64,000 nt of DNA, from contig NC_058063.1 in assembly GCF_020085105.1 (NCBI RefSeq), positions 20,576,262 through 20,640,261 of the forward strand, in the 5' to 3' direction. Made by a program: the position numbers and the translations under genes. Shown here in pieces: positions 1 through 64,000 of this stretch (the stretch's first letter is position 1; every line of letters begins with the position of its first letter). The notes beneath the pieces are model-generated. The model did no database searches. It had not been told where the DNA came from and was given only the letters and a program-made list of their open reading frames with translations. The stretch is from Siniperca chuatsi. Taxonomy: Eukaryota > Chordata > Actinopteri > Centrarchiformes > Sinipercidae.

Positions 1-515
1 TGTTCATCACTTTAATGGTACAGCTGGTAAAGGTGGAGCTTATTTTTTACTATACATACTGAGCGTGAATTTCACCAAGGGAGTAGAAGTATAAAGTAGC
101 ATAAAATGAAATTGGACTGAAGTACAGAACTTGAAGAAATGCACTGAGTTACTTTCCACCGCTGGTTGTATGTTACAGTCAGCTGCTAAACTATTGTGTA
201 GCTTTAAAAACAAAAACATCATCAGCATGTCTGTAAATATCTACATATGTATACATATATATCTGTAAATATAGACTTTTATACTGTGTTTTATCATCAC
301 TGGATCACATGTTTATCCAGTTTTATTCACTTTATCTTATGAGCCTTATTTGAATTGACAAGTGTTTAAGATTTTTATTTACTGAAGTTAAAAAAGTAAA
401 TTATTAATTTTCTAATGAATCTTTTAGGAATAAAAATAAATAAATAAAAACTTTGCTGTTTCCATTTTTGCCAGAATATTCCTTTTTTATTTTTCATTAT
501 ATATTTTCAAGAAAC
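1..515. repeat. Duplicated 3' flank of Ig copy 1 (direct copy of 22127-22645), with MITE end
   Basis: AT-rich non-coding sequence. It aligns base for base, with few differences, to 22127-22645 downstream of copy 4, so both flanks descend from one direct duplication. The first ~165 bases are the end of a common fish MITE (ending near 'ttactttccaccgctgg') whose fuller version is at 21934-22291. I see no gene here. Confidence 0.8.
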
Positions 516-1085
516 TGATCAGAATCAGAAATACTTTATTGATCCCCGAAGGGAAACTCTTTGTTACAGTAGCTTGCATTTACGTCAGTGCACACAGGAG
601 AAAGTACTACAAACAATATGATACACTATAAACACTATAAAACAGGTCAGAAAATAAGTTAAGTATCAGGTCGGTATAAGTATAAGATAAACTAAGTGTC
701 AAGTACAAAGGGGGTTTACCGGTTGATGGTGATAGTACAGTATAATAATACAATGTAACAAAATAAGTAATAAGTAATAAGCAGAAATAAATAAGAAAAA
801 CTCACATGGTAAAACTAGTATTGCACGGGAGTAGTACACAGAATATTGCACAATTATTCAATTATGGCGGAGATGTAATGATCAATGTCCAGTTTAGTGA
901 CCTAGGGTCATACAGACTGACCCTTAGAGGGAGGAGTTAAATAGTTTGATGGCCACAGGCAGGAATGACTTCCTGTGGTGCTTTTTGGTGGGATGAGTCT
1001 TCTGCTGAAGGCGCTCCTTTGCTTCACCAGCACATCATGGAGCGGGTGGGAGACACTGTCCAAGATGGCACTGTGGTAGTTTAGG

Positions 1086-1535
1086 TGTTATCACTTCCTG
1101 TTTTATTTTGGTAGTATTCTTCTTCCCTTGTGTGTCTTGTGTTTTTACTTCCTGTCTGTGTTTTCCCTCCAGTTTTGATTGTTGGCCCTCCCTTGATTGT
1201 TTGCACCTGTGTCTCGTTGTCTCACCTCCCCTTGGGTATTTAGTCTTGGTCTTTTCTTTGTTCTGTGTTGGATCATTGTTGTACACATGGTGTTGTTCCT
1301 GGCCGAGCCCTTGATTGTGAGTTTATCTTGGATTCTTTGTTCTCCGGTGGACCTTGTTTGGGATTTTGGATATTGGAATTTGTCTGCTCATTACCTGTCT
1401 GCTCACCTCTGCCTGTTCTTGCCTGCATTCCACCCCACAATAAACACGGTAGTTATCCGGCTACTGCACCCTGAGACCGCTTCCTCGTCATCTGCTTTCG
1501 GGTCCACATACCTCCATACAGCACCCCTTACGACA
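1086..1535. mobile_element. Possible solo LTR inserted in the LINE
   Basis: A 450-bp block starting TGTTATC and ending CGACA interrupts the LINE between its RT fragment and its 3' UTR. It is T-rich at first and carries 'acaataaacacgg' (polyadenylation-like) near its end. TG...CA termini and a length typical of LTRs suggest a solo Ty3-type LTR. I could not find a clean target duplication, so another repeat class is possible. Confidence 0.4.
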
Positions 1536-1621
1536 GAATGATCCAACCGTCCAGCCGCCGGCTCCCTGTCCCAAGGCCCAGTCGCCGGCTCCAGGCCCAG
1601 CCGCTTTGACGTCCTGACGAC

Positions 1622-2132
1622 CCAGTTTATTGTCTAAGTGTACTGCCAGATACTTGTAGTCCTCTACAATGTCCACACTGACTCCCTGGATGGAAACCGG
1701 GGTCACTGGTGCCTTGGCCCTTCGTAGGTCTACAACCAGCTCCTTAGACTTTGTCGCATTGAGCTGCAGATGGTTCTGCTCACACCATGCGACAAAGTTC
1801 CCCACCACAGCCCTGTACTCCGTCTCATCACCACCGCTGATACTTCCCACCACAGCAGAGTCATCAGAAAACTTCTGAAGGTGGCAGGACTCTGTGTGGT
1901 AGCTGAAGTCCGTGGTGTAGATGGTGAAGAAGAAGTGAGAGAGGACAGTCCCCTGAGGGGCCCCAGTGTTGCTGACCACGCTGTCCGACACACAGTGCTG
2001 CAGGCGCACGTGCTGTGGTCTGCCAGTCAGGTAGTCCACAATCCAGGACACAAGGGGGGCATCCACCTGCATCGCTGCCAGCTTCTCACCCAGCAGGGCT
2101 GGCCGGATGGTGTTGAAAGCACTGGAGTCAAC
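1622..2132 (-). pseudogene. LINE reverse transcriptase fragment
   Basis: The minus-strand frame reads RT palm motifs in order: a degenerate first-Asp block (DSSAFNTIRPALL), the GAPQGTVLS block and a catalytic FSDDSA box, then NHLQLNATKSKELVVD and YKYLAVHLDNKL. This is the middle-to-late part of a non-LTR RT. The endonuclease and RT N-terminus are missing, and homology is lost after DNKL near 1622, where unrelated GC-rich sequence and the LTR-like block follow. The 242-residue open frame extends into host flank at both ends, so only this inner part is retroelement coding. It is a dead fragment. Confidence 0.8.
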
Positions 2133-2692
2133 ATGCATGAAAAATACACAAATACATCTCTTGGCTGTGTCTTTCCATATTCTAGTCATTAATGCGGAAG
2201 AAACATTAAATATCACATACAGCTTTAAATTAAAAAAAAACGTTAAAAAAATAAATATTATTCCAGATTAGCATATTTACATATTATACAAGGAAGATAT
2301 TGTGCAGATTTCAGGTCTGTCTGATAAGTGACAGTGTGTGATGAGGCGTCCAATCAAAACACTGGACAGCGTAAAGGTGAAGAACAGCGTTTCCTCCATC
2401 AGGTCCATTATTTTGTATATCAGCTGTGTACTATGACTCTTATACCACGGCCACTTACTGAAGAATATAAAGGCAGCGTGTGTTTTCATCATTAGCAGCT
2501 TTTACACATTGTTGTCATTTTACTCATGTGATGTGTGTGAAGCATCAAAGTTGTTGCTATGGTTACCTGCTGGTATATTTGATGTGCTCTGATGGACAGT
2601 TTTATTACCTGCCAGCCAATGGGAAACTGGTATTTTCTGTGTCCGTGGTATAAAGTTGAATTCTAACAGTCTTGTCTCGTTTGCATTGTTGA
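2133..2692 (-). other. 3' flank / probable 3' UTR of Ig copy 1
   Basis: Sequence just downstream (minus strand) of the copy 1 stop codon. It is repeated with few changes downstream of copy 4 (22646-23143) and copy 8 (60237-60629). Its conservation follows the duplication of the gene and does not show a separate gene. A 71-codon frame here recurs in copy 8 but has no recognisable domain. Confidence 0.6.
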
Positions 2693-4143
2693 TCAAACTG
2701 TTTCCTCTGATCCATCTGCTGATCTGTAACTTTGCTCAGATCCATCACTGGAGACTGGCTGACTGAGTGGACTTTCTTCACCAGGCTGAGAGTGAATGAG
2801 TGGAGTTTGTTCACCAGGCTGAGACTGACTAGGTGGACTTTGTTCACCAGGCTGAGACTGGCTGGGTGGACTTTGTTCACCAGGCTGAGACTGGCTGGGT
2901 GGACTTTGTTCACCAGGCTGAGACTGGCTGGGTGGACTTTCTTCACCAGGCTGAGACTGGCTGAGTGGAATTAGTTCAATAGGCTGAGACTGACTGGGTG
3001 GACTTTGTTCACCAGGCTGAAAGTGACTGAATAAACAGTAACAAACACCCAGCGCTGCTGCTGCTGCTGTCAGTCCCAGTGCACAGTAGAGGCCGATCAT
3101 TCCCCGACTTTCTGTGTTGGGTCTCTCAGGTTCAGGCCGATCCCTCGCTGCTGTAAAGAGACCAAACACATCTGCCATTCATGTGAAGAAAAAACATTTC
3201 AATATAAAAGGAAACAAAATATCTACAACAGATGAAGATGTAACATATTTCCCAGATACTGCGAGAAGGAAGTGTAAAGATTGTGGATTGTGGTAGTCCA
3301 AAATACTTTTCCTCTCAGGTTCTTATTTATTCAAAAAAGCTGCTGAACTGAAGAGAAAGTTCTGCTGAATCAACTTACCAGTGACATTGAGTCTGCATTC
3401 ACCGAAGCCGCCACCATAAGTTGTCCTCACTTCACACAGGTACAGGCCCGAGTCCTCAGTCCTGAGTCTGGACACATGAAGTCTGAGTCGTCCTTCTCTG
3501 AGGACATCTCTGTCACACTGGACTCGTCCCGCAAACTGTCCATCCTGAGACTCTGGGACCTCAACACCTTCATGTAGACGATACAGGACTGAGACCTTGT
3601 GATCAGTAATCAGTGCACAGTGGATATTAAGGGAGTTTGAACTGTCAGGTTTGGTTGTGAACGTCCATTCCAGTGTGATGTCCTCGTTCTCCTCTGCCTG
3701 ATAGGAGCTCTGTGTCACATTCACTACAAATGTTTCTGCTGAGGAGACAGAGAGGGAAAGTGAGGACCAGACAAAGGGACAACTTTAACATGTGAGCCTT
3801 TAAACTCCATCTAGAGATGTTGATGTATTCATATCAAAGCTGGGAGGCTGGTAAACAAAAAGTTCAGAGATACTTCAGTAAAAAAAGGTGCATGATACCA
3901 ACAATAAATACAACTCAAGCAATACTTGAAGATAAAGGAGCCTCCTGATTTTAATAAGGACTGTCTACTTTCCATAAGATGCAGATGTTTTCACTAATAT
4001 ATTTAGAAATAGGAGTCATAACCTCTGTTAGTGAGGTTGAAAGAGTATTTAGTCTTTTCTCTTTCTGGATAATAAACTGCAGGTGGAAATGAACCACAGA
4101 CGCAGGAGGTCAGGGTGATGAGCAGCAGGATGCTGCAGGTCAT
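2693..4143 (-). CDS. Ig copy 1: single V-set type I membrane protein with repeat tail
   Basis: Predicted three-exon coding region: 4143-4095 (signal peptide MTCSILLLITLTSCVC), 3735-3379 (V domain) and 3150-2693 (stalk, TM, tail). All junctions are GT-AG in phase 1, giving 287 residues. The V domain has an N-terminal NVT glycosylation site and the F-strand DSGLYLC signature. The usual B-strand Cys is Trp (ITLEW) and a Cys lies where the C-strand Trp is expected. The third exon encodes an Ala-rich TM helix near GLYCALGLT, then about eight 11-residue PGEQSPPSQSQ-type repeats and a C-terminal SEETV. It resembles fish B7/butyrophilin-like V-set proteins; exact orthology is unknown. No ITIM or ITAM is seen. 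A cell-surface immune or adhesion role is inferred. Confidence 0.82.
2770..3022 (-). repeat. 33-bp coding minisatellite in the copy 1 tail
   Basis: About eight tandem 33-bp units (plus strand 'caggctgagactggctgg...') encode PGE[QE]SPPSQSQ. The period is a multiple of three, so unit number changes keep the frame. Copy 8 has about three units and copy 4 one to two. Confidence 0.9.
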
Positions 4144-5182
4144 CTTCTCCCTGTGAGAGGAGACAGAGGTGAAGAGTCAGAAACACACGAGGTCAAAGTT
4201 CAGTCGTCACATGTCTGAGAGGAAACATCTACAGTCTGTCTGCAGTCATTACAACACTCCTTTGTATTTATTCTCCTGCTCATTACACACAGCTGACCAG
4301 AGCACTTCCTGACTGGACACCAAGCCTCGATGCTGATGACAAAACAACGTGAACTACAACCACAGCAACGCAAAGTCTGTTTGTTTTCCTGAAGACGTCT
4401 CACATCTATAATAAAGTAAAACAGTTCTAAGCTGCAGTAATGTGGTTAAACTCTCCACCATAAGCAGGAAACATGTAACAGCATGAGGATCCAGGTTCAG
4501 TGTCTCTGAGCTGCTGCTGCAGAGCAGGACCTGGAGAGTTCAAGACTCAGTAAAAAATGCACCAGCAGCTGTGTGGTTCAGCTGGTGTATGTGTGGCTCC
4601 ACAAGTCAAAATGAAAGAACCTTCAAAATGGTGTCCTAAATGCAGCAAGTTAAAGACATTGGCAACCTTCCACCCGGTGGATGACCTGACGTCCTGGCGT
4701 CCCAGTCTTCCCACGGGGATCCTGTGATCTTGGTAACTATATTCCACGTTTGATGTCAAACATGACGCTTCCCATTAGACTTTGGGCAAAGACCAAGACA
4801 CTGTCTGAGCTGTGTGTGAATGTTTAGCCCTGTGTGAGAGGGTTAATCATTCACAGCCCTGTGTGGGCACATCTTAAAATAAAGTCCAGTATTATTTCAA
4901 ATAAAGTCCAGTATTAACCAGGCAGCATCTGTTCTTTGTGACCTTCAGACTTCAAACAAACGTCACAGATTCTGTGAAGAAATCGTTCATGTGAGCAGCG
5001 TCCAGGGTCAAACGGACAAATTTATTAAAAAAATGAAATTATGACAAATACTGAATATTTATTGTATAATATATTGCACATGGAAACAAGCATTAAATGT
5101 CATACCAAAGCATTTTAAACCCCAGTATGAGACACAGAAAACACTCACAAACAAATGTTTTTCAGAAAAGTTTTACACTTAC
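4144..5182 (-). other. Intron 1 of Ig copy 1
   Basis: The acceptor 'ctctcacag' lies just before GGAGAAGATG, so coding exon 1 probably starts at 4150. The intron holds a block at 4737-4830 that is repeated at about 6003-6088 (SINE tail region). It also holds a block near 4547-4720 found again at about 45460-45560. No independent gene is visible. Confidence 0.6.
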
Positions 5183-5262
5183 CTTTCCCCAAGGGACCGA
5201 GGAAGCAGTCCTTCCTCCTGTAGAACTGAAGGACCAGACCGCGAGACGGGGACAGCTGGTCT
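5183..5262 (-). other. Probable 5' non-coding exon of Ig copy 1
   Basis: This exon is inferred between a TATA box (5287-5294) and a strong donor GGGGAAAG|GTAAGTG, whose GT is the complement of 5181-5182. Related sequence lies upstream of the other copies, but their donor reads GGGAAGTG or CGGAAGTG instead. The start is estimated at 25-30 bases below the TATA box. Confidence 0.5.
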
Positions 5263-5286
5263 ACGCGCTGCAACAAAGTGAGGTGA

Positions 5287-5400
5287 TATTTATACTGTCA
5301 TCCTGTCAGCTGCAGTAGAGATGCGTCGGAAAGCGAACGGCTCCTTTTAGATGAACGATGGTAACCCTTACCTCCTTTTATAGCAGATTCGGGGGCGGGG
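5287..5400 (-). promoter_or_regulatory. Core promoter of Ig copy 1
   Basis: On the minus strand this shows a GC box (5391-5400), an upstream TATAAAAG (about 5376-5382), and a proximal TATAAATA (5287-5294). On the plus strand GGAAAGCGAACGG (5328-5340) differs by one base from the IRF core GAAANNGAAA. The block is shared by copies 2, 3 and 8. Interferon responsiveness is only inferred. Confidence 0.5.
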
Positions 5401-6002
5401 CTGCTGCTGTCAGTCCACAGTAGAGGTCGATCCTTAGCCTTTCGATCCTTTCTGTGTTTGGTCTCTCAGGTCCCTCGGCCCCTCACTGCTGTAAAGAATA
5501 AATCCCGGTCCCCAGCTCCTCACAAAGATTCAGGTGAGCTGAAGACTGCAGTAACCTTTGTTACTTTGTTCAGGAGAAAGTGAAGGTGAAGCAGCATTTG
5601 GGCGTCAGAGGCTGCTTGTCCCTGCACACCCAGACTCACCTCTGACCTTTTCACCTCTGTCACTGTCTTCATGCACTCAGAGAAATCAGCATGATGAGAG
5701 TGTGAGAGAGGGGGGGCAGCATCTTATAGGACCCATCAGGACTAACAAGACTCTGTCTGGAGGACCCCCTTTCTATCAGAATGAGTCAGAGCACCGGTTC
5801 AAGACCTGAGCCATAAAACCAACAGACAGACTCCGAGACTCTCTCCCTCCAACGTCTGTTTCAATGTCAGAAAACCTACTTGTGACATGAAATGCACATC
5901 GTTCTGTGTTAAATGATGTTCGTGTTACTTTGGGGTCGAGTTTAAGGTATTACATGTATTACAGGTGTATGTAAGGTAATATAATTATACTTCCTGGTAA
6001 AT
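5401..6002. other. Intergenic, no recognised feature
   Basis: About 5401-5500 resembles a degraded piece of the Ig third exon and its flank ('tttctgtgtttggtctctcagg'). The rest, including an 83-codon frame at 5558-5809, shows no domain I recognise. Confidence 0.5.
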
Positions 6003-6075
6003 ACATTCCACATTTGATGTCAAACATGACGCTTCCCGTTAGATTTTGGGCAAAGACAAAGACACTGTCTGAGCT

Positions 6076-6129
6076 GTGTGTGAATGATTAGCCAGCGGTG
6101 TGCACACACAGGGCTAATCATTCACACAC
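6076..6129. repeat. Perfect 18-bp inverted repeat (hairpin)
   Basis: Arms 6076-6093 (gtgtgtgaatgattagcc) and 6112-6129 are exact reverse complements around an 18-base loop. It lies directly beside the tRNA-like SINE head and probably belongs to that element's body. Confidence 0.85.
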
Positions 6130-6216
6130 CGTGTTCACTTCGACATGTGGGCTGGGGGAAACTGGGATCGAACCGCCCACCATAGGATTGGTGGTCACTA
6201 AGCCACAGTCGCCCCT
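6130..6216 (-). mobile_element. tRNA-derived SINE head
   Basis: The minus strand has an A-box-like TGGCTTAGTGA (complement of 6195-6205) and a B box GGTTCGATCCC (complement of 6164-6174). They are spaced as in a tRNA gene and followed by 'ccacatgtcgaagtg', as in known fish SINEs. The anticodon arm is shortened and there is no acceptor-stem pairing, so this is a SINE and not a working tRNA. Confidence 0.7.
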
Positions 6217-7063
6217 AATGACATGTGAATGTTTTCATCATATGTAATAAGTGACTTGCTGAATGTGCCTAATCCAGCAGAAGGTCTGCTCTTATGAAGA
6301 TATTCATTTCTCAGTTCTCTTGATTTCAAATAAAGTCAAAATTATAATTCAGCTTTTTACTCTGAAACACCAAATCATCAAGTAGAGATGCACCCAGTTC
6401 ACTGAAACCATCCAGACAAACTGCCAAACAAAGAAATCTAGTGAAGGTTTTGGTCAAAGCCTTTACTGAAGTCAAGAACAAATAACAACGTAGACATTTA
6501 TTTTTTTCCTTTTATGGACACTTTATTAAAGAAATAATACTTATATTAAATGCTACATTCAAATAAAACTTGGAAGTATATTTGTGCAAAGGATTTCTAT
6601 CAAGCTTACAGTAAATAAATAATGCAACAGCAGAGTAAATATAACAGCTGAAATGGACAGTATTACAGTTTCAGTTCTTAATGGTCTTAAATTAAATTGA
6701 CACCTTAAAGGCTCAGTTCACAACAGCAGAAAGCTGTAGTTATGTTGATGTGAGCTGCCTGCTGCTCCCAGATCAGAGTGGATAAAGAATCACATACAGA
6801 ACAGTAACAACTGTGGTTTTATCATTTCTGTTATTTTCAAACAAAGAAAAGGCTCCTTTATTTCCTCCACAGACCAGGAGCAGGCCGTGAAGAGTCTGAA
6901 GCTGACCTAAACGCTTCATTAAACTCAATGTCAGTACTAACAACGACGCAGATTAATGGTATACATTTCTCTCAGCATTGTTCCTTCACTACAGCAAACA
7001 TGGGTATGAACACAGTATGTTAGGAGTCCTCATTGTGCAATATGGTTATTATACCGTGGTCTC
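6217..7063. other. Arm sequence without a gene
   Basis: AT-rich sequence, mirrored at about 39100-39960. I find no coding domain and no named repeat. Confidence 0.5.
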
Positions 7064-7285
7064 TTAAAGGAGCAGTGTGTAGGATTTAGTGGCATCAAGT
7101 AGAGAAATTGCAGCTTGCAACCATTTGAATACCGCTCGTTCGCAAAAACCCCCCCGCTCCCTCTGTAGATATAAAATCAAAACACAACGATTCTTATTTT
7201 CAGGTGATTATACACTGAAAGGAAACATACTTATGAATACCATCGCTGTATTCTGCAAACAGAGCCACCTAAATATTACACACTT
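7064..7285. mobile_element. piggyBac-like MITE
   Basis: It begins TTAA then AGGAGCAGTGTGTAGGATTT and closes with an inverted 'cctaaatattacacac' near 7268-7283, as in a MITE family with TTAA target sites seen across fish genomes. The right terminal bases are degraded. The mirrored copy is about 38862-39090. Confidence 0.6.
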
Positions 7286-7545
7286 TTGGTTTAAGTCAGT
7301 TTGCTTTGTTTAAAAAGTTTGATACTCTGGCCACTGAGAACTCTGGATTCTGATTGGCTGGAATGTTTTGAAGGTGGATTAACTTTTAGTAACCCAGACA
7401 GTATAACCGGACACCTTTGACTTACGGTGCCCCACTGCATGCAGCTGGTGCACATTTTAATGTTTTCCTCCCCTGCCCCTCAGACAGCCCGAGTCCGCCA
7501 CTGCAGGATTTTAAAACAGTTCAGCCTTGTGAACCACTTCCTGTG

Positions 7546-8840
7546 CACGGTTGGGCAAGCTACTTGGAAAGTGTAGTGAGCTAAGTTACCAGTTACTCTA
7601 CATTAAATGAAGCTTCACTACACTGAAGCTACTGCGCAGAGAAATGTAGCAAGCTAAGCTACAGCAACGTGGCAAAAGTAGCTTACTACATCAAAGCTTT
7701 TTTTTTTTTTTTTTTTTTTTTACACTGAACCAACTTCATTCCAAGTCAATGCTCAGTGATCAATAAAACTGTCAATAAGCTGTGCTCTCAGCTCTCAGCG
7801 CTCCAAAACCAACCATGCTTAATTTTATTCATTTTCTGCCAACAGGCAGTGAAAGGTTTTTAGCTAGCTAGTGGTTAGCTGTTGCCAGGTTGCTGGCTGG
7901 TGTTTGCAGACTGCACTGAATTGTGATGATTAGCTTGGTTGGCGATGTTGGTGTTAGCTTATTCACCCGAATGTGTGAACTCAAGCTTGCGTGTCTGTAT
8001 CATAGACTCTATAGAATAAGTGGACGTAGTCACCGGGACGTGGACTACCATTTTGAAGCCTCGAGATTGGCATTTTGGCCGTCGCCATCTTGGTTTTTGC
8101 AACCAGTGACCGGAAGTGACCATATTTGGACGAGCGCTAGCTGGGTTAGCAAGCTGCAGGTGAACAGCTGACTCCTTCGGGTGTCTTTTAGTACAACCGA
8201 ACGCGGAACAAGACATTTTTAGGCGACCAAAATGTTACAATTAACTTTCATGAACTGAAAACACCAACAGCACCCAAAAAAAAAAGTACAGCTAGTTAAA
8301 TGAACACAGTGCAGTGGATACGCATCGCCTCTATCCTGATACCGGGTCGTCGTGGGAGCGACGAGGTAGCCCCGCCCTAAAGCACAGCCTGCTTATTTTA
8401 CTCTAAATGGGACCATAATTTATAAATTGAACATCATGCTGTATTGAAGAAGATATTTCTTCAAGGTATGTTTGCGGTTGGAAGGTATTTCGCTGCAGCA
8501 GACGTCGTAGGCGTCAGCCCAAGGATTGTTACGTCATGTCACCGTCACATGGAAGTGCTTCTGTCGGCTACACATGCACATCCGTGCGTGACGGTGGCGT
8601 CACTTACTGATCCTCAGTAGTTTTATTTCAGGCCGCAGCAGAAAGCTCCGCTGCACTTGAGTTTCAGAAATGATTGTGGAAATGTAGCTTGTGTCGTTAC
8701 CGCACTACTTGATCAATAAAAGAGCTAAGCTACTGAAAAGCTATTTGATTCAGAAAAGAGCGATGCCACCACCGCACTACTGAGAAATGGAGTTAAACTA
8801 GTACCGCCGCTTCTTGTAGCGCCGCTACTGCCCAACACTG
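7546..8840. mobile_element. Non-autonomous hAT-like element, left-arm copy
   Basis: Termini are CACGGTTGGGCAAGC (left) and the complement of CAGTGTTGGGCAGTAGC (right). They are flanked by 8-bp near-duplications TTCCTGTG (7538-7545) and TACCTGTG (8841-8848), the hAT target length. At 1295 bp it has no transposase. It holds a poly-T run near 7700-7721 and a THAP-like coding scrap. Confidence 0.75.
7959..8216 (-). pseudogene. Captured THAP-like 5' fragment inside the hAT element
   Basis: The minus-strand frame starts MSCSAFGCTKRH, like the C-x(2-4)-C start of THAP zinc-finger proteins. It then runs into an unrelated repeat (SGHWLQKPRWRRPK region), so the AVPTP box and the rest of the domain are absent. 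The other arm carries it at 37934-38206 with a 5-residue length difference. Probably non-functional; the THAP assignment rests on about 12 residues. Confidence 0.35.
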
Positions 8841-8848
8841 TACCTGTG

Positions 8849-9958
8849 TGGCTAGATGTTACCTAGCAACGCAAACAATAGAAATTGTGAGGCTCAGGAA
8901 CTACATTTCATAATATTTTAAACGGAAAAGAGCGAAGTTTTGTTAACGTAAATCTTAACATATATTAACGACTTATATTTAAAATTATATTACGTTTGGC
9001 ATTTTGTTGGCAAGCAGCCGTGGTTTAAGCAGGAAAATACCCTCCTTGTATGTGCCCTGATTGATTCTGCGAAGGCAAACTGTTCTTAGCTCCCGGGTCA
9101 TCCATTACAATCAGTACAGTTTGCTGATGATGCAGCATAAAGCATCAGTACTGTTGCTATGGTTACTTAGCAGCAGTACTGATAGATAGCGAAACATCAT
9201 GAAATAACATCCACTTGATGGATTGGCACCAAATTTAGTTCGGACGTTCACGGTCCCCAGAAGATGAATCCTACTGACTGTAGTGATCCCCTGTTATGGT
9301 ACACAGAGTCTGGACCCAAAAGCACGACTTGACAACAGAGGGAGCTGAAGCGGTGAGTTTTGGGTTATTGTCACAAGGTGAAAGAGTAACCAGGTGTGTG
9401 GAGGGAAGCTCCGTGAGCAGGTAGACTGGGCGAGGACGGCTGGCTGACGTGGAGCAGCGGTGAACCCCTGGTGAGAAGTTTCTGGAGAGCCGGTGAGTAG
9501 GTTGGAGGCAGGTGTCGGTCTGAGGACTGAACCTGAACACAAGGAGTCAGGAAACGTGCAGGAAGACTTTCTATAAAGCAAGGTCAGAGGCCGAGACAGA
9601 GTACCTCTAGTGTTGACGGACTGGTGAGAAGAGCTGGGTAGATGGACTGCATGGTCTTGATTGGTGGATGGAGAACAGGTGAGTAGCAGGTGAGTCAGAT
9701 TCTGAGTCAGATTGGAGGTTCACTGGAGGGCACGCTCCACCAGCACACACATACACAGGAGTGTAGAGAGAGACAGAGACAGAGACCAGCAGCTGGACCA
9801 AAACATCCCCTGACTGTTCTTCTAGTGCCACCATAAACTTGACAGTCATGGTTTTATGTGAAATGTCTCAAAGCAGCGCTGTGCATCAGTACAGCCTCAC
9901 AGGGGCGTTAGCATGGCTGCAGTCTTGTTACATGCGTGACTACAAATGTCCAGCAGGT
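8849..9958 (-). other. 3' flank of Ig copy 2
   Basis: Downstream sequence of copy 2, mirrored at 28138-29086. It includes 8995-8999, the unoccupied version of the retrotransposon target in the other arm. The 80-95-codon frames near 9271-9849 are also open in the mirrored arm, but with indels and no domain, so I do not call them genes. Confidence 0.6.
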
Positions 9959-11927
9959 TTACAGGAAGTAAAAAGTAAAGCAGTACAGTAGTACTGCAGC
10001 CAAACCTAATCTGCAGTGGCAGGTGGTCGCTCCCTGGCTTGTTGGCTTTTGTGTCCCAGCTTCGGGCCGATCACTGGCTGTAAAGAGAAAAAACACATGT
10101 GTGTCTGTTATTCATGTGATGAGAAAACATGTAACAACAAAGTAACCAGCAGATGAAGGAGTTTTCATATTTACAGCATTGTCTGTTACAGTTCTAAGAT
10201 GCTTTTTGAAGGAGTTTTCATTAGTTTAGAAATGGCAGAATAGAAAGTGCAGAATGTGGGAGTTTGTGATTTGAAGCCACTGTGTGTAGGAGCTTTGTGT
10301 GATTGTAGCGTTTCTTCAATTAGTTTGATGACATAAGCTTTTGCTGGCTTTTACCAGCAGATGGAAGTGAAGTGTTTTAGTCAAAACCTGCATATAGTTC
10401 TTCAGGCCACAATACTTTTCTACTGATTGTGTTTCTGGAGTCATTTCACCAGTTAAAGGAACAGTTTGACAGTTTGGGAAATACACTTCTTTGCTTTCAG
10501 GTGGAGAGTTAGATGAGAACATTGATGGGACTCTCATATCTGTACAGAAATATGAGGCTACCACCAGCAGCCAGTTAGCTTAGCTTAGCATAAAGACTGG
10601 AAACAGGGGGAAACAGCTAGCCTGGCTCTGTTCAGAGGGAACAGATCCACCTACCAGCACCTCTAAAGCTCAATAACTAACATGTTAGATCTTATTTGTT
10701 CAATACGTACAAAAACTGAAGTGGAAAAAACGTCAGTTCGCTGTTTTATGGGGTTTATGTGTCGGACCATTTCTTGGGCAGGTACAGTAACTTCTGGATT
10801 CTCCGCTGGTTGCCTGGCAACTGCTCCCAGCCAAGAAATAGTCCGGCACATAACCCCCCGATTTTAAACTTCGATTTATGTACGGATTAAACAAACTAGA
10901 TTTATGATTTACTCTTGTATTCAAGATGCAAATACTTCAAAATGATGTGAAGTTACAAAGACTACAAACTCCTGAGGACATATAGTTAGCAGGCACGTAC
11001 TTGGTGGACGGCTCAAACAAACACAGACATGTTTGAGTCATCAGCTACACTTAGGTCCAAACAATATGTCTGTAGTCCAGTTTAGCAGCCCAGTCACAAC
11101 AGCACTGATTACTGACGCAGAATATCCAGCTGAAAGAAATCTGAAGAGAAAGTTCTACTGAATCAACTTACCAGTGACAGTGAGTCTGCTTTTACCAAAG
11201 CTGCCACCATAAGTTGTCCTCACTTCACACAGGTACAGGCCCGAGTCCTCAGTCCTGAGTCTGGACACATGAAGTCTGAGTCGTCCTTCTCTGAGGACGT
11301 CTCTGTCACACTGGACTCGTCCTGCAAACTGTCCATCCTGAGACTCTGGGACCTCAACACCAGCTTGTAGATCATAAAGGACTGAGACCTTGAGATCAGT
11401 AATCCGCTCACAGTAGATATAAAAGGAGTTTGAACTGTCAGGTTTGGTTGTGAACGTCCATTCCAGTGTGATGTCCTCGTTCTCCTCTGCCTGATAGGAG
11501 CTCTGTGTCACATTCACTACAAATGTTCCTGCTGAGGAGACAGAGAGGGAAAGTGAGGACCAGACAAAGGGACAACTTTAACATGTGAGCCTTTAAACTC
11601 CATCTAGAGATGTTGATGTATTCATATCAAAGCTGGGAGGCTGGTAAACAAAAAGTTCAGAGATACTACAGTAAAAAAGCTGCATGATACCAACAATAAA
11701 TACAACTCAAGCAATACTTGAAGATAAAGGATCTTCCTGATTTTAATAAGGACTGTCTACTTTCTATAAAGAGTCCTGCAGATGTTTTCACTGACTGATT
11801 TAAAGATGGAGGTCTGAAGGCTGAAAGAGTATTTAGTCTCTTCTCTTTCTGGATAATAACCTGCAGGTGGAAACGAACCACAGACGCAGGAGGTCAGGGT
11901 GATGAGCAGCAGGATGCTGCAGGTCAT
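9959..11927 (-). CDS. Ig copy 2: V-set protein with hydrophobic C-terminus, no tail
   Basis: Three predicted exons: 11927-11879 (signal peptide), 11528-11172 (V domain, 357 bp) and 10077-9959 (119 bp), phase 1 throughout, 174 residues. The V domain shares ITLEW and DSGLYLC with copy 1 but has its own patches (SFYIYCERI, YDLQAGV, GGSFGKS). The last exon encodes a short stalk, CHC, then a hydrophobic run LGLAAVLLYCFTFYFL that ends the protein. This could be a GPI-attachment signal or a tail-less TM helix; the sequence does not decide. It is the inverted partner of copy 5 (26168-28137). Introns are nearly identical between the two while the V exons differ at about 22 of 357 bases. Confidence 0.78.
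10750..10858. repeat. Imperfect palindromic MITE core in the copy 2 intron
   Basis: Arms 'ggtttatgtgtcggaccat' (from 10752) and 'agtccggcacataaccccc' (to about 10858) are near reverse complements around a ~50-base loop. It is mirrored at 27238-27346. It belongs to a wider repeat (about 10440-10870) that includes 'ttaaaggaacagtttgacag' at 10454. Confidence 0.7.
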
Positions 11928-13430
11928 CTTCTCCCTGTGAGAGGAGACAGAGGTGAAGAGTCAGAAACACACGAGGTCAAAGTTCAGTCGTCACATGTCT
12001 GAGAGGAAACATCTACAGTCTGTCTGCAGTCATTACAACCCTACTTTGTATTTATTCTCCTGCTCATCACACACAGCTGACCAGAGCACTTCCTGACTGG
12101 TAGCTGCTAATGCTAAGCTGCAGTCATGTGTTTCTGTCACAAGATGGCGCCAGTGCTTCAACTCTCCACCATCCAAATGAAAACAAAGAGCATTCAGCTT
12201 CACACAGGCTGGAATAAATCCACTAAGTGGCCAGAAGTATGGGGGGTCCTCTGATGAGGCCAGACGAGGAGGAAGACGAGTGCGGCTGCAGGGAATCTAC
12301 TCGAAGAACTCCCATCCTGGCTTCTGCAGTCACTGCTGCAGTTATGTGCAGGGTTTCTTGCTGGGGGAGCATTTCCCCCCAATAGAAGAAATGTTTAAAG
12401 TTGGCTGCGTACTGGGGGTCTCTGTTTATTTGGAAGGAAGAATGATGCATGTATATTACAAAATACTAATTTATTTGATCAAGTTTTGTCTGATATAATT
12501 TCAGACTTGCCATATTTAGTTTTATACTTCCTGAGCTCCTAACTCATGAAGGCGGAACGGTGACGTGTTATGGACAGGAATAGACACGAAAACTTTGTGC
12601 AAGCTTCACAGCTGCCAGCAAAGTGAAACTGCATGGTGAATTTCCACAATCGCTGTTCAGGTTAAATGTAGCACTGACAGGCTCCTTTATTCCAGAAGTT
12701 GCCTCTTACTCGGCTTTGTGAATTTGGTCCAGGACATAAACACATTGCGATCTCTGCAGCTCAGAGAAACATGCTGCATCAGTAAATCTGGAATATAAGC
12801 AGCTCTGAATGTAAAGGAACGAGAATGTAACTGCAAACAAACCTGAATTTAATTCAGTCACCATAGAAACACTCGGTGTGGTCCCCTTATTAACAGCAGC
12901 AGACACAAACCAGCTGATGCTGCTGTCGGATCTCGCGGTAACAACGCGTCCCACTATCCAGGCTGATCTGCGAGCTTCATCTTTAAAGTGTCTCCGTGGA
13001 GTAAAAAGCCAGCTGAAGAAGAAGGGACCTGTAACATCACATGGACATACGAGGTTCTTCTTCCTGCACGTGCAGCTGTCCCCGCTGCTGTTTAACGGCA
13101 CATGGAGCTGCTTTTGAGGTGGATCAGGTTTTAGGATGATCCGGCTTCCTCTCAGTGAATCCCATGAAAGCTGCTGCTGTTGAATTGTCTCGTTACTGAG
13201 CGAACCGGCCGCTTTATTATTCGTAGACACCTCGTCTGATCCGGGAGTGCAGCGAAAGCTCCGGTGGAAATAAGACAGAGTTCCTTTAATGACTCCGCAT
13301 TGAACAGGCCTACAGAGGCTGCACTTCCCTTTCCCCAAGGGACCGAGGAAGCAGTCCTTCCTCCTGCAGAACTGAAGGACCAGACCGCGAGACGGGGACA
13401 GCTGGTCTACGCGCTGCAACACAGTGAGTT
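11928..13430 (-). other. Upstream/intronic block of Ig copy 2
   Basis: Non-coding block repeated upstream of copies 3, 4 and 8, and in noisy form at 45-46 kb and 56-57 kb. It contains a segment of about 410 bp (roughly 12920-13330) that is absent upstream of copies 3 and 4. Both sides of that segment carry GCAGC. A long minus-strand frame (13626-12706) crosses the promoter and is not treated as a gene. Confidence 0.55.
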
Positions 13431-13545
13431 CATATTTATATACCGTCATCCTGACTGATGCAGCAGAGATGGGTAGGAAAGCGAACGAGCTGTTTCCTTT
13501 ATAGTGAGCGATGTTAGTCCCGCCCCGCAGAACACGACACCCAAT
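13431..13545 (-). promoter_or_regulatory. Core promoter of Ig copy 2
   Basis: On the minus strand, in order: ATTGG (inverted CCAAT, 13541-13545), a GC box (13519-13528), CTATAAAG (about 13498-13504) and TATATAAATA (13431-13442). GGAAAGCGAAC (13476-13486, plus strand) is IRF-like. The layout matches 18293-18405 for copy 3. Confidence 0.55.
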
Positions 13546-14383
13546 CAGCACACTTTTACGAAAACAAACCGCACAAGTAATGTTCCTGTTTGTCCTGAAA
13601 CCTTGTGCTTTCATCTGACCTAACATAACCTACCTCCTCATTCACTCCCCGATTCATATGACCTACCTCCTCATCCTCACCGTGTTTCACAGTTTCATTA
13701 GAAGTCTTCGCACATAAAATATCTCTGAGTCTAAAATCATGAACTCTGCAGTTTTCAGAAGCAGCTTCTCTGCAGCGGCCGCAGGATGGAAATGCTCGGC
13801 TTTCCTCTAACAGAAAGTTTCTTTATGTTTCATTGTAAAGATGATTTTATGAGACTTACTGACAGACGATCATGCTGCTAAATGTCCTGTGGTTGGGGAC
13901 ATTTTCATGGCCCAGAGAAGCTGAAGAAATTCATCCAAATATTCCAGATACACATTTAGATTCTTGTGAGGAGACACAAAACTTCTGAACTCTGCAGTTT
14001 CAATCCTGGAGCAGGTTTTCCAGGTCCAGATCCAAGTAGCTCAATAAAGAACCGAACATAAAAACTTTGGGCCGGTTTGAATCGATTTTCAATCTGCGTC
14101 GATTTCAAATGAATATGTTCGTCAGTCACGTGTGAACAAACAGTAAATGCAGCTCAGCTGAACACAAAACAACACAAACAGTAAATCATACAGAAGTTTT
14201 AGTTACTTACGTGTTTGAAGGCGAGCAGCTTTATGTCTGAACTTCATTATCAGTTCAACAGACGGACAGCTGATCTACATGTTCATGGTTCATTCTTCTT
14301 CTTCTGTTGAGTTTTATGGCGCTCGGCGTCCCTAATTGTTCATTACCGCCACCTGCTGGATTTTAACAGCTTCACAGTTTAAA

Positions 14384-15093
14384 CTATTTACAGTGTCCAC
14401 CTAAAGTGCTCCCATGCCATAGTCCAGTCTCTAACCCAGACCCAAGTGTCTGAGCCGGTGCAGCTCCTTCCCTCAGTGTAACATCTGGATCCTCTCCAGA
14501 TGTGTCCACAGCATTCAGGAACCTCCTTGCAGCGTCCAGCGCCATCTTAATCCTTTCCGACTCCCCCTTTATTCCAGCAGCACAGTTTATAACCGTGGCA
14601 AGAAATGCCAGAAATCGCTTCTTGCCCATACTGATGTTCCGCTCATCTCCATTTCCTTTCTGCTGCTTTTCCTTTTGCACCATTTCACCGTTTCTCTCCA
14701 TTCTCTCAGCAGCTTCAGCGTATGACAATCCCCTTTCTGCTCTGATCTCATTCACTTTTACTTCCTTAATTCTCTCTGGGCTCTGTGCTGATCCCGTATG
14801 GTGGTTTCCCTTCGCAGTGCAGGCACTTTGCTTGCTCTTTCTCCAGTTATCCTTCCCACACCTCCTGCCTCCTCTTCATCCTGCAGCAACTCGTCCATAT
14901 TCCTGACAGCAGAAACACCTGAGAGGAGCTCCCTCACCCTGTAACACACATGATCTAGATCCCCTCTCTCTGGTAACTCCTCCTCAAACGTCAAACACAC
15001 CGAGCTACTCTCCTCCTCCTCCCCGTTTCTGAATCTTGTCAGCCTTCTCGCCTCACACACACCTTCAGCCTCCCGACATGACTCGGCCTCCAC
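14384..15093 (-). pseudogene. LINE ORF1 (gag-like), frameshifted
   Basis: The frame starting MEAESCREAEG (15093) ends at a stop near 14758. The adjacent frame resumes with NEIRAERGLSYAEAAERM and continues to KKRFLAFLATVINCAAGI and RIKMALDAARRFLNAV. The SYAEA and FLAFLATVIN blocks are typical of I/Nimb-group ORF1 C-termini. One frameshift separates the parts, and no ORF2 follows before the 3' end. Confidence 0.65.
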
Positions 15094-15536
15094 CGTCTGC
15101 TTTATCTAATGCATGTTTATCTGACTTTATTACTCCCCTTCTTCTTCACTTCTGCTCCGAGGAGGAAGCAGTCCACACCGCTGTGATCTCTAAACGCATG
15201 AATCTTCAGAGCTGTGTCTCTCTGACGCTTTGACAGGCAGTCAGTGAGAACCATCCCACTTCCTGTTATCCTGACAGATCTGACATCTCCGAGCTTTCCT
15301 CCTACAGACTTTCAGACCTCATGTGTCTGCGTCACAGCGACCATCCCGACAAGATACTTCTCCTCTTTCTTCACCGTCTGACCGGATTCACTTGAGTTAC
15401 TCTTCTTCCTTTTCTTTCCAACGTTATGGTGCGTAACACCAACCGACGTTATGGTGCGTAACACCAACCAGCGTTATGGTGCGTTACCGCCACCAGCTGG
15501 ACTGGAGTGTGGATCGGGACTCTCGCTGTCCCTTCA

Positions 15537-16207
15537 CTAATGATTAAATAAAGAAAATAAACTGAGACGTGTTCTCCTCAGATACTGAAGCAACAGCAGA
15601 TAACACTTCTCTCCAGAACTTGTTTGTGAAAGATCTCGTAGATCAAACCTGGTCTTTATTTCTCTAAGCTTCAGGGTCAGCTCTCTTCTCTCGGCGTCAT
15701 ATTTTGGACAGTAAATCACAACATGTCCCACAGTTTCTTCTTGGTCCCAGAATGAGCATCTTCCTGTGTGATGCTTTCCTATTTTACATAATGTGCAGTT
15801 TAACCCTGTGTGGCCCAACCGGAGCCTGGATATTACAGTTTCCTCTTCACACCGGCTTTCCTTTGACTGTTGTAAAGCCACCTTCCTGTTCTCTCTTCTT
15901 CTCGCTGCTTCAACTTCTCCTTAACTGTGGTTTTCATTTCTCTTTTACTAAGGGCTACTGCGATGTCAGTGTGTGTTTTTGTGGCTTCCTTTGCAGCCTT
16001 GTCCGCTCTTTCATTTCCTTTGCTTCCTATATGTGCAGGGATCCACAGTAATGTCACATTTGCTGCTCCGCTCCCTGCCTCTCTACCACTCTGCCCTTCA
16101 GCCTCTCTTTCTACACTGAACCTCCTCATCCCATCAGCACGTTCAGCAGATTCCTTCCAGTTACAAGTCTCACATTTATCTGACACTGACTGTTTCATGG
16201 CATACAA
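15537..16207 (-). pseudogene. LINE ORF2 C-terminus: second RNase H end and zinc-knuckle
   Basis: The minus-strand frame has the RNase H C-terminal signature LLWIPAHIGSKGNERADKAAKEA (last part of the fold, with its Asp). After a frame change it gives SRLRLGHTGLNCTLCKIGKH and a C-x-H/C zf-RVT motif ending HVVIYCPKYD. The ORF ends near FSLFNH at 15537. Frame breaks mean no active protein. Confidence 0.7.
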
Positions 16208-16209
16208 GC

Positions 16210-16826
16210 TAGCATTGAGTCCTGTGTGTCCTGGTCTTAGCCTAGAACAGATAACATCTTCTGTCCTACATTTACCTGATTCTTTCTGACTCTGGCTTGG
16301 ATTTTATAGTATTCTATAGTTATTCCATGTTTCCTGCCATGATGCCATTATTCCCTGATGAGTTAGTGATTTTGCTTCTGATCTCCCAAAACTAATTTCT
16401 AAAATGTCATTATCATTTTGTTTAGTGCATCTTTAGCAAGTTCATCTGCAGCCTCACTTCCCTCTATTCCAGCGTGAGCTGGTCTCCAGCAGAAATGGAC
16501 GTCTGTTCCTGGTTGCTGCAGATTCAGTAGGCTCATATAAACCTCGATTAACAGATCCTCTCGGACTGTTTCTCCTGACTGTGTACTTTGTCTTGCAGCA
16601 GCAGAACCTGAACATACCACCACTTTAACCGGTTTAACCTCCTCTACCCACTGAAGACTTCTGCTGTGTGTCCTGAGAACCTGTTTGAGTTTCTCTGATC
16701 AGATCCTCGGTCAGATTCTGGGATGTGTATACCCAGCCCTACGTGTTCGTTATCTGAGTGTTTTGATCCATCTGTAAACATATTAAGATAATTATAGTAA
16801 CTTTTCTTCACATACTCTTGAACCAT
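16210..16826 (-). pseudogene. LINE ORF2 remnant: first RNase H and partial zinc-knuckle
   Basis: Starts with MFTDGSKHSDN (first catalytic Asp region), continues to FCWRPAHAGIEGSEAADELAKDA at 16480-16430, then RLRPGHTGLNASL near 16250. The knuckle runs straight into the second RNase H copy (16207 on), so the RNase H and knuckle modules occur twice in a row. Stops and shifts interrupt it. Confidence 0.65.
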
Positions 16827-17040
16827 GCACCCAGTGTTATTATTCCTCTCTGCCCACTCTCTCCTCTTTTCTAATATTTGCAGATTTACTTTGGGTTGTG
16901 GAAATATCCGTGGGGAAACGCTGCTATGGATAACTGCTGGACTGTGTTGTATAGTATCTCATTTGTACTGTTTCACTTTCTTGTTAATGTCCCAGCCAAA
17001 ACCTTTACCAGGAAATGTTGGACGAATGAGGGACTACACC

Positions 17041-17440
17041 TCTATATTCCCAAAGTTGTTGCTATGGTTACCTGCTGGTATGTTTGATGTGCTCTGATGG
17101 ACAGTTTTATTACCTGCCAGCCAATAGGACTGTGTCCGTGGCATTTCTGTGTCTCTCCCCAGCTCTTCACACATGACCATGGTGTCACCATGTGTTTCTG
17201 TGATCTCTGCTTCCCTGCTCTACGGGCATGCCATGCCTCACTGACTGAGCGCTCAGTGTAAACTACCTCTTCATCACGGGAAACGGAAAAGGAACACGTC
17301 AGCTTTCATCAGGAGCCTAACAGGTTACTGTGTGCCTACCACTGTCCTTGGTTGACCCCCTTGCTATAGATGACACGGTGGTTTACTCGCTTTTACCTCT
17401 GACGCCCAGATGCAGCTCCGCCCTGACATCGTTCATTAAA
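17041..17440. other. Scrambled Ig-gene flank
   Basis: 17048-17150 matches the copy 1/copy 4 3' flank ('ttgctatggttacctgctgg'). The rest to 17440 has no recognised feature. Confidence 0.5.
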
Positions 17441-17646
17441 AGGAGCCAGCTCGTTCGCTTCATATCTACAGCAGCTGACAGGATGACAGTATAAATATCT
17501 GTTCACTTCGTTGCAGCGCGTAGATCAGCTGTCTGACTAACTACCTCTTCATCACGGGAAACCTTTAGTGTTGTGTAGAGAAGCAGTCCGTCTGTTGATG
17601 ATAATGAAGTTCAGACATAAAGCTGCTCGCTCGCCTTCAAACACGT
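17441..17646 (+). promoter_or_regulatory. Second, upstream promoter-like block for Ig copy 3
   Basis: TATAAATA at 17490-17497 lies in the same context as the copy 1 promoter, with a degraded 'cgttcgcttc' motif upstream. About 150 bases on, 'caaacacGTAAGTaac' (17637-17650) is a good splice donor and is conserved in mirror image near 14205-14220. An alternative first exon is possible. Confidence 0.4.
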
Positions 17647-18292
17647 AAGTAACTAAAACTTCTGTATGATTTACTGTTTGTGTTGTTTTGTGTTCAGCTG
17701 AGCTGCATTTACTGTTTGTTCACACGAGACTGACGAACATATTAATTTGAAATCGACGCAGATTGAAAATCGATTCAAACCGGCCCAAAGTTTTTATGTT
17801 CGGTTCTTTATTGAGCTACTTGGATCTGGACCTGGAAAACCTGCTCCAGGATTGAAACTGCAGAGTTCAGAAGTTTTGTGTCTCCTCACAAGAATCTAAA
17901 TGTGTATCTGGAATATTTGGATGGATTTCTTCAGCTTCTCTGGGCCATAAAAATGTCCCCAACCACAGGACATTTAGCAGCATGATCGTCTGTCAGTAAG
18001 TCTCATAAAATCATCTTTACAATGAAACATAAAGAAACTTTCTGTTAGAGGAAAGCCGAGCATTTCCATCCTGCGGCCGCTGCAGAGAAGCTGCTTCTGA
18101 AAACTGCAGAGTTCATGATTTTAGACTCAGAGATATTTTATGTGCGAAGACTTCTAATGAAACTGGGAAACACGGTGAGGATGAGGAGGTAGGTCATATG
18201 AATCGGGGAGTTTCTGAAAAAGACCCGCAGGACAAAGACGGCAGAGGTCACACTTTGGATCTGGTTGTGCGGTTTGTTTTCGCAAAGTGCTG

Positions 18293-18405
18293 ATTGGGTG
18301 TCGTGTTCTGCAGGGCGGGACTAACATCGCTCACTATAAAGGAAACAGCTCGTTCGCTTTCCGACTCATCTCTGCTGCGTCAGTCAAGATGACAGTATAT
18401 AAATA
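18293..18405 (+). promoter_or_regulatory. Core promoter of Ig copy 3
   Basis: In order: ATTGG (18293-18297), GC box GGCGGG (18314-18319), TATAAAGG (18335-18342), an IRF-like complement CGTTCGCTTTCC (18351-18362) and TATATAAATA (18396-18405). The downstream exon-like block ends GGGGAAACGGAAGTG, without the GT donor seen at copy 1. Confidence 0.55.
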
Positions 18406-18879
18406 TGAACTCACTGTGCTGCAGCGCGTAGACCAGCTGTCCCCGTCTCGCGGTCTGGTCCTTCAGTTCTGCAGGAGGAAGGACTGCTTCCTCGGTCCCT
18501 TGGGGAAACGGAAGTGCAGCATCAGCCGGTTTGTGTCTGCTGCTGTTAATAAGGGGACCACACCGAGTGTTTCTATGGTGACTGAATTAAATTCAGGTTT
18601 GTTTGCAGTTACATTCTCGTTCCTTTACATTCAGAGCTGCTTATATTCCAGATTTACCGATGCAGCATGTTTCTCTGAGCTGCAGAGATCGCAATGTGTT
18701 TATGTCCTGGGCCAAATTCACAAAGCCGAGTAAGAGGCAACTTCTGGAATAAAGGAGCCTGTCAGTGCTACATTTAATAATAATGTTTTGAATATTCACC
18801 GTTTCACTTTGCTGGCTGCTGTGATGCTTGCACCGGCCCGCCCATATCAAGGCTCTTTGCATGCAATATCCAACATGGG

Positions 18880-19180
18880 GGGGGGGGCAGATGACTCAGA
18901 GGAGCTTGAGGGCCGGCAGCAGCTGAGTTAGAGGGGGATGAGCAGGAGCCGGTGTGTCGAGTCTGTTAAAGAACAGATTCAGTTCGTTGGCCCTGTCCAA
19001 GCTGCCTTCAGCTCCTCTGCTGCCAGTCGGTCTGAAGCCAGTGATGGTCTTCATGCTGCTCCAGACCTCTCTCATGTTGTTCTGCTGGAGTTTTCACTCC
19101 AGCTTCCTCCTGTACTTCTCCTTGGTCTCCTGATCTTCACCTCCAGGTCGGCCTGGATTGCCCTCACCTCCTCCCTATAA
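18880..19180 (-). mobile_element. L2-like LINE fragment upstream of Ig copy 3
   Basis: Minus-strand translation in shifting frames gives pieces of the linker between endonuclease and RT in fish L2-like ORF2 (a 'KLEW..QQNNMREVW' and 'ANELNLFFN'-like region). It is frame-broken and bounded by a G run at about 18877-18887. Absent at the equivalent site of other copies. Confidence 0.6.
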
Positions 19181-19322
19181 CAATGAGCAAGATAATAAAT
19201 ACAAAGGAGTGTTGTAATGACTGCAGACAGACTGTAGATGTTTCCTCTCAGACATGTGACGACTGAACTTTGACCTCGTGTGTTTCTGACTCTTCACCTC
19301 TGTCTCCTCTCACAGGGAGAAG

Positions 19323-21351
19323 ATGACCTGCAGCATCCTGCTGCTCATCACCCTGACCTCCTGCGTCTGTGGTTCGTTTCCACCTGCAGGTTATTATCCA
19401 GAAAGAGAAAAGACTAAATACTCTTTCAGCCTTCAGACCTCCATCTTTAAATCTGTCAGTGAAAACATCTGCAAGACTCTTTATAGCAAGTAGACAGTCC
19501 TTATTAACATCAGGAAGATCCTTTATCTTCAAGTTTTGCTTGAGTTGTATTTATTGTTGGTATCATGCAGCTTTTTTTCCTGTAGTATCTCTGAACTTTT
19601 TGTTTACCAGCCTCCCAGCTTTGATATGAATACATCAACATCTCTAGATGGAGTTTAAAGGCTCACATGTTAAAGTTGTCCCTTTGTCTGGTCCTCACTT
19701 TCCCTCTCTGTCTCCTCAGCAGGAACATTTGTAGTGAATGTGACACAGAGCTCCTATCAGGCAGAGGAGAACGAGGACATCACACTGGAATGGCGCTTCT
19801 CGTCCAAAGCCAACATTTCCCTCCCCTCACTTAAGATCCACTGTTTGTTTGTGTTACCTGAGCTGAAGGTGTTTTATCATCTGGACAACAGTGTTGAGGA
19901 GTCTCAGCATGAGCAGTTTGCAGGACGGGTGCAGTGTGACAAAGACGCTCTCAGTACAGGACGCGTCAGACTTCATCTGTCCAGAGTCAGGACTGACGAC
20001 TCGGGCCCGTACCTCTGCAGAATGGCCACTGAATTCGGCAAGAAGATTAAAGAGTTCTCACTCAACATCACTGGTAAGTCGACTCAAGGTTGTCAAATAT
20101 ATATCTGCTTATAACAGTTTGTCTAATGTTTGCGAACGTGAAAACACATGGACACATTCCATCAGCTGTCGATACAAAAGCAAAAATGTACCTTAAAATG
20201 TTTGTTGTCTAGAAATGATTATTTCTCTTTTAGTTAAATTGAATCTTGACAAGAGATTGAACTTTGATAACAGTTTGGGTTGTTTACAAAAAGAAGCAGT
20301 CTTCATATTTACCTCAGACGCAGACATTATGTGTCCTGTTTGTTAGTTGGCAGACTGTCTTGAAAACCTGTTCATGGATACGTCTGGTGACATTCTTTAT
20401 TTTTGTCATTGTCAACAAATCACATCAGTCAGTCTCTCAGCACTTCCTGAATCCCCCTGCCTGTCGGGAGCTCTCAGCCCATTTGTTCCTACTGAAGATC
20501 TAAATCTTTAAAAATGGGTTATAAATATATACTTTCATTTTTTTTAAAAAAGCTCAGTAGTTTCCTAAAACAGCTGGCCACTGTAGTTTTTAGCAAAAGT
20601 TACTCAAACAGGAGGAAATAGTGCATTTGTGGGGCACTATTTTCAGCTGCGGATTAATACACATGTGGTGCTGTAGTGAATATTTCCAGCAGCGAGATGG
20701 AACCTTTCAGGTTGGAGGTGGGGAGGTGGAGGAGGTGGAGGTGGAGGTGGAGGTGGAGGAGGTGGAGGAGGTGGAGGAGGGTTGCACAATCGTAGATCTG
20801 ACAGACAGAATGACTGAAGCTCAGTGATACTTAAAGAACAGCCTCTGAGGACTGATTGGCTCGAAGAATGCAGGCAGAAAGATCATTGGCCAGATATGGT
20901 GACATCAGAAATGAATCAAAGGGATTTTCACAGCGTGGGAAAGTGGAAGTGACGTAGTTGACTGAAGCGGAAAAGGCAGGAAAATCGAGTAGAACAAGAA
21001 CCAGACTTGATTATCAGAACTACAATCGTGGACTAGAAGAAACAAGATATTCCTTCCTGTCACTTGTACTGACTTTATTTAAAACAATGTTTGTGCTTGG
21101 CGGACCTTTTTTGTCCTTCACACCTAACAGTAAATACTTTGTGGTGTACTTTAAGTTTTCTGTGAAATGTTTTCTCCTCAGATAAATCACATACAGACAC
21201 AATAGCTGACGAGCCCAAACCTGTGATACCAAAACCAGCGAGCCGGGGAAGAATCGGCCTCTACGTTGGACTGGGACTGGCAGCGGCAGCAGCAGCTGCA
21301 CTGGCTGTCTGTCGCTGTACTTCATCATATACTGCACTGCACTCCACCTGA
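19323..21351 (+). CDS. Ig copy 3: divergent V-set membrane protein, short tail
   Basis: Predicted exons 19323-19371, 19723-20073 (351 bp) and 21182-21351, phase 1 junctions, 189 residues. The signal peptide equals that of the other copies. The V domain is the most diverged: ITLEWRFSSKANISL, a C-strand HCLF, DDSGPYLC and a distinct FG region (MATEFGKKIKEF), with extra glycosylation sites NIS and NIT. The last exon encodes a charged and Pro-rich stalk, then LYVGLGLAAAAAAALAVC as TM, and about a 12-residue tail ending HST. No repeats and no signalling motif. Intron 2 carries a GGAGGT repeat. It faces copy 2 head to head. Confidence 0.8.
20711..20781 (+). repeat. GGAGGT-rich tandem repeat
   Basis: Purine-rich array of GGAGGT/GGAGGA units in intron 2 of copy 3. 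Many closely spaced GG pairs make a two-layer quadruplex possible. Confidence 0.9.
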
Positions 21352-21933
21352 AGCGGAGACAGTAGGACCGAGAAGCTGTGTGCAGTGACACACACGTGAA
21401 ATGTTTCAGCTTTCTTAAACTTCTGCTGCCCCCTGCTGCTCTGAAGAGAAATCCACCAGATGGGAGTCTGAAGACAGAACTGGTTCTTCTGTTAGAGCAT
21501 CACGTTTCCAAGTGATGGATAGAAATCCAAAAACACTCCAGCTGAGTTTCGTGGTGGTTTTCTGCCTCATGGTTACCTGATTCAATGGTCCCGCTGCTGT
21601 TAGTTCCTGCCGTAACAGACAGAACAGGCCAAGCTGATAGCAGTGCTCACTCTAAAGCTGGTGAGGATGTTATCTTGGTTCATGTTAAACTGGATGACTT
21701 GTGCAGGCACTGGTTGTATTTCTGGTCATCTCTTGTTATTATGTGCTGACTTAAACGTCAGATGTACTGTAACTCCACGAAGAGTACTGTAATGCCAATT
21801 ACTGTTGATGCAGAGTATAGATTATTGCTCTATTATGAGTTCTACTAAAGTGAAGATGCTGTTAAAGTATCAGCAGGTCTGATAACTTGGTGTCGTTATT
21901 GTACAGATCATTTAATGTACATTCAGGGCTTGC

Positions 21934-22291
21934 TGGATGGTGGAAGAAGGACTTTTACTTAAGTAAAAAACGTAACACCACAGTGCAGAAATACAAGTAA
22001 AAGTACAAAGTATTAGCAACAAAATACACTTAAAGTACAAAAAGTAAAAGTACTGATTATGCAGAATGGCCCATTTCAGAATAATGTGTGTTATGTTATT
22101 GAATTATAATTATTGATGCATTGATGTGTTCATCACTTTAATGGTACAGCTGGTAAAGGTGGAGCTTATATTTTACTAAACATACTGAGCGTGAATTTCA
22201 CCAAGGGAGTAGAAGTATAAAGTAGCATAAAATGAAATTGGACTGAAGTACAGAACTTGAACAAATGCACTGAGTTACTTTCCACCGCTGG
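21934..22291. mobile_element. Fish MITE with GGTGGAA/TTCCACC ends
   Basis: It starts 'atggtggaagaaggactttt', passes through Acc-rich 'acttaagtaaa' and 'gtactgattatgcagaatgg' blocks, and ends 'gagttactttccaccgctgg'. This matches a very common percomorph MITE. Its end part also opens the window (1-165). Confidence 0.65.
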
Positions 22292-23143
22292 TTGTATGTT
22301 ACAGTCAGCTGCTAAACTATTGTGTAGCTTTAAAAACAAAAACATCATCAGCATGTCTGTAAATATCTACATATGCATACATATATATCTGTAAATATAG
22401 ACTTTTATACTGTGTTTTATCATCACTGGATCACATGTTAATCTATCCAGTTTTATGCACTTCATCTTATGAGCCTTATTTGAATTGACAAGTGTTTAAG
22501 ATTTGTATTTACTGAAGTTAAAAAGTAAATTATTAATTTTCTAATGAATCTTTTAGGAATAAAAATAAATAAATAAAAACTTTGCTGTTTCCATTTTTCC
22601 CAGAATATTCCTTTTTTATTTTTCATTATATATTTTCAAGAAACAGATGCATGAAAAATACACAAATACATCTCTTGGCTGTCTTTCCATATTCTAGTCA
22701 TTAATGCGGAAGAAACATTAAATATCACATCACAAAAAACAATTATCCCAGATTAGCATATTTACATATTATACAAGGAAGAAACTGTGCAGATTTCAGG
22801 TCTGTCTGATACGTGACAGAGTGTGATGAGGTGTCCAATAAAAACACTGGACAGCGTAAAGGTGAAGAACAGCGTTTCCTCCATCAGGTCCATTATTTTG
22901 TACATTTACACTTTGTTTGTTGTCATTTTACTCATGTGATGTGTGTGAAGCATCAAAGCTGTTGCTATGGTTACCTGCTGGTATGTTTGATGTGCTCTGA
23001 TGGACAGTTTTATTACCTGCCAGCCAATGGGAAACTGGTATTTTCTGTGTCCGTGGTATAAAGTTGAATTCTAACAGTCTTGTCTCGTTTACATTGTTGA
23101 TCAAACTGTTTCCTCTGATCCATCTGCTGATCTGTAACTTTGC
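22292..23143 (-). other. 3' flank of Ig copy 4 (LINE-free duplicate)
   Basis: Direct duplicate of 166-515 joined to 2133-2692. The junction near 22645 is the empty site of the 1.6-kb LINE. No separate gene is seen. Confidence 0.75.
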
Positions 23144-24306
23144 TCAGATCATCACTGGAGACTGACTGGGTGGACTTTGTTCACCAGGCTGAGAGTGGCT
23201 GAATAAACAGTAACAAACACCCAGCACAGCTGCTGCTGCTGCTGTCAGTCCCAGTCCACAGTAGAGGACGATCCGTCCCCGACTTTCTGTGTTTGGTCTC
23301 TCAGGTTCGGGCCGATCCCTCGCTGCTGTAAAGAGACCAAACACATCTGCCATTCATGTGAAGAAAAAACATTTCAATATAAAAGGAAACAAAATATCTA
23401 CAACAGATGAAGATGTAACATATTTCCCAGATACTGCGAGAAGGAAGTAAAGATTGTGGATTGTGGTAGTCCAAAATACTTTTCCTCTCAGGTTCTTATT
23501 TATCCATAAAAGCTGCTGAACTGAAGAGAAAGTTCTGCTGAATCAACTTACCAGTGACATTGAGTCTGCATTCACCGAAGCTTTCACCATAACTTGTGAA
23601 CACGTCACACAGGTACTGGCCCGAGTCCTCAGTCCTGAGTCTGGACACATGAAGTCTGAGTCGTCCTTCTCTGAGGACGTCTCTGTCACACTGGACTCGT
23701 CCTGCAAACTGTCCATCCTGAGACTCTGGGACCTCAACACCTTCATGCAGATGATACAGGACTGAGGCCTTGTGATCAGTAATCAGTTCACATAAGATAT
23801 TAAGGGAGTTTGAACTGTCAGGTTTGGTTGTGAACGTCCATTCCAGTGTGATGTCCTCGTTCTCCTCTGCCTGATAGGAGCTCTGTGTCACATTCACTAC
23901 AAATGTTCCTGCTGAGGAGACAGAGAGGGAAAGTGAGGACCAGACAAAGGGACAACTTTAACATGTGAGCCTTTAAACTCCATCTAGAGATGTTGATGTA
24001 TTCATATCAAAGCTGGGAGGCTGGTAAACAAAAGATACTACAGTAAAAAAAAAAAAAAAAAGCTGATACCAACAATAAATACAACTCAAGCAAAACTTGA
24101 AGATAAAGGATCTTCCTGATTTTAATAAGGACTGTCTACTTTCTATAAAGAGTCCTGCAGATGTTTTCACTGACAGATTTAAAGATGGAGGTCTGAAGGC
24201 TGAAAGAGTATTTAGTCTTTTCTCTTTCTGGATAATAACCTGCAGGTGGAAACGAACCACAGACGCAGGAGGTCAGGGTGATGAGCAGCAGGATGCTGCA
24301 GGTCAT
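23144..24306 (-). CDS. Ig copy 4: V-set membrane protein, truncated tail
   Basis: Predicted exons 24306-24258, 23908-23552 (357 bp) and 23325-23144, phase 1, 195 residues. V domain patches: NILCELI, KASVLYHLHEGV, CDVFTSYGESFGEC. The TM exon equals copy 1 (GLYCGLGLT-type start with five GCT-repeat alanines) but only one to two tail repeats remain. Relative to copies 1 and 8 a single C is missing in 'cagatc(c)atcactgg' (about 23150), shifting the frame so the protein ends SPVMI and loses the SEETV end. It is the direct duplicate of copy 1. Confidence 0.8.
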
Positions 24307-25744
24307 CTTCTCCCTGTGAGAGGAGACAGAGGTGAAGAGTCAGAAACACACGAGGTCAAAGTTCAGTCGTCACATGTCTGAGAGGAAACATCTACAGTCT
24401 GTCTGCAGTCATTACAACACTCCTTTGTATTTATTCTCCTGCTCATTACACACAGCTGACCAGAGCACTTCCTGACTGGTAGCTGCTAATGCTAAGCTGC
24501 AGTCATGTGTTTCTGTCACAAGATGGCGCCAGTGCTTCACCTCTCCACCATCCAAATGAAAACAAAGAGCATTCAGCTTCACACAGGCTGGAATAAATCC
24601 ACTAAGTGGCCAGAAGTATGGGGGTCCTCTGATGAGGCCAGACGAGGAGGAAGACGAGTGCGGCTGCAGGAATCTACTCGAAGAACTCCCATCCTGGCTT
24701 CTGCAGTCACTGCTGCAGTTATGTGCAGGGTTTCTTGCTGGGGAGCATTTCCCCCCAATAGAAGAAATGTTTAAAGTTGGCTGCGTACTGGGGGTCTCTG
24801 TTTATTAGGAAGGAAGAATGATGCATGTATATTACAAAATACTAATTTATTTGCTGAAGTTTTCTCTGATATAATTTCAGACTTGCCATATTTAGTTTTA
24901 TACTTCCTGAGCTCCTAACTCATGAAGGCGGAACGGGCGCGTGTTATGGACAGGAATAGACACGAAAACTTGCCCCGAGTCTTTGTGCAAGTTTCGCAAC
25001 AAACAGCAAATTCAAACTGCATGGTGAATTTCCACAATCGCTGTTCAGGTTAAATGTAGCACTGACAGGCTCCTTTATTCCAGAAGTTGCCTCTTACTCG
25101 GCTTTGTGAATTTGGCCCAGGACATAAACACATTGCGATCTCTGCAGCTCAGAGAAACATGCTGCATCGGTAAATCTGGAATATAAGCAGCTCTGAATGT
25201 AAAGGAACGAGAATGTAACTGCAAACAAACCTGAATTTAATTCAGTCACCATAGAAACACACGGTGTGGTCCCCTTATTAACAACAGCAGACACAAACCA
25301 GCTGCTGCTGCACTTCCCTTTCCCCAAGGACCGAGGAAGCAGTCCTTCCTCCTGCAGAACTGAAGGACCAGACTGCGAGACGGGGACATCTGGTCTACGC
25401 GCTGCATCATAATGAGTTCCGCACAACACAACAACCAGATCCGAAAATCTGCAGTAGTTAGGTGTCGCGAACGAGCTGCCTCCTTTTAATGAACGATGAG
25501 ACCCGCAGAACACGAAATCCAATCAGCACTTTACGAAAACAAACCGCACAACCAGATCCAAAATGGGAGCTGTGCCCTTTGTCCTGCGGTCTCAGCTTCA
25601 TATGACGTAATCTACTGCACTTTCTATTCTGCCATTTCTAAACTAATGAAAACTCCTTCAAAAAGCATCTTAGAACTGTAACAGACAATGCTGTAAATAT
25701 GAAAACTCCTTCATCTGCTGGTTACTTTGTTGTTACATGTTTTG
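24307..25744 (-). other. Upstream block of Ig copy 4, promoter damaged
   Basis: Corresponds to 11928-13600 upstream of copy 2, lacking the ~410-bp segment. At the expected core promoter (about 25400-25480) the TATATAAATA of the other copies is absent. CGAACGAG and the CCAAT box (25519-25523) remain. 25600-25744 duplicates 27840-27970 directly. Confidence 0.55.
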
Positions 25745-26167
25745 TGCACATAACTGCAGCAGTGACTGCAGAAGCCAGGATGGGAGTTCTTCGAGTAGAT
25801 TCCCTGCAGCCACACTCGTCTTCCTCCTCGTCTGGCCTCATCAGAGGACCCCCCATACTTCTGGCCACTTAGTGGATTTATTCCAGCCTGTGTGAAGCTG
25901 AATGCTCTTTGTTTTCATTTGGATGGTGGAGAGTTGAAGCAGTGGCGCCATCTTGTGACAGAAACACATGACTGCAGCTTAGCATTAGCAGCTACCAGTC
26001 AGGAAGTGCTCTGGTCAGCTGTGTGTGATGAGCAGGAGAATAAATACAAAGGAGTGTTGTAATGACTGCAGACAGACTGTAGATGTTTCCTCTCAGACAT
26101 GTGACGACTGAACTTTGACCTCGTGTGTTTCTGACTCTTCACCTCTGTCTCCTCTCACAGGGAGAAG

Positions 26168-28137
26168 ATGACCTGCAGCATCCTGCTGCTCATCACCCTG
26201 ACCTCCTGCGTCTGTGGTTCGTTTCCACCTGCAGGTTATTATCCAGAAAGAGAAAAGACTAAATACTCTTTCAGCCTTCAGACCTCCATCTTTAAATCTG
26301 TCAGAGAAAACATCTGCAGGACTCTTTAGAGAAAGTAGACAGTCCTTATTAAAATCAGGAAGATCCTTTATCTTCAAGTATTGCTTGAGTTGTATTTATT
26401 GTTGGTATCATGCAGCTTTTTTTTACTGTAGTATCTTTGAACTTTTTGTTTACCAGCCTCCCAGCTTTGATATGAATACATCAACATCTCTAGATGGAGT
26501 TTAAAGGCTCACATGTTAAAGTTGTCCCTTTGTCTGGTCCTCACTTTCCCTCTCTGTCTCCTCAGCAGGAACATTTGTAGTGAATGTGACACAGAGCTCC
26601 TATCAGGCAGAGGAGAACGAGGACATCACACTGGAATGGACGTTCACAACCAAACCTGACAGTTCAAACTCCCTTAATATCTTCTGTGAACTGATTACTG
26701 ATCACAATGTCTCAGTCCTGTATCATCTGCATGAAGGTGTTGAGGTCCCAGAGTCTCAGGATGGACAGTTTGCAGGACGAGTCCAGTGTGACAGAGACGT
26801 CCTCAGAGAAGGACGACTCAGACTTCATGTGTCCAGACTCAGGACTGAGGACTCGGGCCTGTACCTGTGTGACATGCTCACAACTTATGGTGGTGGCGTT
26901 GGTGAAAGCAGACTCACTGTCACTGGTAAGTTGATTCAGTAGAACTTTCTCTTCAGATTTCTTTCAGCTGGATATTCTGCGTCAGTAATCAGTGCTGTTG
27001 TGACTGGGCTGCTAAACTGGACTACAGACATATTGTTTGGACCTAAGTGTAGCTGATGACTCAAACATGTCTGTGTTTGTTTGAGCCGTCCACCAAGTAC
27101 GTGCCTGCTAACTATATGTCCTCAGGAGTTTGTAGTCTTTGTAACATCACATCATTTTGAAGTATTTGCATCTTGAATACAAGAGTAAATCATAAATCTA
27201 GTTTGTTTAATCCGTACATAAATCGAAGTTTAAAATCGGGGGGTTATGTGCCGGACTATTTCTTGGCTGGGAGCAGTTGCCAGGCAACCAGCGGAGAATC
27301 CAGAAGTTACTGTACCTGCCCAAGAAATGGTCCGACACATAAACCCCATAAAACAGCGAACTGACGTTTTTTCCACTTCAGTTTTTGTACGTATTGAACA
27401 AATAAGATCTAACATGTTAGTTATTGAGCTTTAGAGGTGCTGGTAGGTGGATCTGTTCCCTCTGAACAGAGCCAGGCTAGCTGTTTCCCCCTGTTTCCAG
27501 TCTTTATGCTAAGCTAAGCTAACTGGCTGCTGGTGGTAGCCTCATATTTCTGTACAGATATGAGAGTCCCATCAATGTTCTCATCTAACTCTCCACCAGA
27601 AAGCAAAGAAGTGTATTTCCCAAACTGTCAAACTGTTCCTTTAACTGGTGAAATGACTCCAGAAACACAATCAGTAGAAAAGTATTGTGGCCTGAAGAAC
27701 TATATGCAGGTTTTGACTAAAAAACTTCACTTCCATCTGCTGGTAAAAGCCAACAAAAGCTTATGTCATCAAACTAATTTAAGAAACGCTACAATCACAC
27801 AAAGCTCCTACACACAGTGGCTTCAAATCACAAACTCCACATTCTGCACTTTCTATTCTGCCATTTCTAAACTAATGAAAACTCCTTCAAAAAGCATCTT
27901 AGAACTGTAACAGACAATGCTGTAAATATGAAAACTCCTTCATCTGCTGGTTACTTTGTTGTTACATGTTTTCTCATCACATGAATAACAGACACACATG
28001 TGTTTTTTCTCTTTACAGCCAGTGATCGGCCCGAAGATGAGACACAAAAGCCAACAAGCCAGGGAGCGACCACCTGCCACTGCAGATTAGGTTTGGCTGC
28101 AGTACTACTGTACTGCTTTACTTTTTACTTCCTGTAA
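26168..28137 (+). CDS. Ig copy 5: V-set protein with hydrophobic C-terminus, no tail
   Basis: Predicted exons 26168-26216, 26569-26925 (357 bp) and 28019-28137, phase 1, 174 residues. Partner of copy 2 in the opposite arm with the same last exon (ASDRPEDETQ stalk, CHC, hydrophobic end FTFYFL). V patches: NIFCELI, NVSVLYHLHEGV and CDMLTTYGGGVGES. The promoter block is not in this arm: homology to copy 2 stops at 25745, about 420 bases before the ATG. Its promoter is therefore unclear, and it may be an orphaned coding copy unless an upstream start is borrowed. Confidence 0.72.
27238..27346. repeat. Palindromic MITE core in the copy 5 intron
   Basis: Mirror of 10750-10858: 'ggggggttatgtgccggact' and its near complement 'ggtccgacacataaacccc' flank a ~50-base loop. 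Confidence 0.7.
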
Positions 28138-29086
28138 ACCTGCTGGACATTTGTAGTCACGCATGTAACAAGACTGCAGCCATGCTAACGCCCCTGTGAG
28201 GCTGTACTGATGCACAGCGCTGCTTTGAGACATTTCACATAAAACCATGACTGTCAAGTTTATGGTGGCACTAGAAGAACAGTCAGGGGGTGTCCTGGTC
28301 CAGCTGCTGGTCTCTGTCTCTCTCTACACTCCTGTGTATGTGTGTGCTGGTGGAGCGTGCCCTCCAGTGAACCTCCAATCTGACTCACCTGCTACTCACC
28401 TGTTCTCCATCCACCAATCAAGACCATGCAGTCCATCTACCCAGCTCTTCTCACCAGTCCGTCAACACTAGAGGTACTCTGTCTCGGCCTCTGACCTTGC
28501 TTTATAGAAAGTCTTCCTGCATGTTTCCTGACTCCTTGTGTTCAGGTTCAGTCCTCAGACCGACACCTGCCTCCAATCTACTCACTGGCTCTCCAGAAAC
28601 TTCTCACCAGGGGTTCACCGCTGCTCCACGTCAGCCAGCCGTCCTCGCCCAGTCTACCTGCTCACGGAGCTTCCTCCACACACCTGGTTACTCTTTCAAC
28701 TTGTGACAATAACCCAAAACTAACCGCTTCAGCTCCCTCTGTTGTCAAGTCGTGCTTTTGGGTCCAGACTCTGTGTACCATAACAGGGGATCACTACAGT
28801 CAGTAGGATTCATCTTCTGGAGACCGTGAACGTCCGAACAAAATTTGGTGCCAATCCATCAAGTGGATGTTATTTCATGATGTTTCACTATCTATCAGTA
28901 CTGCTGCTAAGTAACCATAGCAACAGTACTGATGCTTTATGCTGCATCATCAGCAAACTGTACTGATTGTAATGGATGACCTGGGAGCTAAGAACAGTTT
29001 GCCTTCGCAGAATCAATCAGGGCACATACAAACTTGGAGGGTATTTTCCTGTTTATACCACGGCTGCTTGCCAACAAAATGCCAAA
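28138..29086 (+). other. 3' flank of Ig copy 5
   Basis: Mirror of 8995-9958 with some indels (for example, a 12-base repeat 'tctgagtcagat' in the left arm is missing near 28378). Ends with the 5-bp target CCAAA (29082-29086). No domain-bearing frame. Confidence 0.6.
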
Positions 29087-30068
29087 TGTAAATGACCATT
29101 GAATCCCCAATCACTGAAGTAGGCCGTCATCATTACTTCCAACCATATGGGGCAGTGTTGCCATGGAACTCCTGAGAAAGGCTTTCACAAGAAAGGACTT
29201 TATTATTGAACTTGAACCAAATGTTACGTTGTTTGTTTTTGGTTGACTAATAATTCTCGCTGCATACTTAATGTGGACATTGTATTTTTATTTGTTTTAT
29301 TAAGTGTACATATTTTACCTCACATGCTTTTATTTTGAAGTCTGGAAAAGGAAGTGCAGCAGCACTCTTTGTGTACATTGGCGCTCTTTTTACGTGAAGC
29401 GCCATTCTGATTTAACGTTAAGAGAGAAAGGATAAGCCCTTGGGTACTCACTGTACAAATGTTTGTTTTAAAAAGGTTTCTTTCTACATCTTAGCTCCTG
29501 GCTGAAGGGCACAAGGTACCGTTTTAGTTTTATGTTGTGTGGTAAACTTTGAAGGACTTTGAAGTGTTTGGTTTAGCTATATCATTCTTTAGCTAATGTC
29601 GTTATTGCCTTGTCAGTGTTTCTCTTGATTTGCACTCCAGATAGATTGTTTACAGTAATTCAGCACTTCATTTGGTAATTTTATATAATTAATTTACGTT
29701 TTTCTCTCTAAATTGAGATTGTCCGTTTTACCAAAATTAATTGATTGTTAACTCGGTGTTTCATGTAACGTAGTTAACATCGCACTCTAAAAGGAGATTG
29801 TTGTAATTAAAACAATTCATATAGGTTATTACATTAGCCAGTTTGCTAAAATGTGATTTTATTTACACATTATTTATGATTTAAGCCAATTAATTGCAAA
29901 TGTGTATTCGTTTATATATTTATGGATATTTGTATACAATTTGCAGGCAGATGTCTAATGATTGTTTGTTTGTTTTTATTCAGCTCTTACGGTGTTTTTG
30001 GAAATTAAATTCTTTATAAACATCAGTTCCTGAGAGTAAAATGCAGCTGTTCAGCCGGGAATGCTACA
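29087..30068 (+). repeat. 5' LTR of the BEL/Pao element
   Basis: Starts TGTAAATGACC and ends GGGAATGCTACA. Compared with the 3' LTR I see three substitutions (for example g29436 versus a36534). The primer-binding site after 30068 is not recognisable to me. Confidence 0.95.
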
Positions 30069-30193
30069 GTAAGAGCTTTACCCAGAAGAACAACAGCTTC
30101 ACCTAATCAGTCCTACCTCACCTCTGAAAGCTGTCTAATGACAACCAAAGGACTTAATATGATAATCTAGTCCAATGCACGCCTGTAAAGAAA

Positions 30194-33100
30194 ATGGATG
30201 CTTCTGAAAATAAGGACCTCGACCAGCAAGTGGAGGCCCCTCATAATGGTACGGAAGAGGAGGAGCTTCACCGTTCTGGTCGACAACGCAACCCCACTGA
30301 GAAGATGCATGCATATAAAGAGGAGGAAGCCCTAAAAAGGGAGAAAAGGTTGATTCAGCTGTATGAAAAATGGAAGGACCTGGCTCGCAACACAAGGGAA
30401 GAGCTAAAAACAGACGTTAGTGAGAGTCAACTGGTAATGCTTATTAACACACTTGAGAAGGGAAGGGATGATGTTATGCATGTCTACCTGGAAATCAGAG
30501 ATTACATTGCTCCATCCAGTGACACTAGACGCAGAATCGACACTTGTGAAGCTGTGACAAAAGATATTTCGAAGATAATTTTTGACAGAATGGCATGTCT
30601 TGAGGACTTTGACAGAGAAAATGTAAAACACAGCCTGCGTGATTTACACCATCACAATTATGCTCGCTCTGTCTATGGATCCACAGTCTCACGCCCCACA
30701 TCATCAAGGTCTACAGTTATGTCCATTGCAGCCAAGCGTGCAGATGCAGCAGCTGATTTAGCAGCCAAAGAAGCAGAATACTCAGTCATACAAGAGATTG
30801 AAGCCCGAAAGTGTGAGCTGGAAAAACTAAAGGCAGAGAAGGATCTAAAAGCAGCTAGAGCCAGACTGCAGGCCTACGATCAAGAAATGGCACAGGAAGT
30901 CAGCATACATTCTTCACACTCACATACAAGGGAACAGCAGGATGTAAGTGTAGCGGTGCAGCAGCATGTAGTTCCATTTCCCATCCAATGTCCTACCAAC
31001 ATCACAGCAACACTACCTCCTCCAAAATCTGATATATCTCATCTCGCTCAAGCTATCCAAGATAGCATAGCCCTGAACAGACTGCCTACAACAGAACCAT
31101 CTGTGTTCAGTGGTGATCCTATCCAGTTCATTGAGTGGAAGGCTGCATTTGTGTCGCTCATTGATGGAAAGGCCATTTCTTCTGCTGACAAGCTGCACTA
31201 TTTAAAAAGGTATGTTGGTGGGCCAGCTCGTAAGTCCCTTGATGGTATCTTCTACAGAAATGATGATGAGGCTTATAATGATGCATGGAACAAGTTGAAC
31301 CAACGGTATGGACAGCCATTTGTCATACAGAAAGCATTTAGAGAAAAACTAGCTAAATGGCCTAAGATTCAGCCTAAAGATGCTGAAGGTTTCAGAGATT
31401 TCTCTGACTTCTTGAATGCGTGTCATCAAGCTATGCCTCATGTCAAAGGGCTTGCAATATTGGATGATTGTGATGAAAATCAGAAACTTGTACACAAATT
31501 ACCAGATTGGGCAGCAGCACGGTGGAACCGCCAGGTCACGCAGACACTTATTGAGACTCATGACTTTCCAAAGTTTATAGATTTCGTGACCTTCATGTCA
31601 ATGGAAGCAGAGGTTACTTGCAATCCAGTCACCTCCTTCAGTGCTCTTCGTGCCTCTGACCCCACTTCAGAAGAACGAAACCTTAAGGACAGTAAAAGGA
31701 ACAGGCCTGATGTCTTTCACATTCAAACAGCTACAGAAAATAAACAAAATGATAAAAACGAACAAAAGCCCATTAAAGGAAATTATAATATGTGTCTCTT
31801 CTGCAAAGACAGCAAGCATAAGATTCACAGCTGTTTTAAATTTGTGGCAAAGTCATTAGAAGAGAAACGGAAATATGTGAAGGAGAACAAGCTCTGCTAT
31901 GGTTGCATGAGACCAGGCCACAGCGCAAAAGACTGCCGTCACCGTCTGTCCTGTGACACCTGTAGAGGTAAACATCCAACGTGTCTACATGATGAAAACT
32001 ACACAAAGAAAGTCAACACTGCACCAGTCTCAAATCAAGGTGACACAGAGATGGCTACTAGTACGTCTCACAAAGTAGAGAATGATGAGCCATCCACCAA
32101 TACTTCAATGATAGTGCCAGTGTGGGTATCAACCGAGAGGAATCCAGCCTGTGAAAAACTTGTTTATGCTCTGCTTGACACCCAGAGTGATACTGTGTTT
32201 GTCGACCGAGATCTGAGCAACAAGCTACAAGCTGACTCCTGTCCTGTGAGACTGAAGTTGACAACCATGACTGCAAAAGATGTTGTTATGCCGAGTGAAA
32301 AGGTGTCCGGTCTCAAAGTAAGAGGCTTCAGCTCCACTGTTGTCCTCAACCTTCCTCCTGCCTACACTAAGGACTCCATTCCAGTGAACCGTACTCACAT
32401 CCCCACTTGTGACACAGCACGACACTGGAAGCATCTCTCTACAATAGTGGACAAAATTCCACCACTTCAGGATTGTGAGGTTGGTCTCCTAATAGGCTAC
32501 AGCTGTCCAAAGGCTTTGGCACCAAAACAGGTGATTTTAGGAGGAGACGATGAGCCTTATGCAGTCCATACAGACCTAGGATGGAGTATTGTTGGTCGTC
32601 TGCCCACACACCATGAATCACAAAGCTTCAACACCATCTGTCATAGAGTAAGCACTAAAGAGCTTCCCCCAGTGACTCCAGCAAATGTTATTAAGGTTTT
32701 GGAGTCTGACTTCAAAGATGCTGGTGAAGATAATAAAACTGTGTCGCAGGATGACATCCTCTTCTTGACCAAACTGCACCAAGGCATAAGGAAGAACGAT
32801 CACGGGCATTACGAGATGCCTCTCCCATTCAAAGAGAGACCTCACTTGCTTAACAATAAGCAGCTTGCCATTGTAAGGCTCAGTCATCTTAAAAGGAAAT
32901 TGTTGAAAGATGAAAGGTACAAGGAACACTATGTTAGGTTTATGGAAGAGGTCATTGAGAGAGGTGATGCGGAAGAAGTGCATGATGAAGGAAAGGTTGG
33001 AGAGAAGTGGTACATCCCTCATCATGGGGTGTATCACCCTAAAAAGCAAGACAAGCTCCGTGTTGTCTTTGACTGCTCCGCCAAGTACCAGGGAACCAGC

Positions 33101-33583
33101 CTCAATGACCATTTGCTCCAAGGCCCAGATTTAATGAATAAGCTGACTGGTGTTCTTGTGAGATTCAGACAACATCCAGTTGCCTTTATGTGCGATGTCG
33201 AACAGATGTTTCACCAATTTCATGTGGAAGAAGCAGATCGAAACTACCTCCGTTTTCTCTGGTGGAAAAACGGAGACTTAACTTCACAGCCACAAGAATA
33301 CCGCATGAAGGTCCATCTTTTTGGTGCTACCTCATCACCTGGATGCGCCAACTATGGTCTGAAACATCTCGCCAAGGAGAATGAGAGTATGTATCCTCTT
33401 GGCTCAAAATTCATCACAACAGACTTTTATGTAGATGACGGTGTCACCAGTGTAGCCAGCGCAGAAGAAGCTGTCCAGGTAGCAAGAGAAGCTCGACAAC
33501 TGTGTGCCTCAGGTGGTCTTAGACTACACAAATTTATTTCAAATGACAGAGTTGTCCTGGATAGCATTCCAATTTCTGAATGA
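30194..33583 (+). CDS. Gag-pol (gag, protease, RT N-part) of the BEL/Pao element
   Basis: 1129 codons opening MDASENKDLDQQ. Residues ~1-250 are a charged, coiled-coil-like gag start (KREKRLIQLYEKW; long Glu/Lys/Ala helix at ~180-230). A DUF1759-like gag core follows at ~290-480 (FSGDPIQFIEWKAAF). Zinc knuckles occur at ~532-600 (CYGCMRPGHSAKDC). Protease has ALLDTQSDTVF at ~660. RT has VVFDCSAKYQGTSLND, the FMCDVEQMFHQF catalytic block near 998 and YVDD near 1079. It ends at a TGA (33581-33583) just after the RT palm, in a frame that stays open for another 124 codons. Role: particle formation and cDNA synthesis. As it stands pol is truncated. Confidence 0.9.
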   Translation: MDASENKDLDQQVEAPHNGTEEEELHRSGRQRNPTEKMHAYKEEEALKREKRLIQLYEKWKDLARNTREELKTDVSESQLVMLINTLEKGRDDVMHVYLEIRDYIAPSSDTRRRIDTCEAVTKDISKIIFDRMACLEDFDRENVKHSLRDLHHHNYARSVYGSTVSRPTSSRSTVMSIAAKRADAAADLAAKEAEYSVIQEIEARKCELEKLKAEKDLKAARARLQAYDQEMAQEVSIHSSHSHTREQQDVSVAVQQHVVPFPIQCPTNITATLPPPKSDISHLAQAIQDSIALNRLPTTEPSVFSGDPIQFIEWKAAFVSLIDGKAISSADKLHYLKRYVGGPARKSLDGIFYRNDDEAYNDAWNKLNQRYGQPFVIQKAFREKLAKWPKIQPKDAEGFRDFSDFLNACHQAMPHVKGLAILDDCDENQKLVHKLPDWAAARWNRQVTQTLIETHDFPKFIDFVTFMSMEAEVTCNPVTSFSALRASDPTSEERNLKDSKRNRPDVFHIQTATENKQNDKNEQKPIKGNYNMCLFCKDSKHKIHSCFKFVAKSLEEKRKYVKENKLCYGCMRPGHSAKDCRHRLSCDTCRGKHPTCLHDENYTKKVNTAPVSNQGDTEMATSTSHKVENDEPSTNTSMIVPVWVSTERNPACEKLVYALLDTQSDTVFVDRDLSNKLQADSCPVRLKLTTMTAKDVVMPSEKVSGLKVRGFSSTVVLNLPPAYTKDSIPVNRTHIPTCDTARHWKHLSTIVDKIPPLQDCEVGLLIGYSCPKALAPKQVILGGDDEPYAVHTDLGWSIVGRLPTHHESQSFNTICHRVSTKELPPVTPANVIKVLESDFKDAGEDNKTVSQDDILFLTKLHQGIRKNDHGHYEMPLPFKERPHLLNNKQLAIVRLSHLKRKLLKDERYKEHYVRFMEEVIERGDAEEVHDEGKVGEKWYIPHHGVYHPKKQDKLRVVFDCSAKYQGTSLNDHLLQGPDLMNKLTGVLVRFRQHPVAFMCDVEQMFHQFHVEEADRNYLRFLWWKNGDLTSQPQEYRMKVHLFGATSSPGCANYGLKHLAKENESMYPLGSKFITTDFYVDDGVTSVASAEEAVQVAREARQLCASGGLRLHKFISNDRVVLDSIPISE

Positions 33584-33958
33584 GCCATTGAAGTAAAAGC
33601 CCTTGACCTCAACTTCGATGACACCCCTTTAGAGAGAGCTTTAGGGATCCACTGGCACATTGATTCTGACAGACTCAGATTCTCTGTTGACCTCAAAGAC
33701 CAGCCAGCAACACGGCGTGGCATACTATCCACAGTTGCATCACTGTATGATCCGCTGGGCTTTATTGCTCCTTTTGTGCTCAGTGGAAAATTAGTGCTTC
33801 AGGAAATGTGCAGAAACGGAACAGGCTGGGATGACCCTCTTCCTAAAGAATTGCAGCCAAGGTGGGAGCTTTGGAAAGCTGATCTTATGAACTTGGAAAA
33901 GATCAATATACTTCGCTGTTATATACCTGCAAACTTTGGAAAGGTCATAAAAAGATGA
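33584..33958 (+). pseudogene. Pol segment between premature stop and frameshift
   Basis: In frame with gag-pol after the TGA. It encodes the RT thumb/connection region: ERALGIHWHIDSDRLRF, GILSTVASLYDPLGFIAPF and ELQPRWELWKADL. It ends at a TGA (33956-33958), where the frame changes and part of the RNase H start appears to be missing. Confidence 0.8.
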
Positions 33959-36006
33959 CAGATGCGAGCAACAGCGGATATGGCCAGTGTTCCTATTTAA
34001 GAGTCACAAACGAAGAAGGTAACATCCATTGTGCCCTGGTCATAGGTAAATCCAGAGTTGCTCCCATTAAGGTCCAGACTATTCCCAGGCTCGAACTGAC
34101 CGCTGCGGTCATCTCAGTTGCCATGAGCAATATGCTTAAACAGGAGCTGGAATATGCAGACATAGAAGAGCACTTCTGGACCGACTCCCAAGTAGTTTTG
34201 GGGTACATTAACAACGAAGCACGCCGCTTTCACACGTTTGTGGCAAACAGAGTGCAGAAGATACATCTCAGCTCTACTCCTCAACAGTGGAGATATGTTC
34301 ACACTAATGAGAACCCTGCTGACCATGCATCAAGGGGTTTAAACGCTGGTGAGATTCTTACATCCAATTGGTTGACAGGGCCAAGAATCTTATGGAAGAA
34401 GAATATACCTCCTGTGGCAGATATTGACACAGCACTAATGACTGGAGATCCTGAAGTGAAACAGGCTCAGACACTGAGTGCAGAAACAACAGAAGTCACC
34501 CTCTCAGACCGCTTGTCAAAGCTGTCTTCATGGTCTGGAGCTGTCCAAGCTGTGGCTCGCCTTGTTCGCCGAGCCAAAGGGGATAAGTCCATCGGTCACA
34601 GTACGGTAGCTGAACGAGAAGATGCTAAACGCATCATCATTAAAGACCTACAAAGAAACACCTATACAGGGGATATCAAGTTATTGAGCAAGGGGGCCCA
34701 GCTGTCACCTAGCAGCAAGCTGTATCATCTTGATGCCTTCCTAGATCAAGAAGGAATACTCAAGGTGGGAGGAAGGCTTTGCGATGCACCCCTACCCAGC
34801 TCAGTCAAACACCCGGTGATCATTCCTAAAGATCACCATATAACAAAGATGATCATCTCTCAATGTCATGAGAATGTCAAGCACCAAGGTAAGGGCCTTA
34901 CTATTAATGAGATCAGATCACAAGGCTACTGGATTCCAGGAATGAGCAGAGCAGTAGCATCCCATGTACATCACTGTGTGACATGTCGGAATCTCAGGAG
35001 ACCCACCGAAGAACAAAGAATGGCCGACCTCCCTTCGGAGCGTACAAATCCATCTCCACCCTTCACATACTGTGGTATGGACTGCTTTGGTCCCTTTGTT
35101 ACTAAACAGGGTCGGAAAGAACATAAAAGGTACGGCCTCCTCTTAACATGTTTCAGCTCCAGAGCTATTCATATCGAAATGCTAAATGACATGTCTACAG
35201 ATGCCTTCATCAATGGCCTGCGCTGTTTCGTTGCATTACGGGGAGCAGTGCGCCAAATCAAATGTGACCAAGGCACCAACTTTGTAGGAGCCAAGAATGA
35301 GCTGAAAAATGCCCTCAAGGAGATTGACGCTGATCGTCTGACAGTGTTCTTAGCTGAGAAGCAGTGTGACATTGTCCTAAATGCGCCCCATTCAAGTCAT
35401 GCAGGTGGGGTATGGGAGAGACAAATCAGAACAGTGAGAAATGTTCTTCGCTCAACTCTCTCACTCTCTTCTGACAAACTGGACGATGCATCACTGCGGA
35501 CATTCTTTAACGAAGCTATGGCGATCGTAAACAGTAGACCACTAACAGTTGACAACCTAAACGACCCCAACACCCTTGCATCTCTCACCCCTAATAACCT
35601 GCTTACTATGAAGTCTGTTCCAGCATTACCACCACCAGGCAGATTCATCAGAGAAGACATCTATGCAAGAAAAAGGTGGCGTCATGTTCAGTACCTCGCA
35701 GAGCAATTTTGGAGTCGCTGGCGTAGGGAGTATCTTTCCAACATTGCCACCAGGCAGCGCTGGCACAGAGCAAAGAGAAACCTGCGAGTAGGAGATATTG
35801 TGATGGAAAAGGCTGATGGTCTGCCTAGAAATGAGTGGCGGCTGGCCAGAGTTACAGAGACTACTACAGATAAAGACGGGCTTGTGAGAAGAGTCAAAAT
35901 ATGCCTTGGTGACCGGAATCTGGAGAAAGATGGTCGTCGTCTCAACAAGCTGTCTGTCATTGAACGCCCAGTCCAGAAGCTGATCCTGTTGCTAGAGACC
36001 GTCTAA
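33955..36006 (+). CDS. Pol C-part (RNase H and integrase) of the BEL/Pao element
   Basis: 683 codons in a different frame from gag-pol. It starts within RNase H (TDASNSGYGQCSY, then ELTAAV and the WTDSQVVLGYI block). It continues to the integrase HHCC zinc finger at ~292-345 (ends HHCVTCRNL). The core has Asp376 (GMDCFG), Asp438 (KCDQGTNF) and Glu488 (GGVWERQ), then a C-terminal domain (RVGDIV). All three integrase acidic residues are present. Without the upstream frame it has no obvious start of its own. Confidence 0.85.
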   Translation: MTDASNSGYGQCSYLRVTNEEGNIHCALVIGKSRVAPIKVQTIPRLELTAAVISVAMSNMLKQELEYADIEEHFWTDSQVVLGYINNEARRFHTFVANRVQKIHLSSTPQQWRYVHTNENPADHASRGLNAGEILTSNWLTGPRILWKKNIPPVADIDTALMTGDPEVKQAQTLSAETTEVTLSDRLSKLSSWSGAVQAVARLVRRAKGDKSIGHSTVAEREDAKRIIIKDLQRNTYTGDIKLLSKGAQLSPSSKLYHLDAFLDQEGILKVGGRLCDAPLPSSVKHPVIIPKDHHITKMIISQCHENVKHQGKGLTINEIRSQGYWIPGMSRAVASHVHHCVTCRNLRRPTEEQRMADLPSERTNPSPPFTYCGMDCFGPFVTKQGRKEHKRYGLLLTCFSSRAIHIEMLNDMSTDAFINGLRCFVALRGAVRQIKCDQGTNFVGAKNELKNALKEIDADRLTVFLAEKQCDIVLNAPHSSHAGGVWERQIRTVRNVLRSTLSLSSDKLDDASLRTFFNEAMAIVNSRPLTVDNLNDPNTLASLTPNNLLTMKSVPALPPPGRFIREDIYARKRWRHVQYLAEQFWSRWRREYLSNIATRQRWHRAKRNLRVGDIVMEKADGLPRNEWRLARVTETTTDKDGLVRRVKICLGDRNLEKDGRRLNKLSVIERPVQKLILLLETV

Positions 36007-36184
36007 CTGCTTCCAGTAGCAACCAAGTGTATCCTTTTCATTATATTACTTAAATTGTAGCATTCATTCTCCATAGTATGGGCACTTTTCGTCCGTTTCT
36101 GAGTTAAAGGTCATTTTTTATTTAAAAATCATTTGTAATTTATATTTCTTAACGTCATACAAATCCCTCATGATTTGGTGGGAG
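36007..36184 (+). other. BEL/Pao 3' untranslated region and polypurine tract
   Basis: Short non-coding stretch after integrase, ending with the purine-rich 'ggtgggag' directly before the 3' LTR, as needed for plus-strand priming. Confidence 0.6.
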
Positions 36185-37166
36185 TGTAAATGACCATTGA
36201 ATCCCCAATCACTGAAGTAGGCCGTCATCATTACTTCCAACCATATGGGGCAGTGTTGCCATGGAACTCCTGAGAAAGGCTTTCACAAGAAAGGACTTTA
36301 TTATTGAACTTGAACCAAATGTTACGTTGTTTGTTTTTGGTTGACTAATAATTCTCGCTGCATACTTAATGTGGACATTGTATTTTTATTTGTTTTATTA
36401 AGTGTACATATTTTACCTCACATGCTTTTATTTTGAAGTCTGGAAAAGGAAGTGCAGCAGCACTCTTTGTGTACATTGGCGCTCTTTTTACGTGAAGCGC
36501 CATTCTGATTTAACGTTAAGAGAGAAAGGATAAACCCTTGGGTACTCACTGTACAAATGTTTGTTTTAAAAAGGTTTCTTTCTACATCTTAGCTCCTGGC
36601 TGAAGGGCACAAGGTACCGTTTTAGTTTTATGTTGTGTGGTAAACTTTGAAGGACTTTGAAGTGTTTGGTTTAGCTATATCATTCTTTAGCTAATGTCGT
36701 TATTGCTTTGTCAGTGTTTCTCTTGATTTGCACTCCAGATAGATTGTTTACAGTAATTCAGCACTTCATTTGGTAATTTTATATAATTAATTTACGTTTT
36801 TCTCTCTAAATTGAGATCGTCCGTTTTACCAAAATTAATTGATTGTTAACTCGGTGTTTCATGTAACGTAGTTAACATCGCACTCTAAAAGGAGATTGTT
36901 GTAATTAAAACAATTCATATAGGTTATTACATTAGCCAGTTTGCTAAAATGTGATTTTATTTACACATTATTTATGATTTAAGCCAATTAATTGCAAATG
37001 TGTATTCGTTTATATATTTATGGATATTTGTATACAATTTGCAGGCAGATGTCTAATGATTGTTTGTTTGTTTTTATTCAGCTCTTACGGTGTTTTTGGA
37101 AATTAAATTCTTTATAAACATCAGTTCCTGAGAGTAAAATGCAGCTGTTCAGCCGGGAATGCTACA
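36185..37166 (+). repeat. 3' LTR of the BEL/Pao element
   Basis: 982 bp, nearly identical to 29087-30068, followed by the second CCAAA target copy. Confidence 0.95.
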
Positions 37167-37329
37167 CCAAACGTAATATAATTTTAAATATAAGTCGTTA
37201 ATATATGTTAAGATTTACGCTAACAAAACTTTGGTCGCTCTTTTCAGTTTAAAATATTATGAAATGTAGTTCCTGAGCCTCACAATTTGTATTGTTTGCG
37301 TTGCTAGGTAACATCTAGCCACACAGGTA

Positions 37330-38606
37330 CAGTGTTGGGCAGTAGCAGCGCTACAAGAAGCGGCGGTACTAGTTTAACTCCATTTCTCAGTAGTGTGGTG
37401 GTGGCATCGCTCTTTTCTGAATCAAATAGCTTTTCAGTAGCTTAGCTCTTTAATTGATCAAGCTACATTTCCACAATCATTTCTGAAACTCAAGTGCAGT
37501 GGAGCTTTCTGCTGCGGCCTGAAATAAAACTACTGAGGATCAGTAAGTGACGCCACCGTCACGCACGGATGTGCGTGTGTAGCCGACAGAAGCACTTCCA
37601 TGTGACAGTGACATGACGTAACAATCCTTGGGCTGACGCCTACGACGTCTGCTGCAGCGAAATACCTTCCAACCGCAAACATACCTTGAAGAAATATCTT
37701 CTTCAATACAGCATGATGTTCATTTTGTAAATTATGGTCCCATTTAGAGTAAAATAAGCAGGGTGTGCTTTAGGGCGGGGCTACCTCGTCGCTCCCACGA
37801 CGACCCGGTATCAGGATAGAGGCGATGTGTATCCACTGCACTGTGTTCATTTAACTAGCTGTAAATTTGTTTTTTGGTGCTGTTGTTGTTTTCAGTTCAT
37901 GAAAGTTAATTGTAACATTTTGGTCGCCTAAAAATGTCTTGTTCCGCATTCGGTTGTACTAAAAGACACCCGAAGGAGTCAGCTGTTCACCTGCAGCTTG
38001 CTAACCTAGCTAGCGCTCGTCCAAATATGGTCACTTCCGGTCACTGGTTGCAAAAACCAAGGTGGCGACGGCCAAAATGCCAATCTCGAGGCTTCAAAAT
38101 GGTAGTCCACAAACCAATGGGTGACGTCCCGGTGACTACGTCCACTTATTCTATACAGTCTATGATACAGACACGCAAGCTTGAGTTCACACATTCGGGT
38201 GAATAAGCTAACATCAATATCGCCAACCAAGCTAATCATCACAATTCAGTGCAGTCTGCAAACACCAGCCAGCAACCTGGCAACAGCTAACCGCTAGCTA
38301 AAAACCTTTCACTGCCTGTTGGCAGAAAATGAATAAAATTAAGCATGGTTGGTTTTGGAGCGCTGAGAGCTGAGAGCACAGCTTATTGACAGTTTTATTG
38401 ATCACTGAGCATTGACTTGGAATGAAGTTGGTTCAGTGTAAAAAAAAAAAAAAAGCTTTGATGTAGTAAGCTACTTTTGCCATGTTGCTGTAGCTTAGCT
38501 TGCTACATTTCTCTGCGCAGTAGCTTCAGTGTAGTGAAGCTTCATTTAATGTAGAGTAACTGGTAGCTTAGCTCACTACACTTTCCAAGTAGCTTGCCCA
38601 ACCGTG
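37330..38606. mobile_element. Non-autonomous hAT-like element, right-arm copy
   Basis: Inverted counterpart of 7546-8840, 1277 bp. It begins CAGTGTTGGGCAGTAGC and ends GCTTGCCCAACCGTG, with flanks CACAGGTA (37322-37329) and CACAGGAA (38607-38614). The poly-A run at 38441-38454 is shorter than the matching run in the left arm. Confidence 0.75.
37934..38206 (+). pseudogene. Captured THAP-like 5' fragment, right-arm copy
   Basis: Plus-strand frame MSCSAFGCTKRHPKES, then repeat-derived residues, matching 7959-8216 with five additional residues (a KPMGD insertion). Same limits as the left copy. Confidence 0.35.
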
Positions 38607-38861
38607 CACAGGAAGTGGTTCACAAGGCTGAACTGTTTTAAAATCCTGCAGTGGCGGACTCGGGCTGTCTGAGGTGCAGGGGAGGAAAACATTAAAATGT
38701 GCACCAGCTGCATGCAGTGGGGCACCGTAAATCAAAGGTGTCCGGTTATACTGTCTGGGTTACTAAAAGTTAATCCACCTTCAAAACATTCCAGCCAATC
38801 AGAATCCAGAGTTCTCAGTGGCCAGAGTATCAAACTTTTTAAACAAAACAAACTGACTTAA

Positions 38862-39090
38862 ACCAAAAGTGTGTAAGATTTAGGTGGCTCTGTTTGCAGA
38901 ATACAGCGATGGTATTCATAAGTATGTTTTCATTAGTGTATAATCACCTGAAAATAAGAATCGTTGTGTTTTGATTTTATATCTACAGAGGGAGCGGGGG
39001 GTTTTTGCGAACGAGCAGTATTCAAATGGTTGCAAGCTGCAATTTCTCTACTTGATGCCACTAAATCCTACACACTGCTCCTTTAAGAGA
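38862..39090. mobile_element. piggyBac-like MITE, right-arm copy
   Basis: Inverted counterpart of 7064-7285, closing with 'cctacacactgctcctttaa'. Confidence 0.6.
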
Positions 39091-40000
39091 CCACGGTATA
39101 ATAACCATATTGCACAATGAGGACTCCTAACATACTGTGTTCATACCTATGTTTGCTGTAGTGAAGGAACAATGCTGAGAGAAATGTATACCATTAATCT
39201 GCGTCGTTGTTAGTACTGACATTGAGTTTAATGAAGCGTTTAGGTCAGCTTCAGACTCTTCACGGCCTGCTCCTGGTCTGTGGAGGAAATAAAGGAGCCT
39301 TTTCTTTGTTTGAAAATAACAGAAATGATAAAACCACAGTTGTTACTGTTCTGTATGTGATTCTTTATCCACTCTGATCTGGGAGCAGCAGGCAGCTCAC
39401 ATCAACATAACTACAGCTTTCTGCTGTTGTGAACTGAGCCTTTAAGGTGTCAATTTAATTTAAGACAATTAAGAACTGAAACTGTAATACTGTCCATTTC
39501 AGCTGTTATATTTACTCTGTTGTTGCATTATTTATTTACTGTAAGCTTGATAGAAATCCTTTGCACAAATATACTTCCAAGTTTTATTTGAATGTAGCAT
39601 TTAATATTATTGCTAGCTAGTACTAGCTACACTGGTTGATGAGGATTCTTAATGAGAAAGTAGTAGAGCCTGCTGGTTAGTGTAGCACAGTTAACAAGCT
39701 GACGTTTAACACAAAATCAATCACATTTTTCATCATATTATTTCTTTAATAAAATGTCCATAAAAGTAAAAAATAAATGTCTACATTGTTATTTGTTCTT
39801 GACTTCAGTAAAGGCTTTGACCAAAACCTTCACTAGATTTCTTTGTTTGGCAGTTTGTCTGGATGGTTTCAGTGAACTGGGTGCGTCTCTACTTGATGAT
39901 TTGGTGTTTAAGAGTAAAAAGCTGAATTATAATTTTGACTTTATTTGAAATCAAGTCGAGTGAGAACTGAGAAATGAATATCTTCATAAGAGCAGACCTT
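39091..40000. other. Outer end of the right arm
   Basis: Mirror of 6281-7063, with an additional segment at about 39605-39735 ('attgctagctagtactagc...') missing in the left arm. No gene is seen. Confidence 0.5.
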
Positions 40001-40100
40001 NNNNNNNNNNNNNNNNNNNNNNNNNNNNNNNNNNNNNNNNNNNNNNNNNNNNNNNNNNNNNNNNNNNNNNNNNNNNNNNNNNNNNNNNNNNNNNNNNNNN
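40001..40100. other. Assembly gap (100 N)
   Basis: Exactly 100 N, the usual placeholder for a gap of unknown size. The inverted-repeat arm ends at its left edge. Confidence 0.99.
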
Positions 40101-43079
40101 TTTTCAGTGAAGACGGGTGGATGTGCTTCTGCCACGTGTGTCTGCCAGCTATGTGTGTGTGTGTGCACGGTGTGCATGTGTGTGTGCACGGGGTGCGTGT
40201 ATTGGGGAGTGCTGACTGATTTTTTTTCCAGGTCGTTCATGGTGGTTCTCTCTGGCATTTCTAAAGCCGCGGACACAAGAAAATAAAACAGAGATCCTTG
40301 TCTTATATCTTACTTGAGATGTTGTGGTAATTTTCTTATTTTTTTCAACTTGTAACAAGACCAAAGTGGCCTTTTACCACCTGAAGAACATTGCCACGGT
40401 CACACTTGACTCTCATGTGACAATTCTGAAAAACATATTCATACCTTTGTTTACACTCATTTTGATTACTGTCATATACTGTTTACATGGTTTCCTAAGA
40501 ACTTCATCAGACATCTACACCTGGTTCAAACCACTGCAGCCAGGATCCAAACATTTGATAACTCTGTACTTTGGTCATTGCTCATAAGGCATTGTGTTTC
40601 GATACTGGGTGTTTGTAAGCTATATCTATTTTAAGGTACATAAAATACTAAAATCTACTAAAATGAGTTCATAGCTTCAGTCTAAATCAGTAAATCATTC
40701 CTAAACAACTAAAGACTACTGTTGCAGAGGAGTAAGGACAGTTGTCATTAAAACGACAGCCTGGCATGTTGCTAAAGCAATAACAAAATCCACCTGTTCT
40801 CTAGTAGCTGATGAGCAAGTACAGTATTTAGCTAGCTACCTTCAATGTGCATGCACCACAACGTCAAAGGTCAGAGGATGCACATGCATTCTGAGAGCAG
40901 GTGACGCCGGGTTTACACCAGACGTGGAGCGGAAAAACGCCCCCTTTCACTTTTAGCTGTGGTCCGCTCCGCTCCGTGTCTGGTGTGAGACGCCAGGAGA
41001 CAACACAAATGTATAACGACGGGATCGTTTCATTTAAAATACTAAAAGATATTTTGCTTTACATGAGTGACCGTGTAGATGAAAAAGCAGATTATGTTTA
41101 AAATCAAACATTTTTCAAGGAGCATATTTGAATTCAAGCATATTCCTAACCTTGAAAACATAATGGTTAAAATTAAGCATTTTCCAAACTTTCAAGACTT
41201 TGTATGAACCCTGAAAATGTTATACAGGTGGCGCCAAAGTAAGAAATTTTAAAATCCTACTCACAATTACTACTTTGTTATTTATATACTCTTTATTTGA
41301 TTTTAATCATCTTTAGTTTAATGTGTCTACTTCTGCATCTGTCTTTTTCTGTATATTTATGTTGTTGTATGTAAGCATCTTGTATTAATATGCTGTTAGG
41401 TCTCTGTATTTAAGTTGAATTTTTTGGTCACTACCTGCACTAAAGCAAAATCACGTGGTCTCTTAACCCCGTTGCAAACAATCACCTACTTACACTTCCA
41501 TCAGACACTGACCATATCAGCCTGCTGTTAGGTGCAGAGATATTCTCATCAGCAGGTAGGTTTGGCTCCTTATATAGACAGACAGTCTGATGCATCTGGA
41601 AAGAATCTCACCTCACCGGTCCATCCGCCTCCTGTTTGCATCCAAATGCGCTCATACCTAATACAAAGTCCGAGTTCAAGTTTTGATCCAACTCAAAATA
41701 TTTCTATCTGTATTCATCTGTATTTTCAACTTGTTAATGAGTCTTCTGCCGGATCACAGGAGTTAATCATTAAGTTACATGTTGAATGTACAACACAAAA
41801 CACACGCAGCACACAAAGTGATAAGAATCATGCTCAAGAGACAGTGCATATGTGGTTTATTTAATGTGTTGCAAAAGTGATGATATGATAAAGAGTTTAA
41901 AGAGTTTCCCCTCGGGGATCAATAAAGTAAGTACGATTCTGATTCTGATTCTGATAAGTGTGCCGAGGATACAGAACCAACCCAAAACTTTGTGGCGAGC
42001 TTGCAGCTCTCACACGCAGCTGTTGTGTTCACTGTTTCTGATGTACTCCACTATGAAAGAGGAGGTGTTCACGTCCACTTTGGATGTGAAAACCTGATAT
42101 GGAGCAACTCTCATATTGAGAAATCTGAAAGTTTATTGGTGGACCAGAACAAAAACAACTCAGAGTTGAGACCAGGAGCTGTTATCCAACAGTTAGTGAG
42201 GTTTACACTGTGAATTTTTTTCGCCATCACCTAGATTGAAATCACTTCAGGAAAGAATCTCTTCAAGGCCAGTGAGGAGAGAAAGAATAATTACAGCAAC
42301 TGATAACTGTTGCAATATACATGACATGTCATGTCAATATTGTTTTAAGATAGATTTGAAAAAAAAATGTGGAGCTATCTTTTAACAAAAGGGCTCTGTG
42401 GCTGAGAGGAGAGATCAGCAGATGAGCAGCACTGATTACCTGTGCCAAGCTATTTTTAGCCCGAAGCCAGACTTGAATTATTTTCACATATAATCCATCA
42501 CAAAGAATACTGAAAAGAATTTATGTTACTGTTGCTTAGTTATACACATTTTTGAAAATAGTGTAGTCAGGTTTGTATCCCTTCAGTCGCCCCCAAACGT
42601 TGTGCACATCTACTGGATCTTTCATCATCTAAACTATGTTGCTTCCTTCTAGAAGTTTGGACCCAGATTGCAACAAGTGAAGTCAGGCATGCTGCCAAAT
42701 GTCCTTTGGGACTGGGATGGGGGTGTCATCTGTTCAGCTGAACGAGCTCAAGTTATATCTGCTTCTGTGTAGCTCAATCTGAAGCTTGATGTACTGTAAA
42801 GTCCATCTTGGTCTGGTATTGACACATACAAATCAAAACACAAATATTTCATTAAAACAAATAGAAGTAGATATACCTTGTTGTTGATCTCGACAAAAAA
42901 GGCTTCTGATCCTATAGCTACCAGACAAGGAGGTCAGATCACTCTTTTTATTAGCAGCTCCATTTTGAGAAAGGTGAAGTTAGCGACCATAGTCAGATGT
43001 ATTCCTGGGGCCACAGCGGGCCACGTTGAATCTTATTTAAAACTGCTGGCTAAGGATTAACGTAAATACTGTAAGATTG
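40101..43079. other. LINE debris and unassigned sequence
   Basis: Contains GT-rich microsatellite (about 40153-40200). A plus-strand scrap AFYHLKNIATV (about 40370-40410) resembles the post-RT region of L2-like LINEs. A LINE 3' tail 'ggggatcaataaagtaagta' with TTCTGA repeats lies at about 41915-41960, followed by 42030-42210, which resembles the ORF1 esterase-like end at 43300-43400. No host gene is recognised. Confidence 0.5.
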
Positions 43080-45165
43080 TTATTCAGGTCGGGCGGTAAC
43101 GACTCCCGATTACGCCAATCGGAGGTCACTAAAGTTAACGTTGAGTCGGCGTGTACATATGCAAAGACATAAGATGTTGGGCTCTGTAGTTTTCTCTGGG
43201 CCCCTGCCTGACTAGTGCTGACATGTTTAGCTGTGTGTCTTGATTCCCCCAGCAAACAATGTGGGCTTTGCAGATAACTGACGGAAAACCTTGTTGGGAA
43301 AACCTGGTTTGTTAGGAAAGATGGCATTCATCCCACTTTGGATGGAGCAACTCTCATTTCCAGAAATCTGAAAGAGTTTATTAGTGGACCTGAACCATGA
43401 CAACCCAGATTTGAGACCAGGAGGCAGAGCTGCAGTCCTACACGCTTCTCTGCGCTTCCAGACCAGTTACCCACCAGAACTCCTTAGTGACGGTGTCTGC
43501 CCCCCGACCTCTTAAATTAATAAAACCAAAAGTTATCAGAAGAGGAGTTACACATAAAAAGCTAAACAAAAACGCTGAAATAGCACAACAGAATAGGAGA
43601 ATTAAATGTGGACTCTCAAACATCAGATCTGTCATCTAAAGCTGTACTAGTGACCGGTTTAATATCAGAGTATCATAGTGACTTATTGTGTCTGACTGAA
43701 ACCTGGCTGGGTCATGAAGAAAATGTTAGCCTAAATGAATCCACTCCGCCAGTCATATTAAAACTCATATTCAACTCATTGGAAGGCCTTGTTCTCAGTC
43801 TTCACACCCGACCAGCCAGCTCTGTTTGTTCTAGTGTCCCGCGCTCCTGGTGTAGGAGACAGAACATGGGTGCACTGTGTGTTTGCTCCATGTGTGTGTG
43901 TGTGTGTGTGTTGGTCTGGTGCTGAGGGGGCGGAGCTCACGGGAGCAGGTGCGTGTGCACGTATGTCTGTAAAGGTGCGCACTTACCTGAGGCCAGGCTG
44001 CAAGGTTTGTTAAGGAAGCCGCTACACCTGGTCCTTATTGTGGGTTTTTATCTGAATTCTCAGAGTTTGTATCAAGTTTAGTCCTTGAAACAGATAAAGT
44101 AATTATTGTAGGTGATTTCAATATTCATGTGGACGTTGAAAATGATGCCTTAGTACTGCGTTTATCTCTTTATTAGATTCGATTGGCTTTTGTCAGAGTG
44201 TACATGAAGCCACTCACGGTTTTAACCACAGCCTCGACCTTGTTCTGGTATGACGTTGAAATTGAACATTTAATATTCTTTCCACAGAATCCTCATTATT
44301 TAATAACTTTTGAACTCCTATTACTGGACTGCACGCCATTAGGCAAAAACTCCTGCTCTAGATGTCTATCTGATAGTGCTGTGGCTGATTCAAGGAAGCA
44401 CTTCCATCTGCATTTATTTCAATGTTATGTCTCAATATAACAGAGGACTCCTATGCTAATTTCAGCCCCTACTTCTACTTTGGAGACTCTAGGTAAAGCC
44501 TGCATCCTGGGAGCGCAGTGCTCTAGTCGGGTAATAAGGTATTATGAGATCTTTAAGATACGATGGTGCCTGACCATTAAGAGCTTTGTAGGTGAGGAGA
44601 AGGATTTTAAATTATAGTCTGGATTTTACAGGGAGCCAGTGCAGAGAAGCTAATATTGGAGAAATATGATCTCTTTTCCTAGTTCTTGTCAATACGAGTG
44701 CCGCAGCATTCTGGATCAACTGGAGAGTCTTAAGGGACTTATTCGGGCAGCCGGATAATAAGGAATTGCACTAGTCCAACCAAGAAATAACAAATGCATG
44801 GACTTATTTTCCTGCATCATTTTGACACAGGATGTGCCTGATTTTTGCATCGTTACATAGGTGAAAAAAGGCAGTCCTTAACATTTACATTGTTGATCAA
44901 ACTGTTTCCTCTGATCCATTTCCTGATCTGGACTCTGATTACGATTGAGTCTAGTTCTGTCCAAGGTTTCTGCCTCTTAAAGGAAGTAGTTTTATTGTTT
45001 GTTTGTTTTTTTTCCCTTGCCACTGTTGCCAAGTGATTGCTCGTGGTGGGATTTGTTGGGTCTCTGTAAATAAAATAAAGAGTACGGTGTAGACCTGCTC
45101 TGTAGGAAAAGTGCAATGAGATAGCTTCTGTTATGAATTGGCGCTATATAAATAAAACTGAATTA
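43080..45165 (+). mobile_element. Internally deleted L2-like LINE
   Basis: Plus-strand pieces in order: an ORF1 esterase-like end (KDGIHPTLDGATLISRNL, about 43318-43370) and endonuclease start (LSSKAVLVTGLISEYHSDLLCLTETWL, from 43620). A GT-rich insertion follows (about 43780-44010), then more endonuclease (VIIVGDFNIHVDVEN, about 44098-44145; SLDLVL). The 3' UTR runs from about 44450 to the terminal 'ggcgctatataaataaaact'. RT is entirely missing. Confidence 0.7.
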
Positions 45166-47960
45166 CAGGTCCCTTCTTCTTCAGCTGGCTTTTTACTCCA
45201 CGGCGACACTTTAAAGATGAAGCTCGCAGATCAGCCTGGAAAGTGGGACGCGTTGTTACCGCGAGATCCGACAGCAGCAGCAGCTGGTTTGTGTCTGCTG
45301 CTGTTGTGTTTTCTGCTGTGTATATTTTTTAAGGACCCCCCACAATGTGTGTGTCATGGTAACTGAATTCAGGTCAGTTGACAAAGTTTATATTCCGTGA
45401 TTTATTGACGTCACGTGTTTATCTGAGCTGCGAGGATCACAGTGTCCCCGTGGGAAGACTGGGTAGGACGTCAGGTCATCCACCGGGTGGAAGGTTGCCA
45501 ATGTCTTTAACTTGCTGCATTTAGGACACCATTTTGAAGGTTCTTTCATTTTGACTTAAAGCATGGAGGGTCTGAAGTGCTGAAAGAGTATTTAGTCTCT
45601 TCTCTTTCTGGACAATAACCTGCAGGTGGAAACTGTCCCACAGACGCCCAGGAGGTTTAGGTGATGAGCAGCAGATGCTGCAGCACATCTTCTCTCTGTG
45701 AGAGGAGACATATGTGGAAGAGTCAGGAAACACACTTATAACAAAGTTCAGTCATTACATGTCTGAGAGGTTACATCTACAGTCTGTCTGCAGTCATTAC
45801 AACACCCTTTTGTATTTATTTAGCAATATTCGAAACATTATTATTAAATGTAGCACTGATGGTAATTCTTTATTCCAGAAGGTTTCTCTTACTCTGGCTT
45901 CTTCTTGTGAATTTAACCCAGGACATAAACACTCACACTGTGATCTCTGCAGCTCAGAGAAACATGTATTGGCGTGCAAATCTGGAATATAAGCAGCTCT
46001 GAATGTAAAGGAATGAGAATGTAATTCGCAAACAAACCTGAATTTAATTCGTCACTATAGAAACACCTTGGTGTGGTCCCCTTATTAACAGCAGTAGACA
46101 CAAACCAGCGGATGCTGCTGTCAGATCTCGCGGTAACAACGCGTCCCACTATCCAGGTTTTGACTCTGTGAGCTTCATCTTTAAAAAGTCACCGTGGAGT
46201 AAAAGTTAGCTGGAAGAAGAAGCGGACCTGTAACATCACATGGACATAAGCCGAGGAAGTTCTTCTTTTTCCGCACGTGCAGCTGTCCCTGCGTTGCGTT
46301 TGACGGGCACATGGAGCTGCTTTTTGAAAGTGGATCTGTGTTTAGGGATGACCCCGCTTCCTCTCAGTGAACTCTGCGAAAGTTGCTGCTGCTGAATTGT
46401 CTCGTTACTGAAAGAACTGGCCGCAGATCTTTGATCTGAAATAAGACAGGAGTTCCTTTAATGACCCTGCGCATTGAACAGGCCCACAGAGGCGTAATTT
46501 CCCTTTCCCCATGGGACCGAGGAAGGAAGTCCTTCCTCTGCAGAACTGGAAGGACCAGACCTCGAGAGATGGGGACAGTTGGTCTTACATGCAAGTAAAT
46601 ATAGTGAGTTCATATTTATATACCGTCATCCTGACTGATGCAGCAGAGATGAGAAATATAAAGGATGAGTCAGTTTCTTTATAGTGATCTTCACGATGTT
46701 AGTCCTGCTCTCGCAGAACACGACATCCAATCAGCATCTCTTATGAAAATAAACCAGCACAACTAAACTGAGTTCCGCCCTTTGTTCTGTGGGTCTTTCT
46801 CTCTCAGAAACTTCTCCCGATTCATATGATCGCAAATTCACCTCTCTTACTCACCGTGTTCCCCAGTTTCATTATTAGTCTTCTACTACAAAACATCTCT
46901 GTGCCCAAAATCAAGAACTTTGCAGTTTTGTGAAGCAGCTTTCTGCAGTGGCTGCAGGATGGAAATGCCTGGCCTTCCTCGAATGGACGAATGATGATAA
47001 GGTAATGCACAGATGACGACACTCTGCCAGTGCCCTCAGTCCACTGGGAGATTTCTAAAATGGAAGACCTGAGTGTATTATGAAGCTGGACGATGGCTAT
47101 CTCACTTGGACCAGTATAAACTCCACCAGGTGGCCAGACAGCATGTTGGGACAGAGCAGACCGGTTGCAGATAATTCTTACAACTGACTGACCTTAAAAG
47201 AGTGTCGACGCAGCTTTTCAGGAACCTGAGAAAACAAAGCCTCAGTGAAGTGAGAGATGTAAAGGGGGCATAAATGTAGCAAATATGGAAGTGTTTAAAG
47301 AAATGTGAAGTGGAGTAAGTTTCTTTACTGCAGCATATGTAAAGTCACCAGCCATAAATGATCCAATACAACATTTAACAAAAAGTACAAAAGAGCTCAT
47401 TTTACAAACAGAGCACATTGGCTGGCAGGAGAGCAGGGCCATTTTACAAACATTAGATGAAATAATTAATCACAAACTAAGCCAAAACCCTTTGGATTTC
47501 CTGATTACATGGGAAGTAGTGGACTCCCACAGACAAAGTAATTTCCAGCCGAGAAAAGCTTAGAGTCCAGACAGCACAATGTAACTAACATGTTCAAATG
47601 TGCAGCTCCTCATGAGATGCAGGAGCAGTAGTGAAGTCAGATGTTACTCGCCACATCTGGTGAGCCAGAGCTCATTTTCCATTCTTATGACCACATTTCT
47701 TTTTTCTTCCTTGTAAACCTGCATGGACATTTGTAGTCACGCGATGTAACAAGACTGCAGCCATGCTAACTTCCCTGTGAGGCTGTACTGATGCACAAAG
47801 TGCTGCTTGAGATTATTTCTGGCCACAAAACCATGACTGCCAAGTTTGATGGTGGCAATTAGAAGAACAAAGTCAGGGGTGTCCTAGTCCAGGGCTGCTG
47901 GTCTTCTGTCTGTTTGTCCTCTGTTAGAACAGACACTCCTGTGTATGCGTGTGCTGGTGG
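45166..47960 (-). pseudogene. Indel-rich copy of the Ig upstream block and flank
   Basis: Matches 61860-64000 (copy 8 upstream side) in the same orientation but with frequent one- to few-base indels. Recognisable parts: a broken signal-peptide exon near 45655-45695, the upstream block with CCAAT and TATA (46600-46730), and a relic of the copy 2/5-type 3' flank (47710-47960). The V exon is absent. Confidence 0.6.
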
Positions 47961-49860
47961 GGCGTGGCCTCCGTGAACCTCCAATCTGACCTACCTAAGT
48001 TCTCCATCCATCAATCAAGAATTCATGCAGCACATCCACCCGGCTGAAGGACATTTCCTTTTTGTCCCCATTGAAACCCAAGGTTAAAACCCTTTGTACA
48101 AGTGATCCTATTACAGTTTTTTCTCAATTGCTAAAACACAATTTCTGAAACCTTGCTCCATTTTCTCTGACCAAGTTTTTGCTCTTCCTCCTCCGTAAAT
48201 TCTCTGCTTCTTAGTCCCAGCTCCGCGCCCTCGCCAAACCTGGTCCTCTGTCTCTGTGGTACTTTAACCTTTCTTCTCTTTGTTGGATATGAAACCTGCA
48301 ACCAGTCAAAATCTACTGAGCAGTCAGTGCTGTTAATAAATGGAAAGCACAATGTTCAGGGCCACACAATTGCTCATTGCACATGTGACACAGCCTCTAC
48401 AATGTGCGCTGTACTAAGGCATACTACATACTAAAGGGCAGAAATCAAAAGCAGTTAGTTGATATTAAGTTGTGTCACATCATTCAAATAGGTTCCCATC
48501 AGTTTGGAGGTTAAACCAATCAATGACATGTAAGTTCTCTATTTGTGGCTTGATTGCTGCCACTTGTGTTCACTGCAGTATGGATCGACATCGCAGATTA
48601 GAGCGCAGGAATGGCTTTAGATGAGTTTGCCGGAAAAGTCTCAGGAGACCTGCAAACCGTGTTTCACCGCAGGAAATGGTTAAGGTGCTGACAACTGACC
48701 GCAAATTCATCAGCTAAATGATGCCAGGCAACCGAGAACTTTGTTCAGCCAATGGGTTTTAGTGTTTAATCAGCTGGAGAAACTGTAATGCAGAAAAACA
48801 TTGTTTCAAGTGTTTAAGTGATAAGGACCTTTGGAACGCCCCCAAGTAACACTTCATGATGATCGTAGTGATGGTGTGTGCAGCCCGTAAGACAGGCTTC
48901 CTCAGCTCAGGCAGGGAGTCGCTGGTGCCACAAGCTCCCATCCGCGCAAGCCAGCTCCATCTTTGCAAGTTCAGGGAGGCGGCGTCCTCCGCCAGATAAA
49001 GCTGGTGGATGTAGCTGCTAATGAATTCTGAAAACTGTGCAAGTGGCTCATTAATGTAACACTGAAGCATCTTCGTTACTGGAGCTGGAGATATGTTCAC
49101 ATTTAATCAGCTGGCCAACAGACTTATTAGAAATAAGAAAAGGCTGTTATTATTATTATTATTATTGCTGTTGTTGTTGTTTTTAATGTAATGACAAACT
49201 GAGGCTGAAAAGGTCAGAATCAGCCTGTAAACTCAAAGTGTATCATTTTGTGTGCAACTGTAGGATGTAAATCGTTGAACTCCTAAAACCCCTAGAAAAC
49301 ACATAGTAAGTGAGGACATGAACTTGATGTCCACAGTGCAGCTTATATGACCATCTGCGGAGTTGGCTTTTGCTTAGCCCTTTCTTCTTCCTTGGAACAG
49401 ACCTTTGTTAGTTACTTCCTCTTTGACCTGAACAGCATTAGAAAATGTCCGACAGAAACTCACGCCTCACTCTGTCCTCTGCAGAGGAGTTCAGGAGCAG
49501 CTGACAGGACACAGCACTCACCTTTAGCGTGAAGTTGTTGGCATTCAATCTAATTTTTATTTATGTAGAACCACCCCAACAGAAGTTGTTTTACTGTACT
49601 TTTTCCTTATAGAGCAGGTATATTACAATCAGACTCTACTGTCATTATTTACAGAGTATCTAATAAATCCCACCACGAAAGTAAGCACTTGGCTTTACAG
49701 TGGCAAGTGGAAAACTTCCTTTAAGACAGAAACCTTGGAGCAGAACTGCAGACCAATGTGGTGGGCGCCCATCCACCGCTGCCATGTGTTAGGTTTTCAG
49801 AGAGAGAGAGAGAGAATTTGACCATAGCAGTGATAACTAAGGACATGGCTCAGGCCCAAA
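47961..49860. other. Unassigned sequence
   Basis: No feature recognised except an (ATT)n run at about 49147-49166, a short GA run near 49801-49814 and LINE 3' UTR-like sequence starting about 49680. Frames at 48131-48352 and 48759-49100 show no known domain. Confidence 0.4.
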
Positions 49861-50480
49861 CCTGAGCCAGCCCCAACTATAAGCTTTATCAAAGAGGAAA
49901 GTCTTAAATCTTACTCTTAAAGGTGGAAGATGGTGCTCTGCACTAACTCAACTCATTGGGATTCCGATTCCCACAGGTGAGAGGAGCTGATGCCAACTCA
50001 AGGCCCTGCCCCGCTCTCTACTTCTTGGGAGACTCCAGGAAACTGGCAAAGTGTTCCTGCATCCTGGGAGCCGCAGTGCTCTCAGTCAGGTGGAATGCTG
50101 GCATGATATATTCAAGACAATGGATGGTGCCTGACCATTAAGAGCTTTGTAGGTGAGAAGAAGGGATTTTAAACTATAGTCTGGATTTTACAGGGAGCCA
50201 GTGCAGAGAAGCTGGCTATTGGAGAAATATGATCTCTTTTCCTAGTTCTTGCTTCTGGCACACTCCTGTCGCTGGCATTCTGGATCAACTGGAGAGTCTT
50301 ATGGGGACTTCTATTCAAGCAGCCGGATAATGAGAGGAATTGCACTCAGTCCGAACCTCTAAGCAACAAAATGCATGCACTAGTTTTTCGGCATCATTTT
50401 GAGACAGGATGTGCCTCCCTGAGTTTTTCCAACGTTATGTAGGTGAAAATGCAGTCCTTAATATTTACATTGTTGATCAA
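49861..50480 (+). mobile_element. L2-like LINE 3' UTR fragment, indel-rich
   Basis: Matches 44450-44880 ('attttacagggagccagtgc', 'ctggatcaactggagagtctt') but with many small insertions, such as additional bases around 50250-50350. Confidence 0.6.
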
Positions 50481-50529
50481 ACTCTTTCCTCTGATCCATC
50501 TGGTGATCTGTAACCGGTAAAATCACCAG

Positions 50530-51678
50530 GCTGAAAGTGGCTGAATAAACAGTAACAAACACCCAGCACAGCTGCTGCTGCTGCTGCTGTCAGTCCCAGT
50601 CCACAGTAGAGACGATCATTCCTCAGTTTTTCTGTGTTTGTCTCTCAGAGCTCGGGCCGATCCCCGCTGCTGTAAAGAGACCAAACACATCTGCCGTTCA
50701 TGTGAAGAAAAACATTTCAATATAAAAGTGAAACAAAATATCTACAACAGATGAAGATGTAACATATTTCCCCAGATACTACGTAGAAGGAAGTGTAAAG
50801 ATTGTGGATTGTGCTAGTCCAAAATACTTTTCCTCTCAGGTTCTTATTTATCCAAAAAGCTGCTGAACTGAAGAGAAAGTTCTTGTTAATCAACTTACCA
50901 GTGACAGTGAGTCTGCATTCACTGAAGCTGCCACCATAAGTTGTCCTCACTTCACACAGGTACAGGCCCGAGTCCTCAGTCCTGAGTCTGGACACATGAA
51001 GGTCTGAGTCGCCCTCTGAGGATCGCCCCTGTCTTCAGCCACTGGACTACGCTGTCCTGCAAACTGTCCATCCTGAGACTCTGGGACCTCAACACCTCAT
51101 GCAGATGATAAGCAGGACTGAGAATCTTGTGATCAGCAATCAGGCCACAGGTAGATATTAAGGAGTTTGAACTGTCAGGTTTGAGTTGTGAAATGCCCAT
51201 TCCCAGTGTGATGTCCTCGTTTCTCCTGCTGCCTGATAGGGAGCTCTGTGGCTCACATTCACTACAATGCTCCTGCTGAGGAGACAGAGGGAAAGGGGGA
51301 GGACCAGACAAAGTACAACTTTAACATGTGAGCTCAAACCCATCTAGAGATGTTGATGTATTCATATCAAAGCTGGAGGCTGGTAAACAAAAAGTTCAGA
51401 GATACTCTAAAATAAAAAAAAAAAAGATGCATGATACCAACAATAAATACAACTCACAATACTTGAAGATAAAGGATCTTCCTGATTTTAATAAGAGGAC
51501 TGTCTACTTTTTCTATAAAGAGTCCCGCAGATGTTTTCTTTGAGAGATTTAAGATGGAGGTCTGAATGGCTGAGAGTATTTAGTCTCTTCTCTTTCTGGA
51601 TAATAACCTGCAGGTGGAAACAGACCACAGACACAGGAGAGGTCAGGGGTGATGAGCAGCCAGGATGCTGCAGGTCAT
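50530..51678 (-). pseudogene. Ig copy 6: broken V-set gene
   Basis: All three exon positions are recognisable: signal exon near 51678-51625, V exon 51272-50899 and TM exon about 50692-50530. Splice signals are still in place. The V exon is 374 bp instead of 357, with insertions scattered through it, and the signal and TM exons also carry indels. The FG region reads CEVRTTYGGSFSEC. The GCT repeat in the TM exon has six units. Either decayed, or intact in reality and damaged by sequencing errors. Confidence 0.75.
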
Positions 51679-52740
51679 CTTCTCTCCTCTGAGAGACAGA
51701 CTGAGGTGAAGAGTCAGAAACACCGCGAGGTCAAAGTTCGAGTCGTCACATGTCTGGAGAGGAAACATCTACAGTCTGTCTGCAGTCATTACAATGACTC
51801 CTTTTGTATTTATTCTCCTGCTCATTACACACAGCTGACCAAACCACTTCCTGACTGGTAGCCGCCAATGCTAAGCTGCAGTCATGTGTTTCTGTCACAA
51901 GATGGCGCCAGTGCTTCAACTCTCCACCATAAGCAGGGAAACATGTAACAGCACGAGATCCAGGTTCAGAGTCTCTGAGGCATGCGGGACCTGGAGAGTT
52001 CAAGACTCAGCAAAATGCACCAGCAGCTGCCGTAGTGAAGTGTCGGCCCCGAACCATTTTTCGCGCTGCAAACAAAGTGAGTTGATATTGTCATCTCATC
52101 AGCTGCAGCAGCGAACCAGTCGGCTCATTTGAATGAACGATTAGAGCCCTCGCCACACAACATGATACATCCCAATCAGCACACACTTTACGAAAAACAG
52201 TATGCAAGATTTAAATGCCTGGCTTTCCTCAACAGGAAGTTCCTTTATGTTTCATTGTGTAAAGATGATTTTATGAGACTTACTGACAGACGACTTCATG
52301 CTGCTAAATGTCCTGTGGTTGTGACATTTTTATGGCCCAGAGAAGCTGAAGAAATTCATCCAAATATTCCAGATACACATTTAGATTCTTGTGAGGGAGA
52401 CACAAAACTTTCTTGAACTCTGCAGTTTTCAAATCCTGAGGGCAGGTTTTCCAGGTCCAGATCCAGATCCAAGTAGCTCAATAAAGAACCGAACATAAAA
52501 CTTTGGGCCGGTTTTGAATCGATTTTTCAATCTGTGCTCGATTTCCAAAATGAATATGTTCGTCAGTCACGTGTGAACAAACAGTAAATGCAGCTCAGCT
52601 GGAACACAAAACAACACAAACAGTAAATCATACAGAAGTTTTAGTTACTTACGTGTTTGAAGGCGAGTGAGCAGCTTTTTATGTCTGAACTTCATTATCA
52701 GTTCAACAGACGGACAGCTGATCTACATGTTCATGGTTCA
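51679..52740 (-). other. Upstream block of Ig copy 6
   Basis: Indel-rich counterpart of 11928-12200 joined to 13830-14290. The core promoter is largely absent; 52060-52200 keeps 'caatcagcac' and a degraded exon-like piece. The donor-like 'acttacgtgtttgaagg' is near 52649. Confidence 0.55.
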
Positions 52741-55480
52741 TTCTTCTTCTTCTTCTTCTGTTGAGTTTTATGGCGCTCAGGCGTCCCTAATTGTTCATTA
52801 CCACCTGCTGGATTTTAACAGCTTCACAGTTTAAACTATTTACAGTGTCCACCTAAAGTGCTCCCCATGCCATAGTCCAGTCTCTAACCCAGACCCAAGT
52901 GTCTGAGCAGTTGCAGCTCCTTCCCTCAGTGTAACATCTGGATCCTCTTCCAGATGTGTCCACAGCATTCAGGGAACCTCCTTGCAGCGTCCAGCGCCAT
53001 CTTAATCCTTTCCTGACTCCCTTTATTCCAGCAGCACAGTTTATAACCGTGCGCAAGAAATGCCAGAAATCGCTTCAAGCCCACACTGATGTTCCGCTCA
53101 TCTCCATTTCCTTTCATGCTGCTTTTCCTTTGCACCATTTCACCGTTTTCTCCTCCATTCTTCTTTTAGTAGCTTCAGCGTATGACAATCCCCTTTCTGC
53201 TCTTTGATCTCATTCATTTTTACTTCTTAATTCTCTCTCTGGCTCTGTGATCCTGTATGGTGGTTTCCCTCATAGTGCAGACACTTTGCTTGCTCTTTCT
53301 CCCAGTTATCCTTCCCACACCTCCTGCCTCCTCTTCATCCCTGCAGCAACTCGTCCATATTCTCTGACAGCAGAAAAACACCTGAGAGAGGAGCCCTCAC
53401 CCTGTAACACACATGATCTAGATCCACTCTCTCTGGTAACTCCTCCTCAAACGTCAAACACACTGAGCTGGGCTCTCCTCCTCCTCCTCCCTGTTTCTGA
53501 ATCTTGTCAGCCTTCTCTGCCTCACACACACCTTCAGCCTCCTGACATGACTCAGCCTCCACCGTCTGCTTTATCTAATGCATGTTTTATCTGACTTTGT
53601 TACTCCTTCTTCTTCACTTCTGCTCCGAGGAGGAAGCAGTCCACACCGCTGTGATCTCTAAACGCATGAATCTTCAGGAGCTGTGTCTCTCTGACGCTTT
53701 GACAGGCAGTCAGCGAGAACCATCCCACTTCCTGTTATCCTGACAGATCTGACATCTCCGAGCTTTCCTCCTACAGACTTTCAGACCTCATGTGTCTGCG
53801 TCACAGCAACCATCCCGACAAGATATTTCTCCTCTCTTCACCGTCTGACCGGATTCACTTGAGTTACTCTTCTTCCTTTTTCTTTCCAACGTTATGGTGC
53901 GTAACACCAACCGACGTTATGGTGCGTTACCGCCACCAGCTGGACTGGAGTGTGGATCGGGACTCTCGCTATCCCTTCACTAATGATTAAATAAAGAAAA
54001 TAAATCTGAGACGTGTTCTCCTCAGATACTGAAGCAACAGCAGATAACACTTCTCTCCAGAACTTGTTTAGAAAGATCTCTGTAGGATCAAACCTGGTCT
54101 TTATTTCTCTAAGCTTCAGGAGTCAGCTCTTCTCTCTCAAGTCATATTTTGACAGTAAATCACAACATGTCCCACAGTTTTTCTTGGTCCCAGAATGAAC
54201 ATCTTCCTGTGTGATGCTTTCCTATTTTACATAATGTGCAGTTTAACCCTGTGTGGCCCAACCCGGAGCCTGGATATTACAGTTTCCTCTTCACACCGGC
54301 TTCCTTTGACTGTTGTAAAGCCACCTTCCTGTTCTCTCTTCTTCTCGCTAAGCTTCAACTTCTCCCTTAACCTGTGGTTTCCTATTTCTCTTTACTAAGG
54401 GCTACTGCGATGTCAGTGTGTGTTTTTTGTGGCTTCCTTTGCAGCCTCCTGTCTGCTCTTTCATTTCCTTGAGCTTCAGGTATGTGCAGGGATCCACAGT
54501 AATGTCACATTTGCTGCCCGCCTCTGCCTGCCTCTCTACCACTCTGCCCTTCAGCCTCTCTTTCTACACTGAACCTCCTCATCCCATCAGCCATCGTCTA
54601 AAGGTGACTCCTTCCAGTTATACGTCTCAATATTTATTCGACATAGACTGTTTCATGGGTATGCAAGCTTAGCATAGAGTCATGTGTGTCATGGTGTTAG
54701 CCTAGAACCAGATATCTTCTTCTGTCTTACCATTACCTGATTCTTTCTGGACTTCTGGCTTGGATTTAGTAGTATTCTATAGTTATTCCATATTTTCTGC
54801 CATGATGCCATTGTCCCCTGATGTATTAGTGATTTTTAGCTACAGATCTCCCAAAATAAATTTCTAAAATGTCATTTATCATTTTTGTTTTGTGATGCAT
54901 CTTTTAGCAAGTTCATCATCTGCAGCCTCACTTCCTCTGTTCAATGAAACAGTCTCAGCAAATGGACGCCTGTTCCTGGTTGCTGCAGATCCAGTAGGCT
55001 CACTTTATCAAACCCCTTTCGATTAGCAGATCCTTCCGGACTGTTTCTCCTGACTGTGTGCTTTCTGTCTGCACCTTGTGAGAAACCTTAAAACATGCAC
55101 CACCACGCTTTGTGGTTTAACTCCATACCCCCTGAAGGCTTCTACAGCGTGTCCTGGGAACCTGTTTCTGGAGTTTCTCTGATCAGATCCTCGGTCAGAT
55201 TCTGGGATGTCGCTTATGCCCGGCCCCTGCATAATGCGTTATCTGAGTGTTTTGATCCATCTGTAAAAATATTAAGATAATTATGGTAACTTTTCTTCAC
55301 ATACTCTTGAACCCTTCTTTTAGTCTTCTTATTCCATCTCTACTTCCACTCCTCTCCTCTTTTCTAATGTTTGCAGATTTACTTTGGAGTTGTGGGAAAT
55401 ATCCGTAGAGAAGCTCTTCTGCTGGGATAACTGCTGGACTGTGTTGCTTATAAAGTATCTCATTGTGCTGTTTCACTCTT
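52741..55480 (-). mobile_element. Second copy of the composite I/Nimb-like LINE
   Basis: Same module order as 14290-17040, including both RNase H/knuckle remnants and the broken ORF1 (MEAESCQEAEGVC near 53562). Single-base insertions are frequent, for example near 52950 and 52972. No intact frame. Confidence 0.75.
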
Positions 55481-57350
55481 TCTTATTAATGTCCCAGCCA
55501 AACCTTTACCAGAAAATGTTGTGTATTCCCAAAGTTGTTGCTATAGTTACCTGCTGGTATGTCTGATGTGCTGCCACACTTTGCTCTGGTGGGAAGTGAA
55601 AGTGAAGCAGCATTTGGGCAATCAGAGGTAAACAAAAAAAAGATGTAAACTGCTTTCTTGTCACTTGTGTGTGTGTGTGTGTACACCCTGCCACGTCATC
55701 CTAAAACGGTCTGTGTAATCACACCTGCTCCGCCCCTCCTGGGAGAGGAAAGCTCACTGTGCAAATCCACACTGTTAAAGTAAAGCAGTCCTGGCTCGTT
55801 GAACTGATATTGAAGTTCAGATATAAAGCCGCTCACTCGTTCTCTGCTCACGTAAGTGGGCAACTGAAGCTTCTGGTATGACGTGCTGTTTGTATTTACA
55901 TTTTGCGTTCAGTTGAGCTGCATTTATCGTTTGTTCACACGTATTTGACCAGACAGATTTTAATTTAGAAATCGACCGCAGATTGAAAATCGATTCAAAC
56001 CAACCAAAAGTTTTATGTTCAGTTCTTTGTTAGCAAACTACTTGGATCTGGACCTGAAGAAACCTGCTCCAGGATTGAAACTGCAGAGTTCAGAGTTTTG
56101 TGTCTCCCCGCCAGAGAATCTAAATGCGTATCTGGAATATTTGGATGAATTTCTTCCAGCCTCTCTAGGCCATAAAAATGTCACCAACCACAGGACCTTG
56201 TTGCAGCATAGTCGTCTAAGTCAATGCAGTCTCCATGAAATCTATCTTTACAATGAAACATAAAGAAACTTCTCCTAGTTAGAGGAAAGCTGAGCATTTC
56301 CATCCTGCAGCCGCTGCAGCAGCTGGTTTGTATCTGCAAGCCTGTTGATAAGGGTGACTCACACCGTGTATTTCTATGAGTGACTAAGATTAAATTCAGG
56401 TTTGTTTACTGATTACATTCTGTTCCTTTACATTCCAGAGCTGCTTATATTCCAGATTTACAGATGCAGCATGTTTGGTTGAGCTGCAGAGATCGCAATG
56501 TGTTTATGTCCTGGGGCAAATTCAAAGCCAGAGTAAAGAGAGCAAACTTCTTGGAATAAAAGGGCCTGTCCATTACTGCAGTTAAGATCTGCGATTGAGG
56601 AAATTCACCATGCCGTTTGAATTTGCAGGCTGTTGCGAAACTTGACAAAGACTCAGGGAGAAGTTGACGTGTCTATTCCTATCCATAACCCTCCCACCGT
56701 TCACGCCCCTTCATGAGTTAGGAGCCCAGGAAGTATAAACTGAATAGCAAGTCTGACATTATATCAGACAATACTTGATCAAATAAATTTGTATTTTGTA
56801 ATATACATGCATCATTCTTTCCTTCCAAATAAACAGAGACCCCAGTACACAGCCAACTTTAAACATTTCTTCTTATTGGGGGAAATGCTCCTGCGCAAGA
56901 AACCCTGCACATAACTGCAGCAGTGACTGCAAGAGAGAAGCTTTTGATGGGGAGTTCTTCGAGTAGATTCCCTGCAGTTGCTTGCTTCACTTTCCTCCTC
57001 CTCAGTCTGGCCCCATCTGTGAGACCCCCATACTTCTGCACACTGAGTGCGTTTGTTCCAGCCTGTGTGAAGCTGGAATGCTCTTTGTTTACATTTTGGA
57101 TGGTGGAAGTTGAAACACTAGCGCCATCTTGTGACAGAAACACATGACTGCAGCTTAGCACAGGCAGCTACCAGTCAGGAAGTGCCTCTGGTCAGCTGTG
57201 TGCTTGATGAGCAGGAGAATAAATAGCAAAGGAGTGTTGTAATGACTGCAGACAGACTGTGGAATGTTTCCCTCTCAGACATGTGACGGCTGAATCTTGG
57301 ACCTCATTGTGTTTTCTGACTCTTCACCTCTGTCTCCTCTCTGAGAGAAG
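55481..57350 (+). other. Upstream block of Ig copy 7
   Basis: Indel-rich counterpart of 17041-19322 without the L2 fragment. It includes 'gctcacgtaagtgg' (about 55846) at the donor position seen at 17645, and the upstream block at 56330-56560. A (GT)n run is at 55664-55682. Confidence 0.55.
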
Positions 57351-58571
57351 ATGACCTGCAGCATCCTGCTCATCACCTGACCTCCTGCTGCGTCTGTGGT
57401 TCGTTTCCCACCTGCAGGTTATTATCCAGAAGAGAAAAGACTAAATACTCTTTCCAACCTTCAGACCTCCATCTTTAAATCTGTCGGTAGAAAACATCAC
57501 TGCAGGACTCTTTAGAAAGTAGACAGTTAATAAAATAAATCAATCAATTAATAAATCAGGAGGCTCCTTTATCTTAAGTGTTGCTTGAGTTGTATTTATT
57601 GTTGGTATCAGCCTACCAGCTTTTTACTGTAGTATCTCTGAACTTTGTTTCAGTACTCCCAGCTTTGATGAATACATCAACGCCCTCTAGATGGAGTTTA
57701 AAGGCTCACATGTTAAAGTTGTCCCTTTGTCTGGTCCTCACTTTCCCTCTCTGTCTCCTCAGCAGGAGCATTTGTAGTGAATGTGACACAGAGCTCCTAT
57801 CAGGCAGAGGAGAACGAGAACATCACACTGGAATGGACGTTCACAACCAAACCTGACAGTTCAAACTCCTTAATATCTTCTGTGAACTGATTACTGATCA
57901 CAAGGACTCAGTCCTGTATCATCTGCATGAAGGTGTTGAGGTCCCAGAGTCTCAGGATGGACAGTTTGCAGGGACGAGTCCAGTGTGACAGAGACGTCCT
58001 CAGAGGGACGACTCAGACTTCATGTGTCCAGACTCAGGACTGAGGACTCGGGCCTGTACCTGTGTGAAGTGTTCACAACTTATGGTGGCAGCTTCAGTGA
58101 ATGCAGACTCACTGTCACTGGTAAGTTGATTCAGCAGAACTTTCTCTTCAGTTCAGCTTTTTTGGATAAATAAGAACCTGAGAGGAAAAGTATTTTGGAC
58201 TACCACAATCCACAATCTTTACACTTCCTTCTCTCAGTATCTGGGAAATATGTTACATCTTCATCTGTAGATATTTTGTTTCCTTTAAATTGAAATGTTT
58301 TTCTTCACATGAATGGCAGATGTGTTTGGTCTCTTTACAGCAGCGAGGATCGGCCCGAACCTGAGAGACCAATCACTGCAAGCTGGGGAATGATCGTCTC
58401 TACTGTGGACTGGGACTGACAGCAGCAGCAGCTGTGCTGGGTGTTTGTTACTGTTTATTCAGCCACTCTCAGCCTGGTGAACAAAGTCCACCTATTCAGT
58501 CTCAGCCTATTGAACTAATTCCACCCAGTCAGTCTCAGCCTGGTGAACAAGATTTCTCTCAGTCTCAGTGA
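57351..58571 (+). pseudogene. Ig copy 7: broken V-set gene
   Basis: Exon positions 57351-57397 (signal), 57766-58120 (V) and 58341-58571 (TM and tail). The signal exon meets a TGA after ILLIT-like codons because bases are missing. The V exon is 355 bp, with -1, +1 and -2 changes near 57870, 57971 and 58004. The TM exon has further shifts near 58347 and 58400. The FG region is CEVFTTYGGSFSEC and the tail has three to four PGEQSPP-type repeats. Possibly an intact gene with consensus errors. Confidence 0.75.
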
Positions 58572-59440
58572 TGGATGTGAGCAAGTTGCAGATCAGCAGA
58601 TGGATCAGAAGAAACAGTTTGATCGAGAAACACTCCCACTTCACATTTTCTTTAAACACTTCCATATTTGCTTGTTTAATACCCCCTTTACATCTCACTT
58701 CACTGAGGCTTTGTTTTCTCAGGTTCCTGAAAACTGCGTCGACACTCTTTTGGGTCAGTCAGTTGTAAGATTTATCTGCAGCCGGTCTGCTCTGTCCAGC
58801 ATGCTGTCTGGCCACCTGGTGGAGTTTATACTGGTCCAAGTGAAATAAAATAAAATCAGCTTCATAATACACTCAGGTCTTCTACATTCAGAAATCTCCC
58901 AGTGGACTGAGAACACTAACTGAGTGTCGTCACATCTCATTACCTTCTCATCATTCTCTGTCTTCTAAACTAAAATCTTATAAAATGGTGCACAAGACAG
59001 AAGATTTCCATTTGATGTAGCGGAGCCATAAAAACATGGCATCTTTTCAACATACAGTATTTCACTGCATCAGCAGCTTTAAAATGTTGGAACAAGCACA
59101 TCAGTGTTTCAAAATGTATATAAACTATGAAGGAAATTTAAAGGGGACAGACAAGAATATAATGCTTTAAAAGTCAATTCAAATTACCTTAATAACCAGT
59201 GACAATTGTTCAAGATTCATACAAATAAAACATTTTATTTATTCCAATCCAAATATGACTCCAAATATTCAATAAACTCTATGTGCAAAAATAGAACCAT
59301 TAAAAAAAAGGCATGAAAACAGTTACAGTGCAAAGAACATGTTAACCATAATAATGTGTCCTGTAAGTGCATGACATGTTGAGTAAGTTGTAGATATTGT
59401 ATTATTATACCGTACATACTCATACCCACTTGGTAATTAA
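58572..59440. other. Ig flank with inverted counterpart at 63.1-63.5 kb
   Basis: 58626-58980 is the reverse complement of about 63135-63475, including a shared 60-codon frame (minus here, plus there) with no known domain. The rest has no recognised feature. Confidence 0.6.
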
Positions 59441-59575
59441 TTTATCTGACCTGTATTATAGTGTATTATATTTTTGCTTAGTATTTCTATTCCTGTGTGC
59501 AGTGACGTGATACTGAGCTGTTGTAACCAGAGTTTCCCCTCAGGGATCAATGAAGATACATACATACATACGGTA
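59441..59575 (+). mobile_element. LINE 3' tail fragment
   Basis: Plus-strand 'gtgtgcagtgacgtgatact' to 'agtttcccctcagggatcaatgaag' followed by TACA repeats: the last ~130 bp of an L2-like 3' UTR. Confidence 0.6.
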
Positions 59576-59822
59576 ACAGTGGCAAGGAAAAACTTCCTTT
59601 AAGAGGCAGAAGGTTCTGAGAGAGAACGAGAGGCAGCTGTAACAAACAAAAATAAAACAGTACATTTCAGTTTAAAGTGCATTTAAATGACAAAAATAAA
59701 AAAGGTTACAGCTCTTTGTGTTAAAGCTCCATGTGGAGAAGTTAAAAAAAGTCTGGAAATAAAGTCAAAACTCACAGCTGCAGTTACAGAACTGTAAATA
59801 CAAAAGGTAAAAACACATTGCA

Positions 59823-59867
59823 CATTGCATGTATGTATGTATGTATGTATGTATGTATGTATGTATG

Positions 59868-59911
<44 letters not shown>
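59823..59911. repeat. (ATGT)n(AT)n microsatellite, LINE tail
   Basis: About eleven ATGT units, then about nineteen AT units, lying between the LINE 3' UTR and the left target duplication. Confidence 0.9.
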
Positions 59912-59916
<5 letters not shown>

Positions 59917-59967
59917 ACTTTGTCCTTCACCCTCCGCGGGTGGTCTCATCCTTCGAGCTCGAGTCCT

Positions 59968-60171
59968 CTACCAGAGGCCTGGGAGCTTGAGGGTTCTGCG
60001 CAGTATCTTTGCTGTTCCCAGTACTGCACTCTTCTGGACCGAGATGTCTGGTGTTCTTCCAGGGATCTGCTGTAGCCGCTCCTCCAGTTTGGGGGTCACT
60101 GCCCCGAGTGCTCCGATGACCACAGGCACCACTGTCGCCTTCACCTTCCAGGCCTTCTCCAGCTCTTCTCT
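59968..60171 (-). pseudogene. LINE ORF2 C-terminus
   Basis: Minus-strand frame reads EELEKAWKVKATVVPVVIG, LGAVTPKLEERLQQIPG and SAVLGTAKILRRTLKLPGLW, then TAG. I recall this C-terminus from fish LINE ORF2 proteins but cannot assign the clade. The frame is open but 5'-truncated. Confidence 0.75.
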
Positions 60172-60200
60172 CTAAATACAAAAGGTAAAAACACATTGCA

Positions 60201-60629
60201 TATACATGGAATACGAGGTGGACATGCTTCTCAGCATTAGATTTCAGGTCTGTCTGATACGTGACAGAGTGTGATGAGGCGTCCAATCAAAACACTGGAC
60301 AGCGTAAAGGTGAAGAACAGCGTTTCCTCCATCAGGTCCATTATTTTGTATATCAGCTGTGTACTATGACTCTTATACCACGGCCACTTACTGAAGAATA
60401 TAAAGGCAGCGTGTGTTTTCATCATTAGCAGCTTTTACACTTTGTTTGTTGTCATTTTACTCATGTGATGTGTGTGAAGCATCAAAGTTGTTGCTATGGT
60501 TACCTGCTGGTATGTTTGATGTGCTCTGATGGACAGTTTTATTACCTGCCAGCCAATGGGAAACTGGTATTTTCTGTGTCCGTGGTATAAAGTTGAATTC
60601 TAACAGTCTTGTCTCGTTTACATTGTTGA
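60201..60629 (-). other. 3' flank of Ig copy 8
   Basis: Duplicate of 2310-2692 downstream of copy 1. Confidence 0.7.
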
Positions 60630-61903
60630 TCAAACTGTTTCCTCTGATCCATCTGCTGATCTGCAACTTTGCTCAGATCCATCACTGGAGACTGGAGAGA
60701 AATCTTGTTCACCAGGCTGAGACTGACTGGGTGGACTTTGTTCACCAGGCTGAGACTGACTGGGTGGACTTTGTTCACCAGGTTGAAAGCGTCTGAATAA
60801 ACAGTAACAAACACCCAGCACAGCTGCTGCTGCTGCTGCTGCTGTCAGTCCCAGTACACAGTAGAGGACGATCATTCCCCGACTTTCTGTGTTTGGTCTC
60901 TCAGGTTCGGGCCGATCCCTCGCTGCTGTAAAGAGACCAAACAAATCTGTCATTCATGTGAAGAAAAAACATTTCAATATAAAAGGAAACAAAATATCTA
61001 CAACAGATGAAGATGTAACATATTTCCCAGATACTGCGAGAAGGAAGTGTAAAGATTGTGGTAGTCCAAAATACTTTTCCTCTCAGGTTCTTACTTATCA
61101 AAAAAAGCTGCTGAACTAAAGAGAAAGTTCTGCTGAATCAACTTACCAGTGACATTGAGTCTGCTTTTACCAAAGCTGCCACCATAAGTTGTCCTCACTT
61201 CACACAGGTACAGGCCCGAGTCCTCAGTCCTGAGTCTGGACACATGAAGTCTGAGTCGTCCTTCTCTGAGGACGTCTCTGTCACACTGGACTCGTCCCGC
61301 AAACTGTCCATCCTGAGACTCTGGGACCTCAACACCTTCATGCAGATGATACAGGACTGAGACCTTGTGTTCAGTAGTCAGGTCACAGAAGATATTAAGG
61401 GAGTTTGAACTGTCAGGTTTGGTTGTGAACGTCCATTCCAGTGTGATGTCCTCGTTCTCCTCTGCCTGATAGGAGCTCTGTGTCACATTCACTACAAATG
61501 CTCCTGCTGAGGAGACAGAGAGGGAAAGTGAGGACCAGACAAAGGGACAACTTTAACATGTGAGCCTTTAAACTCCATCTAGAGATGTTGATGTATTCAT
61601 ATCAAAGCTGGGAGGCTGGTAAACAAAAAGTTCAGAGATACTTCAGTAAAAAAAGCTGCATGATACCAACAATAAATACAACTCAAGCAAAACTTGAAGA
61701 TAAAGGATCTTCCTGATTTTAATAAGGACTGTCTACTTTCTATAAAGAGTCCTGCAGATGTTTTCACTGACAGATTTAAAGATGGAGGTCTGAAGGCTGA
61801 AAGAGTATTTAGTCTCTTCTCTTTCTGGATAATAACCTGCAGGTGGAAACGAACCACAGACGCAGGAGGTCAGGGTGATGAGCAGCAGGATGCTGCAGGT
61901 CAT
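60630..61903 (-). CDS. Ig copy 8: V-set type I membrane protein with repeat tail
   Basis: Predicted exons 61903-61855, 61503-61147 (357 bp) and 60925-60630, phase 1, 233 residues. V patches: NIFCDLT, KVSVLYHLHEGV, CEVRTTYGGSFGKS. Its FG loop matches copy 2, while its backbone and G strand (RLNV) match copies 1 and 4. The TM helix has the longest GCT-encoded alanine run of the cluster (seven units). The tail has about three PGEQSPPSQSQ repeats and ends SADGSEETV, like copy 1. Copy 1's tail Tyr (QSYRS) is Cys here. Same inferred surface role. Confidence 0.82.
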
Positions 61904-62781
61904 CTTCTCCCTGTGAGAGGAGACAGAGGTGAAGAGTCAGAAACACACGAGGTCAAAGTTCAGTCGTCACATGTCTGAGAGGAAACATCTACAGTCTGTC
62001 TGCAGTCATTACAACACTCCTTTGTATTTATTTATGAATATTCGAAACATTATTATTAAATGTAGCACTGACAGGCTCCTTTATTCCAGAAGTTGCCTCT
62101 TACTCGGCTTTGTGAATTTGGCCCAGGACATAAACACATTGCGATCTCTGCAGCTCAGAGAAACATGCTGCATTGGTAAATCTGGAATATAAGCAGCTCT
62201 GAATGTAAAGGAACGAGAATGTAACTGCAAACAAACCTGAATTTAATTCAGTCACCATAGAAACACTCGGTGTGGTCCCCTTATTAACAGCAGCAGACAC
62301 AAACCAGCGGATGCTGCTGTCAGATCTCGCGGTAACAACGCGTCCCACTATCCAGGCTGATCTGCGAGCTTCATCTTTAAAGTGTCACCGTGGAGTAAAG
62401 CCAGCTGAAGAAGAAGGGACCTGTAACATCACATGGACATACGAGGTTCTTCTTCCTGCACGTGCAGCTGTCCCTGCTGCTGTTTGACGGCACATGGAGC
62501 TGCTTTTGAGGTGGATCAGGTTTTAGGATGATCCGGCTTCCTCTCAGTGAATCCCATGAAAGCTGCTGCTGTTGAATTGTCTCGTTACTGAGCGAACCGG
62601 CCGCAGATCTTTGATCTGAAATAAGACAGAGTTCCTTTAATGACTCCGCATTGAACAGGTCTACAGAGGCTGCACTTCCCTTTCCCCAAGGGACCGAGGA
62701 AGCAGTCCTTCCTCCTGCAGAACTGAAGGACCAGACCCCGAGACGGGGACAGCTGGTCTACGCGCTGCAACACAGTGAGTT
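61904..62781 (-). other. Upstream block of Ig copy 8
   Basis: Same block as 11928-13430, including the ~410-bp segment missing at copies 3 and 4. The exon-like part ends GGGGAAAGGGAAGTG, with no GT donor. Confidence 0.55.
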
Positions 62782-62900
62782 CATATTTATATACCGTCAT
62801 CCTGACTGATGCAGCAGAGATGAGTCATAAAGCGAACGAGCTGTTTCCTTTATAGTGACCGATGTTAGTCCCGCCCTGCAGAACACGACATCCAATCAGC
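62782..62900 (-). promoter_or_regulatory. Core promoter of Ig copy 8
   Basis: Complement of CCAATC (62892-62897), a GC box (62870-62876), CTATAAAG near 62850 and TATATAAATA (62782-62793). AAAGCGAACGAG (62829-62840) is the IRF-like site with its first bases changed. Confidence 0.5.
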
Positions 62901-63112
62901 ACTTTACGAAAACAAACCAGCACAACCAACTGAGCTCCGCCCTTTGTTCTGCGGGTCTTTCTCAGAAACTCTCCGATTCATATGACGTAATCTACCTCCT
63001 CATCCTCACCGTGTTTCAGTTTCATTATTAGTCTTCGCACATAAAATATCTCTGAGTCTAAAATCATGAACTCTGCAGTTTTCAGAAGCAGCTTCTCTGC
63101 AGCGGCCGCAGG

Positions 63113-64000
63113 ATGGAAATGCTCGGCTTTCCTCTAACGACGAATGATGAGAAGGTAATGAGATGTGACGACACTCAGTTAGTGTTCTCAGTCCACTGGG
63201 AGATTTCTGAATGTAGAAGACCTGAGTGTATTATGAAGCTGATTTTATTTTATTTCACTTGGACCAGTATAAACTCCACCAGGTGGCCAGACAGCATGCT
63301 GGACAGAGCAGACCGGCTGCAGATAAATCTTACAACTGACTGACCCAAAAGAGTGTCGACGCAGTTTTCAGGAACCTGAGAAAAACAAAGCCTCAGTGAA
63401 GTGAGATGTAAAGGGGGTATTAAACAAGCAAATATGGAAGTGTTTAAAGAAAATGTGAAGTGGGAGTGTTTCTTTACTGCAGTTATGGGTAAGTCACCAG
63501 CCATAATGATTCAACACAACATTTAACAGCAATAAAAAGAGCCCATTTTACAAACAGAGCACATTGGCTGGCAGGGGAGAGCACATTTTACAAACATTAG
63601 ATGAAATAATTAATCACAACCAAAACCCTTTGATTTCCTGATTACATGGGAAGAAGTGACCCCACAGACAAAGTGTCTCCAGCCGAGAAAAGCTTGTGGT
63701 CCAGACAGCATTAACAACTAAATGCTCAAATGCAGCTCCCCAGAGATGCAGGGAGCAGTGGTGAAGTCAGGATGTTTCCCTGACATCTGGTGTTAAGAGC
63801 TCATTTCCCCATTCTTAAGACTGCTTTACTTTTTTCTTCCTGTAAACCTGCTGGACATTTGTAGTCACGCATGTAACAAGACTGCAGCCATGCTAACGCC
63901 CCTGTGAGGCTGTACTGATGCACAGCGCTGCTTTGAGACATTTCACACAAAACCATGACTGTCAAGTTTATGGTGGCACTAGAAGAACAGTCAGGGGGTG
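63113..64000. other. Duplicated Ig flank, running off the window
   Basis: 63135-63475 is inverted relative to 58626-58980. 63830-64000 matches the end of the copy 5 last exon and its 3' flank (28120-28290), so a further copy 2/5-type relic or gene side lies at the window edge. No V exon is inside the window here. Confidence 0.6.

Follow-up and report, generated by a model that had tools for sequence, protein, structure and literature searches.

Gene content of the window

The window, that is, the whole stretch of 64,000 nucleotides of Siniperca chuatsi DNA analysed here, holds eight copies of a V exon, with both strands represented (Table 1). The V exon is open in copies 1, 2, 4, 5 and 8; that of copy 3 is also open but belongs to another subfamily, and copies 6 and 7 are broken by indels. 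The genes are built on one plan, a 67-bp signal exon followed by the V exon and then by one of two types of anchor exon. In copies 1, 4 and 8 the third exon encodes a transmembrane (TM) segment with a tail. In copies 2 and 5 it is short, hydrophobic and tail-less, and may serve as a GPI-like anchor, judging from its sequence. This exon form is also present in the Dicentrarchus protein P0026, and the anchor exon of copy 2 matches P0001 at 38 of 40 residues. Copy 1 has TT in place of GT at the position of the usual donor that follows the signal exon. Copies 5 and 8 have V domains identical to those of annotated Siniperca chuatsi proteins. For copy 2, the eight database proteins listed include no match above 88%, so the window may represent another haplotype or assembly than the annotated one. 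One gap of 100 N bases lies within the window.

Table 1. V-type genes and inverted-repeat arms in the window (positions counted from its first base)
Feature	Position	Strand	Remarks
Copy 1 V exon	3379..3738	-	Signal exon 4077-4143; TM/tail frame about 2693-3150
Inverted-repeat arm A	6543..12350	+	Carries copy 2
Copy 2 anchor exon, putatively GPI-like	9959..10077	-	Short hydrophobic C-terminus, no tail
Copy 2 V exon	11172..11531	-	Open frame, GTAAGT donor
Copy 2 F-G patch, codons 97-116	11173..11232	-	9/60 bases differ from copy 5
Copy 2 C-C' patch, codons 33-54	11359..11424	-	13/66 bases differ from copy 5
Copy 2 signal-peptide exon	11861..11927	-	
Copy 3 shared 5' tract	19182..19793	+	Upstream piece, signal exon, intron 1 and first V codons, as in hypervariable copies
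Copy 3 V exon, chimera	19720..20073	+	Codons 1 to ~21 of hypervariable type, remainder of LOC122870298 type
Copy 3 TM exon	21182..21351	+	
Copy 4 V exon	23552..23911	-	Signal exon 24240-24306; TM exon from about 23325 down
Inverted-repeat arm B	25745..39607	-	Carries copy 5; interrupted by LTR retroelement at 29087-37166
Copy 5 signal-peptide exon	26168..26234	+	
Copy 5 V exon	26566..26925	+	V domain equals that of S. chuatsi LOC122870292 (P0001)
Copy 5 C-C' patch, codons 33-54	26673..26738	+	Differs from copy 7 at 2/66, copy 4 at 3/66, copy 8 at 4/66
Copy 5 F-G patch, codons 97-116	26865..26924	+	9-11/60 bases differ from copies 1, 2, 4, 6, 7, 8
Copy 5 anchor exon, putatively GPI-like	28019..28137	+	
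Copy 6 V exon, broken (indels)	50878..51320	-	
Copy 7 V exon	57717..58137	+	Frame-breaking indels
Copy 8 V exon	61147..61506	-	V domain equals LOC122870268 (P0003); signal exon 61837-61903; TM/tail exon 60630-60925

Divergence between the inverted arms

Copies 2 and 5 lie in inverted arms of ~5.8 kb. Alignment of arm A with the two parts of arm B (37167-39607 and 25745-29086, reversed) gives 88 mismatches over 5,753 positions, 22 of them in the V exon. The V exons thus differ at 22 of 360 bp (6.1%), and the arms without them at 66 of 5,393 aligned positions (1.2%; p 1.2e-8 for the comparison). All 22 differences fall between 11193 and 11424, corresponding to codons 33-53 and 99-110, and the 222 bp of framework codons contain none (Fisher p 5.5e-11). 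They affect 19 codons, of which 15 change the residue and 4 are silent (16.7 nonsynonymous and 5.3 synonymous differences by the Nei-Gojobori method). Intron 2 differs at one of 317 aligned bases and intron 1 at 5 of 329. An earlier note on this DNA, made from the sequence alone, had described the two copies as inverted-repeat partners, with about 22 V-exon differences that are confined to patches and mostly change the protein, and about one difference in intron 2; its count, patches and residues were all right, the differences lying in the C-C' and F-G patches. Uniform divergence across exon and intron, which the same note named as evidence against its reading, is rejected for these arms.

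Beyond this pair, the near-identity of introns proposed in the note extends to copies 8 and 3, for intron 1 only, and fails for most other copies. In comparisons with copies 1, 4 and 7, intron 1 diverges by 5.8-14.1% (copy 6 excluded). Past its first 30 bases, intron 2 of copies 1, 4, 7 and 8 shows no relation to the one in copies 2 and 5 (~61% mismatch). Variation at the same patches was recovered in copies 1, 4, 7 and 8, but copy 6, which is broken, differs throughout. The V exon is near-uniform in copies 1, 2, 4, 5 and 8 except for a hypervariable outward face formed by strands C, C', F and G.

Family identity and cysteine layout

Among the best 120 of 886 database hits, the relatives are percomorph-fish proteins named uncharacterized, PD-L1-like, BTNL8-like or similar, and the same kinds of names are borne by relatives of the copy-3 subfamily (best 120 of 582 hits). 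The family itself is already annotated in databases; it was not found in the open-licence literature on teleost V-set/B7-type genes, which is weak evidence of novelty. Copy 2 (32.2 bits), P0004 (44.2) and P0009 (53.6) score above the Pfam V-set cut-off of 26, and copy 3, P0002 and P0007 lie just below it (25.0-25.9). P0001 and P0003 each account for three exons in the window, signal, V and anchor, and no others. Pfam detected no C-set domain in P0002, P0004, P0007 and P0009, and neither C-set nor B30.2 in the eight sequences scanned against it. CD276 and PD-L1 lead the sequence matches in the PDB when copy 5 is the query, and CD276 leads with the family profile.

The core of the V domain departs from the usual layout. 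In the 184 proteins scored out of 186 (part of the misses being pattern failures of the script), the site of the B-strand Cys is Trp in 181 and the site of the C-strand Trp is Cys in 174. The canonical pairing of B-strand with F-strand Cys is lost in nearly all of these proteins. A disulfide between strands C and F (Cys37 and Cys98), within one sheet, probably takes its place. A comparable within-sheet bond occurs in domain 2 of CD4.

The variable face and the PD-L1 footprint

Variability was first scored on 111 V domains, extracted from the best 120 of 886 hits, a set in which Thunnus species and Epinephelus species were pooled; of these two genera, later sets include only T. maccoyii and E. 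fuscoguttatus. The earlier runs contained several isoforms per gene. RefSeq isoforms of one gene do not always agree within the V domain and could be chimeric models. The analysis was therefore rerun with one sequence per gene label, giving 51 sequences from eight species. The ten Siniperca rows consist of window copies 1, 2 and 4 and seven annotated proteins, one of which, P0176, is a second isoform of the gene of P0003, so the ten rows may represent fewer than ten loci; in Scomber, two rows of the same name lie on different contigs.

The variable sites alternate along the strands, at 34, 36, 38 and 40 in strand C, 97, 99, 101 and 103 in F, and 110, 112 and 114 in G, with further variable positions in C' and in the F-G turn. 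Outward residues of strands C, C', F and G average 0.78 bits among paralogs, inward residues (35, 37, 39, 98, 100, 102, 111, 113 and 115) 0.11 bits, and exposed residues of the opposite sheet are nearly fixed (0.05 bits). The most variable inward site is position 100 (0.34 in the run with several isoforms per gene). In the copy-3-type set, dropping four mis-picked Melanotaenia proteins from 33, which leaves 29, did not change the three means. The pattern seen in Siniperca is found equally in the sampled paralogs of seven other fish species.

The residues of human PD-L1 that contact PD-1, as given in a passage of PMC10974325, were mapped onto the V domain through a HMMER alignment and fall at positions 7, 34, 36, 38, 50, 97, 99 and 106-110. 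Eleven of these 12 positions are among the 24 most variable of 116 sites, the sole exception being position 7 (Asp26), and their mean variability was reached by none of 100,000 permutations; Phe19, the thirteenth contact, lies just beyond the scored span and was excluded. An AlphaFold2 model (mean pLDDT 72.8, pTM 0.60; eight of ten blocks at 84-92 over residues 41 to 140) places strands at the variable positions. PD-L1 tops the fold-match lists of this model with Z tied to other V-sets, and fold alone does not single it out, because VIA-align rows for CAR, MPZL1 and nanobodies tie with it. Altogether, the ligand-facing variation proposed in the earlier note gains support, since the same outward residues vary in eight species and coincide with the PD-1 contacts of PD-L1. 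The genes may also form an undescribed recognition system, for which that note held them the best candidate.

The face might instead look towards pathogens, in which case the V domains would bind microbes or be exploited by viruses, and would vary in order to recognise or escape them with no host counter-receptor involved. Hypervariability, the many copies and the tail-less GPI-like forms would all suit this explanation, and a V-set domain can be used by a virus, as indicated by a PDB title that names CAR D1 with the adenovirus fibre head. It is nevertheless considered a minority possibility, because B7 ligands come first among the sequence relatives and PD-L1 among the fold matches, and the variable sites match a known receptor-binding footprint.

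Mosaic patches and selection

Substitution statistics do not point to selection alone. Between copies 2 and 5, pN and pS in the patches are equal (0.175). Among the five intact copies, the patches have a pN of 0.141 and a pS of 0.099, compared with 0.002 and 0.019 for the framework. Silent divergence as high as replacement divergence in the patches, together with an absence of structural clustering, was the other outcome that the earlier note held to count against it; the first half is found for the pair of copies 2 and 5, and the second is not, as the variable sites cluster on one face. Four silent codon changes in ~30 silent patch sites are unlikely at the 1.2% divergence of the arms (p 0.0006), an excess for the age of the arms that mosaicism would explain. 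For copies 2 and 5, point mutation and selection alone since the arm duplication is therefore disfavoured, with these four silent changes in the patches and none in the 222-bp framework.

The copies look mosaic. Copy 5 is the nearest neighbour of copy 2 for both the 5' flank and intron 2. Over codons 97-113, however, copy 2 is identical to copy 8 (0/51), and in C-C' it differs at 13-14 of 66 bases from each of copies 1, 4, 5, 7 and 8. In C-C', copy 5 comes near to copies 7 and 4; in F-G it is distant from all the others. The C-C' and F-G patches thus have different nearest neighbours among the copies. In a four-gamete test on six copies, 34 of 55 pairs of informative sites fail, 18 of them within the F-G patch. 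Distances in C-C' and F-G are unlinked in the ten Siniperca sequences (r -0.10), and those in C and C' are linked (0.68). Linkage between C-C' and F-G is not significant in Sander (r 0.21, p 0.13; 0.00 in the isoform-rich run), Perca (0.21) and Dicentrarchus (0.02, with only 5 sequences), and the distances are linked in Thunnus maccoyii, Melanotaenia and Scomber; E. fuscoguttatus, with 4 sequences, was excluded from this test.

A mosaic could also arise with no selection on the face, if conversion had spread patches of old divergence from paralog to paralog and these evolved otherwise near neutrality. The raised pS of the patches relative to the framework, the equality of pS and pN in copies 2 and 5, the exact F-G segment common to copies 2 and 8, and an intron 1 in copy 3 about 2% from that of copies 2, 5 and 8 are all compatible with this idea. 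Neutral conversion alone is nonetheless disfavoured and appears improbable, because core residues within the same tracts are near-fixed while outward ones vary, exposed residues of the opposite sheet are fixed, and similar variable sites recur in eight species. Selection at the outward face of the V domain is suggested by these data. It would be insufficient by itself, because silent sites in the patches are raised, the copies look mosaic, and the chimeric copy 3 (see below) has its breakpoint inside the V exon. "Diversifying selection or conversion", as the earlier note had put it, should accordingly read "and".

Motifs of immune receptors

NITR and DICP genes form multigene V-set arrays in teleosts, and a J-like FGxGTxL motif is a mark of the NITR family, as is an ITIM tail or a charged TM segment for adaptors. 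Arrays of this kind are typical of NITRs, and the products of the present one could have been activating or inhibitory receptors of NITR or DICP type instead of ligands. The J-like motif was found after the V domain in 0 of 147 proteins, and among 137 proteins with a TM-like stretch (isoforms included, TM calls crude) an ITIM-like match occurs in 5, ITAM or ITSM in none, and a charged residue inside the stretch in 20. With no J motif in the 147 proteins, in which the fish family differs from NITR/DICP, and with signalling motifs apparently few by this crude count, the receptor reading is very unlikely.

The copy 3 chimera

Copy 3 encodes a protein identical to LOC122870298 (P0121) from codon 22 on and in the TM exon, but it carries the signal exon, the intron 1 and the opening V codons of the hypervariable type. 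Compared with copies 2, 5 and 8, it differs by about 2% in intron 1 and by about 30% in the V exon. Copy 3 therefore links about 0.6 kb of one subfamily with the body of the other, and the switch falls within the V exon, somewhere between codons ~19 and ~22. In P0121, from which copy 3 differs only in the 5' part, strands A-B have the sequence type seen in this subfamily of other fish; P0121 is either the other allele of copy 3 or another copy. By eye, signal peptides are alike across both subfamilies within species in Siniperca, Epinephelus and one of two Acanthopagrus genes, and unlike between subfamilies in Sebastes and Pagrus.

Copy 3 is possibly a chimeric assembly, but collapsed or chimeric copies as the source of the patch differences in general, to which the unmatched copy 2, the purely 5' deviation of copy 3 from P0121 and the N gap could be attributed, are hardly credible given that the V domains of copies 5 and 8 have exact counterparts among annotated proteins (which may come from the same assembly) and the patch pattern recurs in other species, so that the copy 3 chimera alone stays exposed to this objection.

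Interpretation and comparison with known systems

The reading preferred here, with a probability of roughly 60%, is that the genes encode single-V B7-like ligands whose receptor-binding face has been diversified by selection and reshuffled by short-tract exchange. A germline array would supply single-V, PD-L1-like surface proteins, anchored either by a TM segment with a tail or by a tail-less GPI-like exon. Short-tract gene conversion or unequal exchange would homogenise the signal exon, intron 1 and the framework, and the same exchange would carry patches from gene to gene. Purifying selection or homogenisation may keep the scaffold constant, and diversifying selection on the face may maintain the diversity of the patches. 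The putative PD-L1-like face would bind a variable partner, most likely leukocyte counter-receptors as in B7/CD28 pairs, and the proteins would act mainly as variable ligands. In this scheme we infer exchange as the cause of the mosaic patches, the binding of a partner and the strength of selection; the exon anatomy, the pattern on the face and the differing neighbours of the patches are observed.

PD-L1 (CD274/B7-H1) and CD276 resemble the fish family in their V-set fold and in leading its sequence matches in the PDB, and the PD-1 contacts of PD-L1 coincide with its variable sites. The family is B7-like by sequence and fold, yet unlike PD-L1 and CD276 it shows a single V domain and no sign of a C domain, exists in many copies, has a hypervariable face, and carries Trp at the B-strand Cys site and Cys at the C-strand Trp site. 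Membership of B7 is not claimed, because of the lack of a visible C domain and the exchange of these two residues. A single ancestral PD-L1 in ray-finned fish is described in a passage of PMC12151841, and B7H1/DC, H3, H4, H5 and H7 are given as teleost B7 homologs in a passage of PMC11599192; these passages make no mention of the fish single-V family.

Butyrophilin-like proteins carry a B7-related V-set. They are likewise multigene, and BTNL8 is the database name of some fish members. Butyrophilins have an ectodomain of V and C domains and, in many cases, B30.2, in contrast to the fish family, with neither C-set nor B30.2 in the eight sequences scanned. The finTRIM genes, as described in a passage of PMC2657112, are a fish multigene family with positively selected hypervariable sites in the binding domain and a detected recombination point. 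They are similar to the present family in being multigene in fish and in carrying hypervariable sites, but are TRIM/B30.2 proteins with a fold unrelated to the fish V domains.

A wider reading, held only tentatively and thought rather unlikely, would see in these genes a percomorph-wide, germline-diversified recognition system, with two exchangeable patches (C-C' and F-G) per gene on a fixed single-V scaffold that is GPI-anchored or tailed. In some species, tandem V exons may be alternatively spliced to shared anchor exons; the LOC122870268 isoforms P0003 and P0176 have a common tail and different V domains.

B7-type ligands are usually few and conserved. Variation of a large fish family at the positions of the PD-1 footprint leads one to expect a correspondingly variable set of receptors, or strong pressure from pathogens. 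If the wider reading is true, the variable partner could be a co-evolving receptor set, and the family would then be the vertebrate counterpart to systems of variable self-markers. The exchange of Cys and Trp in the core of the V domain is a distinctive structural mark of the family, which offers a clean system for watching exchange homogenise a framework while a putative binding face stays diverse.

Repeats and retroelement among the V-exon copies

Arm B, the inverted-repeat arm that carries copy 5, is continuous apart from its interruption by an LTR retroelement, which has long open frames and is presumably of the BEL/Pao type, judging from its look. The two LTRs of this element are 99.7% identical across 982 bp. 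Other large repeats, both inverted and dispersed, are located between V-exon copies, and frames near 14.4-17.0 kb have an RNase H-like appearance by eye. The order of features across the N gap depends on scaffolding.

Features and their coordinates in the window
Feature	Position	Description
Copy 1 signal exon	4077-4143	
Large inverted and dispersed repeats	13315-18523; 52204-56319	~80-93% identity
Copy 3 5' tract	19182-19793	
LTR retroelement	29087-37166	Inserted in arm B; LTR pair and long open frames
LTRs	29087-30068; 36185-37166	
N gap	40001-40100	100 bases

Departures in individual copies and database records

In the signal exon of copy 1, TT is found at the usual donor position instead of GT; an upstream donor may be used, as suggested by the sequence of the related database protein P0007, or the exon may be impaired. 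The 5' tract of copy 3 is of the hypervariable type and ends within the V exon of this copy. The other form is seen in LOC122870298, an annotated gene of S. chuatsi. Two related database records, P0096, which names Paraclostridium dentum yet has a fish-type V domain, and P0116, which names Oreochromis and Mustela putorius furo and also has a fish-type V domain, are probably contaminated or mislabelled. Different V domains are also found among isoforms of single annotated genes (Siniperca LOC122870268, Sander LOC116060419, Dicentrarchus LOC127363555), which means either that V exons lie in tandem and share their anchor exons or that the gene models have been merged.
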